A stretch of DNA of 64,000 nucleotides from Acidobacteriota bacterium (GTDB taxonomy: Bacteria > Acidobacteriota > UBA4820 > DSQY01): contig JAJYLT010000006.1 of the NCBI GenBank assembly GCA_021787565.1, positions 1 to 64,000 of the forward strand, written 5' to 3'. Position 1 is the stretch's first letter; each line of letters starts with the position of its first letter. The notes below the pieces were generated by a model, which was not told the DNA's origin, did no database searches, and worked only from the letters and a program-made list of their open reading frames with translations. Shown piece after piece: positions 1 through 64,000 of this stretch. A program made the position numbers and the translations under genes.

Positions 1-137
1 CCCGCGGTGATCATGCGGTTGACGGCGTTTCCCCCGGCGCCGCCCACCCCGATCACCTTGACGCGCACCCGCCTCGCGCCATCCGCCGATTCTTCATCCT
101 CACTCATGATGAAGCGCAGACCGTTGTTCTGATCCAT
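1..137 (-). CDS. ftsZ: Cell division protein FtsZ (N-terminal part, runs off the window)
   Basis: Only the first 45 codons are in the window. After about 24 variable, acidic residues the sequence reads VKVIGVGGAGGNAVNRMI, the first strand and nucleotide-binding glycine loop of the tubulin-like FtsZ GTPase. FtsZ polymerises into the cytokinetic ring at midcell and recruits the other divisome proteins. The ATG at 137 has a strong purine-rich ribosome site (GGAAAGGGGG) about 7 bases upstream. It lies 50 bases downstream of the ftsA stop, the standard ftsA-ftsZ order, and is probably translated from the cluster transcript and any internal promoters further upstream. Identification is secure; nothing can be said about the GTPase T7 loop or the C-terminal peptide. 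Confidence 0.96.
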   Translation of the reverse strand, partial: MDQNNGLRFIMSEDEESADGARRVRVKVIGVGGAGGNAVNRMITA

Positions 138-187
138 CGCAAACCCCCTTTCCGAGTGGGTCGACCTCCGTTTCGCCGCCGCCTGTT

Positions 188-1411
188 TCAGACTATGTCC
201 TTGATCTGGGACAAGAGCTTTCTGAACATCCCGCCCTTTTTCCGGGGACCGCCGCCGCGCGCCTCCAGCTTCGCCCCGTAGAGGGCCAGCCCCACCGAGG
301 TCGCGAACATGGGTGCGGCCACGATGTTGGTCAGGCCCACCACCTCCATGGGTTCGCCCACCCGGACCTGGTGGTCGAAGATGCCCTCCGCAACCTCGGG
401 GAGGCCCGCCAGGCCGGCCCCTCCGCCGGTGAGCACGAGTCCGGCGTTGATCGTCTTGTCGAGTCCGGCGCCCCGGATCTCCTCGAAGAGGAGCTGGAAC
501 AGCTCCTCGGCCCTCGGCTGGAGGATCTCGGCCAGCCTCGAGCGGGGCACCATGCTGGACTTCTTCCCCGCCACCGCCGGCACCTCCACCATGTCGTCCT
601 CCTGGATGAGGCTGGTGAGGGCGCAGCCGTACTTCTTCTTGAGAATCTCCGCGTCCATGATCCCCGTCTTCAATCCCACCGCCAGGTCGTTGGTGAAGTG
701 CTCGCCGCCGATGGGGATGACGTGCGTGTGCCAGATGGCCCCCTTCTCGAAGACCGCGATGCCCGTGGTGCCGTGGCCGATGTTCACCAGGGCCACGCCG
801 ATCTCCCTCTCGTCGGCCGTCAGCACGTCCTGGGAGTCGGCCATGAGCCCCAGGACGAGCTCGGCCACCTCGATGCCGCACCGGTTCACCACCGTCGTGA
901 GGTTCTGCAGGCTGGTGATGGAGCCCGTGATGATGTGGACGTTGGCTTCCAGCCGGCTGCCGGGCATGCCCAGGGGCTGGCTGATGCCGTCCTGGTCGTC
1001 GACCAGGTACTCCTGCGGAAAGGTGTGAAAGATCTGCTGGTCCGCCGGGAAGCTGATGGTGCGCGAGCCCTCGAGCACCCGCTGGACGTCCTCCCTATTG
1101 ATGACGCGGTCCCGGTTGGTGACCGCGACCACGCCCCGGCTGTTGAACCCGCGGACGTGGCAGCCCCCCACGCCGACGTAGGCCCGCTCGACGGAGTAGC
1201 CGGCCATCAGCTCGGCCTCTTCCACCGATGCCTTCACGCAGGCCACCACCTCGTCGAGGCTGGCCACGATGCCGCGGCGCATGCCTCGGGCGTCGGCCTT
1301 CCCGATGCCCGTCACCTCCAGTGCGCCGTCCTCCCGGGCCTTCCCGATGACCGTGGCCACCTTGGAGGTACCGATGTCAATACCCACCACGTGACCCGTT
1401 TCCTTAGCCAT
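188..1411 (-). CDS. ftsA: Cell division protein FtsA, actin-like membrane tether of FtsZ
   Basis: The 407-residue product is a full-length FtsA. It starts with the actin-family phosphate-1 motif (VGIDIGTSKVATVIG, residues 9-23), has an SHS2/1C subdomain with VGVGGCHVRG, the ALVNIGHGTTGIAVF phosphate-2 region and the adenosine motif LTGGGAGLAGL. The C-terminus ends in basic and hydrophobic residues (FRKLLSQIKDIV), which fits the amphipathic membrane-targeting helix of the family. FtsA anchors FtsZ filaments to the inner membrane and signals to FtsW/FtsI. The ATG overlaps the last 8 bases of ftsQ, so translation is probably coupled. There is no sign of damage. Confidence 0.97.
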   Translation of the reverse strand: MAKETGHVVGIDIGTSKVATVIGKAREDGALEVTGIGKADARGMRRGIVASLDEVVACVKASVEEAELMAGYSVERAYVGVGGCHVRGFNSRGVVAVTNRDRVINREDVQRVLEGSRTISFPADQQIFHTFPQEYLVDDQDGISQPLGMPGSRLEANVHIITGSITSLQNLTTVVNRCGIEVAELVLGLMADSQDVLTADEREIGVALVNIGHGTTGIAVFEKGAIWHTHVIPIGGEHFTNDLAVGLKTGIMDAEILKKKYGCALTSLIQEDDMVEVPAVAGKKSSMVPRSRLAEILQPRAEELFQLLFEEIRGAGLDKTINAGLVLTGGGAGLAGLPEVAEGIFDHQVRVGEPMEVVGLTNIVAAPMFATSVGLALYGAKLEARGGGPRKKGGMFRKLLSQIKDIV

Positions 1412-2243
1412 GCTGCGTTCCTCCCTTGTCGTCGCCGGCGGTGGCCGGAGGCGAGGCTTCCGGGGTTTCGGGCGGGCCCAGGACCACCTTGTCCGCCCAG
1501 CGGACGTCCAGGGTCCGACGGTCGGGCTCGTAGGCCGCGACCCAATTCTTGGAGGCCAAGAACCTCCGCCATTGGTCCGGGAAATCGCTGCCGGAAACGA
1601 TGAGCTTCCAGTGGTCCGAGGTGGTGAGGAGGTACCCTCCCCCGGCGCCCGCGGAGGCGATGGCCGTCACCTGGCCCGCGAGGCCCAGCCTGAGCATCTG
1701 CGCGATGAGGGCCTGGACCTCTAGATCTCCGGGGTCCAGGTTGGAGAGCGTGAAGACGCCGGCCACGCCGCGGACGGCCGGCCAGGACGCCCCCTCGCCG
1801 TTGATTTCGAGGACGCCCTGCTTCGCGTTCACCGCGCAGAGGACGTCGCTCTCCTGGGCCTCCACGATGAGGGTGTCGGGAAGGTGCTTCCGGCACAGGA
1901 AGCCCTTCAGCCACGGAAAGGCGCTCAGCCGTTCGGAGACCTCGGAGGGCTTGAGCTCGAGCAGATTCTGGCCGCGCAGGTCCCTCAGGGCGTCCAGGAG
2001 AGGGGCCGCCTGGTGGTGCCGCAGGCCGACCACCTCGATGTGCTGGACCGAGAAGGCCCGGTCCGAATGGAGCAGGCTCCAGCAGGTATCGAGGAGCGCG
2101 GAGGTGAGGACGATGGCGGCGGTGACCAGCACCAGCCGGACCATCCGCCTGAGCCAGCGCTTCCGGGCCTTGCTCCGAAGGGGCGGCGGTGCCCAGTCCC
2201 TGGCCATGGCCCGGGAGGGGTGAGCGGGAAGGCCGCGGTTCAT
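1404..2243 (-). CDS. ftsQ: Cell division protein FtsQ (POTRA-domain divisome protein)
   Basis: 279 residues. A basic cytoplasmic N-terminus (to about residue 35) is followed by one membrane segment (MVRLVLVTAAIVLTSALLD), then a periplasmic POTRA domain beginning at FSVQHIEVVGLRHHQAAPLLDAL and a beta domain. This is the FtsQ/DivIB plan; the protein links FtsL (and FtsB where present) to the rest of the divisome. The ATG at 2243 overlaps the murC stop as ATGA, and the gene end overlaps ftsA by 8 bases. The proline-rich C-terminus is variable, as is usual. A longer upstream frame exists but lies within murC and is not credible. Confidence 0.9.
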   Translation of the reverse strand: MNRGLPAHPSRAMARDWAPPPLRSKARKRWLRRMVRLVLVTAAIVLTSALLDTCWSLLHSDRAFSVQHIEVVGLRHHQAAPLLDALRDLRGQNLLELKPSEVSERLSAFPWLKGFLCRKHLPDTLIVEAQESDVLCAVNAKQGVLEINGEGASWPAVRGVAGVFTLSNLDPGDLEVQALIAQMLRLGLAGQVTAIASAGAGGGYLLTTSDHWKLIVSGSDFPDQWRRFLASKNWVAAYEPDRRTLDVRWADKVVLGPPETPEASPPATAGDDKGGTQHG

Positions 2244-3622
2244 GGCCGTCCCCCCATGCCCGCCACGATCTCTTCGCCGATGGTAGTGATGGTCCCGGCG
2301 CCCAGGGTGAGCACCAGGTCCCCAGGCCCGAGCAGCGGGAGGACGAACTCGGGCAGGTCCCCGACCGCCGGACAGAAGTGGACCTGGGTCCGGCCCAGTT
2401 CCTTCATGCGGGCCACCAGGGCCGCTCCCGTCACCCCGGCGATGGGGGGCTCGCTGGCGGCGTAGACCTCCGTCACCACCACCAGATCGGCCTCCGACAG
2501 GACCGACGCGAAGTCCGCGATGAGGGCCGCCAGCCTCGAGTAACGGTGAGGCTGGAAGAGGACCACGAGGCGGCCCTCTCCGGCGGTCCGCCGGGCCGCC
2601 TCGAAGGTGGCCCGGATCTCCGTTGGATGGTGGCCGTAATCGTCGAAAACCTTCACTCCCCCGGCCTCTCCGCGGAACTGGAAGCGGCGATCCGCGCCCG
2701 GGAAGGTGGCGAGCTGCTCCCTCTGGGTCTCCAGCGGCACCTCCAGCTCGTCGCAGACCGCCAGGGCGGCGAGGGCGTCGAGGACTACGTGCCGGCCGGT
2801 CTGAGGCAGCGAGAAGAGGCCCCGATCGCCCCCCCGGACGCGCAGCCTGAAGCGCTCCCCGGACCCTTCGGAGGGCATCCTCTCGGCGAGGAAGTCGGCC
2901 GGGGGTTGCATCCCGTAGGTCACGGCTCGCCGCTTGAGGCGCGGCAGGAGTCCCCTGGCGTTGGGGTCGTCGCCGCAGAGGATGCAGGCCCCGTAGAAGG
3001 GCACCCTGTTGGCGAACTGGAGGAAGGCCTCTACGACGTCGGAGAGCTCGGGGTAGCAGTCCACGTGTTCCCAATCGATGTTGGTGACCACCGCGAGGGA
3101 TGGGGAGAGGAGCAGGAAGGAGCGGTCCGATTCGTCCGCCTCGGCCACGAGAAGGTCGCTGCGGCCGAGGCGGGCGGAGGCGTCCAGGGTGGAGAGGCGG
3201 CCGCCGATCACCACCGTCGGGTCCAGGCCGGCGCCGTGCAGAAGGTGAGAGACCATGGCCGTCACCGTGGTCTTGCCGTGCGAGCCGGCGACGGCCACGG
3301 AGGTCTTCATGCGCATGAGCTCGGCCAGCATCTCGGCCCTCGGGATGACCGGGATGCCTAACCGGCGAGCCTCCTCGATCTCAGGATTCAGGGGGGAGAC
3401 GGCGGAGGAGTAGACCAGAACCTGGCCATCGCCGAGGTTTTCGTCTCGGTGGCCGATGGCGATGCGGGCTCCGCGTGCGGCAAGCCGGCGGGTGGCGAGG
3501 GACTCTTTCAGGTCCGAGCCGCTCACGGTGAATCCCATATTGAGGAGCACTTCGGCGATGCCGCTCATGCCGATTCCACCTACTCCCACGAAGTGGACCC
3601 GCTGGATCCCGAGGAACTTCAC
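2240..3622 (-). CDS. murC: UDP-N-acetylmuramate--L-alanine ligase
   Basis: 460 residues, the normal length of MurC. It adds the first amino acid, L-alanine, to UDP-MurNAc in the cytoplasm using ATP. Visible signatures: N-terminal Rossmann motif VHFVGVGGIGMSGIAEVLLNMG (residues 9-30), the Mur ligase P-loop VAGSHGKTTVTAMV, NIDWEHVDCYP in the central domain, and the C-terminal DDYGHHPTEIRAT and FQPHRYSR motifs typical of MurC. The start is GTG at 3622 with GGAGAGAG upstream, overlapping the murG stop as GTGA. No murB or ddl follows in this cluster, unlike many others, so those steps must be encoded elsewhere. Confidence 0.97.
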   Translation of the reverse strand: MKFLGIQRVHFVGVGGIGMSGIAEVLLNMGFTVSGSDLKESLATRRLAARGARIAIGHRDENLGDGQVLVYSSAVSPLNPEIEEARRLGIPVIPRAEMLAELMRMKTSVAVAGSHGKTTVTAMVSHLLHGAGLDPTVVIGGRLSTLDASARLGRSDLLVAEADESDRSFLLLSPSLAVVTNIDWEHVDCYPELSDVVEAFLQFANRVPFYGACILCGDDPNARGLLPRLKRRAVTYGMQPPADFLAERMPSEGSGERFRLRVRGGDRGLFSLPQTGRHVVLDALAALAVCDELEVPLETQREQLATFPGADRRFQFRGEAGGVKVFDDYGHHPTEIRATFEAARRTAGEGRLVVLFQPHRYSRLAALIADFASVLSEADLVVVTEVYAASEPPIAGVTGAALVARMKELGRTQVHFCPAVGDLPEFVLPLLGPGDLVLTLGAGTITTIGEEIVAGMGGRP

Positions 3623-4686
3623 GGCTCTCTCCCACGGCGGAGCAGGAGCTCCGCGATGTCACCCGCCGCGTTCGGCCTCGCCAGGGTGACCAGCGCCTGC
3701 ACCATCCTCCTGCGGACGTCCGGGTCGGCCAGGGTGATCAGAGAGGTCATGAGGGAGGCGGAATCCAGGTCCTGCTGGAGGACGCACAAAGCTCCGCCCA
3801 TCCTTTCGAGCCCCTGGGCGTTCATCGCCTGGTGGTCTCCGGCCGCCTGCGGGAAGGGGATCAGCAAAGCGGGGCGGCCCACCATGGCCAGTTCGGCGAG
3901 GGTGGTGGCGCCGGCCCTGCACGCCACGGCGTGGCACCAGGCGTACTCCTTCTCCATCTCGAAGAGGAAAGGCTCCACCCGGGCGGGAAAGCCGGAGCGC
4001 TCGTACGCGCTGCGCACCTCCTCCAGGTCCTCGGCGCCGGTCTGGTGGACGATTTCGATGCCGCCGGGGAAGGCCTTGAGCTCCGGCAGGAGCTGGACCA
4101 TGGCGGCGTTGATGGCACGCGCTCCGCGGCTCCCTCCGAAGACGAGCAGGCGGAAGGGCCTCGCGGGCGGCCTCTCGGCTCCCACTTCGGCCAACTGCGC
4201 CCGAACCGGATTGCCCAGGAAAAGGCCCTTGCCCCGGAAGGACGCGAGCGTCTGCGGGAAGGCGGTCACGACGCGCCCCGCCAGGTGGCCCAGGAGGCGG
4301 TTGGCCATGCCGGGACTCACGTTCTGTTCGAGCAGCACCAGCGGAACGCCCGTCAGGCCCGCCGCCAGCGACGTGGGGAGGGAGGCGTAGCCTCCGACGC
4401 CGAGCACCACCTCGGGGCGGAAGTGCAGGAGGGTCCAGACGCTGGACAGAAGGGCGAAGGGGAGGGCCAGCAGAGCGCGAAGCCGCCTCCAGATGTTCAC
4501 GCCGGCGAAGCCGTAGACCGCCAGTCCCTTGAAGGAGAACCCATACCTCGGCGCGAGCGAGGCCTCGATCCCCCGACGGCCTCCCACGAAGAGGACCTTC
4601 GAGGTCGGGGCCTGCTTGAGGACCGCCTGGGCCGCCGCCAGGCCCGGGAAGAAGTGTCCCCCGGTCCCGCCTCCCGCCACGATCAT
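3619..4686 (-). CDS. murG: Undecaprenyl-PP-MurNAc-pentapeptide GlcNAc transferase (lipid II synthase)
   Basis: About 355 residues, GT28 family. MurG adds GlcNAc to lipid I on the inner face of the cytoplasmic membrane, giving lipid II. The start region reads MIVAGGGTGGHFFPGLA, the first glycine-rich loop of MurG; the second half has LLVFGGSRGARAIN, an HQTGAEDLEEV stretch, and the UDP-GlcNAc-binding AVACRAGATTLAELAMVGRPALLIPFP. I chose ATG at 4686 because GAGGGAG lies 7 bases upstream and the protein then begins directly at the conserved strand. An in-frame ATG at 4710 would add eight residues. Overlaps murC by 4 bases. Confidence 0.96.
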   Translation of the reverse strand: MIVAGGGTGGHFFPGLAAAQAVLKQAPTSKVLFVGGRRGIEASLAPRYGFSFKGLAVYGFAGVNIWRRLRALLALPFALLSSVWTLLHFRPEVVLGVGGYASLPTSLAAGLTGVPLVLLEQNVSPGMANRLLGHLAGRVVTAFPQTLASFRGKGLFLGNPVRAQLAEVGAERPPARPFRLLVFGGSRGARAINAAMVQLLPELKAFPGGIEIVHQTGAEDLEEVRSAYERSGFPARVEPFLFEMEKEYAWCHAVACRAGATTLAELAMVGRPALLIPFPQAAGDHQAMNAQGLERMGGALCVLQQDLDSASLMTSLITLADPDVRRRMVQALVTLARPNAAGDIAELLLRRGREP

Positions 4687-4764
4687 CCTGAACTCTCCCT
4701 CATCCTGCATCGAATGCCGCCCGCCCTTCCCGCTCCGGACCGCACCGGCCCGGCGCCCGAGGAG

Positions 4765-5853
4765 CTACTCGTACTGGCTCACGTTCAGAAGAATCCCGAC
4801 GCCCGCCATGGTCACCACCAGGTTCGAGCCCCCGTAGCTGAGAAGCGGCAACGGGAGGCCCTTGGTGGGCAGGAGGGTCAGGGTCACCATCATGTGGATG
4901 ATCGCCTGGAGCACCACCCAGGCCACGATGCCCATGGCCAGGAAGGCTCCAAAGGTATCGGGGGCCGAGCGCATGGCCTGCAGGCCCCTGTAGCCGAAGA
5001 AGAGGAAACCGAGGAGCACCGCCACGCTGCCGAGAAAGCCGAGCTCCTCGCCGATCATGGAGTAGATGAAATCGGTGTGGGGTTCGGGCAGAAAGAGCAG
5101 CTTCTGGCTGCTGCCTCCCACCCACTTTCCGATCAGGCCTCCGCTGCCCGCGGCGATGAGGGACTGTTGGGCCTGGAATCCCGTGTGCTGGGGATCGGAG
5201 CCCGGGTTCATGAAGGTCATGAGCCTTTGCATGCGGTAGGGGCTCGAGAAGGCGAGGACCAGGAAGGCCAGGAGCCCCACGGCGCCCAGCGCCCCGAGCC
5301 ATTTCCAGGGGAGCCCGGCGATGAGCAGCACGGAGCCCAGGATGACGCCGAGCACCACCACGGTGCCCAGGTCGGGCTGGACGAGGATGAGGGCGGCGGC
5401 AAAGCCGAAGTAGAGGCCCAGGGGCAGCAGCACCTGGCCCCATTCCTTACCCTCCCGGAGGCGCTTCTCCAGCATGTAGGCGACGAACAGGACCATGACG
5501 AGCTTGGCGGTCTCCGAGGGCTGGACGGTGATGGGGCCGACCCTGATCCAGCGATGGGAGCCGTTGATGGCCGGGCTCACGAGGGCGAGAAGGAGCAGCA
5601 GGATCTCCAGCCCGAGGATGGAGAGAATGACCTTGCGCTCCTTCCAGAAGGTGTAGGGCACCCGCAGCATGAGCAGCATGGCCATAAGGGCGATGGCCGC
5701 CCAGATGCACTCCCGGTAGAAGAAGTAGTTGGGGTTCCCCTTCCGCGTCAGGGCTAGCACGGCCGAGCTCGAATAGATCATCACGAGGCCCGTGGCCAGG
5801 AGCCCGAGGGTGATGACCAGCAGCGGTCGGTCGAAGCGCAGGAGGCGGCTCAT
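4765..5853 (-). CDS. ftsW: SEDS-family septal peptidoglycan glycosyltransferase FtsW
   Basis: 362 residues with about ten hydrophobic segments, the SEDS family layout. The conserved PSETAKLVMVLFVAYML, LIAAGSGGLIGKWVG and LPEPHTDFIYSMIGEELGFLG stretches mark FtsW/RodA/SpoVE polymerases, and LLPTKGLPLPLLSYGGSNLVV gives the C-terminal signature. Placement between murD and murG, with ftsI in the same cluster, identifies it as the septal FtsW rather than RodA. The ATG at 5853 overlaps the murD stop (ATGA). It polymerises lipid II into glycan strands in complex with the transpeptidase FtsI. Confidence 0.95.
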   Translation of the reverse strand: MSRLLRFDRPLLVITLGLLATGLVMIYSSSAVLALTRKGNPNYFFYRECIWAAIALMAMLLMLRVPYTFWKERKVILSILGLEILLLLLALVSPAINGSHRWIRVGPITVQPSETAKLVMVLFVAYMLEKRLREGKEWGQVLLPLGLYFGFAAALILVQPDLGTVVVLGVILGSVLLIAGLPWKWLGALGAVGLLAFLVLAFSSPYRMQRLMTFMNPGSDPQHTGFQAQQSLIAAGSGGLIGKWVGGSSQKLLFLPEPHTDFIYSMIGEELGFLGSVAVLLGFLFFGYRGLQAMRSAPDTFGAFLAMGIVAWVVLQAIIHMMVTLTLLPTKGLPLPLLSYGGSNLVVTMAGVGILLNVSQYE

Positions 5854-7190
5854 GGCGTCATGGCCTCCCGGACCCAGGCCATGAACTGTTCCCCCCGGTC
5901 CTCGAAGTTGCGGAACTCGTCGAAGGAGGCGCAGGCCGGAGAGAGCACGACGCTGTCGCCCGGCGAGGCCATGGCGAGGGCCGCCGGCGTGGCCTCGCGA
6001 AGGGTGGCGTAGCTCTCCACGGGCAATGCCCCCCGGAATGCCTGAACCACCCTGCCGCGTGCGGCGCCGAAGGCTATCACGGCCTTGCAACACCTCTGCG
6101 CCTCGGGAACCAGGCTCGCCCAGTCGGTCCCCTTGTCCTTCCCGCCGAGCAGGAGGATCACGCCCGAGCGGAAGGCCGTGAGGGCCTTGAGCACGGCGTC
6201 CATGTTGGTGGCCTTGGAGTCATTGAAGACCGTGGCCCCGCGCACCTCCCCGACGCGTTCGAGCCGGTGGGGCAGCCCCCTGAACCGGCTGAGGGGAGCG
6301 GAGAGCGCCCCCTCCGGCACGCCGGAGCAGCGCGCCGCGAGGCAGGCCGCCAGGGCGTTTTCCAGGTTGTGCACACCGGGAAGCGGCAGATCCTTCAGGG
6401 GGAAGAGGACCTCCTCGCCGCCCCCTCGGCGCCAGAGGGCCTCGCCGCCGCGGACGAAGGCGCCTTCCTCCAGCTCACCGGAGGTGGCGAAGGGAGCATG
6501 GCCCGACGGGGCGGCGGCGCCGAAGGCGGCCACCGCCTGGTCCAGGACCGAGTAGACGGCGAAATCGGAGGGGCCCTGGTTCTGGAAGATCCGGCCCTTG
6601 GCGGCCTGGTAGTCCTCGAATCGGGCGTACCGGTCCTGGTGGTCCGGCGTGATGTTGAGGAGGATGGCAACGTCCGCCTTGAAGCGCTCCAGGCTTTCGA
6701 GCTGGAAGGAGGAGACCTCGAGCACGAACCAGGTCTCATCGGTGGCCCCCTCCACCATCTCGCAGAAGGCCCGCCCGAGGTTGCCGCCCGTTCGCACGTC
6801 AGAGAAATGCGCGCCCAGCAGCTCGCCCAGGAGCGTGGTGGTGGTGCTCTTCCCGTTGGAGCCCGTGACGGCGGCGATGCGGCCCTTGGCGTGGCGGAAG
6901 CCCCACTCGATTTCACCGATGACGGGGATGCTCCTCTCCAGCGCGGAACGCACCAGCGCTGACCTGCGAGGAACTCCCGGCGAGAGGATCAGGCACTCCA
7001 TCCCCTCCAGAAGTCCGGGGGACTCGCTGCCTCCGTAGAAGACCAGCCCCATCTCCAGAAGCTTCGAGAGGTCGAGGGCGAGGTCCGCGGTGGTCCGCTG
7101 GTCGCAGGCGGAGACTTCATGTCCGTGGCGCAGGGCCAGGTGCGCCGCCCAGTATCCCGAGGTCCCCATGCCCGCCACGAGAATTCGCAT
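5850..7190 (-). CDS. murD: UDP-N-acetylmuramoyl-L-alanine--D-glutamate ligase
   Basis: 446 residues. MurD attaches D-glutamate to UDP-MurNAc-L-Ala. It begins MRILVAGMGTSGYWAAHLAL (Rossmann-like UDP domain), carries the P-loop AAVTGSNGKSTTTTLLGEL near residue 110, the LNITPDHQDRYARFEDYQAAK stretch of MurD, and the C-terminal FNDSKATNMDAVLKAL and LLLGGKDKGTDW motifs that separate MurD from its sisters. The ATG at 7190 lies 5 bases past the mraY stop. A much longer open frame continues upstream through mraY but is only the antiparallel reading of that gene. Confidence 0.97.
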   Translation of the reverse strand: MRILVAGMGTSGYWAAHLALRHGHEVSACDQRTTADLALDLSKLLEMGLVFYGGSESPGLLEGMECLILSPGVPRRSALVRSALERSIPVIGEIEWGFRHAKGRIAAVTGSNGKSTTTTLLGELLGAHFSDVRTGGNLGRAFCEMVEGATDETWFVLEVSSFQLESLERFKADVAILLNITPDHQDRYARFEDYQAAKGRIFQNQGPSDFAVYSVLDQAVAAFGAAAPSGHAPFATSGELEEGAFVRGGEALWRRGGGEEVLFPLKDLPLPGVHNLENALAACLAARCSGVPEGALSAPLSRFRGLPHRLERVGEVRGATVFNDSKATNMDAVLKALTAFRSGVILLLGGKDKGTDWASLVPEAQRCCKAVIAFGAARGRVVQAFRGALPVESYATLREATPAALAMASPGDSVVLSPACASFDEFRNFEDRGEQFMAWVREAMTP

Positions 7191-7195
7191 CGCCC

Positions 7196-8281
7196 TCACC
7201 GTATCTTCAGCGTGGCCAGTCCCATGAGCGCGAAAAGGATGGCCACGATCCAGAAGCGAACCACTACCTGCGTCTCCGCCCAGCCGCCCAGCTCGAAGTG
7301 GTGATGCAGCGGCGCGCAGCGGAATATCCTCCTCTTGCGCGATTTGTAGGAGGCGACCTGGAGGATCACGGAGATGGCCTCCAGGACGAACAGCCCTCCG
7401 ACCACCACGAGGAGGAGCTCTTCCTTGATGATGAGGGCCAGGGTACCGATGGCCGCCCCGATGGCCAGGGAGCCCACGTCGCCCATGAAGACCTGGGCGG
7501 GATGGGCGTTGAACCAGAGAAAGCCCAGGCTCGCTCCCACCAGCGAGGCGGCGAAGACCGTCAGCTCGCCCGTGTCCCTCACGTAGGGGATGCCGAGGTA
7601 CCCGGCGATGATCGTGTTGCCCGCCGCGTAGGTGAGGATGGCGTAGGTGGAGGCGGCGATCAGCGTGGAGCCGATGGCCAGCCCGTCCAGGCCGTCGGTG
7701 AGGTTTACGGCGTTGGATGCCCCCACGATCACGACCACCGCGAAGGGGATGAACCACAGGCCCAGCTGCGGATGAAGCTCCTTGAAGAAGGGCACCGTCA
7801 GGGCGGTGTCGTACAGGCCCGTGGCCTGATACCGGTAAAGAAACACGGCCACCGCCGCGGCCGCCGCGATTTGCAGCATGAACTTCTGCTTGGCGGAGAG
7901 GCCGAGGTTCTGGCGCCGCTTCATCTTGAGGAAGTCGTCGGCGAAGCCGATACCGCCAAAGGCCAGAGTGGAGAAGAGGAGGGGCCAGAAGAGGGGCGTG
8001 TCCAGCCGGATGCAGAGGAGGCTCGAGCACGTGAGCGCGGCGAGGATCAGGAGCCCGCCCATGGTGGGGGTGCCGGCCTTCACCTGGTGGCCCTTGGGCC
8101 CCTCCTCGCGGATGTACTGCCGCAGGTTCAGCCGCTGGAGGGAGCGGATGAGCATGGGGCCGAGGAGCAGAGAGATCCCGAGGGCGATGAGAATGGCGAG
8201 GGCTCCGCGGAAGGTGATGTAGCGGAAGAGACGCATGGCGCCGAAGTGGTCGCGCAGCGAATAGAGAAGCGCGTACAGCAT
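7196..8281 (-). CDS. mraY: Phospho-N-acetylmuramoyl-pentapeptide transferase
   Basis: 361 residues, polytopic membrane protein. MraY transfers phospho-MurNAc-pentapeptide to undecaprenyl phosphate to make lipid I, the first membrane step of peptidoglycan synthesis. Family marks are GPKGHQVKAGTPTMGGLLIL near residue 62, the catalytic aspartates in GGIGFADDFLK, NAVNLTDGLDGLA, the MGDVGSLAIGAAIG loop and the histidine cluster CAPLHHHFELGGW. The ATG at 8281 overlaps the murF stop by one base (TGATG), so translation should be coupled. Confidence 0.98.
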   Translation of the reverse strand: MLYALLYSLRDHFGAMRLFRYITFRGALAILIALGISLLLGPMLIRSLQRLNLRQYIREEGPKGHQVKAGTPTMGGLLILAALTCSSLLCIRLDTPLFWPLLFSTLAFGGIGFADDFLKMKRRQNLGLSAKQKFMLQIAAAAAVAVFLYRYQATGLYDTALTVPFFKELHPQLGLWFIPFAVVVIVGASNAVNLTDGLDGLAIGSTLIAASTYAILTYAAGNTIIAGYLGIPYVRDTGELTVFAASLVGASLGFLWFNAHPAQVFMGDVGSLAIGAAIGTLALIIKEELLLVVVGGLFVLEAISVILQVASYKSRKRRIFRCAPLHHHFELGGWAETQVVVRFWIVAILFALMGLATLKIR

Positions 8282-9663
8282 CAGGCCTCCCCCCTTCGGC
8301 CGGAGAGCCAGGCCACCAGCCCGTCCAGACCCATGCCCCTCGATCCCTTGACCAGGACTCCGTCTCCCGGCCGGATCTGCCCGTCCAGCCACTCGGCCCC
8401 ATCCTGCCAGCTTTGAACGTGGAGGCAGGGGCGCCCGCTCGCCGAAAAGACCTCGGCCATGGCCTTGGCCTCCTCCCCTCCGACGGCCAGCAGGCCGGCC
8501 AACCCCAGATCGGCGGCCCGCGCGCCGACGAGCCGGTGGTGTTCGATGGATCGCGCTCCCAGTTCGAGCATGGTCCCCAACGCCCCGATGACCCGGCGCC
8601 CCCAGCCCGCCGAGGTCTGGAGGGCCAGCACCACCGCCGCCGGGTTGGCGTTGTAGGAGTCGTCGAAGAGGAGAACCTGGTCGCGCAGCAGGCGGGCCTG
8701 GCCCCGGTGGGGCGACGCCTTCAGCGAGGCGGCCGCGGCCGCGCATTCCTCGAGAGCAAGCCCGTAGTGGCGCCCTGCCCTGCAGGCGCCCGCGAAGTTG
8801 ATGAGGTTGTGCAGGCCGGGCACGGGAAGGAATCCCTCCGCGCTGCCTTGGGAGTCGTGGAGGCGGAAGGGCGTCCCCTCCGGGCCCGCGTTTCCGACCG
8901 CTTCAATCCAGAGTTCGGCGCCGGGCTGCTCGCCGTAAGTGAGGCGGCCCATGCCCTCCGGAATGGCCATCCGCGCCAGCAGCGGGTCGGAGGCGTTGAC
9001 GATGGCAAAACCGTGGGGATCGGTCCGGCGCAGGACCTTGGCCTTCTCGTCGCGGATCGCCTCGAGGGAGGGGAAGAACTCCGTGTGCACCGGTTGGATG
9101 TTCGTGAAGAGCACGCCCGTGGGGGAGCCCAACGGAGCCAGCGCATCCATCTCCGACGGGTGGCTGATGCCCATCTCGAGCACCCAGAACCGGGCCTGCA
9201 TATCCGCCGCCATGAGCGTTTCGGGGAGGCCCAGCAGGTTGTTCCGATTGCCCGCCGTGGCCGTCACGACTCCGAGCCGGTCCAGCACCGCGGCCGCGAA
9301 ATCCTTCGTCGTGGTCTTGCCGCAGGAGCCGACGATGCCGAGCACCTCGCCCCGGAATTCGGAGCGGATCTCGATCGCGACTGCCTCCACGGCCCTCTCC
9401 ACCGAGGGCACGACGATCAGACCTGCGCCCTCCGGCAGCTCCATCTCCTGCTCGGCGAGGACGGCGGCCGCGCCCGACCGGATCGCGGCGGCGGCGAAGT
9501 CGTGGCCGTCCACGCGCCGGCCCTTCAGGGCGGCGAAGAGAGAACCCGGGGAGGCGCGCCGGGAGTCCAGGCACAGGCCGCGAATGGGGCCCTGTGCGGA
9601 TCGAACCACCCGCCCTCCGGTGATGCCGGCGATCTCCTCGATGGTGAAGCTCCTCACCGCCAT
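8281..9663 (-). CDS. murF: UDP-MurNAc-tripeptide--D-alanyl-D-alanine ligase
   Basis: 460 residues. MurF adds the D-Ala-D-Ala dipeptide, completing the UDP-MurNAc-pentapeptide. The N-terminal domain has the MurF-like IRGLCLDSRRASPGSLFAALKG, followed by the P-loop GIVGSCGKTTTKDF (residues about 108-121; the usual TGSxGKT is here GSCGKT), GNRNNLLGLPETL, and LEMGISHPSEM. The C-terminal domain shows DSYNANPAAVVLALQ and KGSRGMGLDGL. Its start overlaps murE by 10 bases. A cysteine in the P-loop is uncommon but lies at a variable position. Confidence 0.96.
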   Translation of the reverse strand: MAVRSFTIEEIAGITGGRVVRSAQGPIRGLCLDSRRASPGSLFAALKGRRVDGHDFAAAAIRSGAAAVLAEQEMELPEGAGLIVVPSVERAVEAVAIEIRSEFRGEVLGIVGSCGKTTTKDFAAAVLDRLGVVTATAGNRNNLLGLPETLMAADMQARFWVLEMGISHPSEMDALAPLGSPTGVLFTNIQPVHTEFFPSLEAIRDEKAKVLRRTDPHGFAIVNASDPLLARMAIPEGMGRLTYGEQPGAELWIEAVGNAGPEGTPFRLHDSQGSAEGFLPVPGLHNLINFAGACRAGRHYGLALEECAAAAASLKASPHRGQARLLRDQVLLFDDSYNANPAAVVLALQTSAGWGRRVIGALGTMLELGARSIEHHRLVGARAADLGLAGLLAVGGEEAKAMAEVFSASGRPCLHVQSWQDGAEWLDGQIRPGDGVLVKGSRGMGLDGLVAWLSGRRGEA

Positions 9664-11147
9664 CCCATCTCCTGCAAGAGCTCGAACAGGACCGTAGGGT
9701 CGTGAAAGGGGAGCCTCCGCTCCCCGATGATCTGCTCCCGCTCGTGGCCCTTTCCCGCGACCACCACGACGTCACCGGGACCCGCTTCCGCGAGCGCTTC
9801 GCGCATGGCCTCGCGGCGATCCAGCACGGTACGGACTGACTTACCCGGCCGGAGCTCGGGCCGAATGCCGGTCTCCACGTCCCTGGCGATGGCGGCCGGC
9901 TCCTCCGTCCTGGGATTGTCGGTGGTGAGGAAGAGGACGTCGCTGAGTCTCGCGGCCACCGCTCCCATGAGGGGCCTCTTGCTCCGGTCGCGGTCTCCGC
10001 CGCACCCGAAGACCGTGATGATGCGCCTGGGTTGAAGCTCCCGCAGAGTCTGGAGGAGGTTCTTCAGGGCGTCGTCCGTGTGGGCGTAGTCCACGAGCAG
10101 GTGGAAGGGCTGGCCCGCATCCACCCGTTCGGTCCGGCCCGGCACTCCCCGAAGAGAGGCGACGCCTTCGGAGACCTGCTCCGGCGTAGCGCCGGCGCTC
10201 AGGGCGGAAGCGGCGGCCACCAGGAGGTTTTGAAGGTTGTAGCCGCCGGTCAGCGAGGATCGGACCTCGACGGGTCCGAAGGGCGTCGCCAGGGAAGCGC
10301 GAATCCCGTTCAGGTCCATCTCGAAAGATTCCGGAAAGACCTGAGCCTGCCGGTCCAGGCCGACGGACAGAGGGTGCTTGCGCGTGAGCTCTTCCGCGAG
10401 TCTCTGGCCGTAGGAGTCGCTCACGTTCACGACCGCCGTTCCGTCCTTCGCGAGCAGATCGAAGAGCGCTCGCTTGGCCTGGTAGTAGGCCTCCATGGTG
10501 TGGTGGAAGTCGAGGTGGTCCCGGGTGAGGTTGGTGAAGGCGGCCACCCGGAAGGGGACGTCCTTCACGCGCGCCAGAACCAGGGAGTGGGAGGAGACCT
10601 CCATGGCGCCGTAGGGAATACCCCGCTCCTGGAGGATCCGGATCCAGCGGTGGATCTCATGGGCCTCCGGGGTCGTGCGCGCGGCGGGCCTGAGCCCCTC
10701 GCCGTCGTCGTATTCGATGGTTCCGAGCATCCCGGCCCCTCCGGCCTCCCGGAAGATGCTCCTGAGCAGGTAGGCCGTGGTGGTCTTGCCGTTGGTGCCC
10801 GTGACCCCCACCAGCCGGACCGTGCGGTCGGCCGTGCCGTAGAGTGCCGCCGCGGCCGCAGAAAAGGCCTCGCGGTCCCGGGGGCATACCACCCAGGTCA
10901 GGTCGGGGGGGGCCGGTTCCAGCGGGTCTCCATGGGCCAGGACCACCCGCGCGCCTCGCTCGTAGGCCTCGCGGGCGAATATGCGCCCGTCCCGATGGAA
11001 GCCCTTCAGGGCCACGAAGAGGGAGCCGGGGGCCACTTCGCGAGAGTCGCAGGTGAGGTGGTTCACCAGGGCGTCCACCGGACCGGCCACGCTGGAATGG
11101 GGGACGGTAGACAGGAGGTCGGCGAGGCGCATGGAAGGCGGCTTCAT
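9654..11147 (-). CDS. murE: UDP-MurNAc-L-Ala-D-Glu--meso-diaminopimelate ligase
   Basis: 497 residues, full-length MurE. Motifs: LTCDSREVAPGSLFVALKG at the N-terminus, P-loop GVTGTNGKTTTAYLL, MEVSSHSLVLARV (where the UDP-substrate is bound), FTNLTRDHLDFHHTMEAY, and VDYAHTDDALKNLL. The substrate-selecting motif near residue 410 reads DNPR, which established work on the family links to meso-diaminopimelate rather than L-lysine. The organism therefore most likely builds A1-gamma (meso-DAP) peptidoglycan. The gene overlaps ftsI by 4 bases (ATGA). Confidence 0.97.
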   Translation of the reverse strand: MKPPSMRLADLLSTVPHSSVAGPVDALVNHLTCDSREVAPGSLFVALKGFHRDGRIFAREAYERGARVVLAHGDPLEPAPPDLTWVVCPRDREAFSAAAAALYGTADRTVRLVGVTGTNGKTTTAYLLRSIFREAGGAGMLGTIEYDDGEGLRPAARTTPEAHEIHRWIRILQERGIPYGAMEVSSHSLVLARVKDVPFRVAAFTNLTRDHLDFHHTMEAYYQAKRALFDLLAKDGTAVVNVSDSYGQRLAEELTRKHPLSVGLDRQAQVFPESFEMDLNGIRASLATPFGPVEVRSSLTGGYNLQNLLVAAASALSAGATPEQVSEGVASLRGVPGRTERVDAGQPFHLLVDYAHTDDALKNLLQTLRELQPRRIITVFGCGGDRDRSKRPLMGAVAARLSDVLFLTTDNPRTEEPAAIARDVETGIRPELRPGKSVRTVLDRREAMREALAEAGPGDVVVVAGKGHEREQIIGERRLPFHDPTVLFELLQEMGWR

Positions 11148-12841
11148 GGGACACCTCCCATCTGGGCCACCTCCACGCTGGGGCGGGGCGCCGGGTAGCT
11201 GAGGCGCCTGAGGGTGTAGGCCATGATCTGCGAGAAGGCCGGAGCTGAGATGGACCCTCCGTATATCTTCCCGACGGGTTCATCCACCATGACCAGCACG
11301 ACCGCCCGGGGGTTTTCTGCGGGCGCGAATCCGACGAAGTAGGCGATGAAGAGCTTTCGGCCATCAGGGCTGCGGATGCCGAGTTTCTGGGCGGTCCCCG
11401 TCTTCCCCGCCACCGTCACCCCGGGGATGGCGGCGGCTTTGCCCGTGCCCTGGGTCACCACGTCGGTGAGCATGCCGGTGAGGACCCGGGCCGTTTCGGG
11501 CTTCAGGATGCGCTGAAAGGGGGCCTGAGGCGCATCGGCCAGGATACGCGGAACGACCTTGTACCCGCCCGAAGCCACGTCGGCGTAGGCCAGGGCGAGC
11601 TGGAGCGGCGTGACGCGGAGCTCCTGCCCGAAGGAAAGGGAGGGGAGCGACAGGAGCGACCACTGGCTGGGAGGGCGAAGGCGCCCCGGCACCTCCCCGT
11701 CCAGCCCCAGGGGCGTCACGGAGCCGAAGCCGAAGAGGCGCATGTAGTGATACATGGTCTCCGCCCCGACGGCCATCCCGATCCTGGCAGCGCCGACGTT
11801 GGAGGAGTGGGCCAGAACCTCCTCCAGCGAGTAGACCGGCTTGAGGGGATGTTCGTCGTCATGGATGGTCTTTGGCCCCACGGTGAGCGTTCCGTTGCCG
11901 ACGACCACCGTGCCATCGGGGCGGAAGCGGCCGGAATCGAGGGCGGCCGACAGGGTGACGATCTTGAAGGTGCTCCCTGGTTCGTAGGAGTCGGTCACGG
12001 CCCGATTCCGCCAGTCTGCTGGCGGGTACCGCCCCGGAGCGTTCGGGTCAAAGGTGGGCGCCACAGCCATGGCCAAAATGTCCCCCGTGTGCGGGTCCAA
12101 CACGATGACCACGCCGTCCTTGGCCTGGAGCTGGCTCACGGTCTGCTGGAGGACCTCCTGGGCTTCGTACTGGATCGGCGTGTCGATGGTGATTCGGACC
12201 GTTCGGGGAGGAGGATTCACGTCGGACACTGCGTTCACGGGGATCAGCGTGTTGGCTACGGCGTCGCGCATGAACTGGAAGCGGCGCGTCCCTCCCTGCA
12301 GCACCTTGTTCCATTCGTGCTCCAGGCCCGAGAGGCCTCCATCGGTCCCCATGCAGCCGATGAGGTTGCTGGCGAGCTTCTGGTTGGGGTAGTACCGCCC
12401 CCACTCGTTCATGAGCGCGCAGCCTTTGTGGCTGGTGCAGAGGGCGCGGGCCTCGTCCATCTGGTCGAAGGGCAACTTGCGCGCGATCCAGGTGAAGGTG
12501 CGCCGCTGGTCCAGCTCCTTCAGGATCTCTTGGGGGTCGTGCCCGCTCAATGCCGCGGCGGACCTGGCCAGGCCGGCGGGGTCGGCGATCTTCTGGGGGT
12601 CGAAGGAGTAGAGGGACGGGCAGCGCACGCTGGCCGCCAGCAGGGTGCCGTTCCTGTCCACGATGGTAGCGCGCGGAAGGTCGATCTCGATCACTTCGCG
12701 GGCCTGGTTTCGGGCGACCAGCGCGTAGTAGCCTCCCCTGACCAGTTGGAGGTACGCAAGACGAGCCGTGATGATGGTGGCCAGAAGTCCGACCATGATG
12801 GAGAACCACTGGATTCTGGCCAAGAGACTGTCCCGGCTCAT
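11144..12841 (-). CDS. ftsI: Septal peptidoglycan transpeptidase FtsI (class B PBP3)
   Basis: 565 residues, type II membrane protein with one N-terminal membrane segment (about residues 10-30), a PBP dimerisation domain (RATIVDRNGTLLAAS onward) and a penicillin-binding transpeptidase domain. Active-site motifs: SxxK as GSTFK with Ser290, SxN as HSSNVG, and KTG as AGKTGTAQK. Acts in the periplasm with FtsW to cross-link septal peptidoglycan. The ATG at 12841 overlaps the ftsL stop (ATGA). No C-terminal PASTA domains are seen, unlike sporulation or Gram-positive homologues. Confidence 0.97.
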   Translation of the reverse strand: MSRDSLLARIQWFSIMVGLLATIITARLAYLQLVRGGYYALVARNQAREVIEIDLPRATIVDRNGTLLAASVRCPSLYSFDPQKIADPAGLARSAAALSGHDPQEILKELDQRRTFTWIARKLPFDQMDEARALCTSHKGCALMNEWGRYYPNQKLASNLIGCMGTDGGLSGLEHEWNKVLQGGTRRFQFMRDAVANTLIPVNAVSDVNPPPRTVRITIDTPIQYEAQEVLQQTVSQLQAKDGVVIVLDPHTGDILAMAVAPTFDPNAPGRYPPADWRNRAVTDSYEPGSTFKIVTLSAALDSGRFRPDGTVVVGNGTLTVGPKTIHDDEHPLKPVYSLEEVLAHSSNVGAARIGMAVGAETMYHYMRLFGFGSVTPLGLDGEVPGRLRPPSQWSLLSLPSLSFGQELRVTPLQLALAYADVASGGYKVVPRILADAPQAPFQRILKPETARVLTGMLTDVVTQGTGKAAAIPGVTVAGKTGTAQKLGIRSPDGRKLFIAYFVGFAPAENPRAVVLVMVDEPVGKIYGGSISAPAFSQIMAYTLRRLSYPAPRPSVEVAQMGGVP

Positions 12842-13269
12842 CGTGTGTGGCCCCTTCGTGCGTTTCGGTTCGTGGGGAGAGTGTTGGCTCTGCCGGCGTT
12901 GGGAGTGGCCGGTGCCCGGCCAGCCGTCCCCGGCTGGGGAGGGGCGGGTGGGGGCTGATCCACTGAACATTCCTGAGGTGACTCGCTGACCATTCCGAGC
13001 TTCTCCCGAGCCACGGAGTTGATGACGTCGGGGGAGAGCAGGGTCGCCCTCTGGAGGGTCAGGATCTCGTGCTCGTGCAGCAGCTTTTTGCGGGTCTCCA
13101 CAAGCCTGGATAGCTCGTACTCCTTGGCCACTATGCGGGCCGAAAGGCCCACGTATACGATGAAGGGAGTGGCCGCCAGAAAGATCAACACCGCGATTCG
13201 GAGGAACTCCGCCAGGGAGCGCCGGTCGGGTTGCCGGATCGGCTGGTTGTGGATGATGTTCGCCGTCAT
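12838..13269 (-). CDS. ftsL: Cell division protein FtsL
   Basis: 143 residues. A short cytoplasmic N-terminus is followed by one hydrophobic segment (FLRIAVLIFLAATPFIVYVGLS, about 23-44) and a heptad-like region ending in the FtsL-type sequence LQRATLLSPDVINSVAREKLGM, after which comes a Pro/Ala-rich, low-complexity tail of about 45 residues. Position between rsmH and ftsI and the membrane-plus-coiled-coil plan identify FtsL; primary sequence is poorly conserved in this family. The tail is longer than usual. It overlaps both neighbours by 4 bases (ATGA at each end). Confidence 0.87.
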   Translation of the reverse strand: MTANIIHNQPIRQPDRRSLAEFLRIAVLIFLAATPFIVYVGLSARIVAKEYELSRLVETRKKLLHEHEILTLQRATLLSPDVINSVAREKLGMVSESPQECSVDQPPPAPPQPGTAGRAPATPNAGRANTLPTNRNARRGHTR

Positions 13270-14195
13270 AGGCGCTCTCCCGCGCGGAGACGGGCGCTTC
13301 GGGAGGCCGGGTTCCTGGCCACTTCCGCATCCGAAGGCCGAAGAGCGCGGCGGTGGACCAGCTTCAGGATGGGCTTCCGGCCGCAGGCGCACACGGGGAG
13401 CCGGGGGGGGCAGATGCACCCCTTGGCCAGGCTCCGGAAGGTCTCCTTGACGATTCGGTCCTCCAGCGAATGGTAGGCCAGGATCACGATGCGGCCGCCG
13501 GGGCAGAGCAGATCGGCGCAACGCTCGATGGTGGTGCCGAGACCCTCCAGTTCCCTGTTGACCTGGATCCTGAGGGCCTGGAAGGTGCGCGTGGCGGGAT
13601 GGATCTTGCCCCTCAAGTGGGGCGGGACGGCTGAGCTGACCACTTCCGCGAGCCTGGCGGCGTCGGTGATGGGGGCCTCCGACCGTGCGGCCAAGATGGC
13701 TCTCGCGATCCTTCGGGCGTGGGGCTCCTCTCCGTAGGTCCTCAGCACGCGCATGAGTTCGCCCTCGTCCGCCCCCGCCAGAAACTCCTCGGCGGACGGA
13801 CCGGAGGAGGGGTCCATCCGCATGTCGAGCGCTTCCCTGTCCTGAAAGCTGAAGCCCCTATGAGACCGGAGCTGCAGCCCGCTCATGCCCAGGTCCGCCA
13901 AAACGCCGCGCGGAGCCTCCGGAAGCTCGCGGCGCCACGCGTCCAGGTCCTTGAAATCGGCGTGGAAGAACCGCATCCGCGACCCGAAGGGCGCCAGCGC
14001 TTCCCGCGCCAGGGCCAGCGCCTGGGGGTCGCGGTCCACGCCCAGCACGTTTGCGGAAGGGTTGGCCTCCAGGACCGCCCGGCTGTGGCCGCCCAGTCCC
14101 AGGGTGCAGTCAACGTACCACCCTCCCTCCTCAACCCGGAGGGACTCCACCACCTCCCGGACCATCACCGGGACGTGGAGGGGTTCCGTTCCCAT
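13266..14195 (-). CDS. rsmH: 16S rRNA (cytosine-1402-N4)-methyltransferase RsmH
   Basis: 309 residues. RsmH (MraW) methylates C1402 in the decoding centre of 16S rRNA using S-adenosylmethionine. Family sequence: HVPVMVREVVESL at the N-terminus, CTLGLGGHSRAVLE as the SAM-binding loop, GVDRDPQALALA, ADLGMSGLQLRSHRGFSF (usual DLGVSSxQLD, with SG instead of SS), TFQALRIQVNREL, and LAYHSLEDRIVKETFR near the end, followed by CICPPRLPVCACGRKP. Its first 65 bases lie inside the 3' end of mraZ in another frame, a longer overlap than the 4-base overlaps in the rest of the cluster. Confidence 0.97.
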   Translation of the reverse strand: MGTEPLHVPVMVREVVESLRVEEGGWYVDCTLGLGGHSRAVLEANPSANVLGVDRDPQALALAREALAPFGSRMRFFHADFKDLDAWRRELPEAPRGVLADLGMSGLQLRSHRGFSFQDREALDMRMDPSSGPSAEEFLAGADEGELMRVLRTYGEEPHARRIARAILAARSEAPITDAARLAEVVSSAVPPHLRGKIHPATRTFQALRIQVNRELEGLGTTIERCADLLCPGGRIVILAYHSLEDRIVKETFRSLAKGCICPPRLPVCACGRKPILKLVHRRALRPSDAEVARNPASRSARLRAGERL

Positions 14196-14649
14196 GCCTC
14201 GCCTCGCGGAGGATGCCGGAGACGAAACGGATCGTCTCGTCCCCGAGCGGTTCCTTCTCCTGGATCTGCATCAGAAGGTCTTCGTTCCAAATCTCGAGGA
14301 AGCTGGTCGGATGACCCAAGACCACCACGTCCCCGTTCATGCGCGTGTGCTTTCTAAGCCTGGAGTGGATGAGAACGCGGCCCTGGGGATCGATTTCCTG
14401 CTCATCGCCGTACAGATCCACGGTGCGAAGAAACTGCTGGACGCGGGGGTCATCGCCCCAGTGATTTCGGCGGAGAGCGTCCTCGATGAGGATCCACTCG
14501 GCCAGGGGGTAGAGCCGCATGGACGGAGGACCGTAGGAGGTCAGGAAGACCTTGGGACCGAATCCCTTGAGCAGGATATCGCGAAACTTGCTGGGGACCT
14601 TGAATCGTCCCTTCTCGTCGATCCTGGCGTCCGCGCTGCCCCGGAACAT
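14131..14649 (-). CDS. mraZ: Transcriptional regulator MraZ
   Basis: 172 residues. Two AbrB-like SpoVT/MraZ repeats are visible: FRGSADARIDEKGRFKVPSKFRDIL (residues 2-26) and EIDPQGRVLIHSRLRKHTRMNGDVVVLGHPTSFLEIW. MraZ forms ring-shaped oligomers that bind repeated boxes upstream of the dcw cluster and repress it. The ATG at 14649 sits just after AAGGGG. The family is usually about 145 residues; here a Gly/Pro-rich tail (GTPPRPGDGPGGGG) extends it so that its 3' end overlaps rsmH by 65 bases. The matching operator lies 46-71 bases upstream of the start, so autoregulation is likely. Confidence 0.95.
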   Translation of the reverse strand: MFRGSADARIDEKGRFKVPSKFRDILLKGFGPKVFLTSYGPPSMRLYPLAEWILIEDALRRNHWGDDPRVQQFLRTVDLYGDEQEIDPQGRVLIHSRLRKHTRMNGDVVVLGHPTSFLEIWNEDLLMQIQEKEPLGDETIRFVSGILREARHGNGTPPRPGDGPGGGGVPPG

Positions 14650-14694
14650 GGCCACCCCTTGTAGAATGGACCGGCTGGCTGCTTCGGACAGCCA

Positions 14695-14720
14695 GTCCAC
14701 TTTAGTCCACTTTGGTCCAC
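14695..14720 (-). promoter_or_regulatory. MraZ operator: three direct repeats at 10-bp spacing
   Basis: Read on the minus strand, GTGGAC occurs three times at exact 10-base intervals (14720-14715, 14710-14705, 14700-14695), in the context AGTGGACYAA. MraZ operators in other bacteria are tandem G-rich boxes (TGGG or GTGG type) spaced 10 bases, one helical turn, near the transcription start of mraZ. The repeats lie directly downstream of the promoter, across the predicted start site, where binding would block initiation. Confidence 0.9.
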
Positions 14721-14726
14721 ATCGCT

Positions 14727-14755
14727 ATCATAGGAGCCGGTTAGCCCCTTGTCAA
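14727..14755 (-). promoter_or_regulatory. Sigma-70 promoter of the mraZ/dcw cluster
   Basis: Minus strand TTGACA (14755-14750), 17-base spacer, TATGAT (14732-14727). This is near-perfect consensus. The predicted start at about 14720 falls at the first MraZ box. All genes from mraZ to ftsZ can be read from it. Confidence 0.9.
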
Positions 14756-14773
14756 GGGGCTGTGGAAACCCAA

Positions 14774-14887
14774 ATTCCGCGATGGAATTGCACTCGTAGG
14801 AGCGCCGCCCCCGGCGCGACGGACCGTACGCGGGCACCGCATCCGGATCGCTGGGTCACCCGGTTCGCGGCGAGGCGCCGCTCCTAC
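14774..14887 (+). repeat. Dispersed palindromic element A, copy 1 (one end truncated)
   Basis: From ATTCCGCGATGG to CGCTCCTAC, about 114 bases, this matches the reverse complement of 55481-55594 with only three or so differences. Its core is bounded by the inverted repeat GTAGGAGCG...CGCTCCTAC. The left outer flank (CCAAATTCCGCGAT) is kept but the right flank, present in copy 2, is missing. It fills the space between the mraZ promoter and lipA; I see no gene in it. Small non-autonomous (MITE- or REP-like) element by inference. Confidence 0.85.
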
Positions 14888-14962
14888 TTTTTCAATTCGC
14901 CATTCCCCGTCCCCCCTTGCCTCCCACCGCGCGGGGGGCTACCTTACTGCACCGGAGGAGCC

Positions 14963-15826
14963 ATGCGGGATCTGCAACGCAAACCGGACTGGTTCAAGAT
15001 CCATCGCCTGGCGGTCGGTCCCAGGGCCAGCGAAGTCCTACGGACCGTCGCGAGTCACGGCCTTCACACGGTCTGTACGTCGGCCGCCTGCCCCAACAAG
15101 GGCGCCTGCTTCTCCGAGGGGACGGCCACCTTCATGATCCTCGGAGACGTGTGCACCCGCGCATGCCGCTTCTGCAACATCGACACCGGAAGGCCCCGGG
15201 AGGATTTTCTCGGGGAGGCCGAGCGGGTGGCCGATGCCGCCGCCACGATGGGGCTTCGGTTCGTGGTGGTGACTTCGGTCTGCCGGGACGACCTGGCGGA
15301 CGAGGGGGCCGGAGCCTTCGCGCGGACCCTCTTCGCCCTCAAGGATCGCATCTCGGGGGTCCGCGTAGAGGTCCTCATTCCGGACTTCTCCGGCCGGATC
15401 GACTGCCTCCGCACGGTGCTCGAAGCGGGGCCCGACGTCCTTAACCACAACCTGGAAACGGTCGAGTGGCTGACGCCGAGAATCCGATCGAAGGCGAGAT
15501 ACCGCCGTTCCCTCGAAGTCCTGCGCTCGGCTGGAGAGCTGGCACCGAGGATCCCGCGCAAGAGCGGCCTCATGGTGGGGCTCGGCGAAACCCGCGACGA
15601 GCTCCGCGCCTCCTTTTCCGACCTCGCCTCCGTGGGCGTGGAGCGCCTGACCATCGGCCAGTACCTGCAACCCACCCGGCGGCACCATCCGGTCGTGCGC
15701 TACTATCCGCCCGACGAGTTTGAAGACATGAGGATGGAGGCCAGGGCCGCCGGGATCAGGGCGGTGCTCTCCGGCCCCCTGGTGCGGAGTTCCTACCACG
15801 CCGGCACCTTCGTAGAACAGCGCTGA
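14963..15826 (+). CDS. lipA: Lipoyl synthase
   Basis: 287 residues. LipA is a radical SAM enzyme that inserts two sulfur atoms into octanoyl chains on lipoyl domains, sacrificing its auxiliary iron-sulfur cluster. Auxiliary-cluster cysteines are C38, C43 and C49 (CTSAACPNKGAC); radical SAM cysteines are C64, C68 and C71 (CTRACRFC). VLNHNLETVEWLTPRIR and SGLMVGLGETRDEL are standard LipA segments, and the end RSSYHAGTFV carries the serine that ligates the auxiliary cluster. The ATG at 14963 follows GGAGGAG. No lipB lies nearby. Confidence 0.97.
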   Translation: MRDLQRKPDWFKIHRLAVGPRASEVLRTVASHGLHTVCTSAACPNKGACFSEGTATFMILGDVCTRACRFCNIDTGRPREDFLGEAERVADAAATMGLRFVVVTSVCRDDLADEGAGAFARTLFALKDRISGVRVEVLIPDFSGRIDCLRTVLEAGPDVLNHNLETVEWLTPRIRSKARYRRSLEVLRSAGELAPRIPRKSGLMVGLGETRDELRASFSDLASVGVERLTIGQYLQPTRRHHPVVRYYPPDEFEDMRMEARAAGIRAVLSGPLVRSSYHAGTFVEQR

Positions 15827-15886
15827 CGGTCGAGTGCTCCGCGGGCAATCCCTGCTACAATGAGCCTTCGATCTGGGAGGAAGAGG

Positions 15887-17092
15887 ATGGGGCTACTTCC
15901 TGTGGAGCAAGCCTTGGCGATGCTCTGGGAACACACTCCCGGGCCGGATCGCGAAGGGCTGAGCTGGCACCACGCCCTGGGCAGGGTCCTGTTGGAACCG
16001 GCCCTCTCCCTGTTGGACGATCCGGCTTTCGATCGCTCCTCCATGGACGGTTACTCGCTCAAGGCCGCGGGCACCCATGAGGGCTCGAGACTCCCCGTGA
16101 CGGCAACGATCTTGGCGGGCCAGTGCCCCTCGCGGCCACTGGAATTGGGCGGCGCGGTCAAGGTGATGACCGGCGCGCCCATACCGTCGGGGGCGGATGC
16201 GGTAGCGCCGGTGGAGGATTGCCGTGAATCGGGTGGCTTCGTGGAGCTCATTCGGCCGGTTCGGCCGGGGGAGAACATCCGCTATCGGGGCGAGAATCTG
16301 CGCGCCGGAGAAACGGTGTTTTATCCCGGCAGGAGGCTGGACGCATTGGACGTGGCGACGGGGATCGCGCTCGGCATCGAACGGGCCGCGGTTGCCCGAC
16401 GCCCCTCCGCCACCATCCTGGCCACGGGTTCGGAGCTGGTGGAGCCAGGTACTTCTCCCGGCCCGGGATTGATTCCGAACAGCAACGGCCCCATGCTGGC
16501 GTCGCTCTGGCGGGGATGGGGCGGCAGGCTCGCCGGCGAGACCTGTGTTCCCGACGGGGAGGAAGAGCTGGAGGCCGCCATCCGGAGGGGCCTCGAATCC
16601 GATTATCTGGTGCTCTCGGGAGGAGTTTCGGTGGGTGAGCGGGACCTGGTCCCGGAACTCCTGGGAAGGGCGGGGGTCCGGAGGATCTTTCACAAGGTGG
16701 CCATGAAGCCCGGGAAACCGATCTACTTCGGGCGCCGCGAGGATACCGTGGTGTTGGGCTTGCCGGGCAACCCCGTGAGCAGCTTCGTGGGTGCCCTGCT
16801 CTTTCTGCAATCCTCGCTTCACAAGCGCATGGGCCTTCCTCCGCTGGCCTGGCGGACGAGACACCTGGCGGAGCGCCACGAATCGGGAGGCGGTAGAACC
16901 CGGTTCGAGCCCGCTGTTCCGGTGGATGGGGGAGGGGTCAATCTTCTTCGCCATATGGGATCCGCCGACCTTCCGGCCTGGCGAGGCGCGGAGGCCCTGG
17001 TGGAGCTCCCCGCCGGCCGCGCGGTCTTCGAAGCGGGAAGCCCCCTCCGCGTCCTCCTCTTCCGGCACCTCGGACGGGAGACGGGAGCATGA
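15887..17092 (+). CDS. moeA: Molybdopterin molybdenumtransferase MoeA
   Basis: 401 residues. MoeA inserts molybdate into adenylylated molybdopterin, the last step of molybdenum cofactor synthesis. Domain cues: an N-terminal half with SMDGYSLKA and VMTGAPIPSGADAVAPVED, the MPT-binding domain with ILATGSELVEPG, NSNGPMLASL, LSGGVSVGERDLVPELL and VAMKPGKPIYFG, LGLPGNPVSSFVGALLF, and a beta-barrel C-terminus. I chose ATG at 15887, which has GGAGGAAGAGG upstream; an ATG at 15860 would add nine residues without a ribosome site. A TACAAT hexamer at 15853 may be its -10 box. It overlaps mscS by 4 bases. Confidence 0.95.
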   Translation: MGLLPVEQALAMLWEHTPGPDREGLSWHHALGRVLLEPALSLLDDPAFDRSSMDGYSLKAAGTHEGSRLPVTATILAGQCPSRPLELGGAVKVMTGAPIPSGADAVAPVEDCRESGGFVELIRPVRPGENIRYRGENLRAGETVFYPGRRLDALDVATGIALGIERAAVARRPSATILATGSELVEPGTSPGPGLIPNSNGPMLASLWRGWGGRLAGETCVPDGEEELEAAIRRGLESDYLVLSGGVSVGERDLVPELLGRAGVRRIFHKVAMKPGKPIYFGRREDTVVLGLPGNPVSSFVGALLFLQSSLHKRMGLPPLAWRTRHLAERHESGGGRTRFEPAVPVDGGGVNLLRHMGSADLPAWRGAEALVELPAGRAVFEAGSPLRVLLFRHLGRETGA

Positions 17093-18021
17093 TGGTTTCG
17101 CCGCCACAGGCCGTGTCCAGCCAGCCGCTGGAGACATGGGAAATCTGGCGGTTCAGCGCCTGGGGGCCGTGGTTGTCGGTGCGACTCCTCCACACGGCGA
17201 TCTTCCTCCTGGGCGCCTACCTCCTCGACCGGGCTTGGCGCCTGCTGCTCAAGCGCGTGAAAGCCTCCGTGCGGGAAGACGATCCCGTTGCCCGGGGAGA
17301 GCTTGAACGCCGGGTCGAGACCGTCACCGCGATCCTCAAGCGCGCCGGCTGGTTGGTGCTCTACTTCACGGCCGGCCTCATGATCCTGAACGACTTCGGC
17401 GTGGAAATCGGTCCCATGCTGGCAGGACTCGGCATCGTGGGCGTGGCCGTGGGGTTCGGAGCCCAGTACCTCGTCCGGGACTTGATCTCGGGCTTCTTCA
17501 TCGTGATGGAGGACCAGTTTCGGGTGGGCGACGTGGTGAAGATCGGCGAATTTTCCGGCGTGGTCGAGCACATCTTTCTGCGGACCACCCAGATCAGGGC
17601 GGCCAACGGAGATTTGCACATCGTTCCGAACGGCCAGATCGCTTCGGTGACCAACATGACTCGCCAGTGGTCGCGGGCCGTGCTGGATGTGGGGGTCGGC
17701 TACGACTCGAACATCGACGAGGTCTTCGAGGCGCTGCGGGAGATCGGTCGCCTGGTGCAGGAGGAGCCGGACCTTGCACCCCACATCAAGGAGCCCTTCG
17801 ACATCGTGGGAGTCACGTCGCTGGGCGAGTCGGCCATCACCGTCCGCATGTGGGCGAAGGTCGGCCCCCTCCAGCAATGGGCCATCGAAAGCGCCCTGAG
17901 GAAGCGGGCCAAGGAGGTCTTCGACGCCCGCGGCATCGAGATCCCCTTCCCCCAGCGCACCCTCAGCCTGGACAAGGCCACGACGGAGCTTCTGCGGACT
18001 CGACTGAAGGAGGGTGGATGA
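17089..18021 (+). CDS. MscS-family mechanosensitive channel
   Basis: 310 residues. Two or three hydrophobic helices in the first 135 residues lead to the pore-lining TM3 and beta domain of the small-conductance channel family: MLAGLGIVGVAVGFGAQYLVRDLISGFFIVMEDQFRVGDVVKIGEFSGVVEHIFLRTTQIR (quoted piecewise: AGLGIVGVAVGFGAQ, then EDQFRVGDVVKIG). IVPNGQIASVTNMTRQWSR and the following alpha/beta C-terminal domain also match. Such channels release solutes under hypo-osmotic stress. Start and stop overlap moeA and the next gene by 4 bases each, so the three are co-translated. Which MscS subfamily it belongs to cannot be judged. Confidence 0.93.
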   Translation: MMVSPPQAVSSQPLETWEIWRFSAWGPWLSVRLLHTAIFLLGAYLLDRAWRLLLKRVKASVREDDPVARGELERRVETVTAILKRAGWLVLYFTAGLMILNDFGVEIGPMLAGLGIVGVAVGFGAQYLVRDLISGFFIVMEDQFRVGDVVKIGEFSGVVEHIFLRTTQIRAANGDLHIVPNGQIASVTNMTRQWSRAVLDVGVGYDSNIDEVFEALREIGRLVQEEPDLAPHIKEPFDIVGVTSLGESAITVRMWAKVGPLQQWAIESALRKRAKEVFDARGIEIPFPQRTLSLDKATTELLRTRLKEGG

Positions 18022-18380
18022 GCTTCGACCCCGTGCACTCCAGCCTGTTCCTAGCCGTGCTCGCGGTGGCAGCCATCCACGCCTCTCTGCCCACCCACTG
18101 GCTTTCATTCGTGCTCGTGGCCCGCGCCCAGGGATGGACCCGCCGCCACTTGCTCAAGCTCGTGCTCGTCTCGGGGCTGGGGCACGTTACGACGACGGCC
18201 CTGGTGGGGCTCCTGGCGGCCGCCCTGGGCAAGGACCTTCAGAGACACGTCTCCCCTATGGACACGCCCTTCCCGGCCGTGATCCTCCTGGCCTTCGGGC
18301 TCTACTACGTCGTCATGGGGTGGAGGCGGGAGGGCCATCGACACTGCACCCACGACCGCTTAGGACCAGCGCAGGAATAG
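18018..18380 (+). pseudogene. Truncated membrane protein, cut off by palindromic element B
   Basis: 120 codons, three hydrophobic segments. The sequence (VAAIHASLPTHWLSFVLVARAQGWTR, then a second and third helix, then a short His-bearing stretch GHRHCTH) resembles the N-terminal half of uncharacterised polytopic proteins that are, as I recall, about twice as long. The last host-derived codon is Leu115; Gly-Pro-Ala-Gln-Glu-stop is read from element B, which begins at 18363. No continuation is found beyond the element. It is translationally coupled to mscS (ATGA). The short product may still be made, but I regard it as a gene truncated by insertion. The alternative, a natural short protein whose stop happens to lie in the element, is less likely. 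Confidence 0.6.
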
Positions 18381-18540
18381 GTTAACGGAATTCGCGCCCA
18401 GATTCGTGTGAGATTGGCGCGATTGGAGGGAGCAAAACCGCAGGCGTAGAAGACTACGTTGAGGATTTTGCGATCGAGAATCGCGTCAAGATCGCGCGAA
18501 GATGGGATGCGAAAACGTTAAGTTATTTCTGCGCGGGTCC
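18363..18540 (+). repeat. Dispersed palindromic element B, copy 1
   Basis: 178 bases, repeated as an exact reverse complement at 33142-33322 apart from a 3-base indel (TTG) near the centre and single differences in the outermost bases. The two halves form a long imperfect inverted repeat: ends GGACCAGCGCAG and CTGCGCGGGTCC, centre CGTAG...CTACG. The flanks here both read TTA, which would fit a 3-base target duplication. No protein is encoded. Looks like a recently moved MITE-like element. Confidence 0.88.
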
Positions 18541-18564
18541 TTAAAGGCGGGAGCGCCAAAACGA

Positions 18565-18592
18565 CGAGGCCCGGCCATGACGCCGGGCCTCG
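18565..18592 (-). terminator. Rho-independent terminator of the initiator tRNA
   Basis: CGAGGCCCGGC and GCCGGGCCTCG form an 11-bp perfect stem with a 6-base loop. On the minus strand it begins 6 bases after the tRNA CCA end and is followed by TCGTTTT. Confidence 0.85.
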
Positions 18593-18597
18593 CACCT

Positions 18598-18674
18598 TGG
18601 TGGCGGGGGAAGGATTTGAACCTTCGACCTCTGGGTTATGAGCCCAGCGAGCTACCGGACTGCTCCACCCCGCG
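18598..18674 (-). tRNA. Initiator tRNA-fMet (CAT anticodon), CCA encoded
   Basis: 77 bases including the encoded CCA. The full cloverleaf can be drawn: acceptor CGCGGGG/CCCCGC(C), D arm GAGC/GCTC, anticodon arm CTGGG-CTCATAA-CCCAG, T arm GAAGG-TTCAAAT-CCTTC. Three G-C pairs next to the anticodon loop (GGG/CCC) and the unpaired first acceptor position identify it as the initiator, not elongator Met. The first position is C1 opposite C72; most bacterial initiators have C1 opposite A72. Confidence 0.97.
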
Positions 18675-18685
18675 ACAAGAGGACC

Positions 18686-18714
18686 ACTATAGGGGAAGGG
18701 CCGGTGGCTGTCAA
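18686..18714 (-). promoter_or_regulatory. Sigma-70 promoter of the initiator tRNA
   Basis: Minus strand TTGACA (18714-18709), 17-base spacer, TATAGT (18691-18686). Start is expected a few bases before the mature tRNA 5' end at 18674. Confidence 0.9.
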
Positions 18715-18920
18715 GCCGGTCGCTGCACCTGGCACCCGGGGGGAGACCGGATCATGAGGGCGACGGGCCTCCGGGGACTGGGGCAGAAGACTTGGGAGGG
18801 TCTGCGGAGGCGCGAGGGGGGTTGCGGCGGACGAAATCGGGATACATTATTAATTTCTGGCCGGGCGTTGGCAGACCGGGTGGTCCTACGCACCGAAGCC
18901 GCTCAGAAAGGGGTCCTCGC

Positions 18921-19283
18921 ATGAAGAGAGTACCGCTTCTCCTTCTCCTGGTGGCGGCCCTCCTGCTGCTGACCGTCGGCTCGCTCGCCAACGGAGAGCA
19001 CGCCAAGGTCGGCCCCGAGAGATGCAAGATGTGCCACGCGATTCAGTACAACTCCTGGGTCAAGTCGAAGCACGCGACCGTGGCCAAGCTGAATTGCGAA
19101 GGCTGCCACGGAAACGGGGGCGATTATTGGCACCCGAACATCATGAAAGACCTACCCAAGGCCAAGGCGGCCGGGCTCATCCTGCCGACGAAGGAGTTTT
19201 GCTCCAAGTGCCACGGCAAGAACGGAGTACCGGCCATGACCGACGCGCTCTTCGCCCAGGTCCACGCGCACAAGGCCAAGTAG
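18921..19283 (+). CDS. Periplasmic triheme c-type cytochrome
   Basis: 120 residues. A signal peptide (MKRVPLLLLLVAALLLLTVGSLA) is followed by three CxxCH heme-binding motifs: CKMCH at 35-39, CEGCH at 59-63 and CSKCH at 94-98. The spacing and small size resemble the multiheme c554/NapC-like cytochrome fold, in which CHAIQYNSWVKSKHA carries a distal histidine. It would carry electrons in the periplasm; the donor and acceptor are unknown because no partner genes adjoin it. AAAGGGG lies 7 bases before the ATG. Single-gene unit: weak promoter (TTGCGG, 17 bases, CATTAT at 18822-18850) and a clear terminator. Confidence 0.85.
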   Translation: MKRVPLLLLLVAALLLLTVGSLANGEHAKVGPERCKMCHAIQYNSWVKSKHATVAKLNCEGCHGNGGDYWHPNIMKDLPKAKAAGLILPTKEFCSKCHGKNGVPAMTDALFAQVHAHKAK

Positions 19284-19310
19284 ACCCTATCCGTTGGCTG
19301 CAAGAGTGAA

Positions 19311-19352
19311 GAGGCCTGGCCGGTGCAAGCCGGCCAGGCCTCTCTTTTTCTT
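19311..19352 (+). terminator. Rho-independent terminator after the triheme cytochrome
   Basis: GAGGCCTGGCCGG (19311-19323) and CCGGCCAGGCCTC (19330-19342) form a 13-bp stem with a 6-base loop, followed by TCTTTTTCTT on the plus strand. Confidence 0.93.
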
Positions 19353-19370
19353 GATTGTCGGGACGGGGGT

Positions 19371-20528
19371 TCAGCCCTGCAAGGGTTTCCCGCAACCGCT
19401 GCAGAACTTGGCTCCCGCCAAGTTCTCGGCGCCGCAGGCGGGGCATTTCTCGGTGGAAGGGGCCAACGGCTTGCCGCAGCCGTTGCAAAAGCGCGCCCCC
19501 TGCGGGTTCATGGCGTGGCAGCTTGGACAGGCGGCGCCCACCGGTGCGATGGGTTTGCCGCAGCTATCGCAGAACTTGGCCCCGGCCGCGTTGGGCTTCC
19601 CGCAGGCGCCGCAGATGATGGCCGTGTTCGCCGCGGCGCCAGCCGACGATCCCGCCCCAGCCCCAGCGGCCGCGGCGCCGGCTTGCTGCATGGCCTGGCC
19701 GATCATACCGGGAATCATCATGCCCATGCCCGCGCCGACTCCCAGCCCCATGCCCGCGGAGGCCCCGCCGCCCGCCGGGTTGGCGGCGGCCTCCTCCATG
19801 GCCTTGGCCGCCTTGAACTGCATGTAGGCGCCCATGTTCCCGACGGCCGCCATGCCGCTGCGCTCGTCGATGACCTTTTGCACCTCCTCGGGGGGGGTGA
19901 TGGCGCCGATGAAGAAGTCCACCAGCTCCAGGCCGTACTTCTTGAAATCCTCGTGGACCCTGGCCTTCAGCGCCTCGGAGAGCTCGTCGTAGTATTTGGG
20001 CAGGTCGAGGACGGTCTTGAGGGTTTCGCCCAAGACGTCGTTCAGGCGGGCCACGATCATGTCCTTGGTGTAGGACTCCACGCCGTCGCTGTTCTGTACG
20101 CCCTGGCTCCCCACGAAGGTGTTGAGGAACAGCTCGGGATCGATGACCTTCGTGGCGAACTTGCCGAAGGCCCGCAAGCGCACCATCTGGAACTCGGTGT
20201 CCCTGAACAGCACCGGTTCCTTGGTTCCCCATTTCATGTCCGTGAAGACCTTGCGGGCCACGTAGTAGACGTCGGCGCGGAAGGGCGAGGTGCCTCCGAA
20301 GGGAATATTGATGAGCTTCGACAGGAGCGGGATGTTGGCCGTGGTCAGGGTGTGGCGCCCCGCCAGGAAGACGTCCAGCGCGCGCCCATCGCGGAAGAAC
20401 ACCCCCCATTGGCTCTCCTGCACGACGAGCTGGGCGCCCATCTTGATCTCACCGCCCATCTCGAAACGGTGGACCATCTCGCGCCCGGTATCATCCATCC
20501 ACTCGATCACCTCAATGGTCTGCGCCAT
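19371..20528 (-). CDS. SPFH-domain protein with C-terminal double zinc ribbons
   Basis: 385 residues. Residues about 25-230 form an SPFH/band-7-like domain of the virion-core/YdjI type (QLVVQESQWGVFFRDGRALDVFLAGRHTL quoted in part: VVQESQWGVFFRDG, then FLAGRHTL). A Gly/Ala/Met-rich linker (about 250-300) leads to three zinc-ribbon pairs: CGACG...CDSCG, CPSCH...CNGCG, CPACG...CSGCG, each about 20 residues long. The repeats are clearly duplicated from one another. SPFH proteins scaffold membranes or large assemblies; this subfamily has no settled function. The start has TAGGAGCG upstream. The next gene, 94 bases upstream, may be a functional partner. Confidence 0.85.
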   Translation of the reverse strand: MAQTIEVIEWMDDTGREMVHRFEMGGEIKMGAQLVVQESQWGVFFRDGRALDVFLAGRHTLTTANIPLLSKLINIPFGGTSPFRADVYYVARKVFTDMKWGTKEPVLFRDTEFQMVRLRAFGKFATKVIDPELFLNTFVGSQGVQNSDGVESYTKDMIVARLNDVLGETLKTVLDLPKYYDELSEALKARVHEDFKKYGLELVDFFIGAITPPEEVQKVIDERSGMAAVGNMGAYMQFKAAKAMEEAAANPAGGGASAGMGLGVGAGMGMMIPGMIGQAMQQAGAAAAGAGAGSSAGAAANTAIICGACGKPNAAGAKFCDSCGKPIAPVGAACPSCHAMNPQGARFCNGCGKPLAPSTEKCPACGAENLAGAKFCSGCGKPLQG

Positions 20529-20622
20529 GGAACGCTCCTACGTCAAAAAAACCAAAACTAGCATCCGGGGAAGTGGGCTCGGTACGCCGGACATGTCCCG
20601 CTTCCCGCGGGCGCCGCACCCT

Positions 20623-21096
20623 TCACGCCGGCTTGTCCCAAAGGGCCTTGCGTTCGACCAGAAGATCGTCCAGCCCTTGCAGGGCGGCCGTCATGGCTCC
20701 CACCGCGTTCGCCGGGTCGCCCGCCGCCTTTTCGAGCGCGTCGACGGCGTCCACGATCTTCATGTCGTGGGCGTACAAAGCGTCGAGCTGGCTCTCCTGG
20801 ATCTTCATCTGATCGAAGAGTCCGGAGTAGCCGTAGGTCGCGAAGCGGAGGGAGTCGGCCATGCCGTGGAGCCTGCGGTCTAGAAGTCCGATGGCGTTGA
20901 GCCCCTGAAGGTCGCCGCGGTTGGTGGTCTCCAGCTTGATCGCCTGCAGCCGCTCCCCGACCCGATCCAGGCGGGCGGCAAGGTACTCCCGCAGGCGTTT
21001 GTCGCTGGTCCTCCGGTCGTCCCTGGCGCGGTAACCCGAAAGCCCTGGGATGGCATCGCCCAGCCGCTCCAGAAAGTTCTTCTCGCCTCTCTCCAT
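20623..21096 (-). CDS. Hypothetical helical protein next to the SPFH gene
   Basis: 157 residues, no recognised family. The sequence is soluble-looking and mostly helical, with charged heptads (RLREYLAARLDRVGERLQAIKLET), and a central region HGMADSLRFATYGYSGLFDQ. I chose ATG at 21096, with AGGGAGG 6 bases upstream; a longer reading adds 17 Arg/Ser-rich residues without a ribosome site. It precedes the SPFH/zinc-ribbon gene by 94 bases on the same strand and could be co-transcribed with it. No cysteines, signal peptide or membrane segment. Function unknown. Confidence 0.65.
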   Translation of the reverse strand: MERGEKNFLERLGDAIPGLSGYRARDDRRTSDKRLREYLAARLDRVGERLQAIKLETTNRGDLQGLNAIGLLDRRLHGMADSLRFATYGYSGLFDQMKIQESQLDALYAHDMKIVDAVDALEKAAGDPANAVGAMTAALQGLDDLLVERKALWDKPA

Positions 21097-21163
21097 CGGC
21101 GCCTCCCTGCTGGCCCGTCGGCTGGTCTCCGGCGAGGGCCATCGCACTAAACCTTCCGGTCGC

Positions 21164-21862
21164 CTAATGTCGGTCCCCGGCCTTCTTCAAGAGGTGTATG
21201 GCCCGGTTGGCGGTCCTGAGCATTTTGATGAGGTCCTTCTCCGAGGTGTACTTGGTCACCTGCAGATTGATGACGATCTGGTATCCCGTGTGGCGGATCC
21301 GGACCGGCTCGTCCCCGGGCGCCTGCTGGCGGAGGACGTTATCGAGATGCTCCTCGCTGATGTAAGTCTCATCGGTCTCCGCCCCGGCGGCCTCGCGCGT
21401 GGTGTCCGGCCTTTGGGGAGCCTGACTCTCCAGCGTGAGCTTGAGGCCGGCCTCTTCGGCGAGGGTCTGGAAGATGGGGAAGGCCGAATTGTTCACTCGT
21501 TCGCTCAGTTGGTACACATCCCGGAAACTCTCCTTGAGGACCTCGGCGTCGGAGACGGGGAGCGGCACCTTCTGGAAGAACTCACCGTAGGCCTTCCGGA
21601 GCAGGGCCTCCTGGGCAGGCCTGTCCGGGTTGTCCGGACTGTAGGCTCGGTGCAGTCCCGTCAGCCGGTCCTGTTCGTCCAGGATGCCCAGAAAGCGGAG
21701 GGCCGCCATGGCCGGGTAGGTCCAGTGGGAAGAGAGCCCGCGCTTGTGAAGCTCCTCCCGAGTCAGGACATCGCCCGGTCGGCGCGCCTGGATATGATCG
21801 AGAACCGCCCTAAGGCCCTTGCGGGGAACGTAGGGGGGGGTGGTGACTCCCTTCTTCGTCAT
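21164..21862 (-). CDS. DUF5343-like protein
   Basis: 232 residues. The first 120 residues (PPYVPRKGLRAVLDHIQARRPGDVLTREELHKRG in part, MAALRFLGILDEQDRLTGL, LRKAYGEFFQKV) look like the DUF5343 family: a helical, winged-helix-like domain seen in bacterial proteins of unknown role. The C-terminal part, after a polar linker, contains IRHTGYQIVINLQVTKYTSEKDLIKMLRTAN, a small alpha/beta segment. Not a membrane protein. AAAGGCGG precedes the ATG. It lies between secA and the SPFH pair on the same strand, but with gaps that do not prove an operon. The family call rests on recollection. Confidence 0.6.
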   Translation of the reverse strand: MTKKGVTTPPYVPRKGLRAVLDHIQARRPGDVLTREELHKRGLSSHWTYPAMAALRFLGILDEQDRLTGLHRAYSPDNPDRPAQEALLRKAYGEFFQKVPLPVSDAEVLKESFRDVYQLSERVNNSAFPIFQTLAEEAGLKLTLESQAPQRPDTTREAAGAETDETYISEEHLDNVLRQQAPGDEPVRIRHTGYQIVINLQVTKYTSEKDLIKMLRTANRAIHLLKKAGDRH

Positions 21863-21917
21863 GGCCGCCTTTCAAACACAAGAACAAAGCGAGGGTACCA
21901 GTGCAGCGGTCGTCTCG

Positions 21918-24572
21918 TCAAGAGCCGGCGCCGCAGCACTTCTTGAATTTCTTGCCGGATCCGCACGGACAGGGATCGTTGCGTCCCACCTTCTTGTCCT
22001 TCCGGACCACGGGCTTCCCCGGCTTTTTCTCCTCCTTCTCGGGGGCCGAGTAGGAGTAGCTCTGCTCCCGCCGGGCGACCTTCTTCTCCTCCTGCTGGAC
22101 GGCGGGCTCCAGGAGGAACAGGTAGCGCACGATCTCGTCCTCCACCCGGTCCATCATGGCGGAGAAGATCTCGAAGCCCTCCCGTTTGTACTCCACGAGG
22201 GGGTCGCGCTGGCCGTAAGCCCGAAGGCCAATGCCCTCCTTGAGGTGGTCCATGGAGAGCAGGTGGTCCTTCCACTGGTTGTCGATGACCTGGAGCATGA
22301 CGATGCGCTCGTATTCGCGCATGAGCTCGGGGGCCAGTCGCTGCTCCTTGGCCTCGTACTTGGCGGAGGCGGCCTTCCAGATGGCGTCGCGCAGCTCCTG
22401 CTGGGGCGTCTCCTCGAGGTTGAGCGAGAGATCGTCCAGATTCAGCCCGAAGTAGTGCTGGACCTGGGTCTGGAGCCCCGGGACGTCGGGCTCCCCCTCG
22501 GTCGGGAAATACTGCTCCAGGAGCCAGTCCAGGATGGACTCGGCGGTCTCGAAGAGGTAATCGCGCAGACCTTCCTTGGCGAGGATCTTCTTGCGAAGCG
22601 AGTAGACCGCCTCGCGCTGCTTGTTCATCACGTCGTCGTATTCGAGCAAGTGTTTGCGGATCTCGAAGTTCCGGGCCTCGACGGAGGTCTGCGCGCGCTC
22701 GATGGATTTGGAGACCCACCGGTGTTCGATGGGCACCCCCTCCTCCATCCCCAGCCGCCCCATCATGTTTTTGAGCCGGTCGCCGCCGAAAAGGCGCATG
22801 AGGTCGTCTTCCAACGACACGTAGAAGCGCGAGGTGCCGGGGTCGCCCTGGCGGCCCGACCGGCCGCGGAGCTGGTTGTCGATGCGCCTCGATTCGTGGC
22901 GCTCCGTTCCCAGGATGTGCAGCCCGTTGCGCGACACCACCTCCTGGTGCTCCCTCTCGAACACCTCCCGGAAGGCGGTGAGCTGTTTGGCGTACTCTTC
23001 GGGCTGCGCTTCGGGGTCCGCCTTGGCCCTCGCCTGGCCCTCGGGGTTTCCGCCGAGAAGGATGTCGGTGCCGCGCCCGGCCATGTTGGTGGCGATGGTG
23101 ACGGAGCCCTTCCGCCCGGCCTGGGCGACGATCTCCGCCTCCTTCTCGTGAAACTTGGCGTTCAGGACGACGTGCGGGATCCCCTTTCGCTTGAGCAGAG
23201 CGCTCATGCGCTCGCTCTTCTCGATGGAGACCGTCCCCACGAGCACGGGCTGTCCCTTCTCGTGGCACTCGGCGATCTCCTCGGCGGCCGCCTCGAACTT
23301 CTCCCGCTCCGTCTTGTAGACGAGATCGGCGCGGTCCTCGCGCACCATCGGCCTGTTGGTGGGGATGACCACCACGTCGAGCTTGTAGATCTTGTCGAAC
23401 TCGGCGGCCTCGGTGTCGGCCGTCCCCGTCATGCCCGCCAGCTTCTCGTACAGGCGGAAGTAGTTCTGGAAGGTGATGGTGGCCAGCGTCTGGTTCTCCT
23501 GCTGGATCTTGACGCTCTCCTTGGCCTCGATGGCCTGGTGCAGGCCGTCGCTCCACCGGCGCCCCGGCATGACGCGCCCGGTGAACTCGTCCACGATGAG
23601 GACCTCGCCCTCCTTGACCATGTACTCCACGTCGAGGTGGTAGAGCTTGTGGGCGACCAGGGCCTGGTTCACGCAGTGCAGGATCTCCATGTTCACGGGA
23701 TCGTAGAGGTTGGCCACGTTCAGCATCTTCTCGCAGCGGGCCACGCCCTCCTCGGTCAGCACCGCGGTCCGCTGCTTCTCGTCCACGGTGTAGTCCTTTT
23801 CCTTCTGGAGGCTGGGGATGATGCTGTTGGCGGCGTAGTACTTGTCCACGCGTTCGTCGGACGGGCCGGAGATGATGAGCGGCGTGCGCGCCTCGTCGAT
23901 GAGGATGGAGTCCACCTCGTCCACGAGGGCGAAGTGGTGGCCCCGCTGGACCATGTCCTCCAGCCGGTACTTCATGTTGTCGCGCAGGTAGTCGAAACCG
24001 AACTCGTTGTTCTGGCCGTAGGTGATGTCGCAGCCGTAGGCCGCCTGCCGCTCGGCGTTGTCCATCTCCTGCTGGATGCAGCCCACCGATAGGCCCAGGA
24101 ACCGGTAGACCTGCCCCATCCAGTCCGCGTCGCGCCGCGCCAGGTAGTCGTTCACGGTCACCACGTGAACGCCCCGCCCCGTGAGGGCGTTGAGGTAGAC
24201 CGGCAGGACCGCCACGAGCGTCTTTCCTTCGCCGGTCTTCATCTCGGCGATCTTGCCCTGGTGGAGGACGATGCCGCCGATGATTTGCACGTCGAAGGGG
24301 CGCAGCCCCAGGGTTCTCGCCGAAGCCTCGCGAACCACGGCGAAGGCCTCGGGCAGCAGTTCGTCGAGGGACTCCCGCTGGGAGCGCCCCTCGCCCAACA
24401 TGCGATCGATGCGGGTCTTGAACTCGGCCGTCTTGCCCCGGAGCTCCTCGTCGGAGAGAGCACGGAGTTTCGGTTCCCATTCGTTCACTTGAAAAACGAA
24501 GGGCTGGATCGCGCGGATATCGCGTTCGTGCTTGGTTCCGAAGATTTTCGCTAGAACCGCGTCAATGACCAT
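21918..24572 (-). CDS. secA: Preprotein translocase ATPase SecA
   Basis: 884 residues, full length. SecA drives unfolded preproteins through SecYEG using ATP. Marks: Walker [21 protein letters not shown] near residue 105, [20 protein letters not shown] (DEAD-like Walker B), the preprotein cross-linking domain, [39 protein letters not shown] and the helical scaffold region. The C-terminus carries the zinc-binding SEC-C motif ([13 protein letters not shown]), which contacts SecB and lipids. The ATG at 24572 agrees with the usual N-terminus. The large open frame on the opposite strand is a composition effect. Confidence 0.98.
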
Positions 24573-24651
24573 GAATGGGTTCTCCGAGAGAAGCGACTGC
24601 TGAAGCAGGGGAAGTTGGCATTACCGGGCCTGCGTTCGGCTGCAGGATTTG

Positions 24652-25578
24652 CTAGTAAAGCAGGAAGCGCTTGGGATTGATGGGCCGGTCGTTCCTGCGG
24701 ATCTCGTAATGGAGATGGGGGCCGGTGCTGTGGCCCGTGGAGCCCACCAGCCCGATCTTCTGCCAGCGCTTTACCGTTTGGCCGGGCTTCACGAGGATCT
24801 TGGAGAGGTGGCCGTACCGGGTCACCAGCCCGTTGCCGTGGCTGATCTCGATGCAGTTGCCGTAGCCGTTCATCCAGCCGGCCGCGATCACGAGTCCCTC
24901 GGCGGGGGCTTCGACGGGGCTCCCGTAAGGGGCCGCGATGTCGATCCCTTCGTGGATCTCGGGCTCGCCGTCCAGGGGGTCTTGGCGCGCGCCGAAGCCC
25001 GAGGAGATGAAGCCCTTGACCGGCCAGATGGAGGGAGTGTGAGCCAACTGATCCAGATGGGGCCTGAGGACCCGGCCCACGTCCTGGGTCTCGTGGTAGA
25101 CGAAGTCGGCCTGGCTCTTCAGGTCGCGAATGCCGCTCTCGATGGCGCGAATCCGTGGATCCGAGGGAGCCCCCTTTGGAGGCGCCTGAACCACGGGAGC
25201 GTCGGACTCAGGACCGCCCAGGCCCGGCATGGGCTTCACCTTGAGATTTTGTTCCTTGGCCAGCTCCTCTATGCTCGCCAGCTGCTGCTCGCTCTGGCTG
25301 AGGCGATTGCGGGCTTCGTCCAGGCGCTTCCCGAGCTCCGCGAACTGCTTCTTGAGCTGGTTCTCTTGGTGCTTGAGTTCGATGTTGCGGGCTACGAGGT
25401 GGCCGTGTGAGGCCGCGAGGATGAAGAAGGCGAAGGTCCCGAGGGTGAGGCCGCCCACGATGGTTCCGGCGAGGGCCAGCCCCCGCCGGATCTGCAGCCA
25501 CTCGACGACGCGGTTGTGGTACTGCTTGCCGTCTTCCCGCAAAACTACCACATGAAAGCGCCGCTTCCTCTTCATCAT
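24652..25578 (-). CDS. Membrane-anchored M23 (LytM/NlpD-type) peptidoglycan hydrolase or activator
   Basis: 308 residues. A short basic cytoplasmic N-terminus is followed by one membrane helix (about residues 33-58), a coiled coil of about 60 residues (RNIELKHQENQLKKQFAELG onward), a linker and a C-terminal LytM/peptidase M23 domain. Zinc ligands are visible: GARQDPLDGEPEIHEGIDIA (His and Asp), YGHLSK and the HxH of GPHLHYEIR. So it may be an active endopeptidase cutting peptide cross-links, though coiled-coil LytM proteins can also act as amidase activators. Start ATGATG at 25578/25575. A TTGACA promoter lies 57 bases upstream, divergent from rnpB. Confidence 0.9.
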   Translation of the reverse strand: MMKRKRRFHVVVLREDGKQYHNRVVEWLQIRRGLALAGTIVGGLTLGTFAFFILAASHGHLVARNIELKHQENQLKKQFAELGKRLDEARNRLSQSEQQLASIEELAKEQNLKVKPMPGLGGPESDAPVVQAPPKGAPSDPRIRAIESGIRDLKSQADFVYHETQDVGRVLRPHLDQLAHTPSIWPVKGFISSGFGARQDPLDGEPEIHEGIDIAAPYGSPVEAPAEGLVIAAGWMNGYGNCIEISHGNGLVTRYGHLSKILVKPGQTVKRWQKIGLVGSTGHSTGPHLHYEIRRNDRPINPKRFLLY

Positions 25579-25634
25579 TCCATGACCCTTTTGCCAGGTC
25601 CCCCCGCGGATCGGGAAGCTCAATACACGAGGTA

Positions 25635-25664
25635 ACCGTATCATCATCTTTTCGGGCCTGTCAA
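25635..25664 (-). promoter_or_regulatory. Promoter of the M23 peptidase gene
   Basis: Minus strand TTGACA (25664-25659), 18-base spacer, TACGGT (25640-25635). Its -35 lies back to back with the -35 of the rnpB promoter, 15 bases apart. Confidence 0.65.
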
Positions 25665-25679
25665 GTTCGCAAAGAGCCA

Positions 25680-25708
25680 TTGACGGCAAGGGATTGGGAG
25701 GCTACAGT
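25680..25708 (+). promoter_or_regulatory. Promoter of rnpB
   Basis: TTGACG (25680-25685), 17-base spacer, TACAGT (25703-25708). The predicted start at about 25715 is the first base of the RNase P RNA P1 helix. Confidence 0.85.
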
Positions 25709-25714
25709 TGGGGT

Positions 25715-26082
25715 GGAGGGGACCGGGCAGCCGCTGCGCCGAACGGCGCAGAGGAAAGTCCGGACTCCACAGGGCCGCAAGCCTGCTAACGGCAGGGAGG
25801 GGTAACCCTACGGAAAGTGCCACAGAAAACAAACCGCCCGACCGGCTTCGGCCCAGAGGGTAAGGGTGAAACGGCGGGGTAAGAGCCCACCGCTCTTCCG
25901 GTAACGGAAGAGGCACGGTAAACCCCTTGCGGAGCAAGGCCAAATAGGGAGGTGCTCGAGGCTGGCCCGGCCGAGACCTCCGGGTAGGCTGCTGGAGGCC
26001 GCCGGCGACGACGGTCCCAGAGGAATGGCTGCCACCCCCGGGCGACCGGGGGGACAGAATCCGGCTTACAGGTCCCCTCCAG
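25715..26082 (+). ncRNA. rnpB: RNase P RNA (bacterial class A type)
   Basis: About 368 bases. The ends pair as P1: GGAGGGGACC (25715-25724) with GGTCCCCTCC (26071-26080). The conserved 5' core GAGGAAAGTCCGGACTCC and the 3' core ACAGAATCCGGCTTACAG form P4, and the J-region sequence AGGGTGAAACGGCGGGGTAAGAGCCC (in part GTGAAACGG, GGTAAGAGCCCACCG) matches the specificity domain. This is the ribozyme that trims tRNA 5' leaders. No Rho-independent terminator is evident after it. Confidence 0.97.
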
Positions 26083-26260
26083 GAAGATGGAAACAGGGAG
26101 ACAGGGAAACAGGGAGACGGGGAAAGGCTCGACACGACGGCCTGAAGTGCCGAAGCGGACCTGCATGGTTCCTCCCTCTCTGTTCCCCTGGCTCCCCGCT
26201 TCTGATCGCCCCTGGACCGGTCCCACTGTTTTGATCCCCTGCCCATGCTATTCTCGTTCC

Positions 26261-27127
26261 ATGACTGAAGCGGGTGAAGGGCGCTCATTGCTGGTCCGTG
26301 TGGTGGCCCCGGCGGGGCCGGTGAACGAGGCGGATCTGGATGCCGGCATCGGAGTGTTGCGCGGCATGGGGTTCCGCGTCGAGGAATCGCCGCACGCCCG
26401 CCTTCGCGCCGGCTACCTGGCCGGTTCCGACGAAGTTCGCGCCGGGGACCTCCAGGCGGCGCTGGACGACCCCACCGTGGATGTGGTCTGGTTCGCCCGG
26501 GGCGGCTACGGGACCAGCCGGATTCTCGATGGATTGAGGCCCGACGACCTGTGGCGACATCCCAAGACCATCGCGGGTTTCTCCGATGCCACCGTTCTGC
26601 ACGCGTGGGCCCAGCGCGTGGCCGGCGCTCGTCTGCTCTATGCGCCCGGGGTGCAGGAGCTCGGCCGACCGGGCGGGTGCGAGATGAGCTCCCTCAAATC
26701 GGCGCTGGCCGGGAGTCCCGTGGACCTTTCCGCGAAGGGTCCTCCCGCGCCGGCGGGACCCTTCCCGGTGGTGGGCGGCTGCCTGAGCCTGCTCTCCGTG
26801 CTCGTGGGAACCCCCTGGGAGCCGGCTCTTGCGGAGCGCTGGCTCTTCCTGGAGGACGTGGGCGAGAGCATGTACCGCCTGGACCGCATGATGACGCATC
26901 TGGCCCAGGCCGGCTGGTTCGAGCGTGCCGCGGGGATCCTCCTGGGAGGGTTTACGGGCATGGCCGAGGGAGAGCACCCCGGGCTGGTTACAGAGAGGGC
27001 GCGCGAGTTACTCGGCCCCTCCAAGCCGCTGCTCGACGCGCTTCCGGTGGGCCACCTCAAGGGGAAGTTCACCCTGCCCCTCGAACGCCCCGCATGGTGG
27101 AATGGAATCACTCTTCGGGTTCATTAG
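26261..27127 (+). CDS. ldcA: LD-carboxypeptidase (peptidase family S66)
   Basis: 288 residues. S66 LD-carboxypeptidases remove the terminal D-alanine from murein tetrapeptides during recycling in the cytoplasm. The triad is visible at family positions: Ser108 in GFSDATVLHAW, Glu198 in LFLEDVGE and His265 in VGHLKGK. DDPTVDVVWFARGGYGTSRIL is the family signature before it. MccF-like immunity proteins share the fold, so substrate is inferred. The ATG at 26261 has no ribosome site but lies 6 bases after TATTCT, suggesting a leaderless mRNA. Longer readings upstream run into rnpB. Confidence 0.9.
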   Translation: MTEAGEGRSLLVRVVAPAGPVNEADLDAGIGVLRGMGFRVEESPHARLRAGYLAGSDEVRAGDLQAALDDPTVDVVWFARGGYGTSRILDGLRPDDLWRHPKTIAGFSDATVLHAWAQRVAGARLLYAPGVQELGRPGGCEMSSLKSALAGSPVDLSAKGPPAPAGPFPVVGGCLSLLSVLVGTPWEPALAERWLFLEDVGESMYRLDRMMTHLAQAGWFERAAGILLGGFTGMAEGEHPGLVTERARELLGPSKPLLDALPVGHLKGKFTLPLERPAWWNGITLRVH

Positions 27128-27156
27128 GACGCGCAATCTCAGCTTTGATCCGGTCG

Positions 27157-27290
27157 TCAGTGGGTGCAGGTGCCGAAGGTGAAGGAGTAGATGCGGGCGC
27201 CGGCCGGGGGCTCCAGCTCCAGAAGGCGGCGGCCGAAGACGTTCCCCCCCCACGAGACGACAAAGGCGGGTGCGACCCAGCGGGGAGAGG
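27157..27290 (-). pseudogene. Unassigned C-terminal coding fragment
   Basis: About 41 codons ending WVAPAFVVSWGGNVFGRR and then LLELEPPAGARIYSFTFGTCTH-stop, downstream of waaA and convergent with ldcA. The amino-acid texture is protein-like and unlike the antiparallel readings around it, but there is no usable start codon before it runs into waaA. An eight-base G run (27246-27253 region) is a plausible frameshift site. Family not recognised. May be chance. Confidence 0.25.
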
Positions 27291-27316
27291 AATTTGTTCC
27301 AGCCGCAGCCGGGGCG

Positions 27317-28552
27317 TCAGAGGCCGGGCAGGAGGTCGGAGAGCCACTGGGAGGCGCGAGAGACGGCTCCCTTGTGCTGCTCCGCCGCCTGGAGTGCCTT
27401 CTTGCCGCAGGCCTGGGCCAGGGCCGGGTCGGAGAGCAGCGCCGAGACCCTCCATGCCAGCTCCCTGGGGTCCTCCGTTCGGAAGGCGCCGCCCGAGGCC
27501 AGCAGCCGTTCCGCCTCCTCCCGGAAGTTCTCGGTGTGTGGCCCGAAAAGCACCGGGCGGCCCACGAAGGCTGGCTCCAGCACGTTCTGACCACCCAGGG
27601 GGACCAGGCTGCCGCCCACGAAGGCGAGGGTCCCCACGGCGTAGGCCGGCCACAATTCTCCGACCGTATCCAGGACCAGGACGTCCCATCCCGGAGCGGG
27701 CCCCATCGTTCGACGCGCCGCGCCCAGTCCGAAGGAGGCGGCGGCTTCGAGGCACTCGGGCACCCGGTCCAGGTGCCGGGGGGCGAGGATGAGCCGGGCC
27801 TGAGGGCAGGTCTCCCGCGCGGCGGCGTGGGCCTCCATCACGAGCCGCTCCTCGCCCTCGCGCACCGATCCGGCCACCCAGCAGGGCCCCGGCCCGGCGA
27901 GGGCGGCCAGCTCGGTCCGGACCTGCTCGAAGGTGGGGGGAAGGGTCAGGTCGTACTTGAGATTTCCGTAGACCCTGACGCGGTCGGGATGGGCGCCCAG
28001 CGTCCGGAAGCGCGCCGCGTGCTCCTCGCTCTGGGCCGCCACGTGGACGTCCTTCAGCGCGCCGCTGTAGAGGGCCCGGAAGCGCACGGTTCGGCGCAGC
28101 GCGCGATCCGAAAGGCGGCCGTTCACGATGAAGACGGGGATGCCGGAGCGTATGGCCTCCCGGAACAGTTCGGGCCAGATCTCCGTCTCCACGAGCACGA
28201 GAGCGCGGGGCCTGAGGCGGCGAAGGGCCCTGCGCACGCAGGAATGGAGATCGAGGGGAAAAGCCTGCGGGTCCATCTCCGGATGGCCCTCGCGACGCGC
28301 CAGCGCGAGCCCGGCCGCGGTCGTGGCCGTGAGGGCCGAGGGCAGGCCTCGCTCCTTCAGCGCCTGGGCAAAGCGAAGCGCGATTCGGACCTCTCCGACC
28401 GAAACGGCCTGAATCCACACGGGGCCGTCCTCTCGATGTCGAAGATAGCCGAGCCGCTCCGCGAGGCGGAGATCTCCCCGCTGGCGCAGGGCGAGGTAGG
28501 CGAGCCACAGGGGTGCCACGAGCACGGAGAGGAGTCTATAAAGCCAGCGCAA
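27317..28552 (-). CDS. waaA: 3-deoxy-D-manno-octulosonic acid (Kdo) transferase
   Basis: 411 residues, GT30 family. WaaA attaches Kdo from CMP-Kdo to the lipid A precursor at the inner membrane, so the cell makes LPS. N-terminal membrane-associated helix MRWLYRLLSVLVAPLWLAYLAL, then VWIQAVSVGEVRIALRFAQAL, LVLVETEIWPELFREAIRSG, VNGRLSDRA, GNLKYDL, and the CMP-Kdo-binding FVGGSLVPLGGQNVLEPAFVG. The start is TTG at 28552, with AAGGGG at a good distance. The start codon lies inside the last codons of a decayed dppC, which shows that waaA was once the next gene after a peptide transporter operon. Confidence 0.95.
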   Translation of the reverse strand: MRWLYRLLSVLVAPLWLAYLALRQRGDLRLAERLGYLRHREDGPVWIQAVSVGEVRIALRFAQALKERGLPSALTATTAAGLALARREGHPEMDPQAFPLDLHSCVRRALRRLRPRALVLVETEIWPELFREAIRSGIPVFIVNGRLSDRALRRTVRFRALYSGALKDVHVAAQSEEHAARFRTLGAHPDRVRVYGNLKYDLTLPPTFEQVRTELAALAGPGPCWVAGSVREGEERLVMEAHAAARETCPQARLILAPRHLDRVPECLEAAASFGLGAARRTMGPAPGWDVLVLDTVGELWPAYAVGTLAFVGGSLVPLGGQNVLEPAFVGRPVLFGPHTENFREEAERLLASGGAFRTEDPRELAWRVSALLSDPALAQACGKKALQAAEQHKGAVSRASQWLSDLLPGL

Positions 28553-28700
28553 TCGCTTTCCCCTTCGGGTCGAAGGATGCGGCCATCTCCTCGCCCAGCG
28601 TGTTCAGTGCCCAGACCACGAGGAAGATGGCCGCCCCGGGGATGAGCGCGAGGTGGGGCGCCTCCAGCAGGATGAAGAGCACGAGCATCCTCCTAGGCAT
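28536..28700 (-). pseudogene. Remnant of a DppC-type peptide ABC permease (internal deletion)
   Basis: 54 codons. It keeps the first eight or so residues (MPRRMLVLF) joined directly to the conserved end of the DppC/OppC family: PHLALIPGAAIFLVVWALNTLGEE, then MAASFDPKG. The usual length is about 280-300 residues, so over 200 codons are missing. The ATG overlaps the stop of the dppB remnant (ATGCCTAG), preserving the original operon junction. No function expected. Confidence 0.8.
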
Positions 28701-28875
28701 AACGCACCCTCGGATCGATCCGGGCGTACAGGAGATCCGTCCCGAGGTTGACGGTCAGCACCGTCACGGCAAACAGGAGCACCGCTCCCTGGACCACCGG
28801 GTAATCCTGGCCGGTGATGGCCGTCAGGACCAGCGTTCCGAGGCCGGGCCACCGGAAAATTTTCTCCGTCGCCTC
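28693..28875 (-). pseudogene. Remnant of a DppB-type peptide ABC permease (C-terminal 60 codons)
   Basis: The frame reads EKIFRWPGLGTLVLTAI, TGQDYPVVQGAVLLFAV, then NLGTDLLYARIDPRVRYA-stop, which is the classic C-terminus of DppB/OppB-type inner-membrane permeases. The rest of the gene (about 250 codons) is absent; the frame is closed upstream by TGA at 28878-28876. Deletion remnant. Confidence 0.85.
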
Positions 28876-28986
28876 TCAGCATGCCTCCGGCTCGCGAGGC
28901 GGCGCCAGGAGGCTCGCCGGATTGACGTAGTAGGCCCGCTCAATTCGCCCGTCCAGGTAGTGGAGGATGATCTTCTTGAGCTCCAA
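28876..28986 (-). CDS. Possible small protein (36 residues), TTG start
   Basis: TTG at 28986 preceded by AGGAGGGAG at proper distance. It reads MELKKIILHYLDGRIERAYY then VNPASLLAPPREPEAC. The KKIILHYLDGRIERAY start resembles the small beta-strand domain found at the start of uncharacterised proteins in soil bacteria. It ends exactly where the dppB remnant begins, so it may itself be a truncated gene. A TATAGT hexamer lies about 25 bases upstream. Confidence 0.35.
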   Translation of the reverse strand: MELKKIILHYLDGRIERAYYVNPASLLAPPREPEAC

Positions 28987-29074
28987 GGCTCCCTCCTGCG
29001 GGCACTATACGGTGAGTCGCCGGGAGGTACAACCGGGATGATGGATGATGGATGATCATGGCTGTCCAAAAGAA

Positions 29075-29225
29075 TTTCAGCTTACGGTTGAGCAGTTGTC
29101 TTCGCTTTTCGCTGCAAGCGAAAAGCGGCGTCCCGGCGCCGATGGGCCTCATGCAAGGAAGGTGAGGCGGCCGCACCGGAAGCGTACTCCCTGTACGCTG
29201 AGGATGCGGACGCCGAAAGCTGACG
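29075..29225. ncRNA. Candidate structured RNA or palindrome-rich intergenic element
   Basis: Five mutually compatible helices can be drawn: closing stem TCAGCTT (29077-29083) with AAGCTGA (29217-29223); CGGCGTCC (29126-29133) with GGACGCCG (29208-29215); hairpins CGCTTTTCGCT/AGCGAAAAGCG (29103-29127), GGCCTCA/TGAGG (29145-29168) and AGCGTAC/GTACGCT (29181-29199). That is a multibranch fold without any protein signal I trust. Strand unknown. The 5' border sequence recurs at 53725-53751. Could be a ncRNA, a regulatory leader of the deacetylase gene, or a mobile repeat. Confidence 0.45.
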
Positions 29226-29296
29226 AAGCAGGAGGTCCGTCGCCGCCGGCGCACCCGTGGAGAGAAGCCTTTCGGGAATCGCGCTATCCTAGGCGC

Positions 29297-30718
29297 ATGA
29301 CCGAGGAGCGTCCAGCGGGGGCGCCGTGCTTCCGCCACCCAACCAGGACGGCCCGCCGCAGATGCTACGAGTGCAGAAGACCCATCTGCCCGAGCTGCCA
29401 GATCCGGACCGCCGGCCACATCTTCTGCTCGCGCCGGTGTACCCGGCTGACCGGGAGGAAGGAGCGGCTGAACCGTCTGAAGGCGTGGAACCGGACGGCT
29501 CTGGGTGGAGTCTGGTTCCGGGTCGTCCTATTCGGCTGCCTGCTGGCAGGGGGCGGTCTGGCGGTGTGGCTCTCCATGAACGCGGACCGCTTCATGACGG
29601 CGCCGGAAGTGGTACTTCCCCAGTTCGGGACGGTGCACGAGCGTGAACTCGACCAAGAGAAGGTGGACTGGGAGTCGCCCGGGTCCATCGTCATCGACGA
29701 ACCGGCGAACGGCGCCCAGGTGACGACCAATACCATCAAGGTCCAGGGGCACGCGCCGCCCGAGGCCATGGTGGGCCTCTACGCGAACGGCCAGCGGGTG
29801 AGCGTGGAGCTCTGCAAGCAGGGACAATGGAGCTTCCAGGCCGTGCCGCTCACCCAGGCCCGAAACATCCTCCAGGCGCGGTATTTCGACAACCGGGGCA
29901 ACTCCTCCTACGGCCCCGCCGTGCGGGTCGATCTGCGGGCGGCACCCGCCAGGCTGGAGGCGCCCACGGAAGCTGTCAACGAAGCGCTGGGCGGCAGCTA
30001 TAACCTGATTCGGGCGCCCGTGGGCCAGCACGAGGTGCTCCTGACCTTCGACGGTGGCTCGAACGACAGCGCCACCAAGGCCATCCTGGATGACCTCCAG
30101 AAGGAGCACGTCCGCGCCACCTTTTTCCTCACCGGCATGTACATGCGGCACTATCCCGATCTGGTCCGGCGGATCGCGGACGCGGGGTACGTGGTGGGCA
30201 ACCACACCTTCAGCCATCCCCACCTGACGACCTACTCCTTCGATCACCGGCAGGCCACGCTTCCGGGAGTGACGGAGGACTTCGTGCGCGACCAGCTCCT
30301 GAAGGCCGCGGGGCTCTATAAGCTCATCACGGGGAAGGCCATGGCGCCCTACTGGCGGGCCCCCTTCGGCGAATTCAACTCGGAGATCTTGGGCTGGGCC
30401 CACGACGCGGGATTCAGCGCGGTGTACTGGACCCCCCACCTGGATACCTTGGATTGGGTCGCCTTACCGGCCGACCCGCTCTTTCACACCCCGCAACAGA
30501 TCCTCGCCGGGCTTCTCAAGAGGGCCGCGACGGGGCCGGACGGCGTGGACGGAGGAATTATCTTGATGCACCTGGGCAGCGAACGGCCCCAGGATCAGAG
30601 AGCCGACGTGATCCTGCCCACCCTGATCGAATCCCTCAAGAGACAGAATTACCGCTTCGTCACGGTGGACCAGGTGTCCTGGGGCGGTTCCGAGGGCTCG
30701 AAACCCAGCGCGCAGTAA
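29297..30718 (+). CDS. Membrane-anchored polysaccharide deacetylase with N-terminal zinc finger
   Basis: 473 residues. Order: cytoplasmic Cys-rich head (C11, C23, C26, C31, C34, C44, C48; a B-box-like or treble-clef zinc site), one membrane helix (about 72-92), a linker, an Ig-like beta domain (VIDEPANGAQVTTNTIKVQGHAPPE in part, about 125-215), and a NodB-type deacetylase domain. NodB motifs: TFDGGSND with Asp252 (the second motif Asp is shifted from the usual TFDDG), NHTFSHPHL for the zinc histidines, and RAPFGEFN. Likely removes acetyl groups from extracytoplasmic glycans. ATG at 29297 follows TATCCT by 6 bases; no ribosome site. The longer upstream frame covers the structured element and is not trusted. 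Confidence 0.85.
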   Translation: MTEERPAGAPCFRHPTRTARRRCYECRRPICPSCQIRTAGHIFCSRRCTRLTGRKERLNRLKAWNRTALGGVWFRVVLFGCLLAGGGLAVWLSMNADRFMTAPEVVLPQFGTVHERELDQEKVDWESPGSIVIDEPANGAQVTTNTIKVQGHAPPEAMVGLYANGQRVSVELCKQGQWSFQAVPLTQARNILQARYFDNRGNSSYGPAVRVDLRAAPARLEAPTEAVNEALGGSYNLIRAPVGQHEVLLTFDGGSNDSATKAILDDLQKEHVRATFFLTGMYMRHYPDLVRRIADAGYVVGNHTFSHPHLTTYSFDHRQATLPGVTEDFVRDQLLKAAGLYKLITGKAMAPYWRAPFGEFNSEILGWAHDAGFSAVYWTPHLDTLDWVALPADPLFHTPQQILAGLLKRAATGPDGVDGGIILMHLGSERPQDQRADVILPTLIESLKRQNYRFVTVDQVSWGGSEGSKPSAQ

Positions 30719-30730
30719 ACACCCGGCATT

Positions 30731-31579
30731 TCAGCGGTTGCCGCTGCGGCGCTTCTTGGGCTTCTTGACGGGCGGGCCGGGCGTGACCTGCACTTCGGCC
30801 TCGCCCTCCTCTTCTCCGTCCTCAAGAAGCCGGCCCATCCGCCCCAGCACGATGGGATAGGCGCCATCCACCTTCTTGCCGATGTGGATGATCTTGCGCC
30901 GCTGGGCCTCCGCGAGGAAGGCCTTGAACTGGCTGAAGCCGAAGCTCTTCTCGTCGAAGGTGGGGCTGAGCTGGAGCATCTTCTGCTTGAGGTTGGAGGA
31001 GTCCACCGAACGATCCTCGTCCTCCAGCAGGGCGATGGCGCGCTTGAGGATGGCGAAGGCCCTGGGAAGGTCCTTCGGGTCGGTCTCCTTGGTCTCTCCG
31101 GGCATGGCCTCGGCCGCCTGGATCGGGTCCACGATGTTCTCGTAGGCGAGGTACTCGTTGCAGTTCTTCATGACCACGGAGGAGGTGGTGTGGCGCATCC
31201 CGATAATGACCACCTTCTTGTTGTAGGCCTGAAGCCGGGAGATGAGGGGCAGGAAGTCGCTGTCCCCGCTGACCACCGCGAAGACGTCGATGTGCTGGTT
31301 CGTGAGGCATGCTTCCAGCGCGTCCACGGCGAGCTGGATGTCGGCGCCGTTCTTGTCGCCGCCGGCGAAGATGGTGGGCCGTTCCACAAGGTCCACGCCG
31401 TTTTCGGCCAGGGTCTTGCGGAACTGGGGGAACTTGGCCCAGTCGCCGTAGGCCTTCTTCAGGATGATGATGCCCCGTTCCCTGAGCGCGTTCAGGACGC
31501 GCGTGATATCCAACTGCCCGTTGTCGAAATCGATGAACAGGGCGATGCGGGGCGTTTGATCCGTGGGTGTAATTTGCAC
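30731..31579 (-). CDS. NYN-domain ribonuclease-like protein with OST-HTH domain
   Basis: About 282 residues. Residues about 10-150 form an NYN (LabA/DUF88) PIN-like nuclease domain: ALFIDFDNGQLDITRVLNAL with the first acidic pair, KNGADIQLAVDALE, and AVVSGDSDFLPLISRLQAYNKKVVIIG (in part). The C-terminal half (LPRAFAILKRAIALLEDEDR onward, about 170-245) matches the OST-HTH/LOTUS RNA-binding fold. Ends in a basic tail PVKKPKKRRSGNR. Predicted to bind and possibly cut RNA. I prefer GTG at 31579 because AAGGAG lies 7 bases upstream; an in-frame GTG at 31585 sits too close to that site. Confidence 0.88.
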   Translation of the reverse strand: MQITPTDQTPRIALFIDFDNGQLDITRVLNALRERGIIILKKAYGDWAKFPQFRKTLAENGVDLVERPTIFAGGDKNGADIQLAVDALEACLTNQHIDVFAVVSGDSDFLPLISRLQAYNKKVVIIGMRHTTSSVVMKNCNEYLAYENIVDPIQAAEAMPGETKETDPKDLPRAFAILKRAIALLEDEDRSVDSSNLKQKMLQLSPTFDEKSFGFSQFKAFLAEAQRRKIIHIGKKVDGAYPIVLGRMGRLLEDGEEEGEAEVQVTPGPPVKKPKKRRSGNR

Positions 31580-31830
31580 GTTCACTCTCCTTCTCCATTA
31601 AGCATACATCCCGATGAGCTGAAGATTCAAGGGTTAGGAGGAGCACCCACGTGGGCGATGACCGCGCCGCTTTTCGGCGCAGCCAGAGGCGCATCACCCT
31701 CCGCTGTTCCTGACCGGACCCCCGGATCGGAGCTGCCCAGGGAAGAGTGAGCCGTATGCCACGGATCGACTTGCGGCGCCAGTGAAGCGGGGGTACCCTC
31801 GGCCTTGCAGCCGAGCACGCGGGAGCCGCC

Positions 31831-32514
31831 TTGAAGCAACCCGTCTACCGAAACCCACGCTACCAGGAGGCCCTTGAGGAGCAGATGAGGCTCGGGAGGG
31901 AGCGGCGTGAATCCCCCCTGCCCTCGTCCCTCCGCTGGATCGGCGGGGCGGATGTCTCCTTTCACCTGTACGGCACCATCTTTTGGGGGGGAATGGTGGT
32001 TTGCGACGCTCAAGAAGGGTTTCAGGTCGTGGAGCGGGCCGTCGTGAGGATGGAGGTGGACTTCCCCTACATCCCTGGGTTGCTGGGTTTCCGGGAAGTC
32101 CCGGTCCTGGCGCGTGCTTTCGAAGCCCTCACTCTCAAACCGGAGGCGATCCTGGTGGATGCGCACGGAACGGCGCACCCCAGGATGTTCGGCTCGGCGG
32201 CCCACCTGGGCGTCGTGCTCGGGGTGCCCACGGTGGGCAGCGCCAAGAGCCTGCTCTGCGGGAGCCACGACGAACCGCCGCCGCAAAGGGGCGGGTGGTC
32301 GCCGATCCTGCTAGACGGCACCGCCATCGGCGCGGCCCTGAGGACCCGCCAGCGGGTGCGCCCGGTCTACGTCTCGCCCGGCCATCTCTCGGATCTGCCC
32401 ACCGCCGTCGCGCTCGTGCTCGCCTGCTCCCCCCGCTACCGACTCCCCGAGCCCATCCGAAAGGCCCACGAGGCGGTGAACGAGGCCCGTAGGTCCGGCC
32501 AGCCCATTCCCTGA
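31831..32514 (+). CDS. nfi: Endonuclease V (deoxyinosine 3' endonuclease)
   Basis: 227 residues. Endonuclease V nicks DNA one base 3' of deaminated adenine. Catalytic acids fit the family: Asp41 in GGADVSF, Glu89 in FPYIPGLLGFREVP, Asp110 in ILVDAHGTAHPR, with wedge residues PYIPG. HLGVVLGVPTVGSAKSLLCG is also typical. The start is TTG at 31831, with weak upstream purines; no better start exists downstream before the conserved core. Convergent with the NYN gene, 245 bases away; that gap holds nothing I recognise. Confidence 0.93.
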   Translation: MKQPVYRNPRYQEALEEQMRLGRERRESPLPSSLRWIGGADVSFHLYGTIFWGGMVVCDAQEGFQVVERAVVRMEVDFPYIPGLLGFREVPVLARAFEALTLKPEAILVDAHGTAHPRMFGSAAHLGVVLGVPTVGSAKSLLCGSHDEPPPQRGGWSPILLDGTAIGAALRTRQRVRPVYVSPGHLSDLPTAVALVLACSPRYRLPEPIRKAHEAVNEARRSGQPIP

Positions 32515-32580
32515 CTCCCTCCCGCCGGAATCGAATCGGAGCCGCCCCACCGGCCGATGTCCGCGGGGGGCCGACGATGG

Positions 32581-32670
32581 TCAGGCTCCCTTCAACCTGC
32601 GGATGGCCTCGGCGATTCGCGCCTCACAGGAGCCGAAACTCAGCCGGAGGAAGGTGCCTCGCCGGTGCGG
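32581..32670 (-). pseudogene. C-terminal remnant of a class I/II aminotransferase
   Basis: The frame reads RRGTFLRLSFGSCEARIAEA then IRRLKGA-stop. This is the typical end of fold-type I PLP aminotransferases (xxLRLSFGSxxExIxEAIRRL). Upstream the family sequence is lost; the catalytic lysine region is absent. Remnant. Confidence 0.6.
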
Positions 32671-33141
32671 CGCGCGCCCGTCCTCCCACGGCATGCCCCT
32701 CAGCAGGAAACTGCCTCCCGGCGCATGATACACGGCTTTTGCACAGCCCGAAGGTGGGTGAGGCGCCGCGCCCCGAGGGGACTGGTGGCGCCGTCCCTCC
32801 GAGTCCGGCGGCCGCAACTAGTTGATAAATAAAAGGACAATCCCGACCTGGGTGGGCGGGCACCGAGCAGCGGAGGGACCTGAAGAAACCGGGCTGAACC
32901 TCACTTTCCACAGGGAAATTCACAGGCCTCTTCGGGCGGTTGGGAAGGAGCGACTTCCTGAGAAGTCCTTCTGGGTTAGTTCTTTGCCGAACGAGCCAGC
33001 GCCGCCGCATCCTCGCTATTCACAGGAAACTTGAAGTGCTGCATCAGCTCTTTGTGGATTTGCGATAGCAGTCACGGGCAGATTGAAAGAGGGATCGAAT
33101 CGCACCGTGAGTCAGCGGGTGGCCAGCCAGTGCACGACCTG
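32671..33141. other. Non-coding debris between endonuclease V and tolC
   Basis: Lower coding density than elsewhere. One short minus-strand frame, 32976 to about 33080, reads LLSQIHKELMQHFKFP then VNSEDAAALARSAKN-stop and has a protein-like texture without a start or known family. No RNA gene, terminator or repeat is seen before element B. Confidence 0.5.
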
Positions 33142-33322
33142 GGGCCCGCGCAGAAATAACTTAACGTTTTCGCATCCCATCTTCGCGCGATCTTGACGCG
33201 ATTCTCGATCGCAAAATCCTCAACGTAGTCTTCAACTACGCCTGCGGTTTTGCTCCCTCCAATCGCGCCAATCTCACACGAATCTGGGCGCGAATTCCGT
33301 TAACCTATTCCTGCGCTGATCC
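33142..33322 (-). repeat. Dispersed palindromic element B, copy 2 (inverted relative to copy 1)
   Basis: Reverse complement of 18363-18540. All bases between the GCGC ends (33148-33316, 169 bases) are identical to copy 1 (166 bases) except an extra TTG at the central loop; the outermost six bases show one change at each end. Lies 160 bases past the tolC stop. Here the flanks show no clear target duplication. Confidence 0.9.
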
Positions 33323-33483
33323 TGGGGTTCGAGGCCCCTGGGCGATGGCTCGCCGAGGTCGAGGCCGGGAGGAAAACCGACGTGGCCCCCGCCGTCTTCC
33401 CATCGCACCGATAGGGCAGGCGATGCCAGGCCCACCCAGGGCTCCTCCTCACGCGCCATGGTAGCGCGTGCGGGTCAGTTGCA

Positions 33484-34848
33484 CTACCGGCCCTCCTCCG
33501 GGGCCTCCAGCTCGCCCAGGGCCCTCTTGAGATTGGCCCCGGCGACGCGGTACTGGAAGTCGGCGTCCACCCGCTGGGACTGGGCCTGCGCCAGGTTGGT
33601 CTCGGCGTCCAGGAGATCGGTGATGGTGCCGGCTCCCACCTTGTACCGCTCGTCGGCCATCCGCAGGCTCTCCTTTGCATCCGCGGTGAGCGCCCTTACG
33701 GCGAGGACCGCGTTGTAGGCCTCCCGGAGCCTGGCCTGGGCGTTCCAGACCTCCTGACGGACGGTCAGGGCCGCCTGGTCGCGCCGGTCTTCGGCGCGGC
33801 CCAGCTCGGTCCGGGCCTGGGCCAGGGCGTGGCCTCGGGCAAAGCCGGTGAAGACGGGAAGCCGGAGCACGATCCCGGCGGACCAGTTCTTGTCCTGCGG
33901 AAAATAGGTGCTGTCGAGGCGCCCGTAAGAGGCGGCGAGCTCGACGGTAGGCCCATAGGCACTCCGGGCGGCCCTCACGCTGGCCCGCCCCGCCTCCACC
34001 CGCCGCTCGGCGGCCTTGACCTCGGGGCGCCTGGCCTGGGCCTCGGCGAGGGCCTGGCCGGCGTCGAGGTGGGTGGGAGGTTTGACTTCAGCCCCGGCGT
34101 CCCGGATCGCCAGGGGCGTATCGGGGGAGAGGCCCATGGAGACCGCGAGGGCTCCGCGGGCCACCTCCACGTCGCTGGCGGCGTGCACCTCCGCGAGACG
34201 GGCGTTGGCCACTTCCACCCGGGCCCTGAGGACGTCCGCCAGAGGGACAGCGCCCACCGCCTTCCTGTCCTCCGCCAGCCGGAGGTGGTCCTCGCTCCGC
34301 TTCAGGCTCTGCCTCTCCACGGAGAGGTTGGCCTCCGCTGCCAGCAGGCCGTAGTAGGACGAGGTAACGTTGAGCACGAGGTCCTGGGTGTCCTGCCCGC
34401 TGACCTCCGAAGTGGCCTCGCGCGCGGCCTTGGCGCCGGCCACCTCCGCCTTTCTCAGCCCGCTGTCGAACAGGGTGTAGCTGCCCTGGAGGCCCACGCT
34501 GTACTGGTTCGTGGGGCCGATGACCGGGGAGATGGCACCGAACGGGAGGTTCTGGATGGAGTTGGGCAGGAAGGCGTGGCTCTCCCACCGGCTGTAGCCG
34601 GCCTGGAGGGCGAGCTGGGGGTAGTAAGCGGAGCGCGTCCTGCCCTCCGACTCCAGGGCGGCCGTCACGCCGGCCCGAGAGGCCTTGAGGGACGGATTGT
34701 TGGACAGGGCCGTCCGAATGCACTCCTCCAGAGAGAGGGCGGGCGAAGGGTTCGGCGCGGCGCCGGCGGAGGGAGTCGAGGCCAAGACGGCGGTGGCCAG
34801 GGCCACCATGGCGGCGGTCAGCATGGGGATGGCGAGGGGCTTGGGCAT
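33484..34848 (-). CDS. TolC-family outer membrane efflux protein
   Basis: 454 residues with a signal peptide (to about Ala30). Two outer-membrane efflux protein repeats are present: LSLEECIRTALSNNPSLKAS at the start of repeat 1 and AGQALAEAQARRPEVKAAER at the start of repeat 2, each followed by long coiled helices; the last conserved stretch is YKVGAGTITDLLDAETNLAQAQ. Such proteins form a trimeric channel across outer membrane and periplasm. It is the last gene of the tetR-hlyD-ABC operon, 12 bases after the permease stop, and completes a tripartite exporter. Confidence 0.92.
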   Translation of the reverse strand: MPKPLAIPMLTAAMVALATAVLASTPSAGAAPNPSPALSLEECIRTALSNNPSLKASRAGVTAALESEGRTRSAYYPQLALQAGYSRWESHAFLPNSIQNLPFGAISPVIGPTNQYSVGLQGSYTLFDSGLRKAEVAGAKAAREATSEVSGQDTQDLVLNVTSSYYGLLAAEANLSVERQSLKRSEDHLRLAEDRKAVGAVPLADVLRARVEVANARLAEVHAASDVEVARGALAVSMGLSPDTPLAIRDAGAEVKPPTHLDAGQALAEAQARRPEVKAAERRVEAGRASVRAARSAYGPTVELAASYGRLDSTYFPQDKNWSAGIVLRLPVFTGFARGHALAQARTELGRAEDRRDQAALTVRQEVWNAQARLREAYNAVLAVRALTADAKESLRMADERYKVGAGTITDLLDAETNLAQAQSQRVDADFQYRVAGANLKRALGELEAPEEGR

Positions 34849-34860
34849 GGAACTCTCTCC

Positions 34861-35991
34861 TTAATCCAGGGTCTTGTGGAACCGGGTCGACGCCAGAAGA
34901 AGCAGGACCGTTCCGAGGACCGCCAGGGCGGCCATCTGGGGCCAGAGCACGGAAAGCCCGACCCCCTTGAGGAACACGCCCCGGATGATCACCAGGAAAT
35001 AGCGGAGGGGATTCAGGTAGGTGAACCACTGCACGACCACCGGCATGTTGGCGATGGGGTAGATGAAGCCCGAGAGCAGGATGGCCGGCTGCATGAAGAA
35101 GAAGGCCGTCATCATGGCCTGCTGCTGCGTGCGGCTCACCGTCGAGATGAACAGGCCCACTCCGAGGGTGCTCATGAGGTAGAGGCCGGTGGAGAAGAAG
35201 AGCAGGAGGGGATCGCCCTCGATGGGCACGTCGAACCAGAAGACCGCCACGAGGCTGATGAGGATGACGTCCAGAAAGCCGATGAGGGCGAAGGGGATGG
35301 TCTTGCCGAGGATGAATTCGAGCCGGCCGATGGGCGTGACCATGATCTGCTCGATGGTCCCGATCTCCTTCTCGCGCACGATGGCCATGCTGGAGAGGAG
35401 GATGGAGATGACCATCACGAGCAGCGCGATGACGCCCGGTACGAAGTAGTCTCGGCTTTCGAGATTGGGATTGAACCAGGCGCGCTCGGACAGGACCACC
35501 GGCGGAGGGGGCGGCCGCCGGCCGGTGGCCCGGAGGACCTCCTTGGTGAGGGCCCTCTCGTTATAGTCGGCGGTGATCTGGGCGGCATATTTGAGAACGA
35601 GGCTCGCGGTGTTCGAATCGGTGCCGTCGAGGAGGAGCTGGAGGGAGGCCCGCCGCCCCGCGGCGATGTCGCCTCCGAATCCCCGGTCCACGCGGAGGAC
35701 GGCCTTGGCGGTTCCGCGGTCCAGGACGTCCCGCACCTGGGCCTCATCGTGAAGGCGGGCCACCACGTCGAAGTACCCGGAGCCGACGAAGCGATCGAGA
35801 AGGTCGCGGCTCTGCGGCGTGTTGTCCAGGTCGTAGACGGCCGTGCGTATGTCGCGCACGTCCGTGGTGACGGCGTAGCCGAAGATGAGGACCTGGACGA
35901 TGGGCACCACGATGATCACCGCGCGCATCCGCGGGTCCCTGAGGACCTGGATGAACTCCTTCTTGAGCATGTGCCTCAATCGCTCGAGCAT
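34861..35991 (-). CDS. ABC-2 type transporter permease (second of pair)
   Basis: 376 residues. An N-terminal helix (FGYAVTTDV after KEFIQVLRDPRMRAVIIVVPIVQVL), a large periplasmic domain of about 140 residues, then five membrane helices. NYFVPG-like DYFVPGVIALLVMVISILLSSMAIVREKEIGTIEQIMVTPI (in part REKEIGTIEQIMVTPIG) is the ABC-2 signature. It matches the YbhS/YbhR-type exporters of E. coli that work with an HlyD-type adaptor. It is 7 bases downstream of its paralogue and shares about the same length and layout, so the two likely form a heterodimer. Confidence 0.92.
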   Translation of the reverse strand: MLERLRHMLKKEFIQVLRDPRMRAVIIVVPIVQVLIFGYAVTTDVRDIRTAVYDLDNTPQSRDLLDRFVGSGYFDVVARLHDEAQVRDVLDRGTAKAVLRVDRGFGGDIAAGRRASLQLLLDGTDSNTASLVLKYAAQITADYNERALTKEVLRATGRRPPPPPVVLSERAWFNPNLESRDYFVPGVIALLVMVISILLSSMAIVREKEIGTIEQIMVTPIGRLEFILGKTIPFALIGFLDVILISLVAVFWFDVPIEGDPLLLFFSTGLYLMSTLGVGLFISTVSRTQQQAMMTAFFFMQPAILLSGFIYPIANMPVVVQWFTYLNPLRYFLVIIRGVFLKGVGLSVLWPQMAALAVLGTVLLLLASTRFHKTLD

Positions 35992-35998
35992 GGCCGCC

Positions 35999-37132
35999 TC
36001 ACTCCAGCTTCTTCTTGAATTTGATCAGCGAGAGGCCCAGCATCAGGGCCGCGAAGCCGAGCAGGAACACGCCCTCGCTCCAGAGCATGGAGGGCCCCAC
36101 GCCCTTGAGGTACAGACTTCTGAGCAGGAAGATGCAGTAGCGGGCCGGCACGAGGTAGGTCACGAGCTGGAGCGCCTTGGGCATGTTGGAGATGTCGAAC
36201 ATGAAGCCCGAGAGGAGGAAGGCCGGCAGGAAGGTGCTCATGAAGGCCATCTGGTTCGCGAGGAGCTGGTTCTTGGCCACGATGCTGATGAGCATGCCCA
36301 TGGAGAGCGAGCCGAGCAGGTAGATGGCCGCCATGGCGAAGACCAGGAGCACGCTGCCCCGCAACGGAACGCTGAAGAGGAACCGCCCCGCCATCACCGA
36401 CAGGACCATGTCGAGCATCCCCACCCCGAAGTAGGGGACCAGCTTGCCGATCACCAATTCCGATCCCCTGAGGGGCGTGGAGATGAGCTGCTCCATGGTC
36501 CCGGTCTCCCACTCGCGGGACACCGTGAGGGAGGTCAGGAGGGCCGCGATGAGCATCATGATCACAGCGATGAGGCCGGGCACGATGAAGTTCTTGGACT
36601 CCATCTCGGTGTTGAACCAGACCCGCGCACGCACATCCAGGGGCGGCTGGAAGGCCCGCCCGAGGGTGCGCCTGGCCAGGCGGAGGCGGATCTGCTGCGA
36701 GTAGCCCTGGGCCACCGTTTCCGCGTAGCCCATGGCGATGGCGGCCGTGTTGGCATCGCTGCCGTCGGTGATGAGCTGGACTTCCACGGACCGCCCCGAA
36801 TCCAGCCAGCGGGCGTAGTCGGCCGGTATGACGAGGGCCATCAGGGTGCGCCCATTGAGGATGGCGTTCTCGATGGCGCCGTATCCCTCCACGTGGGCCT
36901 TGACGTCGAAATAGCGCGAGCCCGAGAAGCGGCTGACGAGTTGCCGGCTCTGCGGCGTGTTGCTCTGGTCCCACACCACGAGCGGCACGTGGTCCACGTC
37001 CAAGGTGAGGGCGTAGCCGAAGAGCATGAGGAGGAAGAGCGGAAGGGCGATGGAGATGCCCAACGCCCGGGGATCCCTGAGGACGTGCAGCGTCTCCTTC
37101 CGGGCCACGGCCAGGGTGCGGCGGAGGTTCAT
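35999..37132 (-). CDS. ABC-2 type transporter permease (first of pair)
   Basis: 377 residues, paralogue of the next gene. KETLHVLRDPRALGISIALPLFLLMLFGYAL (in part) gives the first helix; a periplasmic domain of about 150 residues follows; the ABC-2 motif is SREWETGTMEQLISTPLRGSELVIGK; five more helices close the protein. The start ATG overlaps the ATPase stop by 4 bases. Expected to form the membrane half of an exporter with 34861-35991. Substrate unknown: drugs, lipids or organic toxins are all possible for this family. Confidence 0.92.
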   Translation of the reverse strand: MNLRRTLAVARKETLHVLRDPRALGISIALPLFLLMLFGYALTLDVDHVPLVVWDQSNTPQSRQLVSRFSGSRYFDVKAHVEGYGAIENAILNGRTLMALVIPADYARWLDSGRSVEVQLITDGSDANTAAIAMGYAETVAQGYSQQIRLRLARRTLGRAFQPPLDVRARVWFNTEMESKNFIVPGLIAVIMMLIAALLTSLTVSREWETGTMEQLISTPLRGSELVIGKLVPYFGVGMLDMVLSVMAGRFLFSVPLRGSVLLVFAMAAIYLLGSLSMGMLISIVAKNQLLANQMAFMSTFLPAFLLSGFMFDISNMPKALQLVTYLVPARYCIFLLRSLYLKGVGPSMLWSEGVFLLGFAALMLGLSLIKFKKKLE

Positions 37133-38112
37133 CGCGCGAACTCCTTCTGGCTCCCCTCTTCACGGTCCCGCTGTTCGATGAGGGAGACGAAGACGTCCTC
37201 CAGGCTCGGGACGATGCGCTCGATTCGCGTGACCGAATATCCCGCCGATTCAAGGGCTGCCCTGAGCGGCTGGGAGACGGCCGAGGCGTCGCTGACGATG
37301 ACGTGGAGGTCCTTCCCGAAGATGGCCGCCTCCTTGACTCCGGCCTCCCGCTCCACCAGCTCCAGGGCGTCCTGCGGCGCTCCGCAGCTCACCTGGAGGA
37401 CCTGTTCCCGCATGAAGTGGCCCTTGAGCGCACCCGGCGTGCCCAGCGCGATGAGCTGGCCGCGGTAGATCAGCCCCAGCCGGTCGCAGTACTCGGCCTC
37501 CTCCATGTAGTGGGTGGTCACGAAGATGGTCACCCCTCTCCCCGCCAGCTCGTAGATGAGGTCCCAGAAGCTCCGGCGGCTGACGGGGTCCACGCCGGAG
37601 GTGGGCTCGTCCAGGAAGAGCACCGGCGGTTCATGGAGCAGGGCGCAGCCGAGGGAGAGCCGCTGCTTCCAGCCGCCGGGAAGGAGACCCGTCCGCATCC
37701 GGCGGTGCGGCTCGAGGCCCGCCATCTGGAGCACCCAGGCCTTGCGAGCGGCCTTCTTCTCGCGGGGGATGCGGTAGATGCCACCGTAGAAGTCGATGTT
37801 CTCCTCCACCGTCAGATCTTCGTAGAGGGAGAACTTTTGGCTCATGTAGCCGATGTTCTGCTTGATCGCCTCCGGCTGGCTCTTGATGTCGAAGCCCGCC
37901 ACCGTCCCCGTGCCCGAGGTCGGTTCGAGCAGGCCGCAGAGCATGCGGATGGTGGTGGACTTCCCGGCGCCGTTGGGGCCCAGGAAGCCGAAGATCTCCC
38001 CTCTCGCCACCTCCAGGCTGACGCGGTCCACCGCCACGAAATCGCCGAACCTGCGGCTCAGTTCCTTGATCGTCACGGCGAGCGCGAGCTTCCCGGGCAG
38101 GTCGCCGTTCAT
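37129..38112 (-). CDS. ABC transporter ATP-binding protein (non-canonical signature)
   Basis: 327 residues. Walker A is GPNGAGKST, the Q-loop region YMSQKFSLYEDLTVEENIDF, and Walker B VLFLDEPTSGVDPVSR followed by the H-loop THYMEEAEYCDR. The ABC signature is LPGGWKQR instead of LSGGQ, a degenerate form also found in the second half of fused YbhF-type ATPases. The last 70 residues form the accessory domain ending in PSLEDVFVSLIE, typical of ABC-2 exporters. Together with the next ATPase it may form a heterodimer with one weakened site. Overlaps both neighbours by 4 bases. Confidence 0.94.
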   Translation of the reverse strand: MNGDLPGKLALAVTIKELSRRFGDFVAVDRVSLEVARGEIFGFLGPNGAGKSTTIRMLCGLLEPTSGTGTVAGFDIKSQPEAIKQNIGYMSQKFSLYEDLTVEENIDFYGGIYRIPREKKAARKAWVLQMAGLEPHRRMRTGLLPGGWKQRLSLGCALLHEPPVLFLDEPTSGVDPVSRRSFWDLIYELAGRGVTIFVTTHYMEEAEYCDRLGLIYRGQLIALGTPGALKGHFMREQVLQVSCGAPQDALELVEREAGVKEAAIFGKDLHVIVSDASAVSQPLRAALESAGYSVTRIERIVPSLEDVFVSLIEQRDREEGSQKEFAR

Positions 38113-39047
38113 GCCCCGCCTCCGCCGACGATGGCTATGAAGACGTCCTCCAGGGACGGCTCGGCCACCCGGATTTCAAAGAGGGAGGCGCCGGCCGCGC
38201 GCAGGGCCGCCTCCGCGGCGGAGCGGCCCCTCTCCGCGTCCTGGACCAGCAGGTGCACCTTGTCTCCGAAGACCGCCACCGAGCCGATACCGGCCGCGCG
38301 AAGCGCCTCGGAGGACTGCCTGCACTCCCCGCAGCGGATCTCGATCAGGCTTCCCTTGAGGAGACCCTTGACGCCGTCGGGCGTGTCGTACGCCAGAAGG
38401 CTCCCCTTGTGCATGAGGCCGATTCGGTTGCAGCGCTCGGCCTCGTCCAGGTAGGCCGTGGAGACAAAGATCGTGACGCGCTCCTTGAGCAGCTGGTAGA
38501 GGATGCGCCAGAAGTCCCGGCGGGAGACCGGGTCCACGCCGTTGGTGGGCTCGTCCAGGAAGAGGACCCTCGGGGTGTGCACCAGGGCGCAGGCCAGCCC
38601 GAGCTTCTGTTTCATGCCGCCGGAGAGGTCGCCGGCCCTCCGGCGCTTGAAGGGCGTCAGGTTGCTGAAGGCGAGCAGCCGCTCCACTTGCGCCCCGCGC
38701 CCCTTCTTTGGGACGCCGTAGAGCTCCGCGTAGAAGTCGATGTTCTCCATCACCGTGAGGTCGGGGTAGAGGCCGAAGCGCTGGCTCATGTAACCGATGC
38801 GCTCCTTGACGGCCTCGGGCTCCTTGCGGACGTCGAGACCGGTGACGAACGCTTCGCCCTCGGTCGGATCCAGAATGCCCGTCAGCATCCGCATGGTGGT
38901 CGTCTTTCCCGCCCCGTCCGGCCCCACGAGCCCGAAGATCTCGCCCTCGGCGACGGAAAGGGTGAGGCCGTTCACCGCGACGAGCCCTCCGAAGGCGCGG
39001 GTCAGGCCAACGGTCCGGATGGCGGACGCGGTTTCGCTCTGGCTCAT
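38109..39047 (-). CDS. ABC transporter ATP-binding protein (canonical signature)
   Basis: 312 residues. Walker A GPDGAGKTT, signature LSGGMKQK, Walker B VLFLDEPTNGVDPVSR, and the C-terminal PSLEDVFIAIV motif. Corresponds to the first half of YbhF-like double ATPases, which are here split in two genes. ATG at 39047 lies just past the hlyD stop; a longer frame reaching 39107 overlaps hlyD and adds an Arg-rich stretch without support. It overlaps the second ATPase by 4 bases, so equal synthesis is likely. Confidence 0.94.
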   Translation of the reverse strand: MSQSETASAIRTVGLTRAFGGLVAVNGLTLSVAEGEIFGLVGPDGAGKTTTMRMLTGILDPTEGEAFVTGLDVRKEPEAVKERIGYMSQRFGLYPDLTVMENIDFYAELYGVPKKGRGAQVERLLAFSNLTPFKRRRAGDLSGGMKQKLGLACALVHTPRVLFLDEPTNGVDPVSRRDFWRILYQLLKERVTIFVSTAYLDEAERCNRIGLMHKGSLLAYDTPDGVKGLLKGSLIEIRCGECRQSSEALRAAGIGSVAVFGDKVHLLVQDAERGRSAAEAALRAAGASLFEIRVAEPSLEDVFIAIVGGGGA

Positions 39048-39075
39048 GGGCGGCTCCGGCCCTCCGCGCGGGGCT

Positions 39076-40062
39076 TCACGACGAGCGCCCCGCCTCAATC
39101 TCCCCATCCGCCGGCATGCCGGGCTTGAGCTCCTGGTCGGGATTGGAGATGTCGATCTTGATCCGGTAGACGAGCTTGACGCGCTCCCGCTGGGTCTGGA
39201 CCATCTTCGGCGTGAATTCGGCCTCCGGCGAGATGAAGACGATGCGCCCCTTGTAGACCTTGCCCGGGTAGCTGTCGGTGGTGACCTTCACCTCCTGCCC
39301 GAGCTTGACGCGCCCCAGATCGGCCTCGTCGATGTAGGCCCGGAGGTAGACGTCCGTGATGTCGCCCACCGTCACCACGGGGGCCCCCGCGGCGAGGACC
39401 TCGCCCGGCTCGGCGTTCTTGGAGAGGACCACCCCCGAGAGCGGGGAGACGGCCGTCGCGTAACCGAGCTGGGTCTTCGCCAGATCCAGGGCCTGCTTCG
39501 CGGCATCGAGCCTGGCCTGCGCCTGGTCGATCTGCTCTCTCCGGTAGCCGCTCTTCATGAGGGCGTACTGTTCGGCCGCGGCGCGCCGCTGCGCCTGGGC
39601 CGTAAGGAGGGCGGCGTGGGAGGCGTCGACCTCGCGCGCCGAGATGACCTCCCGCTTGAACAGGTCCTGCTGGCGGGCGTCGTCGGCCTTGAGTCGGTTC
39701 TCCTCGGCCTCGGCGGCGTCGAGGCGCGCCTTGGCCTGGGCCACGTCCTCCTTGCGGTAGCCGGCCTCCATCTCCTTGAGGGCGGCCGCCGCGGCATCCG
39801 CGTCGGCCTGCCGGAGGGCCACCTGCTGGTTGAGGTCGGTGGCGTCGAGGCGCGCTACCACCTGGCCCGCCTTCACCGCGTCGCCCTCGTCCACGAGGCG
39901 CTCGGTCATTCTCCCGGGGATCCGGAAGGAGATCTGCGTCTCGTCGGTCTCGATGTTTCCGGAAACCTGAATGGCGCCGCCGCCGCCGCGCCCGCACGAG
40001 GCGAGCAAGAGAGCGGTGACCAGGGCAGTGGCACACGGGACGGGCAGGATTCTCCACCTCAT
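39076..40062 (-). CDS. HlyD/EmrA-type periplasmic adaptor lipoprotein
   Basis: 328 residues. The signal sequence ends in a lipobox, LLLASCGRG, so the protein is probably lipid-anchored in the inner membrane. Biotin-lipoyl half-motif GNIETDETQISFRIPGRMTERLVDEGDAVKAGQVVARLDATDL (in part FRIPGRMTERLVDEGD), a long helical hairpin of about 110 residues, then the second lipoyl half SPLSGVVLSKNAEPGEVLAAG and beta-barrel domain. It joins the ABC-2 permease to TolC. Overlaps the tetR stop (ATGA). Confidence 0.93.
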   Translation of the reverse strand: MRWRILPVPCATALVTALLLASCGRGGGGAIQVSGNIETDETQISFRIPGRMTERLVDEGDAVKAGQVVARLDATDLNQQVALRQADADAAAAALKEMEAGYRKEDVAQAKARLDAAEAEENRLKADDARQQDLFKREVISAREVDASHAALLTAQAQRRAAAEQYALMKSGYRREQIDQAQARLDAAKQALDLAKTQLGYATAVSPLSGVVLSKNAEPGEVLAAGAPVVTVGDITDVYLRAYIDEADLGRVKLGQEVKVTTDSYPGKVYKGRIVFISPEAEFTPKMVQTQRERVKLVYRIKIDISNPDQELKPGMPADGEIEAGRSS

Positions 40063-40787
40063 TGCGGTTTCTCCTTCTTCCTGATTCGGGTACGGTGGGC
40101 GGCGGGCGCCCCTCTCGTCGGGCCGCGAGGCGGGGGCTGGAACTTCCCCCGCGGGGGCCTCTCCGGCCTCGGGCGCAGGCCGTTGAGGAGCAGGTCCGCG
40201 ACCACCACGGCGGGTGAGGCCGGAAGCGGAGGCATCCCCTTGACGCCGGCCTCCGCCGCCCTCTCTCGAAGCTGGCGGGCCATGTGGTGCATCACGGTAC
40301 CCACCACGAGGAGCAGGTGGAGCGTGATGGGGCTGACCTCCCTGAGCCGGCCCTCCCGAACCCCCTCGGAGAGGATGGTCCCCTCCATCTTGAACAGCGA
40401 GGCCAGCCTTTCGAAGACCCGCCGGGAGAGATTTCGGCCGCCGGCCGAGAATTCTCGGGCCAGGATCTGGGGGTAGTGGGGATTCTCGCGGACGAGTGCG
40501 TCGAAGGTTCCGGCCAGGGCGGCGAGCTTCTCCTCCGCGTCGCCGCTCTCGGGCACGCGGCGCCCCAGCTCGGCGAAGAGCAGGTCCATCCAGCTCAGGA
40601 CCACGGCCTCGTACAGGTCGGACTTGTTGCCGACGTGGTAGTAGAGCATGGCCTTGTTCACGCCGGCGCGGCGGGCGATCGCATCCACCCGTGCGCCCGA
40701 GAAGCCGGATTCGTCGAATTCGCACGCGGCGGCTTCGAGGATGCGCGTCCTGGCGTCTTTCTTGGAGGAGCTCTCGGCACCGACCAT
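40059..40787 (-). CDS. TetR-family repressor of the efflux operon
   Basis: 242 residues. The N-terminal HTH reads RTRILEAAACEFDESGFSGA then VDAIARRAGVNKAMLYYHVGNKSDLYEAV, the TetR/AcrR pattern. The ligand-binding part is helical; the last 40 residues are Arg/Pro-rich and unusual. First gene of the operon, overlapping hlyD by 4 bases. A perfect 8-bp inverted repeat 29 bases upstream is its probable operator, so it should repress its own operon and release it when the exporter's substrate or an analogue binds. Confidence 0.92.
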   Translation of the reverse strand: MVGAESSSKKDARTRILEAAACEFDESGFSGARVDAIARRAGVNKAMLYYHVGNKSDLYEAVVLSWMDLLFAELGRRVPESGDAEEKLAALAGTFDALVRENPHYPQILAREFSAGGRNLSRRVFERLASLFKMEGTILSEGVREGRLREVSPITLHLLLVVGTVMHHMARQLRERAAEAGVKGMPPLPASPAVVVADLLLNGLRPRPERPPRGKFQPPPRGPTRGAPAAHRTRIRKKEKPQ

Positions 40788-40815
40788 GATCGCCTGCTCC
40801 AGAAATAGCTCGCTA

Positions 40816-40835
40816 GTTCAACTAGACAGTTGAAC
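40816..40835. promoter_or_regulatory. Operator palindrome of the TetR repressor
   Basis: GTTCAACT-AGAC-AGTTGAAC, perfect 8-bp arms around 4 bases, just upstream of tetR. A possible minus-strand promoter TTGCCC, about 18 bases, TCTAGT overlaps it. Confidence 0.8.
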
Positions 40836-41029
40836 CAACCATTTGGGCAATATAGTCCAACCCGCCATGAGGGTCAAGGGAGGGAACGGACCCCGGTTCA
40901 GCGGGGCGGCCGCGCCGCGAGCGGGCTTCCCGTGCTCCCCGGACACGGAAGCCGAGGCCTGCCCGCCGCCGAGCCGCTCGCGCTATACTGCCGTTCCTCG
41001 CTCAAGAGGGGGCGTACGGGGAGGCGACC

Positions 41030-42121
41030 GTGGAGGCGACCGTGGGCAGAAGGGCATACCTGATGGGGCAGAAGGCCGCCGGACGAAGCCTGGCCGCGGT
41101 GTGGCCGGCGCGCTACCCGGCGGAACTGCTCTGGGCCCACGGTATCTGCGCCGGCGAGGTGTGGGATCCGCCCGGGGATGCGGAGATGACCTTAGCCCAC
41201 CTCCAGAGTTTCGTCTGCCCCGTGGTCAGGAAGGGGTTGGGCCTCTATCTCTCCGGGACCCTCGCCCCCGTGGACCTCTTGGTATTTCCCCACACCTGCG
41301 ACAGCCTCCAGAACCTCTCCTCGCTCGTGAAGGACCTGCTCCACGAGGAAAAGCCCTGCCTCGCCTGGTATCCGCCACGGGCCTCGGGCCCGCAGGCTTT
41401 GGCGTACGCCGAGAGCCAGGTGCGGAGCCTCTCCCAGGCGCTCGACCGAGTGGTGGGGCCCATGCCGGATGGGGCGCTGGAGGAGGCCGTGGCGTGGGGG
41501 GAGCGCCGTGACGGCCTTTTGCGGGACCTTTACCGCTTGCGAGCGGAGGGCAAGCTTCGCGCGACCGCGACCGAGTTCTATGAGGCGGTCCGCTCCTGCG
41601 AGTATCTCTGGCCGGAGGAGGCGCTGGCCCGGCTGGAGGTCTTTCTGCGCGGGCGCCGCGCCGAGAAGCCCCTGTTGGAGGGGGTGCCCATCCTCCTCTC
41701 CGGGGTGCTGCCCGCCCCGGTTTCGCTTCTTCAGTGGCTGGACGGGGAAGGGATACGGATCGCCGAGGACGACCTGATCGCGTGCGGGCGCAGGGTCCTT
41801 CGCGAGCCCTTGGAGTCTCCAGCCGATCCGTGGGCGGCCCTGGCCCGGCGCCAGCTCGCCTGGCCCCCCTGCTCCACCGCCGGCTCGCCCCTCCGGGAGC
41901 GCATCGCCTTTCTGCTCCGCCTCGTGGAGCGCTCGGGCGCCCGGGGCGTTATCTTTCTGGCCATGAAGTTCTGCGAGCCCGAGGGCTTCGAGCGGCCGGC
42001 CCTCGTCGAAGCCTTGCGCGCGGAGGGGGTGCCCCTCCTCCAGGCCGAGAGCGAGCTGGAGCCTGAACCGCCCGCCTCGCTCGTGACGCGGATCCAGGCC
42101 TTCATGGAGTCGATTCCATGA
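41030..42121 (+). CDS. 2-hydroxyacyl-CoA dehydratase-family subunit (HgdB/BcrC-like, small)
   Basis: 363 residues. The N-terminal half has YPAELLWAHGICAGEVWDPP, QSFVCPVVRKGLGLYLSG and LLVFPHTCDSLQNLSSL, which match the cluster-binding cysteines of D-component subunits of the 2-hydroxyglutaryl-CoA dehydratase/benzoyl-CoA reductase superfamily. The second half holds ILLSGVLPAPVSLLQWLDG and GVIFLAMKFCEPEGFERPAL. Start is GTG at 41030 with GGGGAGG 6 bases upstream; a TATACT hexamer at 40984 may be the -10 box. Overlaps the next gene by 4 bases. Exact substrate cannot be told from sequence. Confidence 0.85.
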   Translation: MEATVGRRAYLMGQKAAGRSLAAVWPARYPAELLWAHGICAGEVWDPPGDAEMTLAHLQSFVCPVVRKGLGLYLSGTLAPVDLLVFPHTCDSLQNLSSLVKDLLHEEKPCLAWYPPRASGPQALAYAESQVRSLSQALDRVVGPMPDGALEEAVAWGERRDGLLRDLYRLRAEGKLRATATEFYEAVRSCEYLWPEEALARLEVFLRGRRAEKPLLEGVPILLSGVLPAPVSLLQWLDGEGIRIAEDDLIACGRRVLREPLESPADPWAALARRQLAWPPCSTAGSPLRERIAFLLRLVERSGARGVIFLAMKFCEPEGFERPALVEALRAEGVPLLQAESELEPEPPASLVTRIQAFMESIP

Positions 42122-43431
42122 AACCCTGGTCGGATCTGCGCTTCGCCTTCATGAGAGGGGCCGGGCTGGACTGGGTGACGCGGCTCTCATCGGGGCCCCG
42201 CCGTCCGCGGACGCCCCGGGAGCCCTTCTTCGGGCCGCCGCTTCAGAGCCGGCACGAGCTGCGCCGGATCATGACCCGGCACTACGGCCTGGCCCGGTAC
42301 GTCAAGGGGGTGCGGCCCGTGGCGTGGGTCACGAGCGGGGCGCCGGTGGAGCTGCTCAGGGCCTTCGGCTGCTACACCCTGTATCCGGAGAACCACTCGG
42401 CCCTCTGCGGCGCGCGCCGCATGGGCCCCGAGCTCTGCGAGGTGGCCGAGGAGGCCGGATATTCCCTGGACCTCTGCTCCTACGCCAAGGTGGACCTCGG
42501 CCACGCCCTCTCGGGCAGAACCCCGGTGGGGAAGCTGCCGGCGCCCGACCTTCTCTTCTGCACCAACAACATCTGCCAGACCGTCCTCTACTGGTTCAAG
42601 ACCCTGGCCCACCGCTACCGCATCCCGCTTCTCCTCGTGGACACGCCCTACGTCCACGGCGAGCCGGACGAGGCCGCCCTGCGGTACGTGGGCGACCAGC
42701 TCCAGGCCCTGGTGCCCGAGCTGGAGCGCATCACCGGCGGCGATTTCAAAGAGGAGCGCTTCCGGGAGGTCCTCCTCTCCTCCCGCAGGAGCGCCGCGCT
42801 GTGGGGTGAGGTGCTTTCCACGCTCCAGGCGAGGCCAACCCCCATGACCCTCTTCGACGCCTTCGTCCACCTCGCGCCGGTGGTGGCTCTGCGCGGCCTC
42901 CCCGTCTGCGAGCGCTACTACGAGGGGCTCCTCAAGGAGCTGAAGGAGCGGGTGGAGAGGGGGGTGGCGGCGGTGCCGGGAGAGCGCCACCGGCTCCTGT
43001 GGGACAACATCGCCGTGTGGTTCGCTCTCCAGCCGCTCTCCCGCCTCTTCGCCGAAAACGGCTGCGCCCTGGTGGCGGGCACCTACACCCACTCCTGGGC
43101 CGAGCCCGCCGTGCGCATCGACGAGAAGGATCCATGGGGCTCGCTGGCCCGGGCTTACGGCCTCATCTTTCTCAACCGGGACCTGGAGAGCAGGCTGACT
43201 CTCATGGAGCAGATCGCGAAGGATTTCTCCGTGGACGGGCTCGTGCTCCACTCGGCCCGTTCGTGCAAACCGTACTCTCTCGGGCAATACGGCATTCAGC
43301 GCGCCCTGGAGGAGCGGCTGGGCATCAGGAGCGTGGTGCTGGAGGCGGACATGACGGACTTCAGGAGCTGGGCCGAGGCGGCGACGCGCACCCGGCTGAT
43401 GGCCTTTATCGAGTCCCTGGAGGTGGCGTGA
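42118..43431 (+). CDS. 2-hydroxyacyl-CoA dehydratase-family subunit (HgdA/BcrB-like, large)
   Basis: 437 residues. Family landmarks: VAWVTSGAPVELLRAFGCYTLYPENHSALCGARRM, quoted in part as SGAPVELLRAFG and YPENHSALCGA (first cluster Cys), then LDLCSYAKVDLGHAL, LLFCTNNICQTVLYWFKTLA, and near the end LVLHSARSCKPYSLGQYGIQ. These Cys positions ligate the [4Fe-4S] clusters of the dehydratase. Forms a heterodimer with the upstream product; radical dehydration or ring reduction follows electron transfer from the activase. The stop overlaps the activase start by one base (TGATG). Confidence 0.88.
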   Translation: MKPWSDLRFAFMRGAGLDWVTRLSSGPRRPRTPREPFFGPPLQSRHELRRIMTRHYGLARYVKGVRPVAWVTSGAPVELLRAFGCYTLYPENHSALCGARRMGPELCEVAEEAGYSLDLCSYAKVDLGHALSGRTPVGKLPAPDLLFCTNNICQTVLYWFKTLAHRYRIPLLLVDTPYVHGEPDEAALRYVGDQLQALVPELERITGGDFKEERFREVLLSSRRSAALWGEVLSTLQARPTPMTLFDAFVHLAPVVALRGLPVCERYYEGLLKELKERVERGVAAVPGERHRLLWDNIAVWFALQPLSRLFAENGCALVAGTYTHSWAEPAVRIDEKDPWGSLARAYGLIFLNRDLESRLTLMEQIAKDFSVDGLVLHSARSCKPYSLGQYGIQRALEERLGIRSVVLEADMTDFRSWAEAATRTRLMAFIESLEVA

Positions 43432-44216
43432 TGGCCTCCCTCTACGGCGGGCTGGACGTGGGATCCATGACGGCCAAGGCGGTTGTGCTTGACGCGGAGG
43501 GCCGGCTGCTGGGCTGGGGCATGGCCGACACCACCCCCCAGCTCGCCGTCTGCGGGCGCGAGGCGCTGGATGGGGCCGTCTCCGCGGCGGGGGCACGGAG
43601 AGAAGAGCTGGCGTTCGTGGTGGGCACGGGCTACGGACGCGAGGCCCTTCCCTTCGTCCAGAAGCGGGTGACGGAGATCACCTGCCACGCCCGGGGGGCC
43701 TGCGCCCTCTTCCCGGGCGCCGCCCTCGTGGTGGACGTGGGGGGACAGGACAGCAAGGCCATCAGGCTGGACGCCTCGGGCCGGGTGCTCGCCTTCGCCA
43801 TGAACGACAAGTGCGCCGCGGGCACGGGCCGGTTCCTCAACGCCATGGCCGCAACGCTCCGTACGGGCATCGAAGGGCTCGGCCCGGCGGGCAGCAACAG
43901 CACGCGCGAGCTGGCCATGTCCTCCACCTGCACCGTCTTCGCCGAGAGCGAGGTCATCTCGCTCATTGCCCGGGGCGAGGCGGTGCCCGACATCGCCCAC
44001 GCCGTGCACCGCGCCATGGCCAAGCGGCTCTCGGGGCTGGTCCGCCAGGCGGGCGTGGGGGAACCGGCCGTCTTCACGGGAGGAGGGGCACTCAACGTGG
44101 ATCTGGTCCGGTGCCTGGAGGAGTGCCTCGGCGTCTCCTTCCGGATCCCCGAACGCCCCCAGCTCACGGGTGCTCTCGGGGCGGCCCACCTGGCCCGGGA
44201 GGCTGCGGGAAAGTAA
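43431..44216 (+). CDS. Activase of the dehydratase (BadF/BadG/BcrA/HgdC ATPase)
   Basis: 261 residues, ASKHA-fold ATPase. GGLDVGSMTAKAVVL is the phosphate-1 loop, VDVGGQDSKAIRL phosphate-2, FTGGGALNVDLVRCL the adenosine motif. The two cysteines that bridge the [4Fe-4S] cluster across the homodimer are at C128 (NDKCAAGTGRF) and C167 (SSTCTVFAESEVISL), as in HgdC. It injects one electron per ATP-driven step into the dehydratase. The cluster in this family is oxygen-sensitive, pointing to anaerobic growth. Confidence 0.95.
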   Translation: MASLYGGLDVGSMTAKAVVLDAEGRLLGWGMADTTPQLAVCGREALDGAVSAAGARREELAFVVGTGYGREALPFVQKRVTEITCHARGACALFPGAALVVDVGGQDSKAIRLDASGRVLAFAMNDKCAAGTGRFLNAMAATLRTGIEGLGPAGSNSTRELAMSSTCTVFAESEVISLIARGEAVPDIAHAVHRAMAKRLSGLVRQAGVGEPAVFTGGGALNVDLVRCLEECLGVSFRIPERPQLTGALGAAHLAREAAGK

Positions 44217-44335
44217 GAAGTGAAAAGTGAAAAGTGAGAAGTGAAAAGAAAGCCGTGGAAAGCGGAGAAGCGATCATCGGGTGCCTTTTCCCTTCTTGCT
44301 TCTGACTTCTAACTTTTTACTTTTTACTTTTTTAT
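44217..44335. repeat. A/G-rich simple repeat with inverted T/C-rich partner
   Basis: AAGTGAAAAGTGAAAAGTG-type repeats (44218-44248) are followed after 50 bases by CTTTTTACTTTTTAC-type repeats (about 44298-44332). The tracts can pair into a long imperfect hairpin that may end transcription from the dehydratase operon. Confidence 0.6.
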
Positions 44336-44449
44336 CTTCCGCCGGGCTGCCGTATACTGAACACGGCCGCGGCACCGCCTCGATGGGTGCGTCTCGGCCT
44401 GGGGCTCGGAAAGCGGGAACACAAGCAGTCTGTGAAAGGGAGGTAGCGC

Positions 44450-46378
44450 ATGAAGTGCACCGTAACGTCTCTGATGGCCGCGGCGGTGGCGTCCCTCTTC
44501 TTGGCGGGGGCGTCCGTCCAAGCTATGGACCGATCCAAGATACCCGACCAGGACAAATGGGACCTTTCGGACGTCTATCCGACGGACGCCGCGTGGGAGT
44601 CGGCCAAGAAGGATCTCGAGAAGCGGCTCCCCGAGGTGGACCAGTACAAGGGCAAGCTGGGTAGTTCCCCGAAGGAACTGCTGGGCTGCATGAACCTCCT
44701 CTTCGACCTGAAGAAGGAGTTCAGCCGCCTGGCCACCTACGCCTCCCAGAAATCGGACCTCGACGTCCGGGACGCCCACGCCATGGAGATGAGGCAGTCC
44801 CTGGATCCCCTGGGCGCGGAGTTCGGAGCCAAGACGGCCTGGGTGGATCCGGAGATCCTGGAGATCCCGAGCGCCAAGATCGAGGCCTTCCTGAATGAGG
44901 AGCCCGGTCTCGCGATCTACAAGCCCGTCATCGAGGACATCATCCGCCTCAAGCCGCACACGCTCTCACCGGCCGAAGAGAAGATCATGGCCGACGCCTC
45001 GCTGGTATCGGGAACGCCCGATTCCATCTTCAGCGTCTTCTCGGACGCCGACAACCCGAGGGCCACGGTGACCCTCAGCGACGGCGAGACGGTCAAGCTG
45101 GACGCCTCGGCCTACACCAAGTACCGGGCCGTGCCCAACCGGTGGGACCGCGAGTCCGTCTTCCAGGCCTTCTTCGGCAACCTGGACCAGTTCAAGGGCA
45201 CCTACGGCGCCCTCCTGAACGGCGAGGTGGACAAGGACCTCTTCTTCGCCAAGGCCCGCAACTACAAAGACTGCCTCAGCTCGGCCCTCGACGGGCCCAA
45301 CATCCCGACGGTGGTCTACACCAACCTCCTCAAGAACGTCCACAAGAACCTGCCCACCCTCTGGCGCTACCTCAAGCTGCGCCAGCGGATCATGGGGCTG
45401 GACCAGCTCCGCTACTCGGACCTCTACGCGCCCATCATCAAGGAGGTGGACGAGAAGTACACGGTGGATCAGGCCAAGGACCTGGTCCTGAAGGCCGTGG
45501 CGCCGCTCGGCCAGGACTACGTGGACGTTCTGAAGAACGGGTACGCCCATCGCTGGGTTGACTTCTACCCCTCGCCGGGCAAGCACAGCGGCGCCTACAG
45601 CAACGGCGCGGCCTACGACGTCCACCCCTTCATGCTCCTGAATTTCAACGGCAGCTACGAGGACGTCTCGACGCTGGCCCACGAGTCGGGCCACACCATG
45701 CACAGCTACTACTCCAACAAGACCCAGCCCTTCCCCACGAGCGACTACACCATCTTCGTGGCCGAGGTGGCGAGCACGTGCAACGAGAACCTCCTCATGG
45801 ACTACATGCTCAAGCACACCGACAGCGACGCGATGAAGCTCTTCCTGCTGGGCAGCTACGTGGACAACATCCGGCAGACGCTCTTCCGGCAGGCGCAGTT
45901 CGCCGAGTTCGAGCTGAAGATCCACCAGATGGTGGAGAGCGGCCAGCCGCTCACGGGCGAGAACCTCAACAAGGCCTACGCCGGCATCATCAACGACTAC
46001 TACGGGGTCGACAAGGGGATCACCGAAATCAACCCGGTCTGCTACTCCGAGTGGGCCTTCATCCCGCACTTCTACTACAATTTCTACGTCTACAGCTACG
46101 CCACTTCCATCACGGCCTCCACGGCCATCTCGCAGATGATCATGGAGGGCAAGCCGGACGCCGTGAAGGACTACCGGAAGTTCCTCACCCTCGGAAGCTC
46201 CATGCCCCCGGTGGAGGAGCTCAAGGTGGCCGGCGTCGACATGACCACCGATGCCCCCTTCGACATCACCATGAAGGCCATGAACAGGGCGATGGACCAG
46301 ATGGAGGCCATTCTCAACAAGATGGACGCCCAGAAGAAGGCCGCCCCGAGCGGCCGCCGGAGCGAGAGTCGAGAATGA
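44450..46378 (+). CDS. pepF: Exported oligoendopeptidase F (peptidase family M3B)
   Basis: 642 residues. An apparent signal peptide (MKCTVTSLMAAAVASLFLAGASVQA) precedes an otherwise standard PepF: WDLSDVYPTDAAWESAKKDL, the zinc site HESGH at 411-415 (TLAHESGHTMHSYY), the third ligand region FVAEVASTCNENLL, and C-terminal YYNFYVYSYATSITAS. M3B enzymes cut short peptides and are usually cytoplasmic; a signal peptide implies periplasmic peptide turnover here. TATACT at 44352 may be the -10 box; an AGGGAGG precedes the ATG. Confidence 0.95.
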   Translation: MKCTVTSLMAAAVASLFLAGASVQAMDRSKIPDQDKWDLSDVYPTDAAWESAKKDLEKRLPEVDQYKGKLGSSPKELLGCMNLLFDLKKEFSRLATYASQKSDLDVRDAHAMEMRQSLDPLGAEFGAKTAWVDPEILEIPSAKIEAFLNEEPGLAIYKPVIEDIIRLKPHTLSPAEEKIMADASLVSGTPDSIFSVFSDADNPRATVTLSDGETVKLDASAYTKYRAVPNRWDRESVFQAFFGNLDQFKGTYGALLNGEVDKDLFFAKARNYKDCLSSALDGPNIPTVVYTNLLKNVHKNLPTLWRYLKLRQRIMGLDQLRYSDLYAPIIKEVDEKYTVDQAKDLVLKAVAPLGQDYVDVLKNGYAHRWVDFYPSPGKHSGAYSNGAAYDVHPFMLLNFNGSYEDVSTLAHESGHTMHSYYSNKTQPFPTSDYTIFVAEVASTCNENLLMDYMLKHTDSDAMKLFLLGSYVDNIRQTLFRQAQFAEFELKIHQMVESGQPLTGENLNKAYAGIINDYYGVDKGITEINPVCYSEWAFIPHFYYNFYVYSYATSITASTAISQMIMEGKPDAVKDYRKFLTLGSSMPPVEELKVAGVDMTTDAPFDITMKAMNRAMDQMEAILNKMDAQKKAAPSGRRSESRE

Positions 46379-46478
46379 TGCCGGAAGGCTCCTTCTTTGG
46401 ATAGGGACCAGGGAAACACCGAATAGCGCAGGCGGGACGGCCCCGTTCACCACGCCTGCCCGGAAGTCCACGGGGCGC

Positions 46479-46892
46479 TCAGTGGCCCTTGGCCGGCTTG
46501 TCCATGCTGAAGGGCCCGGGGCCGTTGGCGGCGACCATCAAGAGGCCGCCCATGATGGCCAGGTTCTTGAGGAAGTGGATCTGCATGTCCTGCCGCATGG
46601 CTCCCGTGAGCGCCCAAAAGTCATGGAAGATCAACGTGGTAGGAATGAGGAAGAGGAAGAGCAGGAGCGCTCCCCACCTGGCCTTGAATCCCAGCAGGAG
46701 AGAGAGTCCTCCCAGCGCCTCCGTGAGAAGGGCCAGCACGAGCAGCACCGGGACCGCCGGCATGCCCTTGGAGGCCATGAACTGCTCCATGCCCGAGAAG
46801 TGGGTGACCTTGCCGAAGGCCGAGAACAAGAAGATGACACAGAGCAAGGTCCTTCCGATCAGGGGGGCGTAGCGTTCCAGTGACCGATCCAT
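46479..46892 (-). CDS. DoxX-family membrane protein
   Basis: 137 residues, four membrane helices. LIGRTLLCVIFLFSAFGKVTHFSGMEQFMASKGMP (in part LLCVIFLFSAFGK), then LTEALGGLSLLLGFKARWGAL and FLKNLAIMGGLLMVAANGPGPFSMD are typical DoxX/YphA signatures. Family members are linked to thiosulfate oxidation or oxidative stress, without an agreed activity. GGAGTAAACC precedes the ATG. Monocistronic and convergent with pepF. Confidence 0.85.
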   Translation of the reverse strand: MDRSLERYAPLIGRTLLCVIFLFSAFGKVTHFSGMEQFMASKGMPAVPVLLVLALLTEALGGLSLLLGFKARWGALLLFLFLIPTTLIFHDFWALTGAMRQDMQIHFLKNLAIMGGLLMVAANGPGPFSMDKPAKGH

Positions 46893-47045
46893 GGTTTACT
46901 CCTTTGGGGGCTCGGTGCCCCCCTTGTGCTGCTTCACGCCCAGGCTGGTTGGCATGATCACCTCGTCGTAAGATCACATTAAATCGTTTCGACTTGAAAT
47001 ATAATCCCGGCCATCGCTGTCCCAAACCATTTCGCCATCGCGCTG

Positions 47046-47213
47046 GTGACCGTCTGGGCCATCGTCACGATCTTCGCCCTCACCATCCTGAACCTCAGGC
47101 GCTACGTCGCGGGGCTGGATAGGGCCAGGCTGCGCGGGGAGGTGCGGGAAATGCCCGATCCGATGATTCCTGCCGGGCCCCAACTCCCCCAACCGGGCCC
47201 CGGAGGGCTATAA
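47046..47213 (+). CDS. Possible small membrane protein (55 residues)
   Basis: GTG start; reads VTVWAIVTIFALTILNLRRYV and then AGLDRARLRGEVREMPDPM, one hydrophobic helix with a basic stop-transfer end and a Pro-rich tail. The hydrophobic reading begins earlier (from 47013) but without a normal start codon. TATAAT lies at 47000-47005. No ribosome site. Ends 8 bases before the next gene. Could be real or a remnant. Confidence 0.35.
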   Translation: MTVWAIVTIFALTILNLRRYVAGLDRARLRGEVREMPDPMIPAGPQLPQPGPGGL

Positions 47214-47221
47214 TAAGGCCG

Positions 47222-47662
47222 ATGAGCCGAGGTTCGACGACGTTCCCCGCCCTGATCTGGCTGCTGGTCCTGCTGGCGGTGGTGCTGTGCCTGCCGCTGC
47301 TCTTCCTGGGGGCGATCTTCGTCCTCTCGGCCTTCCACCCCGACGCGGTGGCGCAGGGCAAGAGCCTTCCCAGGGCGGCGATCGGCGGGATCCTCCTGCT
47401 GGGAGGCTTGCTGCTGGCGGCCCTGGCCGTGGTCCTCGCCCGCAACGCCACGCGGGGCGCCGGCCGGCCGGGGGATCTCTCGGGGGGCGTGGCCTCGGGT
47501 CAGGAGCCGCCGGGAGAGATCAATCTCAAGGCGCTCAACTGCCCTCATTGCGGAGGCCAGGTGGATGCCTCTACGGCGCGCCTGAATCCCGAGGGGACGC
47601 TCACCCTCACCTGTCCCTACTGCAAAGGCTCCTTCCTGATCCAGGAGGAGCCAAAGTGGTGA
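47222..47662 (+). CDS. Small membrane protein with C-terminal zinc ribbon
   Basis: 146 residues. Two membrane helices (about 10-36 and 52-72) are followed by a Gly-rich linker and a zinc ribbon, CPHCGGQVDAS...CPYCKGSFLIQEE. Function unknown; the same ribbon type occurs in two other proteins of this neighbourhood (48098-53643). TATAAT at 47209-47214 ends 7 bases before the ATG and no ribosome site is present, so the mRNA may be leaderless. It stands upstream of the Cys-tail/radical-SAM pair, separated by a tandem repeat. Confidence 0.65.
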   Translation: MSRGSTTFPALIWLLVLLAVVLCLPLLFLGAIFVLSAFHPDAVAQGKSLPRAAIGGILLLGGLLLAALAVVLARNATRGAGRPGDLSGGVASGQEPPGEINLKALNCPHCGGQVDASTARLNPEGTLTLTCPYCKGSFLIQEEPKW

Positions 47663-47670
47663 TCGCGGCG

Positions 47671-47977
47671 AAGCCGCGATCACCATCCTGAGGGCTTCTT
47701 CGAAGGCAGTCCCCGGAAGGATCGGGTGGTTCCGGGTGAAGAGGGTGGGCGACGACGCGGAGTAGATCGAAGCCGCGATCACCATCCTGAGGGCTTCTTC
47801 GAAGGCAGCCCCCGGAGGGATCGGGTGGTTCCGGGTGAAGAGGGTGGGTGACGACGCGGAGTAGATCGAAGCCGCGATCACCATCCTGAGGGCTTCTTCG
47901 AAGGCAGCCCCCGGAGGGATCGGGTGGTTCCGGGTGAAGAGGGTGGGCGACGACGCGGAGTAGATCGAAGCCGCTGC
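47671..47977. repeat. 99-bp tandem repeat, three units plus a partial fourth
   Basis: AAGCCGCGATC begins units at 47671, 47770 and 47869, and AAGCCGCTGCC starts a broken fourth at 47968. Units differ by one to three bases. 99 is a multiple of three, and both strands stay open through part or all of it: plus strand gives 32-codon frames each closed by TAG, minus strand reads straight through as a 33-residue repeat. No other function visible. Confidence 0.95.
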
Positions 47978-48097
47978 CCGTAGAAGGGCTTCCGTTGGAG
48001 GGAGAGCGATGGGGATGAATCGGCGGAGCGGCGCCCCGCCGCTGAGGGTACCGGGAAGGTGCGGCGAAGGCCGCCCGCTTCGGAGGGAAAAAAGATC

Positions 48098-49636
48098 ATG
48101 AAGAGACTGTTCGTGGTCCTGGTGGCCGTGGCGGTGGGCCTCGCTGTCCTGGCCGATTACCGGTTCGAGGTACCGCAGAACCGCAGCGTCGTCGAGGTGA
48201 ACCGCGACGCATCGATCACCATTCGGTACGCCATCACCTTCCGGAACCAGGGGCAGCCCATCGACGTCATCGACGTGGGCCTGCCCAACGGCCAGTACGA
48301 TCTGAAGGGGGTGACGGCGGACCTGGACGGGGCGACCCTGACGGATATCCGGCCATCCACCTACCTCCAGTACGGGGTAGAGGTCCATCTGGGCGACAAG
48401 GCCATTCCCGCAGGCTCCGAGGGAACGCTGCACCTCTCGGCCGTGGCCAGGGACAGGGTGTTCCCCGACAGCAAGGATTCCTCCTACGCCAGCCTGGAAT
48501 TCAGTCCCACCTGGTACGGCTCCCAGTACACCTCGGGGACCACTCTCCTGGCGTGCAGCTTCGTTTTCCCCGAAGGCGTGGGGCCCGACGACCCTCGTTA
48601 CCACGGTACGCCTTTCACTTCGGCCCGGGTAGAGCAAGGCCGGGTCATCTATACGTGGGACCTGCCGAACGCCTCGCCCTCCCGCCAGTACACCTTCGGG
48701 GCATCGTTTCCGGCCAAGGTCATGGAGCGGGTGGCCGCCATTCCGAGGGGGCCGGGGCCGACCGCCAGGATGGCGGCCGCGCTGGGGCAGCTCATCGTCG
48801 GCGCCATGCCCTGCTTCTGCATCGGGGGCTTCTTCGGCCTGTTCGTCCTGGTGATCGTCCGGTCGCGGCGCAGGCGGCTCCAATACCTGCCTCCCTCCAT
48901 CGGAATGGAGGGGGTCGAAGTGAGGAGGGGGCTCACGGTCCCCGAGGTAGCCGTCCTCATGGAGGAGCCGGTGGACCGGGTCATGGCCCTCCTGCTGTTC
49001 GGCATGATCCGCAAGAACCTCGTGAAGGTCGTGGGACGAGCGCCGCTGAAGCTGGAGCTGATACCCGGGGAGTCCCCGGCCGCGGACTACGAGCAGGCCT
49101 TCGCCAAGGCCATTCAGGACGACGGCCGGATCAGCGAGAAGGAGGCCACGGCCGTCCTCACGGACCTCATCAAGCGCGTCCAGGACAAGATGAAGGGTTT
49201 TAGCCGGAAGAAGAGCGTCCTCTACTACCAAGAGATCATGCGGAAGGCGTGGGAGCAGGTAGGGAGCCAGGACTACGCCCAGGCCTTCGAGTGGATGTTG
49301 CTGGACCGTGAGTTCGGCCAGCGGGCCGCACAGCGTTTCGGGAGCAACCCCATGCCGCTCCCCGTCTGGTGGGTGCCCATGTACACCGGCCATACGGCCG
49401 GTACCGCGGGGGGAGGGGTGCCCGCTCCGAGCCCCGTGGCGGCGGCCAACACCGTCGTGACGGGGCTGGAGGGGTTCGCCCACGACCTAGTGAACAGCGT
49501 CCCCGGCCTCGCCACCAAGGTCACCCAGCAGACGAATCCCGTGCCGCAGCCTTCGGGCCACACTTCGGGAGGAGGCTGTGCCTGTGCATGCGCTTGCGCC
49601 GGCTGCGCCTGCGCCTGCGCGGGAGGCGGAAGATGA
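48098..49636 (+). CDS. DUF2207-like membrane protein with a Cys-Ala repeat tail (proposed substrate of the radical SAM enzyme)
   Basis: 512 residues. Signal/anchor helix (about 3-20); an extracytoplasmic beta-rich domain (RFEVPQNRSVVEVNRDASIT onward, to about 225) of the DUF2207 kind; a membrane helix (about 232-262, CFCIGGFFGLFVLVIV); then a cytoplasmic part with a winged-helix-like segment (LTVPEVAVLMEEPVDRVMAL) and a helical domain. The last 22 residues are GGG-CACACACAGCACACAGGGR, with Cys at 494, 496, 498, 500, 503, 505 and 507. Codons for the Cys-Ala units vary (TGT/TGC; GCC/GCA/GCT/GCG), so the repeat is kept at protein level. The radical SAM gene follows by 61 bases. GGAGGG lies upstream of the ATG. 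Confidence 0.8.
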   Translation: MKRLFVVLVAVAVGLAVLADYRFEVPQNRSVVEVNRDASITIRYAITFRNQGQPIDVIDVGLPNGQYDLKGVTADLDGATLTDIRPSTYLQYGVEVHLGDKAIPAGSEGTLHLSAVARDRVFPDSKDSSYASLEFSPTWYGSQYTSGTTLLACSFVFPEGVGPDDPRYHGTPFTSARVEQGRVIYTWDLPNASPSRQYTFGASFPAKVMERVAAIPRGPGPTARMAAALGQLIVGAMPCFCIGGFFGLFVLVIVRSRRRRLQYLPPSIGMEGVEVRRGLTVPEVAVLMEEPVDRVMALLLFGMIRKNLVKVVGRAPLKLELIPGESPAADYEQAFAKAIQDDGRISEKEATAVLTDLIKRVQDKMKGFSRKKSVLYYQEIMRKAWEQVGSQDYAQAFEWMLLDREFGQRAAQRFGSNPMPLPVWWVPMYTGHTAGTAGGGVPAPSPVAAANTVVTGLEGFAHDLVNSVPGLATKVTQQTNPVPQPSGHTSGGGCACACACAGCACACAGGGR

Positions 49637-49697
49637 ACGGCCCGAAGGGAAGCAGGCCCGACGCGGTGCGCAGCAGCGAGGCCGAAGGGAGGATGCC

Positions 49698-51044
49698 ATG
49701 GGGCTGAGAGACCTCTTCAGGAGAACCGAGCGGGTGAAGGCGGGACTCTACCCGGGGACCCTCGTCGTGGAGGGGACCACCCACCGGATTCACCTCCGGG
49801 TCGAGCCCTCGGGAGCCGGAATCCTCACCCTCGACGCCAGCCGGATCCTCCACCTGAACCCCACCGCGGCGGAGATGGTGAAGCACCTGGTGGACGGGTT
49901 GAGCGAAGCCGAGACGGTGGATCTCATGGCCCGGCGCTATCGCGTGAAGCGCGCGGTGCTGGAATCGGACATCTCGCGAATCCTCCAGGCGGTGCGTACG
50001 CTCTCCGCCACCGACCAGGTCTGCCCCCTGTCGGACCTGGGAATCGAGCTCATCGAGCCCTTCTCCACCGCCATGAGCGCCCCGCTGCGCATGGACCTGG
50101 CCCTCACCTACCGCTGCCAGAACCGGTGCAGCCACTGCTATAACCAGGAAACCAGGCAGGTTTCCGAGCTGGACACGGCAGGTTGGAGGCGGGTGCTGGA
50201 CGCCTGCGAGTCGGCGGGCATACCGCACGTGGTCTTCACGGGAGGCGAGCCCACGCTCCGGGACGACCTGCCCGCGCTGGTGGCTTACGCCGGAGAGCTG
50301 GGGCTGGTCACGGGCCTCAACACCAACGGGCGGCGCCTGCGGCACGCCGCCTACACGGGGGCGCTCCGGGAGGCCGGCCTGGATCACGTCCAGATCACGC
50401 TGGAGTCGGCCGATCCTAGCCTCCACAACGCCCTGACCCGATCCGACTCCTTCGAAGAGACCCTGGCCGGACTCCGCGAGTCCAAGGCTTCGGGCCTCTT
50501 CACCCTGACCAACACCACGCTCACGCGGGTCAACCTGCCCGGCATCGAGAATCTCGTGGACCTGGTGGCCGCCGAAGGTCTCGGCACCTTCGCCGTCAAC
50601 GGGATGATCTACTCGGGCAAGGGCAAGAGCTCGGGCATCGACCTCACCTCGCAGGAGGTCGCCCCCGTTCTGGAAACGCTGGCACGGAGGGCCCGCGAAA
50701 AGGGGCTCCGCTTCGTCTGGTACACCCCGACGCGGTACTGCGAGCTGAACCCCGTGGAGATGGCGCTCGGCGTCAAGCAGTGCACGGCGGCACGGCTGAG
50801 CATGGCGGTGGAGCCGGACGGAACGGTCATCCCCTGCCAATCCTATTACGAAGGCGTAGGCAACCTTCTGACCGATTCCTGGGAGTCCGTCTGGAACCAC
50901 CCCCTCTGCCTCAAGCTCCGCCAGCCCCAGAAGCCCCTGCCCGAGTGCGAGGCCTGTGAGCACCTCAGCCTCTGCGGCGGCGGGTGTCCGCTGGAGGCTG
51001 AGCACCAGAAGCTGGTCTGCCGGGAGGTGGCCAGCGGGGGGTGA
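49698..51044 (+). CDS. Radical SAM/SPASM peptide-modifying enzyme with PqqD-like N-terminal domain
   Basis: 448 residues. Residues about 15-105 look like a PqqD/RRE fold (ILTLDASRILHLNPTAAEMVKHL), the leader-binding domain of RiPP enzymes. The radical SAM cluster is C140-x3-C144-x2-C147 (CQNRCSHCYN), with VVFTGGEPTLRDDL and GLNTNGRR downstream. A SPASM domain starts at C362 (CTAARLSMAVEPDGTVIPC) and ends CEACEHLSLCGGGCPLEAEHQ, providing auxiliary [4Fe-4S] ligands. GGGAGG precedes the ATG. Family members make thioether or C-C bonds, epimers or decarboxylate hemes. Next to a Cys-rich tail protein, thioether or related tail modification is the simplest guess. Confidence 0.88.
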   Translation: MGLRDLFRRTERVKAGLYPGTLVVEGTTHRIHLRVEPSGAGILTLDASRILHLNPTAAEMVKHLVDGLSEAETVDLMARRYRVKRAVLESDISRILQAVRTLSATDQVCPLSDLGIELIEPFSTAMSAPLRMDLALTYRCQNRCSHCYNQETRQVSELDTAGWRRVLDACESAGIPHVVFTGGEPTLRDDLPALVAYAGELGLVTGLNTNGRRLRHAAYTGALREAGLDHVQITLESADPSLHNALTRSDSFEETLAGLRESKASGLFTLTNTTLTRVNLPGIENLVDLVAAEGLGTFAVNGMIYSGKGKSSGIDLTSQEVAPVLETLARRAREKGLRFVWYTPTRYCELNPVEMALGVKQCTAARLSMAVEPDGTVIPCQSYYEGVGNLLTDSWESVWNHPLCLKLRQPQKPLPECEACEHLSLCGGGCPLEAEHQKLVCREVASGG

Positions 51045-51396
51045 CGGAGAGAGCGGAGCCGCCGCAGGGCGAGGGGGAGCGGGGGAACGGGGAGGTTCCC
51101 CCGCGCAGGGGGCATCCCGCGCGAGAGCAGGGAGGAGCAGCGAGCCCGGCGAAGGCCGGGGGAGCGCGGAGGAGGGCCGGCCGAGGCCCTCCTCGGGGAG
51201 CGCATGCGCGACGCGGCGGCGGGTGTCCGCTGGAGGCTGAGCACCAGAAGCTGGTCTGCCGGGAGGTGGCCAGCGGGGGGTGACGGAGAGAGCGGAGCCG
51301 CCGCAGGTCGAGGGGGAGCGGGGGAACGGGGAGGTTCCCCCGCGCGGAGGGCAGCCCGCGCAAGAGCAGGGACGAGCAGCGAGCGCGGGAAAAGAA
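50976..51396 (+). repeat. Tandem duplication of the radical SAM gene 3' end, period 239 bp
   Basis: About 182 bases from CGGCGGCGGGTGTCCGC recur at 50976 and 51215. Each copy holds the last 24 codons of the radical SAM gene with its stop and about 110 bases of 3' flank, including a GGGGGAAC...GTTCCCCC hairpin. The second copy is an orphan tail without a gene. The first 93 bases or so are identical; the flank has a few changes. Confidence 0.93.
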
Positions 51397-51954
51397 CCGC
51401 TCTCTGGTCAGGCCACCTACAACGGTGGGCCGCTGGTTGTAAGAGCGCTCTCCAGAGCACGACCCTCCGCAGGCTCGTCCTCCCCGCGAGGTTTCCCATC
51501 CCTCATCCATCATCTATCATCCATCATCCCCAAATGGGGCGGCCCGCCCTTGCGGGCGGGCCAGTGGAAGGGGAGGGAGGGATTGGGTTCGGAGGGGCCG
51601 AACCTCTCGGCACCGAGGAGCAAGTCCGGGGCACCGAAGGTTTTCCAATATGCATCCCGCATGCCAGTTCCTCCAGGAAGGCTAACCACCGTAATGTCAG
51701 CATCTAGATAGGACCCCGGGGGCGGACCCTGCCAAAGCGGCCGAGGCGTTCAGCCGCAGTCGTGCCGAAGTGACGCACGCGCCTTTGAGTCGCCGGAAGG
51801 TGGGAAGGTTGAACGCGGAGGGTGGAGGGTAGAGAGTGTGCGGAAGGAAGCCCAAACGCGTCCGCCAGTTGTCAGGTACGTGGCGCGAGAGGGGGCGGGG
51901 CGAGCTTGTGATACCCTCAGGGCATGAAGCCTGGTTGGGTCCAACGGAGGGACT
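51397..51954. other. Long intergenic region with a GC hairpin
   Basis: No credible gene. Perfect hairpin GGCCCGCCC-TTGC-GGGCGGGCC at 51541-51562, without a T run. Simple CATCCATCATC repeats at about 51488-51530 resemble those at 29035-29055. TACCCT at 51911 may be a -10 box for the next gene. Confidence 0.6.
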
Positions 51955-53643
51955 ATGGCGCAGGAGAAGGGACGAGGCGAGCAGGCGGGGGCGTTGGACC
52001 ACGAGGTGTGGGCCCCCTGTCCCAACTGCGGCGGCCAGAACCGCTGGGGACTCCTCCAGCGGCTCAACGTATGCACTTATTGCGACTCGCGCCTCCTGTG
52101 GCCCGAACCGGAGGGGGAGCGGCGCTTCCTTCTGGCCGAGGACGGCATTCGCTCCAAGGACGATCTGCTCGACGTGCTCCAGACATACGACGCCGTCCGG
52201 GAGCAGGCGCGCCTGGCGGGCATCGCCCAGCAGGCGCGGCGCGACGACAGGCCCCTGCTCCCCATGGACACGCAGGATGTCAACCTTCCGGCCCTGGCCG
52301 AGATCAAGGCCAAGCGCCGGAGCCTGTTTGCCCTCCAGGGCTACACGAGGCTGTACGCGCCCTACCTGATGGTCTCGGTGACCCTGGGGTTTCACGCCCT
52401 GGGACGCATTCCTCCGGCGGATCGAAAGGTCTTCCGCACCCTCTTTTTCGTCGCGGACGACCTGCTGCCAGCCTACGGAAGTGGATGGAACTTCAGGGAC
52501 GCGGGGCTGTGGGTCTCCCACCTCCGCTTCCGTCCCCTCTCCGGAGACGACCTCGCCAAGCACCGCTTCATGCGCCCCGAGGCGGCCAACGCCGATCCCG
52601 CCGGTGTCGCGAAGCGCTGGCTGAGGCAGGGAAGGCTTCTCGAACCCGACATGGCCCCCATCTTTTTCGATTCGGAGGTCTTCGCCTCCCATGCCTGGTG
52701 GGTCTACCGTCCCTACTACTACGTTCAGGCGACGACGCCGGAGGGATTGGGGTGGTTTCTGCTGGACGGCCAGTTTCGAACGCTGGCCGGCTATCCGGCC
52801 GCCGAGGAGGTGGAAAGGGCCACCCGCCACGACTGGCCTGTCATGGGACCGGACGACGTCCGGCCGCCCAATATCCACGTCGTGCCCTTCCGGTGTCCCG
52901 AGTGCGGATGGGACGTGAGCCCGGAGGGAGGCACGGAACACCAACTCTGCCGGAACTGCGGCCGGATGCTGCGGGCGGCGCCCGAAGGGCTCCAGGTGGT
53001 TCCCTACCGTATCATCGGTCAGGGCTGGTTCGGCGGGGCGCACGGTCAGGAGGGCTGGGCCTGGCTTCCCTTTTGGCGGATCGGGGGTAGCTTCACGCTG
53101 GAGGGGAAGAGCTACTCCTCACTCTCGGAGCTTCTCGATGCGGTGCTCGGAGCCGGGGTGGCCCCGGCCGGCCTCACCGAAGCCCTTTGCGCGCCCGCCT
53201 TTGACGTCTTGGCCTACCAGCAATTCGGGAGTTGGTCCCTCGCCGCGGCGTCTGGGTTGGCCGGCCCGGCGGTGCAGGCTGAGGAGGCTCTTCTCACCCA
53301 GGAGGTTGCCCTCGGCGAAAAGGACCGCCTCCTTCCGCCCTCCCTGGCGCCGGCCGATTGGGCCCCCCTTGCACCGAAGCTGCTGGCCGAGCTCTTGCCA
53401 GAACAGGCCCAGGTGCGGTTCAATCCGATGATCCTGCGGCGGCTGATGGCCGCCCAGTTCACCACGGGGTCGGCCGATCTGATCTATGCTCCCTTCCCGC
53501 TGGGCGAGGCGGGAGGGCCGGTGGTGGTGGGCCCCGGAGGCGCGGTGGGATCGCCGCCGCTCTTCAGCGGGACCTTCCCTCCGGGCCTCTATCGCTCGGT
53601 GAAGCGATGGATGGCCAAGGCGCCGGCGGCTGATAATAGATGA
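51955..53643 (+). CDS. Hypothetical protein with two zinc ribbons
   Basis: 562 residues, soluble. An N-terminal zinc ribbon (CPNCGGQNRWGLLQRLNVCTYC, cited as CPNCG and CTYC) and a second near residue 315 (CPECGWDVSPEGG...CRNCG). Between and after them lie aromatic-rich domains (HAWWVYRPYYYVQATTPEG, GWAWLPFWRIGGSF) that look like repeated transporter-independent beta domains; I do not recognise a family. GGAGGGACT precedes the ATG. It follows the radical SAM unit after the duplicated tail and may belong to the same system, but that is only neighbourhood. Confidence 0.6.
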   Translation: MAQEKGRGEQAGALDHEVWAPCPNCGGQNRWGLLQRLNVCTYCDSRLLWPEPEGERRFLLAEDGIRSKDDLLDVLQTYDAVREQARLAGIAQQARRDDRPLLPMDTQDVNLPALAEIKAKRRSLFALQGYTRLYAPYLMVSVTLGFHALGRIPPADRKVFRTLFFVADDLLPAYGSGWNFRDAGLWVSHLRFRPLSGDDLAKHRFMRPEAANADPAGVAKRWLRQGRLLEPDMAPIFFDSEVFASHAWWVYRPYYYVQATTPEGLGWFLLDGQFRTLAGYPAAEEVERATRHDWPVMGPDDVRPPNIHVVPFRCPECGWDVSPEGGTEHQLCRNCGRMLRAAPEGLQVVPYRIIGQGWFGGAHGQEGWAWLPFWRIGGSFTLEGKSYSSLSELLDAVLGAGVAPAGLTEALCAPAFDVLAYQQFGSWSLAAASGLAGPAVQAEEALLTQEVALGEKDRLLPPSLAPADWAPLAPKLLAELLPEQAQVRFNPMILRRLMAAQFTTGSADLIYAPFPLGEAGGPVVVGPGGAVGSPPLFSGTFPPGLYRSVKRWMAKAPAADNR

Positions 53644-53724
53644 AGGATTAGGGATGAAGGATGAGGTGAGGGATAAGGCGGGGCTTGGCGCTTGTTCAAT
53701 CCGAGCATGGCTGGGTAGAGTAAC

Positions 53725-53751
53725 CATGGCCGTCCAAGACAATGTCAGTTC
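53725..53751. repeat. Short copy of the border of the 29-kb structured element
   Basis: 21 of 27 bases match 29057-29083, beginning CATGGC and including GTCCAA and TCAG. The rest of the element is absent here. Confidence 0.4.
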
Positions 53752-53799
53752 GCATTTTTGTGGTCTATTTTCCAGAGCGAAGCGGAGGGAGAGGATCCT

Positions 53800-54597
53800 A
53801 TGAACCCGTATCTCGTCGCGGTCATCCAGGGCATCGTGGAGGGGCTCACCGAATTCATCCCCGTCTCCTCCACGGGCCACCTCATCCTCACAGGGAACCT
53901 CATCGGCTTTACGGGAGAGGCCTCGAAGGATTTCGAGATCATCATCCAGCTCGGCGCCATCCTGGCGGTGGCGTGGCTCTACCGGAAACACCTCTGGCAG
54001 ATCCTTTGGCGCTGGCACTTCACGAGGGACCAGGGCGGCCTCAACGTCTGGCACATGGCCCTCGGCATGATCCCCGCTTCGGTGGTGGGGCTGCTCAGCT
54101 TTCACGCCATCAAGACCTACCTCTTTTCGCCGGCGACCGTCCTCATCGGCCTGGTCGGCGGCGGCATCTGGATGATCCTCGTGGAGCGCTTTCCGCGCTC
54201 CGTGACCGCTCCCACCGCCGATTCCGTGACCTACCTCCAGGCGCTCGGCATCGGCTGCTTCCAGTGCCTCGCCCTCTGGCCGGGCTTCTCGCGTTCGGGT
54301 GCCACCATCGCGGGGGCGCTCCTTCTGGGTCTCGGGCTACGGGCCGCGGCCGACTTTTCCTTCATGCTCGCCGTGCCCGTCATGGTGGCCGCCACGGGTC
54401 TCGACCTCGTCAAGAGCGCCTCGCACCTGCCCGCCTCGGACGTGGGGATGTTCGCGGTGGGCTTTGTCGTCTCCTTCGTCGTGGGGTGGCTGGCCGTGGT
54501 CGGGTTCCTGCGCCTCCTGGCGCGGGTGAAGCTCACCCCCTTCGCCTACTACCGCTTCGCCGTGGCCGCCGCCTTCGGACTCTACTTCTTCCGATAG
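53800..54597 (+). CDS. uppP: Undecaprenyl-diphosphate phosphatase
   Basis: 265 residues, about eight helices. UppP (BacA) dephosphorylates undecaprenyl pyrophosphate so that the lipid carrier can be reused in peptidoglycan synthesis. Active-site regions: VIQGIVEGLTEFIPVSSTGHLIL near the N-terminus and FQCLALWPGFSRSGATIAGALLLGL in the second half. GGAGGGAGAGG is placed well before ATG 53800; the longer upstream reading lacks one. Completes the cell-wall genes in the window but stands alone. Confidence 0.96.
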   Translation: MNPYLVAVIQGIVEGLTEFIPVSSTGHLILTGNLIGFTGEASKDFEIIIQLGAILAVAWLYRKHLWQILWRWHFTRDQGGLNVWHMALGMIPASVVGLLSFHAIKTYLFSPATVLIGLVGGGIWMILVERFPRSVTAPTADSVTYLQALGIGCFQCLALWPGFSRSGATIAGALLLGLGLRAAADFSFMLAVPVMVAATGLDLVKSASHLPASDVGMFAVGFVVSFVVGWLAVVGFLRLLARVKLTPFAYYRFAVAAAFGLYFFR

Positions 54598-54630
54598 ACG
54601 CCGAGCCAGGCAACGGCCCGGGGAGGGAAG

Positions 54631-55332
54631 TTGAATACGCTCAGGCCGTCGCCGTATCAGCTCGCTCGGACCCGCCCCATTCGGCTGGCCGTGTACCGGA
54701 AGGCCCGTCTCTCCTTGCGGCGCCGAGTCCTCGATGTGGGAGCCGGCGGCGGAGAGGTCGCGGCGGAGATGGCCTCCCGCACGGGCCGGAAGGTATGGGC
54801 GCTGGACCTGGAACCAGCCGTTCACGAGGCGGCCGGAATCATCCCGGTCGCGGGCACGGCGGCGGCCCTGCCCTTCGCCGACGGTTCCTTCGACGCCGTG
54901 GCCTTCCACTTCGTCCTCCTCTGGTTGAATGATCCAGTCGCCTGTCTTGAGGAGGTTCACCGAGTGCTCGTGCCGGGCGGCGTGGCGATGGCCCTGTCCG
55001 AGCCTGATCTCACGCGCCGGGAGGATGCACCGGACACGGGCCTGGGGGCGGCGCTGCGGGCCGCCGTCCGGAACGCAGGGGGGCATCCCGACGCCGGAAC
55101 CCGGCTGGCCGGATGGCTCAGAAATTCCGGATTCAGGAGCGATGTGAAGGAAACCCCGCCCGAGTGGGTGTGCCTCGAAGATCCGAGAGAGGCCCAATGG
55201 GAAATCGATTATCTCGTCTCCACGGGAACGCTCGCGGGGGCGGACGCGGCTAGTCTTCGGAAGGCCATCGATGCATGTTGGCCTCCACGCGTCAGACTCC
55301 CCGTCGCCTTCGGCTGCGGTTGGCGGCTCTAG
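54631..55332 (+). CDS. Class I SAM-dependent methyltransferase
   Basis: 233 residues. RRVLDVGAGGGEVAAEMA is the SAM-binding motif I, WALDLEPA motif II, ALPFADGSFDAVAFHFVLLWL motif IV region and EVHRVLVPGGVAMALSEPD motif V/VI. The family (UbiE/methyltransferase 11) covers many substrates, so none can be assigned. Start TTG with GGGGAGGG at good distance. It lies 33 bases after uppP on the same strand and is probably co-transcribed. Confidence 0.88.
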   Translation: MNTLRPSPYQLARTRPIRLAVYRKARLSLRRRVLDVGAGGGEVAAEMASRTGRKVWALDLEPAVHEAAGIIPVAGTAAALPFADGSFDAVAFHFVLLWLNDPVACLEEVHRVLVPGGVAMALSEPDLTRREDAPDTGLGAALRAAVRNAGGHPDAGTRLAGWLRNSGFRSDVKETPPEWVCLEDPREAQWEIDYLVSTGTLAGADAASLRKAIDACWPPRVRLPVAFGCGWRL

Positions 55333-55449
55333 CGGGCTTCCGGCAGACCTCGGTTCGCGACGCCTCCTCAGGCCCTCTCGCGTGCAGTCGCTGAGGAATG
55401 GGGCTCAGACGGCTTCGCGTCGGGGCGTCAGGCTGGTCTGCCGGAAGAC

Positions 55450-55605
55450 CCCAATTCCGCGATAGCGGCTCAACGCCTGCGTAGGAGCGGCGCCTCGCCG
55501 CGAACCGGGTGACCCTGCGACCAGGATGCGGTGCCCGCGTACGGTCCGTCGCGCCGGGGGCGGCGCTCCTACGAGTGCAATTCCATCGCGGAATGTGGGG
55601 AAGAT
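55450..55605 (-). repeat. Dispersed palindromic element A, copy 2 (complete)
   Basis: About 155 bases with imperfect terminal inverted repeats: left CCCCAATTCCGCGAT, right (complement) CCCCACATTCCGCGAT, each followed some 20 bases later by GTAGGAGCG. The core 55481-55594 is the reverse complement of 14774-14887 with about three changes. Lies between the methyltransferase and the arsenic operon. No gene in 55333-55612. Confidence 0.85.
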
Positions 55606-55612
55606 GTCTCCC

Positions 55613-55656
55613 TTGCCTGGGAGGGTAACCAGCGTTATATTGCCATCTATCGATAT
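55613..55656 (+). promoter_or_regulatory. Promoter and possible ArsR operator of the arsR-acr3 operon
   Basis: TTGCCT (55613-55618), 17-base spacer, TATATT (55636-55641). ATATTGCCAT...ATCGATAT (55637-55656) is a weak inverted repeat across the -10 and start, where ArsR repressors usually bind. Confidence 0.65.
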
Positions 55657-55667
55657 GAGGAGGAATC

Positions 55668-56078
55668 ATGTACAGGGAGTTGGAAACCATCCTGAAGGCG
55701 GCGGGGGACCGGAACAGGCTTCGGATCCTGCACATGCTGGCCGATGGCCCGCTCTGCGTCTGCCAGATCGTGGCGGTCCTGGACCTGGCCCAGCCCACTA
55801 TCAGCAAGCACCTGGCGGTACTGAAGACCGCCGGCCTCATCGAAGACGAGAAGAGGGGCAAGTGGGTCTTCTACGACCTCGCTGGGAGGATCAAGAAGAA
55901 TTCCGCGCGAAGGCGCCTGCTCAGGCTCGTCGAGAAGGCCCTGGCCGGGGATTCCGAGGCCGGAAAGGACCTCAAGCAGGCCGGGCGGGAGAAGGCGAGG
56001 GCTCTGGCGGCAGGATGCTCCGATGAATCCAGTCCACGTAGCAAGGTGGGCGTCGTCTCGGCTGGAGGCCGGCCATGA
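55668..56078 (+). CDS. arsR: ArsR-family arsenite-responsive repressor (first)
   Basis: 136 residues. Winged [54 protein letters not shown]. The metal site at the start of helix alpha-3 is C30-Val-C32 (LCVCQIV), the ELCVC type that binds As(III)/Sb(III). The C-terminal 40 residues are Lys/Arg-rich with one further Cys. ATG after GAGGAAT. Overlaps acr3 by 4 bases, so regulator and exporter are coupled. Confidence 0.92.
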
Positions 56079-57133
56079 AAGAGCGCGTTTCCCAGCGGCT
56101 CTCCTTCCTGGACCGCTATCTGACGCTGTGGATCTTCGCGGCGATGGGTGCGGGAGTCGCCGCGGGATACCTCGTACCCGGCGTGGAGGAGTTCATCGAT
56201 CGGTTCCAAGTGGGCGCGACCAGTCTTCCCATCGCCATCGGCCTGATTCTGATGATGTATCCGCCCCTCGCCAAGGTGAGGTACGAGGAGTTGGGGGACG
56301 TGTTTCGGAACTCGAAGGTGCTGGCGCTCTCGCTGGTGCAGAACTGGGTGGTGGGACCAATGCTGATGTTTGCCCTGGCCGTCGTATTCCTGCGCGGCTA
56401 TCCGGAGTACATGGTGGGGCTCATCATGATCGGCCTGGCGCGCTGCATCGCCATGGTCATCGTGTGGAACGAGTTGGCCCAGGGCGACACGGAGTACTGC
56501 GCGGGGCTCGTGGCCTTCAACAGCGTCTTCCAGGTCCTGTTCTATAGCCTGTATGCGTGGATCTTCATCACGGTCCTCCCGCCGCTGGTGGGCCTCAAGG
56601 GTCTGGCCGTGCACGTGAGCATGGGGCAGATCGCCGAGAGCGTCTTCGTCTACCTCGGCATTCCCTTCCTGGCGGGGATGATCACCCGTTTCGTCCTCGT
56701 GAAGGCCAAGGGCAAGACCTGGTACCACGAGCGTTTCATTCCGAAGATCAGCCCCATCACGCTCGTGGCGCTTCTCTTCACGATCGTCGTGATGTTCAGC
56801 CTCAAGGGCAAGCTGATCGTGCAGATTCCATTGGACGTGGTACGCATCGCCATCCCGCTCCTGATCTATTTCGTGGTCATGTTCCTCGTGAGCTTCTGGA
56901 TGGGCAGGAAGGCCGGAGCGACCTATTCGCAGACGGCGACCCTTTCGTTTACGGCCGCGAGCAACAACTTCGAGCTGGCCATCGCCGTGGCCGTCGCGGT
57001 CTTCGGCATCAATTCCGGCGAGGCCTTCGCCGCCGTCATCGGGCCGCTGGTCGAGGTGCCCGTGCTGATCGGCTTGGTCAACGTATCGCTCGCACTGAGG
57101 CGGCGCTGGTTTCCTTTCGAGGCCACTGCCTGA
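56075..57133 (+). CDS. acr3: Acr3-type arsenite efflux permease
   Basis: 352 residues, ten helices. Acr3 exports As(OH)3 across the inner membrane by proton antiport. Signatures: [25 protein letters not shown] (in part), [18 protein letters not shown] with the conserved Cys of helix 4, FLAGMITRF, and [21 protein letters not shown]. The usual family length is about 350. Translationally coupled to arsR. Confidence 0.96.
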
Positions 57134-57183
57134 TTATACAGAGCGGCATCAGTGAATGCGCATGTGGGTGAAGGTGGTTCACC

Positions 57184-57602
57184 ATGTCCACGAACGAAAA
57201 GAAAGCCCTGCTCTTCTGCTCGTGCAGCGGCGCCTGCCCGAGGATGGAAAAGATCGACTTTTGGGCTCTCTCCGAAAGGATCCGCCTGGAGCTCGGGGAC
57301 AAGGTCGAGTTCACGGCGTTGCACCCAGGCTTTGCGAGGAGGACGGCGAGCGGCTCATGAAGCAGATCTTCAATCCCAGCCTGAAGTTCATCACCCCCGC
57401 CTGCGCGGAGAAGGGCCAGCAGAAGCTGCTCAAGGACGGCTTTGCGATGGCTGGCGCTCCCATGGACGAGGAGCACTGGGTGCCCGTCAGCATGGCCCAG
57501 GAAGACATCAACGCGGTCTTCGAGAAGGTGAAGGCCGCCCTGGAGAAGCAGGAGGCATCTTCATGGCTGGCCGGCCCTACCTGGGCATTCCGCGGGAGAT
57601 GA
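57184..57602 (+). pseudogene. Broken Cys-rich redox protein (HdrA-N-like), one frameshift
   Basis: Frame 1 starts ATG 57184 and reads ALLFCSCSGACPRMEKIDFW onward to FTALHP near 57330, then must shift by one base to continue LCEEDGERLMKQIFNP and FITPACAEKGQQKLLKDGF to the stop at 57602. At 57327-57331 CACCCAGG would need one more C. Unshifted, the frame ends at 57360. CSCSGACP resembles the N-terminal iron-sulfur motif of HdrA-like proteins. Together with lesions downstream I regard it as decaying, though a sequencing error cannot be excluded. Confidence 0.65.
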
Positions 57603-57619
57603 TCCAGCGGAGGCCCTAG
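57563..57619 (+). pseudogene. Short leader frame before the ferredoxin (possible ancestral N-terminus)
   Basis: ATG with AGGAGG upstream reads MAGRPYLGIPREMIQRRP then TAG, immediately followed by ATG of the ferredoxin frame in the same phase. It looks like the original N-terminus of the ferredoxin-like protein, ended by a nonsense codon. Alternatively the ferredoxin truly starts at 57620, which has its own GGAGG. Confidence 0.45.
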
Positions 57620-57800
57620 ATGGATCCCGAGAAGTGCATCGGCTGCGGGGAGTGCTTGAACAACTGCCCCAACGGTGTTTTTGTCCTGCATGAGGACGAA
57701 ATGAAAGCCGAAGTGGCGGTTCCCGACAATTGCGTGGTCCTCTGCGACAAGTGCGCAGGCTTCTGTGCCACCGACGCCATCACCTTCCCAGACAAAGAAG
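57620..57800 (+). pseudogene. Ferredoxin-like domain, open at its 3' end into a wrong frame
   Basis: Reads MDPEKCIGCGECLNNCPNGV, then NCVVLCDKCAGFCATDAITFP: one full CxxCxxCxxxCP site and a second C-x5-C-x2-C-x3-C set, so two [4Fe-4S] clusters. After Asp-Lys at about 57795 the phase changes within AAAGAAGGTTTTTTC and the same frame runs on as nonsense antiparallel to the CoA-binding part. The protein would carry a long junk tail. Confidence 0.6.
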
Positions 57801-58133
57801 GTTTTTTCAACCCTGAAAGACCGTTATGGGATTCTTCCCGTGAACCCCAAGAGGACCGAGATCGAAGGGACGCCCTGCTACCCCTCCTACGCCGCCCTGC
57901 CAGAGAAACCGGACGCCGCGATCCTTGCCCTGGCCCCGGCCGTGACCGAGGCCGTCGTGCCGGGGCTCATCGAAGCGGGTGCGCCCCTCCTCTGGCTTCC
58001 CCCGGAGTGCTTCACAGACCAGGCCGTGGAAATTTGCAAAAGCGCCGAAGTTCCGGTGATCCACGACGTCTGCCCCGTGGCCGCCCTGGCGACCCTGGAC
58101 CGGGTCTACGGAGAGCGTCCAAGCGGAACGTGA
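57796..58133 (+). pseudogene. CoA-binding (CoA_binding_2/YccU-like) domain lacking its N-terminus
   Basis: Reads VFSTLKDRYGILPVNPKRTEIEG, cited as YGILPVNPKRTEIEG, then YPSYAALPEKPDAAILALAP, APLLWLPPECFTDQAVEI and VPVIHDVCP to the stop at 58133. That is the middle and end of the CoA-binding_2 fold; the first strand with its GxSxxP loop is missing and is replaced by the ferredoxin end in another frame. Deletion fusion. Confidence 0.6.
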
Positions 58134-58152
58134 AGAAGGAGGGGGCTTCACC

Positions 58153-58383
58153 ATGCCCGTGTACGAGTACCGCTGCAAACAGTGCGGGGCACGCTTCGAG
58201 CGGCGGGCCTCCGTGCACGAGCATGAAGAGACGAAGGAGCCACCCTGCCCCCAGTGCGGCTCCGGCCAGACCGAGCGCGTGTGGTCGCGGGTGGCGGTGC
58301 TCGCGGGCGGACGGCAGCCGTCCTCGACGCAAGGCGGAGGATGCGGCCCCGCGTGCGGCCCCGGGTGCGGCAACCTAGCCTGA
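58153..58383 (+). CDS. FmdB-type zinc-ribbon protein with Cys/Gly-rich tail
   Basis: 76 residues. MPVYEYRCKQCGARFERR and PCPQCGSGQTERVWS form the FmdB/CxxC_CxxC zinc ribbon found in small putative regulators. The last 20 residues add five cysteines (GGGCGPACGPGCGNLA), which the family often has. GGAGGGGG precedes the ATG. Lies between the broken redox genes and the second ars promoter; a metal or metalloid role is possible but unproven. Confidence 0.8.
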   Translation: MPVYEYRCKQCGARFERRASVHEHEETKEPPCPQCGSGQTERVWSRVAVLAGGRQPSSTQGGGCGPACGPGCGNLA

Positions 58384-58490
58384 AGCCGTGGCCGTGCTTG
58401 CCGCTGTCCTTGGCCGGCAGGCCCTCTCCCGCGGCGCGCCTCTGTAGCGGGACGGGGCAAGGCCATTCGTCTCAGAATCGCACCACCCCC

Positions 58491-58534
58491 TTGACACGCT
58501 ATCTTCTGCGGCATATACTTCAATATATTTTGAA
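58491..58534 (+). promoter_or_regulatory. Promoter and ArsR-type operator of the second ars operon
   Basis: TTGACA (58491-58496), 17-base spacer, TATACT (58514-58519). TTCAA-N6-TTGAA (58519-58534) is an inverted repeat of the ArsR/SmtB kind placed directly at the transcription start. Confidence 0.85.
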
Positions 58535-58561
58535 CTATTACCCCTTCACGGGAGACCGGTT

Positions 58562-58930
58562 ATGGCGGAAATCTTCAGAAAAGAAAACACAAAGGCCTAC
58601 CTGGCCGTGCTCGCCGCCTACGTTCTCGCCGTAGCGCTGGAATGGACCTTCGCCCCAGGCCTGTTCGCGGGAGCGCCGCCGGAGGACCGGCGGGGAGGGG
58701 TCCTGCTCCTCTTCGCGGGGGCGTCCACCCTGGCCGGCATGGCCATCCTGTTCGTAGCGTCCCTGCTCAACCTGAGAAAGATGAAGACGGGATTCCGGCA
58801 GATCGCGGAGGGGAACCCCTCCCCGGTCATCCCTCCCGTGTGGTGCCTCGTCCTGACGGAGGCCCGCCGCAGCGCGCTGCAACTCGCCGCGAGGCTGAAT
58901 CCGCCAGCCGCAGCGGAGGGGAAGCCATGA
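58562..58930 (+). CDS. Hypothetical two-helix membrane protein, first gene of the second ars operon
   Basis: 122 residues. Helices about 12-30 (AYLAVLAAYVLAVALEWTF) and 48-68 (LLLFAGASTLAGMAILFVASLL). One Cys (VWCLVL). No family recognised. GGGAGACC precedes the ATG and the gene is the first after a strong promoter with an ArsR-type operator; its stop overlaps arsR-2 (ATGA). Likely arsenic-induced. Role unknown. Confidence 0.65.
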   Translation: MAEIFRKENTKAYLAVLAAYVLAVALEWTFAPGLFAGAPPEDRRGGVLLLFAGASTLAGMAILFVASLLNLRKMKTGFRQIAEGNPSPVIPPVWCLVLTEARRSALQLAARLNPPAAAEGKP

Positions 58931-59358
58931 CAGCTCCCTCCCGCCGAGCATCGAGGGCCCTTCGGGCGCAGGACCTCCCCAGCCTGGCCGCCCCCCTGCG
59001 CCTGCTGGCCGCCCCGACGCGGCTGCGCATCCTCGAATGCCTGATGGACGGCCTCCAGTGCAACTGCAACATCAAGGAGAGCCTCGGCCTTCCGATGAAT
59101 CTCATCTCCCACCACCTCAAGCTCCTGAAGGAGGCCGGGCTCGTGCGAGCCGAGCGGGATCCTTCGGACGCAAGGTGGATCTACTACGAAATCGACCCTG
59201 AAGCGCTGGCCTCGATCCGGGAGGCCCTCTTTGCGGCTCTCGATCCGGGGCGCCTCCATCGCCGCGTGGACCGCTGCGGCCCTCCGGGCTGTTGCCCGTC
59301 GCCGGCTTCTCCCCGCCCCCAAACAGAACCCCGTTCATCCAATAGGAGAACCTCATGA
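58927..59358 (+). CDS. arsR: ArsR-family repressor (second) with Cys-rich C-terminus
   Basis: 143 residues. Winged HTH: LLAAPTRLRILECLMDGLQC, SLGLPMNLISHHLKLLKEAGLV, RWIYYEIDP. Metal-site cysteines C45-Asn-C47 (LQCNCNI), with C38 near. The C-terminus adds RCGPPGCCPSP, as in ArsR types where As(III) is held by C-terminal cysteines. Different enough from the first ArsR to suggest different affinity or operator. Overlaps arsD by 4 bases. Confidence 0.9.
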   Translation: MTAPSRRASRALRAQDLPSLAAPLRLLAAPTRLRILECLMDGLQCNCNIKESLGLPMNLISHHLKLLKEAGLVRAERDPSDARWIYYEIDPEALASIREALFAALDPGRLHRRVDRCGPPGCCPSPASPRPQTEPRSSNRRTS

Positions 59359-59780
59359 CCGATACGTTTGTATCCTCTTCTGCCGACCCTCTTGCCGCCG
59401 GGAACCCCCGGCTCGACATCTACGACCCGCCCATGTGCTGTTCCACGGGCCTCTGCGGCCCCGTGCTCGACCCCGTCCTCGTGGCGGTGAACGACGCGCT
59501 CCTGACCCTCTCCAAGCAGGGCGTGGCGATCATGCGCTACAACCCAGTCCAGCAGATCAAGGAGGTCATGGCGCACACCGAGGTGGCCAGGGCGATCCAC
59601 CGGCAGGGCAAGAAGGCCCTGCCGGTGGTCTTCGCCAACGGCCGCCTGCTGAAAAGCGGCGCCTATCCCACCTACGAGGAGCTCTGCGCCGCTCTCGGCC
59701 TCCATCCCCTGCCCAAGGCCCGGCCTCTGACGGTCCTGACCGCGCCGGCCCAGCGCGCCCCTTCCCCCGAAAAGGAGTAA
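59355..59780 (+). CDS. arsD: Arsenic metallochaperone ArsD
   Basis: 141 residues. ArsD passes As(III) to ArsA and weakly represses ars genes. DIYDPPMCCSTGLCGP holds C28, C29 and C34, the As(III)-binding triad equivalent to C12/C13/C18 of the plasmid protein; here the N-terminus is about 16 residues longer. Thioredoxin-like fold with LPVVFANGRLLKSGAYPTYEEL. The vicinal pair found in some ArsDs near the C-terminus is absent. ATG overlaps arsR-2. Confidence 0.95.
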   Translation: MTDTFVSSSADPLAAGNPRLDIYDPPMCCSTGLCGPVLDPVLVAVNDALLTLSKQGVAIMRYNPVQQIKEVMAHTEVARAIHRQGKKALPVVFANGRLLKSGAYPTYEELCAALGLHPLPKARPLTVLTAPAQRAPSPEKE

Positions 59781-59784
59781 TGCC

Positions 59785-60072
59785 ATGGTGACCATGACCC
59801 CATCCGCCGCCGAACAATTGAAAACCTTTGTCCAGACGTCCGGGATTGCAGGGGGCACCGTCCGCCTCTTTCTCGCGGGGGGCGGTTGCTGCGGCCCAGG
59901 CTTCGCTATCGACGTGCTTCCCATGGCCGAACCTGAGGATGTGCCCGTGGCCCAGGATGGCACGACCCTCTACGTCCAGAAAGAGGCGGCGGATCTGCTG
60001 GAAAACGTGGTGATCGATTTCGACAACAACTTCATCCTGCGCGGCCTCCAGTCCTCCGGCTGCTGCGGCTGA
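59785..60072 (+). CDS. HesB/IscA-like small protein with vicinal cysteines
   Basis: 95 residues. Overall pattern matches A-type iron-sulfur carriers: VRLFLAGGGCCGPGFAIDVL, then FDNNFILRGLQSSGCCG. The three family cysteines (GCSG, CGCG) are replaced by two vicinal pairs, C35-C36 and C93-C94. As it lies between arsD and arsA, it may bind As(III) rather than build clusters. GGAG lies just before the start, within the arsD end. Confidence 0.75.
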   Translation: MVTMTPSAAEQLKTFVQTSGIAGGTVRLFLAGGGCCGPGFAIDVLPMAEPEDVPVAQDGTTLYVQKEAADLLENVVIDFDNNFILRGLQSSGCCG

Positions 60073-60093
60073 TCTTCACCTTAGGAGAACCTC

Positions 60094-62016
60094 ATGCGAC
60101 TTTTCTTTTCAGGAAAAGGCGGGGTGGGCAAGACCACCATGGCGTGTGCCACCGCGATCTATCATGCCCGGCAGGGCAAGAGGACCCTGCTCGTCTCGAC
60201 GGACCCGGCCTCGAACGTCTCCGACGTCCTCGAACAGCCCATTGGCTACGGGGTCGTGCCCGTTCAAGGCACACCAAACCTCTGGGCCACGGAAATTGAC
60301 CCAGACCAAGCCGTCAAGGAATACAAGGCGCGGGTGCTCGATCCCTACCGCGCCATCATGCCCGAGGACATCCTCGCCTCCCTCGAGGAACAGCTCTCGG
60401 GCCCGTGCACCGTGGAGGTGGCGGCTTTCGACAGGTTCATTGACTTCATGGACGCGGAGGACTACGAGGTCGTGGTTTTCGACACGGCCCCCACAGGCCA
60501 CACCCTCCGCCTTCTTGCCCTCTGCGTGGACTGGTCCAAGTACATCGAGGTTGCGGCGCAGGGCTCGGGCCAGACCTGCCTGGGGCCGGTGCGGACGATC
60601 CAGGGCGCCAAGGCCAAGTACGACGAAGCCACGGCCTTGCTGAAGGACCCTACCAAGACCCAATTCGTCTTCGTCATGCGCGCCGAGGCCCTCTCGATCT
60701 ACGAAACGCTTCGCGCCGCCAAGGAACTCGGCGGCCAGGGAATCGTGCCCGTACGCCTCATCGCCAACGGCGTTTTGCCCCCTGAAGCGGGAGAGGGGAA
60801 GGAGCTGGAGGCGAAGCGTACGGAACAGGAGGCGCGGATCGCCGAAGCCGAAGCGGGCCTGGGTCTTTCGGCTGCCCGCATCGCCCTGCGCCCCGAGGAG
60901 GTCAAAGGCGTTCGCGCCCTCCTGGCCGTGGGGGAGGAGCTTTACGACGGCGCGCGCCCCGCGCTCTTCGCCGCCGCCGAGCGGCCCGCCGGGCAGGAGG
61001 CCGCCGTGCCTTCGCCCGATCTCCAAGCCCTCCTCAGCCCCAGGCCCGGTCAGACGAAGGTTTTTTTCTTTACGGGTAAGGGCGGGGTGGGCAAGACGAC
61101 CGTCTCGTGCCTGACGGCCCTTCATCTCGCCGAACGCGGCTACAACACGCTCCTCGTGACCACCGACCCGGCGGCCCACCTTGGCCGAGTCCTAGACCGG
61201 CCGGTAGGCGCGGAGCCGGGGCTCGTGGCTCCCAACCTCATGGCGGTGCACATCGACCAGGTGAAGGCGTTCCAGGAGTACAGGGCCCGCGTGCTGGAGG
61301 AGGCGGCCAAGACCGCCTCGGAGGAGATGCTGAAGGCCACCGCAGAGGAACTGGACTCACCTTGCACCGAAGAGATGGCCGCCTTCGACAAGTTCGCCCG
61401 TTACTTCGAGGACGAGTCCTACGACTTCATCGTCCTGGATACGGCCCCCACGGGCCACACCCTGAGGCTCCTGGACCTGCCGTTCCAGTACGCTCAACAA
61501 ACGGCCCTGGCCGCCGCCGAGGCCCAGAACGCCTCTGCCGCCCAGCGCGCGGCAGACGCGCGCTTCCAGAAACTCATCGCCCGCTTGAAGGACCCATCCC
61601 TGACCGCCTTTGCCTTCGTCTTCTACCCGGAAGCCACGCCCATCCTGGAATCGCACCGCGCCTTCCTGGACCTGAAGGCCGCCGGCATCGAGGCCCAGTT
61701 CCTCGTGGCCAACATGGTGCTCTCGCCGGAGCAGGCGTCCAACCCCTTCGCCCAGCGCCGCCGCGCCATGCAGCAGCGCTACCTCATGGAAGCTCACCGA
61801 CGCTTCGGCCTGCCCGTGCTCACCCTTCCGCTCGTGGACAAGGAACCCAAGGGACTCGTTGCGCTGGGGGAATTGGGCCGTAACTTGCGGACCCCGGCTG
61901 GAACAACGACTTCCACCCGCCCCGGCTCCGGCCGCGACACCGAAACGCTCGGGCGGGCCGTGAAGTGGCCGGCTGAAAGGAGAGGAGGAAGGCCGTGGAG
62001 AAAAAGCGCGTCTTGA
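60094..62016 (+). CDS. arsA: Arsenite-transporting ATPase ArsA (duplicated halves)
   Basis: 640 residues. Two homologous ATPase halves: P-loops SGKGGVGKTT at 6-15 and TGKGGVGKTT near 326-336, each followed by DTAPTGHTLRLL. The three As(III)-binding cysteines of E. coli ArsA have counterparts: C105 (SGPCTVEVAAFD), C162 (TCLGPVRT) and C424 (SPCTEEMAAFD). ArsA normally energises ArsB; here the permease in the island is Acr3, so it probably works with that. Its 3' end overlaps arsC by 22 bases, and the last 30 residues are low-complexity. Confidence 0.96.
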   Translation: MRLFFSGKGGVGKTTMACATAIYHARQGKRTLLVSTDPASNVSDVLEQPIGYGVVPVQGTPNLWATEIDPDQAVKEYKARVLDPYRAIMPEDILASLEEQLSGPCTVEVAAFDRFIDFMDAEDYEVVVFDTAPTGHTLRLLALCVDWSKYIEVAAQGSGQTCLGPVRTIQGAKAKYDEATALLKDPTKTQFVFVMRAEALSIYETLRAAKELGGQGIVPVRLIANGVLPPEAGEGKELEAKRTEQEARIAEAEAGLGLSAARIALRPEEVKGVRALLAVGEELYDGARPALFAAAERPAGQEAAVPSPDLQALLSPRPGQTKVFFFTGKGGVGKTTVSCLTALHLAERGYNTLLVTTDPAAHLGRVLDRPVGAEPGLVAPNLMAVHIDQVKAFQEYRARVLEEAAKTASEEMLKATAEELDSPCTEEMAAFDKFARYFEDESYDFIVLDTAPTGHTLRLLDLPFQYAQQTALAAAEAQNASAAQRAADARFQKLIARLKDPSLTAFAFVFYPEATPILESHRAFLDLKAAGIEAQFLVANMVLSPEQASNPFAQRRRAMQQRYLMEAHRRFGLPVLTLPLVDKEPKGLVALGELGRNLRTPAGTTTSTRPGSGRDTETLGRAVKWPAERRGGRPWRKSAS

Positions 62017-62420
62017 TCCTCTGCACGGGCAACTCCTGCCGCTCACAGATGGCGGAGGGATGGGTGCGCCACGACCTCGGCGACAAAGTGGAAGTCTTTT
62101 CGGCGGGCACACGGCCCTCCGTGGTCCACCCGTTCGCCATCGCGGTCATGGCCGAGGCGGGCGTGGACATTTCCTCCCAGCGGAGCAAGTCACTCCAGGA
62201 GTATTGGGGCCAGCCCTTCGACCTCGTGGTCACCGTCTGCGATTCCGCCCGGGAAGCCTGCCCCGCCTTCCCCGGCGCAGCGAAGCAGATCCACGAATCC
62301 TTTCCCGATCCGACGGGATTCAGAGGGACGGAGGCGGAGCTTCGCAAGAAGTTTCGGGAGGTGCGTGACCAGATCCGCCAGCGCCTCGTGCCCCTCCTCC
62401 GAAACGAGTTGACCTTGTGA
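61995..62420 (+). CDS. arsC: Arsenate reductase, thioredoxin-coupled LMW-phosphatase type
   Basis: 141 residues. P-loop LCTGNSCRSQMAEGW with nucleophile C10 and C15; redox cysteines C82 and C89 (VTVCDSAREACPAFPG), the same numbering as in the S. aureus pI258 enzyme. Reduces As(V) to As(III) for Acr3 and ArsM. GTG start at 61995 with AGAGGAGG upstream, inside the arsA end. FPDPTGFRGTEAELRKKF is the usual C-terminal segment. Confidence 0.95.
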   Translation: MEKKRVLILCTGNSCRSQMAEGWVRHDLGDKVEVFSAGTRPSVVHPFAIAVMAEAGVDISSQRSKSLQEYWGQPFDLVVTVCDSAREACPAFPGAAKQIHESFPDPTGFRGTEAELRKKFREVRDQIRQRLVPLLRNELTL

Positions 62421-62635
62421 TGGAGTCCGCCATGCAGACCCGTTCCGTCATCACCTGCCCGCAGTGCGGTTTTGCGAAGGAAGAGACGATGCCCGTAGAC
62501 GCCTGCCAGCACTTCTACACGTGCAGCGCGTGCGGCGCTCGCCTCACGCCCAAGGAGGGCGACTGCTGCGTCTTCTGTTCCTACGGTTCGGTCCCCTGCC
62601 CGCCCAAGCAGATAGAGGCCGGGTGTTCCTGCTAA
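62420..62635 (+). CDS. Small Cys-rich protein of the ars operon
   Basis: 71 residues with ten cysteines: CPQCG at the N-terminus, CSACG, then GDCCVFCSYGSVPCPP and an end GCSC. The first two pairs form a zinc ribbon; GDCCVFC is a conserved block I have seen in proteins near heavy-metal genes. ATG overlaps the arsC stop (TGATG coupling); an ATG at 62432 with GGAG ahead is an alternative. Role unproven; may bind or deliver As(III) or mercury. Confidence 0.75.
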   Translation: MESAMQTRSVITCPQCGFAKEETMPVDACQHFYTCSACGARLTPKEGDCCVFCSYGSVPCPPKQIEAGCSC

Positions 62636-62654
62636 GCCATCCTAGGAGAAGGTC

Positions 62655-63479
62655 ATGAGTGATGCCATTCGAAAAGCGGTTCGAGAACACTACGCCACCG
62701 TGGCGATCAGCGGCTCTTCCTGCTGCCGTCCCGCCTCCTCGGGCTGCTGCGGCCCCGGCCCCGCGCAGGGCTTGAGCCTGGCCGTGGGGTACTCCCCGGA
62801 GGAGATGGCCGCCGTGCCCGAGGGCGCCAACCTGGGCCTGGGATGCGGCAACCCTCTGGCCTTCGCGGAATTGCAAGAGGGAGACGTGGTCGTGGATCTG
62901 GGTTCTGGAGCGGGATTTGACTGCTTCCTCGCCGCGCGCCGCGTGGGGCCCACAGGGCGCGTCATCGGCGTGGATATGACGCCCGGCATGATTGAGCGGG
63001 CGCGGGCCAATGCCCGCAAGGCGGGGATTGAGAATGTGGAGTTCCGCCTCGGCGAGATCGAGCACCTGCCCGTGGCGGACGCCCGCGCCGACATGATCAT
63101 CTCCAACTGCGTCATCAATCTTTCCACAGACAAGCTGCAGGTCTTCCGCGAGGCCCTGCGGGTTCTCAAGCCCGGCGGCCGATTGATGGTGTCCGACATC
63201 GTGCTCCTGCGGCCATTGCCCGGCAGCGTTCGCGAGTCCGTAGAAGCCTACGCGGGGTGCATATCGGGGGCCATGCTCAAGGAAGAATATCTCCGGGCCA
63301 TGCGTGAGGCCGGTTTCAGGGAGGTCGAGGTGGTGGGCGAGAGCGCCTACTCCATCGGCTCCAGCAACCCCGATGCCTCCGAACTGGACGCCATCGGCGC
63401 AGGTATCCCCGCCCAAGACGCTGCCGACGCGGCGCAAGCGGTCGTGAGCGTGAAGGTCCGGGCCGTGAAAAGGCGCTGA
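62655..63479 (+). CDS. arsM: Arsenite S-adenosylmethionine methyltransferase
   Basis: 274 residues. Class I methyltransferase: VVVDLGSGAGFDCFLAARRV, GVDMTPGMIERAR. Conserved arsenic cysteines are C64 (LGLGCGNP), C152 (SNCVINLS) and C202 (AGCISGA), as in characterised ArsM. The N-terminus carries two vicinal pairs, C23-C24 and C31-C32 (SSCCRPASSGCCGPG). Methylates As(III), giving volatile or excretable forms under reducing conditions. AGGAGAAGG precedes the ATG. Confidence 0.95.
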   Translation: MSDAIRKAVREHYATVAISGSSCCRPASSGCCGPGPAQGLSLAVGYSPEEMAAVPEGANLGLGCGNPLAFAELQEGDVVVDLGSGAGFDCFLAARRVGPTGRVIGVDMTPGMIERARANARKAGIENVEFRLGEIEHLPVADARADMIISNCVINLSTDKLQVFREALRVLKPGGRLMVSDIVLLRPLPGSVRESVEAYAGCISGAMLKEEYLRAMREAGFREVEVVGESAYSIGSSNPDASELDAIGAGIPAQDAADAAQAVVSVKVRAVKRR

Positions 63480-63513
63480 CCATGGCCCAGTCCGCCCTCT
63501 CACGGCCGCGCGG

Positions 63514-63599
63514 CCGTAGCGGCCTTTGCTCGCAAGGGCCGAGGAGCGGCGGTGAAGGGTCTGCGGCCGTTCGGCCGATGCGAGCATCGGCCGCTACGG
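63514..63599. repeat. REP-like palindrome between arsM and the Crp gene
   Basis: CCGTAGCGGCC (63514-63524) pairs with GGCCGCTACGG (63589-63599), enclosing a second hairpin CGGCCGATGC/GCATCGGCCG (63572-63593). Could terminate arsM transcription or protect its mRNA. Confidence 0.7.
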
Positions 63600-63645
63600 G
63601 AACCTCGTTGCTGCCGCCGGAGTGAGCGAAAGGGAGGGACTAGCC

Positions 63646-64000
63646 GTGACGCCCGAAGTACCGTTGATGGAACTGATCGCCGAGACCCCCTTCGCCCATC
63701 TGGGCCCGGAGGGATCGCGTAGCCTGGCCGCCCTCTTCAGGCCAAGGCGACTGGATAAAGGAGCCGTCGTCTTTCTGGAGGGGGATACGGGCAGTTCTTT
63801 CTTCGTCGTGGCCGACGGGCGCCTGAAGGCCTTCCGGCGCCTGCCCGACGGCCGTGAGATCACGGTCTTCGTGATCAAGCCCAGGGAGTTCTTCGGTTTT
63901 CTTCCCCTCCTGGATGGCGGCCCCAGGCCGCTATCCGTGGAGGCGCTGGAGCCATCGGCGATCCAGGAGCTCGACCGGGCGGCCTTCCTGGGATTCATCC
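63646..64000 (+). CDS. Crp/Fnr-family regulator (N-terminal part, runs off the window)
   Basis: 118 codons visible. A cyclic-nucleotide-binding-like beta roll: LFRPRRLDKGAVVFLEGDTG, SSFFVVADGRLKAFRRLPDG, EITVFVIKPREFFGFLPLLD. No N-terminal cysteine cluster of Fnr type. The DNA-binding half lies outside. GTG start with AAAGGGAGGG. Same strand as the ars operon, 166 bases after arsM across a palindrome, so it may be separate. Confidence 0.85.
   Translation, partial: MTPEVPLMELIAETPFAHLGPEGSRSLAALFRPRRLDKGAVVFLEGDTGSSFFVVADGRLKAFRRLPDGREITVFVIKPREFFGFLPLLDGGPRPLSVEALEPSAIQELDRAAFLGFI

Follow-up and report, generated by a model that had tools for sequence, protein, structure and literature searches.

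A conserved Cys-Ala tail on a membrane protein of bacteria and archaea, linked to a dedicated radical SAM/SPASM enzyme

Introduction

Radical-SAM/RRE systems have been studied mostly as producers of small secreted peptides. Proteins proper are substrates of such chemistry as well, as in the case of QhpD, the radical SAM maturase of quinohemoprotein amine dehydrogenase, which links Cys to Asp or Glu in a product that is periplasmic. Moreover, the ACGX system (NCBIfam TIGR04340) comprises a radical SAM/SPASM enzyme whose product, as we take it from the family name, is rich in repeated Ala-Cys units. Low-complexity, Cys-rich C-terminal tails have been described on TIGR04222 membrane proteins encoded next to MNIO (DUF692) genes, and these have been proposed to be modified proteins instead of released peptides (PMC12452194).

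The locus described here lies in a window of 64,000 nucleotides from an Acidobacteriota bacterium (contig JAJYLT010000006.1, forward strand). It probably encodes a dedicated post-translational maturation of a membrane protein, RiPP-like in its logic, in which a membrane-tethered and probably cytoplasmic Cys-Ala tail would be the substrate. A search of the open literature found no description of a Cys-Ala tail/radical SAM system, and for the ACHS tail of the sister system (see below) it yielded unrelated text only.

The cassette

The system proved larger than the two genes to which the first-pass annotation had confined it (Table 1). The recurrent neighbour clusters of the tail loci, of which a pattern scan collected 107, are the tail carrier, the radical SAM enzyme, a zinc-ribbon membrane protein and a methyltransferase. 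The zinc-ribbon membrane protein is a conserved upstream member of the cassette: it carries a C-terminal ribbon (CPHCG...CPYCK) and ends in EEPKW, a homologue immediately precedes the tail gene in 47 of the 107 loci, and the ribbon cysteines and the terminal W are each kept in 56 of 56 aligned sequences. The methyltransferase, the fourth member, is present in 55 of the 107 loci; at the present locus two further genes lie between it and the enzyme. In many genomes a catalytically dead radical SAM paralogue is also part of the cassette. The short duplication at the end of the enzyme gene is a local rearrangement, outside the mechanism.

Table 1. Coordinates of the cassette and its features in the window
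Feature	Position	Strand	Evidence or remark
Cassette, full span	47222-55332		wider than the 48098-51044 of the first-pass annotation
Zinc-ribbon membrane protein, 146 aa	47222..47662	+	cassette HMM 'zn', E=1.6e-30
Tail carrier P0001, 512 aa	48098-49636	+	
Extracytoplasmic beta-rich domain, residues 23-205	48164..48712	+	AF2 model, pLDDT mostly >94
TM segment, residues 236-254	48803..48859	+	hydropathy and positive-inside count; followed by RSRRRR, cytoplasmic side
Cys-Ala tail CACACACAGCACACAGGGR, 19 residues (494-512)	49577..49633	+	proposed modification substrate
Radical SAM/SPASM enzyme P0002, 448 aa	49698-51044	+	begins 61 nt downstream of the carrier's stop codon
PqqD/RRE-like domain, residues 16-104, four strands and three helices	49743..50009	+	Pfam PF05402, E=1.4e-7; AF2
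CxxxCxxC motif, C140/C144/C147	50115..50138	+	85/85 in the aligned active family, which was selected for this motif
SPASM domain	50781..51020	+	PF13186, E=8.3e-9, 36.1 bits vs cut-off 21.5
Direct duplication, 176 nt, 96%	50974..51388	+	copy of the enzyme gene's 3' end, directly behind the stop codon
Class I SAM-dependent methyltransferase	54631..55332	+	Methyltransf_11, E=5.4e-19; cassette HMM 'mt', E=2.9e-46

The carrier and its tail

The carrier P0001 has the length and the seven-Cys tail first reported for it, and its C-terminus reads ...GGGCACACACAGCACACAGGGR. The tail cysteines occupy positions 494, 496, 498, 500, 503, 505 and 507, so that the alternation with Ala, initially described as strict, holds with a single break at Gly502. 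P0001 is predicted to comprise a signal peptide, an extracytoplasmic beta domain, one TM segment, a cytoplasmic domain, a Gly/Ser linker and the tail, the latter being disordered in the AF2 model (mean pLDDT 84). When the carrier was compared by fold, nothing beyond loose domain similarities came up, those of the beta domain being to the beta domains of ribophorin and M1 peptidases. The tail is probably on the cytoplasmic side of the membrane, as earlier proposed; this topology is supported by the single TM segment of P0001 (residues 236-254) and by the K/R content: in 73 of 94 proteins, the part that follows the last TM is richer in K/R than the part that precedes the first. Class II carriers have several TM helices, against one in P0001. 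As for the earlier label "DUF2207-like", a remote relation stands, since the sister carrier L213 (see below) matches DUF2207 (PF09972, 25.3 bits vs cut-off 24.4); P0001 itself has no match to DUF2207 or to any other Pfam or NCBIfam model, and DUF2207_C (PF20990) is matched by one of 42 carriers (E=0.001).

The tails follow the scheme (CA)n[G](CA)mGGGR, mostly with 6-8 Cys in 19 residues, and belong to one family of membrane proteins, in which a TNPxP/Gly-Ser linker recurs. They occur in more than 100 genomes from about 17 named phyla and both domains of life, Asgard archaea included. A short tail is also found on a viral contig (L144), whose 15-kb record lacks the enzyme. C496-A499 and C503-R512 are invariant across 42 carriers whose mean column identity is 30%, the tail being fixed while the body has drifted. 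Furthermore, exactly CACACACAGCACACAGGGR is encoded by 91 distinct nucleotide sequences that differ pairwise on average at 11.2 of 57 nt with no amino-acid change, which excludes slippage, in agreement with the original reading. The composition does resemble a simple repeat, but a low-complexity artefact beside an unrelated radical SAM gene has a negligible probability in view of these synonymous versions, of the spread over more than 100 genomes and two domains of life, and of the co-occurrence with the enzyme (18/18 vs 0/129, see below); a slippage or chance origin was thus rejected.

Extreme conservation, a position at the very C-terminus, the preceding Gly/Ser linker and a fixed terminal Arg are also what one would expect of a signal for sorting or processing, cleaved off once recognised, like C-terminal sorting tags. 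This reading is very improbable, because the tail is borne by one protein family only, no protease is present in the recurrent cassette as defined by the neighbour clusters of tail loci, and the tail side is predicted to be cytoplasmic. A tag shared by many proteins was rejected on the same grounds: the tail motif occurs at one place only in the bacterium's own genome, where no second protein bears it.

The enzyme

P0002 is a radical SAM/SPASM enzyme with an N-terminal PqqD-type RiPP recognition domain, judging from its domain matches. The assignment made at first sight is borne out by all three domains, which score above their Pfam cut-offs: PF05402 with 32.2 bits vs 23.4, its PqqD-type fold being also seen in the AF2 model, Radical_SAM (PF04055) with 87.1 bits vs 29.5 (E=1.9e-24), and SPASM. 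The seven-Cys SPASM pattern of auxiliary-cluster cysteines reads C362, C380, C417-x2-C420-x5-C426-x3-C430, C441; in the A1 enzymes C362, C380, C417, C420 and C426 are invariant and C430 nearly so. The nearest solved structures are the peptide maturases SkfB, SuiB, CteB and PqqE. P0002 reaches no curated family model, those of sactipeptide/ranthipeptide maturases included (StsB NF045574, 71.4 vs 625 bits; SkfB TIGR04403, 66.4 vs 300).

Tail-enzyme co-occurrence

The enzyme is not always adjacent to the tail gene, although adjacency is the rule: an active radical SAM enzyme with intact PqqD-rSAM-SPASM architecture lies directly downstream in 76 of the 107 tail loci, upstream in 4 and elsewhere in the locus in 3. 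Where it is missing there, it is mostly encoded at another site: of 23 genomes with no active radical SAM gene at the tail locus, 20 have one elsewhere (E<1e-117), 19 of these at full length (E<1e-154). Tail proteins commonly occurring without the enzyme were not encountered. Among 150 Chloroflexota genomes, the enzyme exceeds 500 bits in 21, including all 18 tail genomes, and the tail is found in none of the 129 genomes without it. In the phylum of the present bacterium, the enzyme is found in 17/17 carrier genomes, while 0/26 of the remaining genomes reach 400 bits. A relative from the same genus (G001) has neither tail nor enzyme; a one-mismatch match to the tail pattern in it was rejected as a 10-residue chance frame.

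In the opposite direction, the full-score enzyme was not found with unrelated partners. The tail lies directly upstream in 18 of 26 Asgard genomes with the enzyme and elsewhere in 3 more. Eight genomes have an enzyme above 500 bits and no tail at one mismatch (Chloroflexota G127, G128 and G239, and five Asgard), which probably reflects draft gaps or variant tails. The linkage therefore holds both ways, and supports an enzyme dedicated to the tail protein.

A sister system with (ACHS)n tails

The same type of carrier exists with another fixed Cys tail, (ACHS)n, and a radical SAM clade of its own. The P0001-family profile matches these sister carriers with E down to 3.8e-26, and in the Chloroflexota the radical SAM gene adjoins 11 of 12 (ACHS)n loci, being on another contig in the twelfth. 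ACHS enzymes form a separate clade (support 100) with members of three phyla from both domains. The enzyme clade tracks the tail type rather than the phylum, the tree having one change of tail type vs five of phylum. At one locus (L180) a Gly-tailed DUF2207-like protein without Cys tail stands alongside the ACHS cassette.

The ACHS loci of Asgard archaea encode, beside the radical SAM gene, a PLP enzyme of the D-amino-acid type (Ala_racemase_N/D-ser_dehydrat), which could hint at epimerisation as an alternative. The enzyme would then turn the tail into an alternating D/L peptide, beta-helix like, instead of crosslinking it; radical SAM epimerases exist, and the strict two-residue alternation of the Cys-Ala tail would suit action on every other residue. 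Such chemistry is nevertheless unlikely: Cys spacings in ACHS tails are 2, 4 and 5, so that parity is lost, the PLP enzyme was not seen in the Chloroflexota and Acidobacteriota loci examined, and the nearest solved structures are crosslinking maturases.

Proposed mechanism

In the proposed maturation, the signal peptide would export the carrier and the TM segment (several in class II) would anchor it, while linker and tail would remain on the cytoplasmic side. There the neighbouring enzyme may bind the carrier with its PqqD-type domain, perhaps at the cytoplasmic domain or the TNPxP/Gly-Ser linker, and the radical SAM/SPASM core would act on the row of Cys-Ala units, with the methyltransferase and, in many genomes, the dead paralogue assisting or tailoring. 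From tail conservation we infer that the enzyme is specific for the tail and not for another part of the carrier. Since the nearest solved relatives perform both thioether (SkfB, CteB) and C-C chemistry (SuiB, PqqE), homology leaves the bond type undecided. Thioether formation is most likely: intramolecular C-S bonds from Cys to neighbouring carbons would yield a compact crosslinked domain, possibly metal- or redox-active. The mature tail would stay on its carrier as a membrane-tethered functional group, with no peptide released.

Alternatively, the unmodified tail might be a metallothionein-like CxCxCxC strip for metal, Fe-S or Cu at the inner membrane face, the enzyme acting elsewhere (e.g., on partner proteins) or aiding metal loading. 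CxC repeats are classic metal ligands and the cassette includes a zinc-ribbon membrane protein. To our knowledge, however, known metal-binding strips vary far more than this tail, and metal binding alone would need neither fixed Ala and GGGR ends over such distances nor a matching radical SAM clade for each tail type, so that this explanation appears doubtful, even though the analogous bufferins, MNIO-associated Cys-rich proteins, chelate copper (PMC12452194).

Taken as a maturation system, the locus points to an apparently undescribed, widespread route by which the tail of a protein would be altered chemically on the inner side of the membrane. Machinery comparable to that of radical-SAM/RRE systems is here tied to a large membrane-anchored protein. 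Regarding its physiological role, a tail fixed to the letter in bacteria and archaea points to housekeeping instead of warfare. The 19-residue tail is a directly testable substrate and possibly a new protein-derived metal or redox site. The (CA)n and (ACHS)n tails, each with its own enzyme, lend themselves to comparison as two chemotypes, and membrane proteins of a DUF2207-like group gain a testable function. More speculatively, bacteria and Asgard archaea could share an ancient class of protein-derived cofactors, of which (CA)n and (ACHS)n would be at least two chemotypes. A dedicated radical SAM/SPASM enzyme would convert a membrane-tethered poly-Cys strip into a new covalent repeat, made of successive thioethers or of alternating D and L residues, that would hold metals or electrons on the inner side of the membrane.

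Comparison with known systems

The three-domain build of P0002 is that of SkfB, CteB and SuiB, RRE-fused SPASM enzymes of sacti-/ranthipeptide and C-C crosslink formation that are its best matches in sequence and fold; they differ in their short leader-core peptide substrates and share about 17-19% identity with P0002. QhpD offers a precedent for a radical SAM/SPASM enzyme crosslinking Cys in a true protein that stays a protein, and is set apart, by description and not by sequence, by its other substrate, Cys-Asp/Glu links and periplasmic product. The carrier resembles DUF2207 proteins, which likewise have a beta domain outside the cytoplasm, a TM, a helical domain in the cytoplasm and a C-terminus rich in Gly.

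The nearest precedents are the ACGX system and the MNIO-linked TIGR04222 proteins. With the former the locus presumably shares the pairing of a radical SAM/SPASM enzyme with a product of repeated Ala-Cys units, but the substrate is here a large membrane protein, and neither P0002 (72.5 bits) nor an ACHS enzyme (94.9 bits) reaches the TIGR04340 cut-off of 400. With the latter it shares a membrane protein with a Cys-rich C-terminal tail whose gene adjoins that of a peptide-modifying enzyme; the TIGR04222 model is not matched by P0001 and is matched below threshold by a sister ACHS carrier (34.1 bits vs cut-off 43). The modifying enzyme is an MNIO there and a radical SAM/SPASM protein with a PqqD domain here; the tails are loose in Ser/Gly/Cys and periplasmic there, whereas here they are fixed as (CA)n or (ACHS)n and predicted to be cytoplasmic. 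Finally, a third of the TIGR04222 genomes lack MNIO, whereas the coupling of tail and enzyme is nearly complete in the Cys-Ala and ACHS systems, which also occur in archaea.

Carrier and enzyme genes

The two neighbouring genes described in the first-pass annotation, a membrane tail carrier (P0001) and a radical SAM (rSAM) enzyme (P0002), were recovered with the same coordinates, 61-nt spacing and enzyme domains. In P0002 the PqqD, Radical_SAM and SPASM domains all exceed the Pfam cut-offs, and no family covering P0001 was found in Pfam or NCBIfam. The claimed Cys-Ala alternation holds for seven Cys (positions 494-500 and 503-507), although a single Gly interrupts it. The 176-nt duplication at the 3' end of P0002 suggests a recent local rearrangement.

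Features of the window and of related loci
Feature	Location	Strand	Remarks
2-hydroxyglutaryl-CoA dehydratase D-component-like protein, then BadF/HgdC-type activator-like frame	window 42118-44216		activator judged by eye
Zinc-ribbon membrane protein	window 47222-47662		cassette match, E=1.6e-30
99-nt direct tandem repeat	window 47669-47974		three copies (98%), between zinc-ribbon and carrier genes
P0001, tail carrier	window 48098-49636	+	512 aa, C-terminus GGGCACACACAGCACACAGGGR
P0002, rSAM enzyme	window 49698-51044	+	448 aa, begins 61 nt past P0001
176-nt direct duplication	window 50974-51149 and 51213-51388		96%; P0002 3' end plus sequence beyond
562-aa protein	window 51955-53643		possible zinc ribbons; between P0002 and methyltransferase
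BacA/UppP gene	window 53758-54597		between P0002 and methyltransferase
Class I methyltransferase	window 54631-55332		cassette match, E=2.9e-46
ArsR-type regulator, then SBF/ACR3-like transporter	window 55668-57133		arsenite-resistance-like pair
CxxxCxxC-less rSAM paralogue (example)	L024 4126-5313		beside active enzyme
CxxxCxxC-less rSAM paralogue (example)	L044 3680-4981	-	beside active enzyme
Ala_racemase_N + D-ser_dehydrat PLP enzyme	L253 (Asgard) 1243-2499	-	beside ACHS-type rSAM
Sister-system loci	L179-L182, L212-L223, L020-L022, L252-L258		DUF2207-type carrier, (ACHS)n Cys tail, PqqD-rSAM-SPASM

Conservation and distribution of the tail

In a sample of 100 genomes drawn around that of the window, a full P0001 homologue was found in 17 genomes besides the window's own; the 19-residue tail is letter-perfect in 16 of these, with body identity down to 38%, and is rearranged to CACACAGCACACACAGGGR in the seventeenth (G036). 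The tail is also the invariant block of a 42-carrier alignment whose mean column identity is 30%. A DNA pattern scan for CACAGGGR-stop, using one genome per species, returned at least 118 stretches. Among the matches listed, 107 are genuine tails, 63 of them from Chloroflexota, and the other bearers include Asgard archaea (Heimdall-, Hod-, Sigyn-, Hermod- and Promethearchaeota), Thermoplasmatota, Fermentibacterota, Armatimonadota, Planctomycetota, Coatesbacteria, Edwardsbacteria, Myxococcota, Zixibacteria, Acidobacteriota/Aminicenantes, Actinomycetota and Hydrogenedentota. Again among the matches listed, repeat number is almost the sole variable: the forms are (CA)4G(CA)3 (n=48), (CA)3G(CA)3 (n=14), (CA)5G(CA)3 (n=13), (CA)3G(CA)4 (n=11), (CA)2G(CA)4 (n=7), (CA)6 without Gly (n=10, every one archaeal) and a few others. 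The synonymous codon variation noticed at first pass is confirmed, since 91 distinct DNA sequences encode the exact CACACACAGCACACAGGGR. One CACACAGGGR tail is encoded by an IMG/VR contig of the viral collection (L144), which may be host DNA.

Linkage between tail and enzyme

Among the matches listed, 76 of the 107 tail loci have an active rSAM (CxxxCxxC intact, or interrupted solely by the locus end) directly 3' in the same orientation (80 of 108 by distance), 4 have it upstream and 3 elsewhere in the locus. Where no active enzyme was visible (24 loci), the search was extended to the whole genome (n=23) or, for the viral fragment, to the record. An enzyme match at E<1e-117 occurs elsewhere in 20 of the 23 genomes (19 full length, E<1e-154); G121 holds an enzyme fragment, G119 a degenerate copy only and G115 distant rSAMs only, and the enzyme is absent from the 15-kb record of L144.

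In the reverse direction, among 150 Chloroflexota genomes of the class of G105, the enzyme exceeds the 500-bit threshold in 21; the tail occurs in 18, all within those 21, and in none of the other 129. In the window's own phylum the enzyme profile is matched by all 17 carrier genomes (the G007 match is cut by a contig end and that of G040 spans two thirds) and, at 400 bits, by 0 of 26 non-carrier genomes. Carrier and enzyme are both missing from G001, a 97% complete relative of the same genus. The Asgard sample of 119 genomes contains 26 with an enzyme score above 500 bits; the tail lies directly upstream in 18 of these and elsewhere in 3 more. Apparent exceptions to the linkage are eight enzyme-positive genomes, all draft assemblies, in which no tail was found (3 Chloroflexota, 5 Asgard); of the three Chloroflexota enzyme genes concerned, two lie where a contig ends or on a contig of 3.5 kb.

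Cassette composition

Neighbour clustering yielded four recurrent families: the carrier, the rSAM enzyme (148 genes across 104 loci), a small zinc-ribbon membrane protein with the C-terminus EEPKW just 5' of the carrier, and a class I methyltransferase. Among the matches listed, the zinc-ribbon protein is present in 47 and the methyltransferase in 55 of 107 scan loci, and 40 loci also hold an rSAM/SPASM paralogue that has lost CxxxCxxC and kept the PqqD-like region, and may act as a binding partner. Where tails are of class II, (CA)3G(CA)4, gene order is reversed, with the enzymes 5' of the carrier. In the relative L183 the methyltransferase frame lies immediately 3' of the rSAM gene.

A sister system with a different tail

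A second enzyme tier, at about 300-378 bits, revealed carriers of the same type ending in a different fixed tail, (ACHS), of which Chloroflexota, Acidobacteriota (ending ACVSGGAH) and Asgard each have their own version. The rSAM adjoins 11 of the 12 Chloroflexota (ACHS) carriers from the body search; the exception is L223 (genome G146), whose rSAM is on a separate contig (L178). In an unrooted tree of 65 rSAM sequences, the (CA) and (ACHS) enzymes form two groups (support 100) joined by long branches, each mixing Chloroflexota, Acidobacteriota and Asgard members. The tree requires 1 tail-type change versus 5 phylum changes and, therefore, the enzyme clade tracks tail type. The zinc-ribbon membrane protein is common to both systems, and no methyltransferase was detected in those ACHS loci that were examined. 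Locus L180 also contains a Gly-tailed DUF2207-like protein without a Cys tail. The PLP enzyme beside the Asgard ACHS-type rSAM, identified by domain scan on L253 only, with similar genes of 380-419 aa in L252, L254, L255 and L256, may be a hint that the tail contains D-amino acids.

Structure and topology

The AF2 model of the carrier (mean pLDDT 84) comprises a confident extracytoplasmic beta domain (23-205), a single long membrane-crossing helix (221-261) and a mixed domain on the cytoplasmic side; the tail is disordered (residues 485-512 below 50 pLDDT). By a crude hydropathy count, 41 of 94 carriers have more than one internal TM. K/R past the last TM exceed those ahead of the first in 73 of 94 and, together with the modelled topology, predict a tail that is probably cytoplasmic. 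The enzyme model (pLDDT 85, pTM 0.85) contains an RRE, a TIM-like core and a SPASM domain; its closest folds are SkfB, SuiB, CteB and PqqE, in agreement with the sequence profile search.

Interpretation and known systems

The tail is likely to be the substrate of the enzyme, this being the most economical reading, because the tail is fixed, the enzyme is near-exclusive to it and has a recognition domain, and the second tail type has its own enzyme clade. Thioether chemistry is favoured, since the closest folds include SkfB and CteB and the two tail types each place Cys beside Ala; C-C coupling, epimerisation or other Cys oxidation may occur instead. As for function, such a tail could plausibly form a metal or redox site at the membrane, by analogy with the bufferins, MNIO-modified Cys-rich proteins that bind copper (PMC12452194). 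No description of the tail or of its pairing with the enzyme was found in the open literature searched. The system reads as a case in which an rSAM/RRE enzyme matures the tail of a membrane protein. Closest in kind are the MNIO-linked TIGR04222 proteins, whose tails are, however, periplasmic and whose enzyme linkage is looser, and the ACGX rSAM family, whose score cut-off the enzyme described here falls short of.
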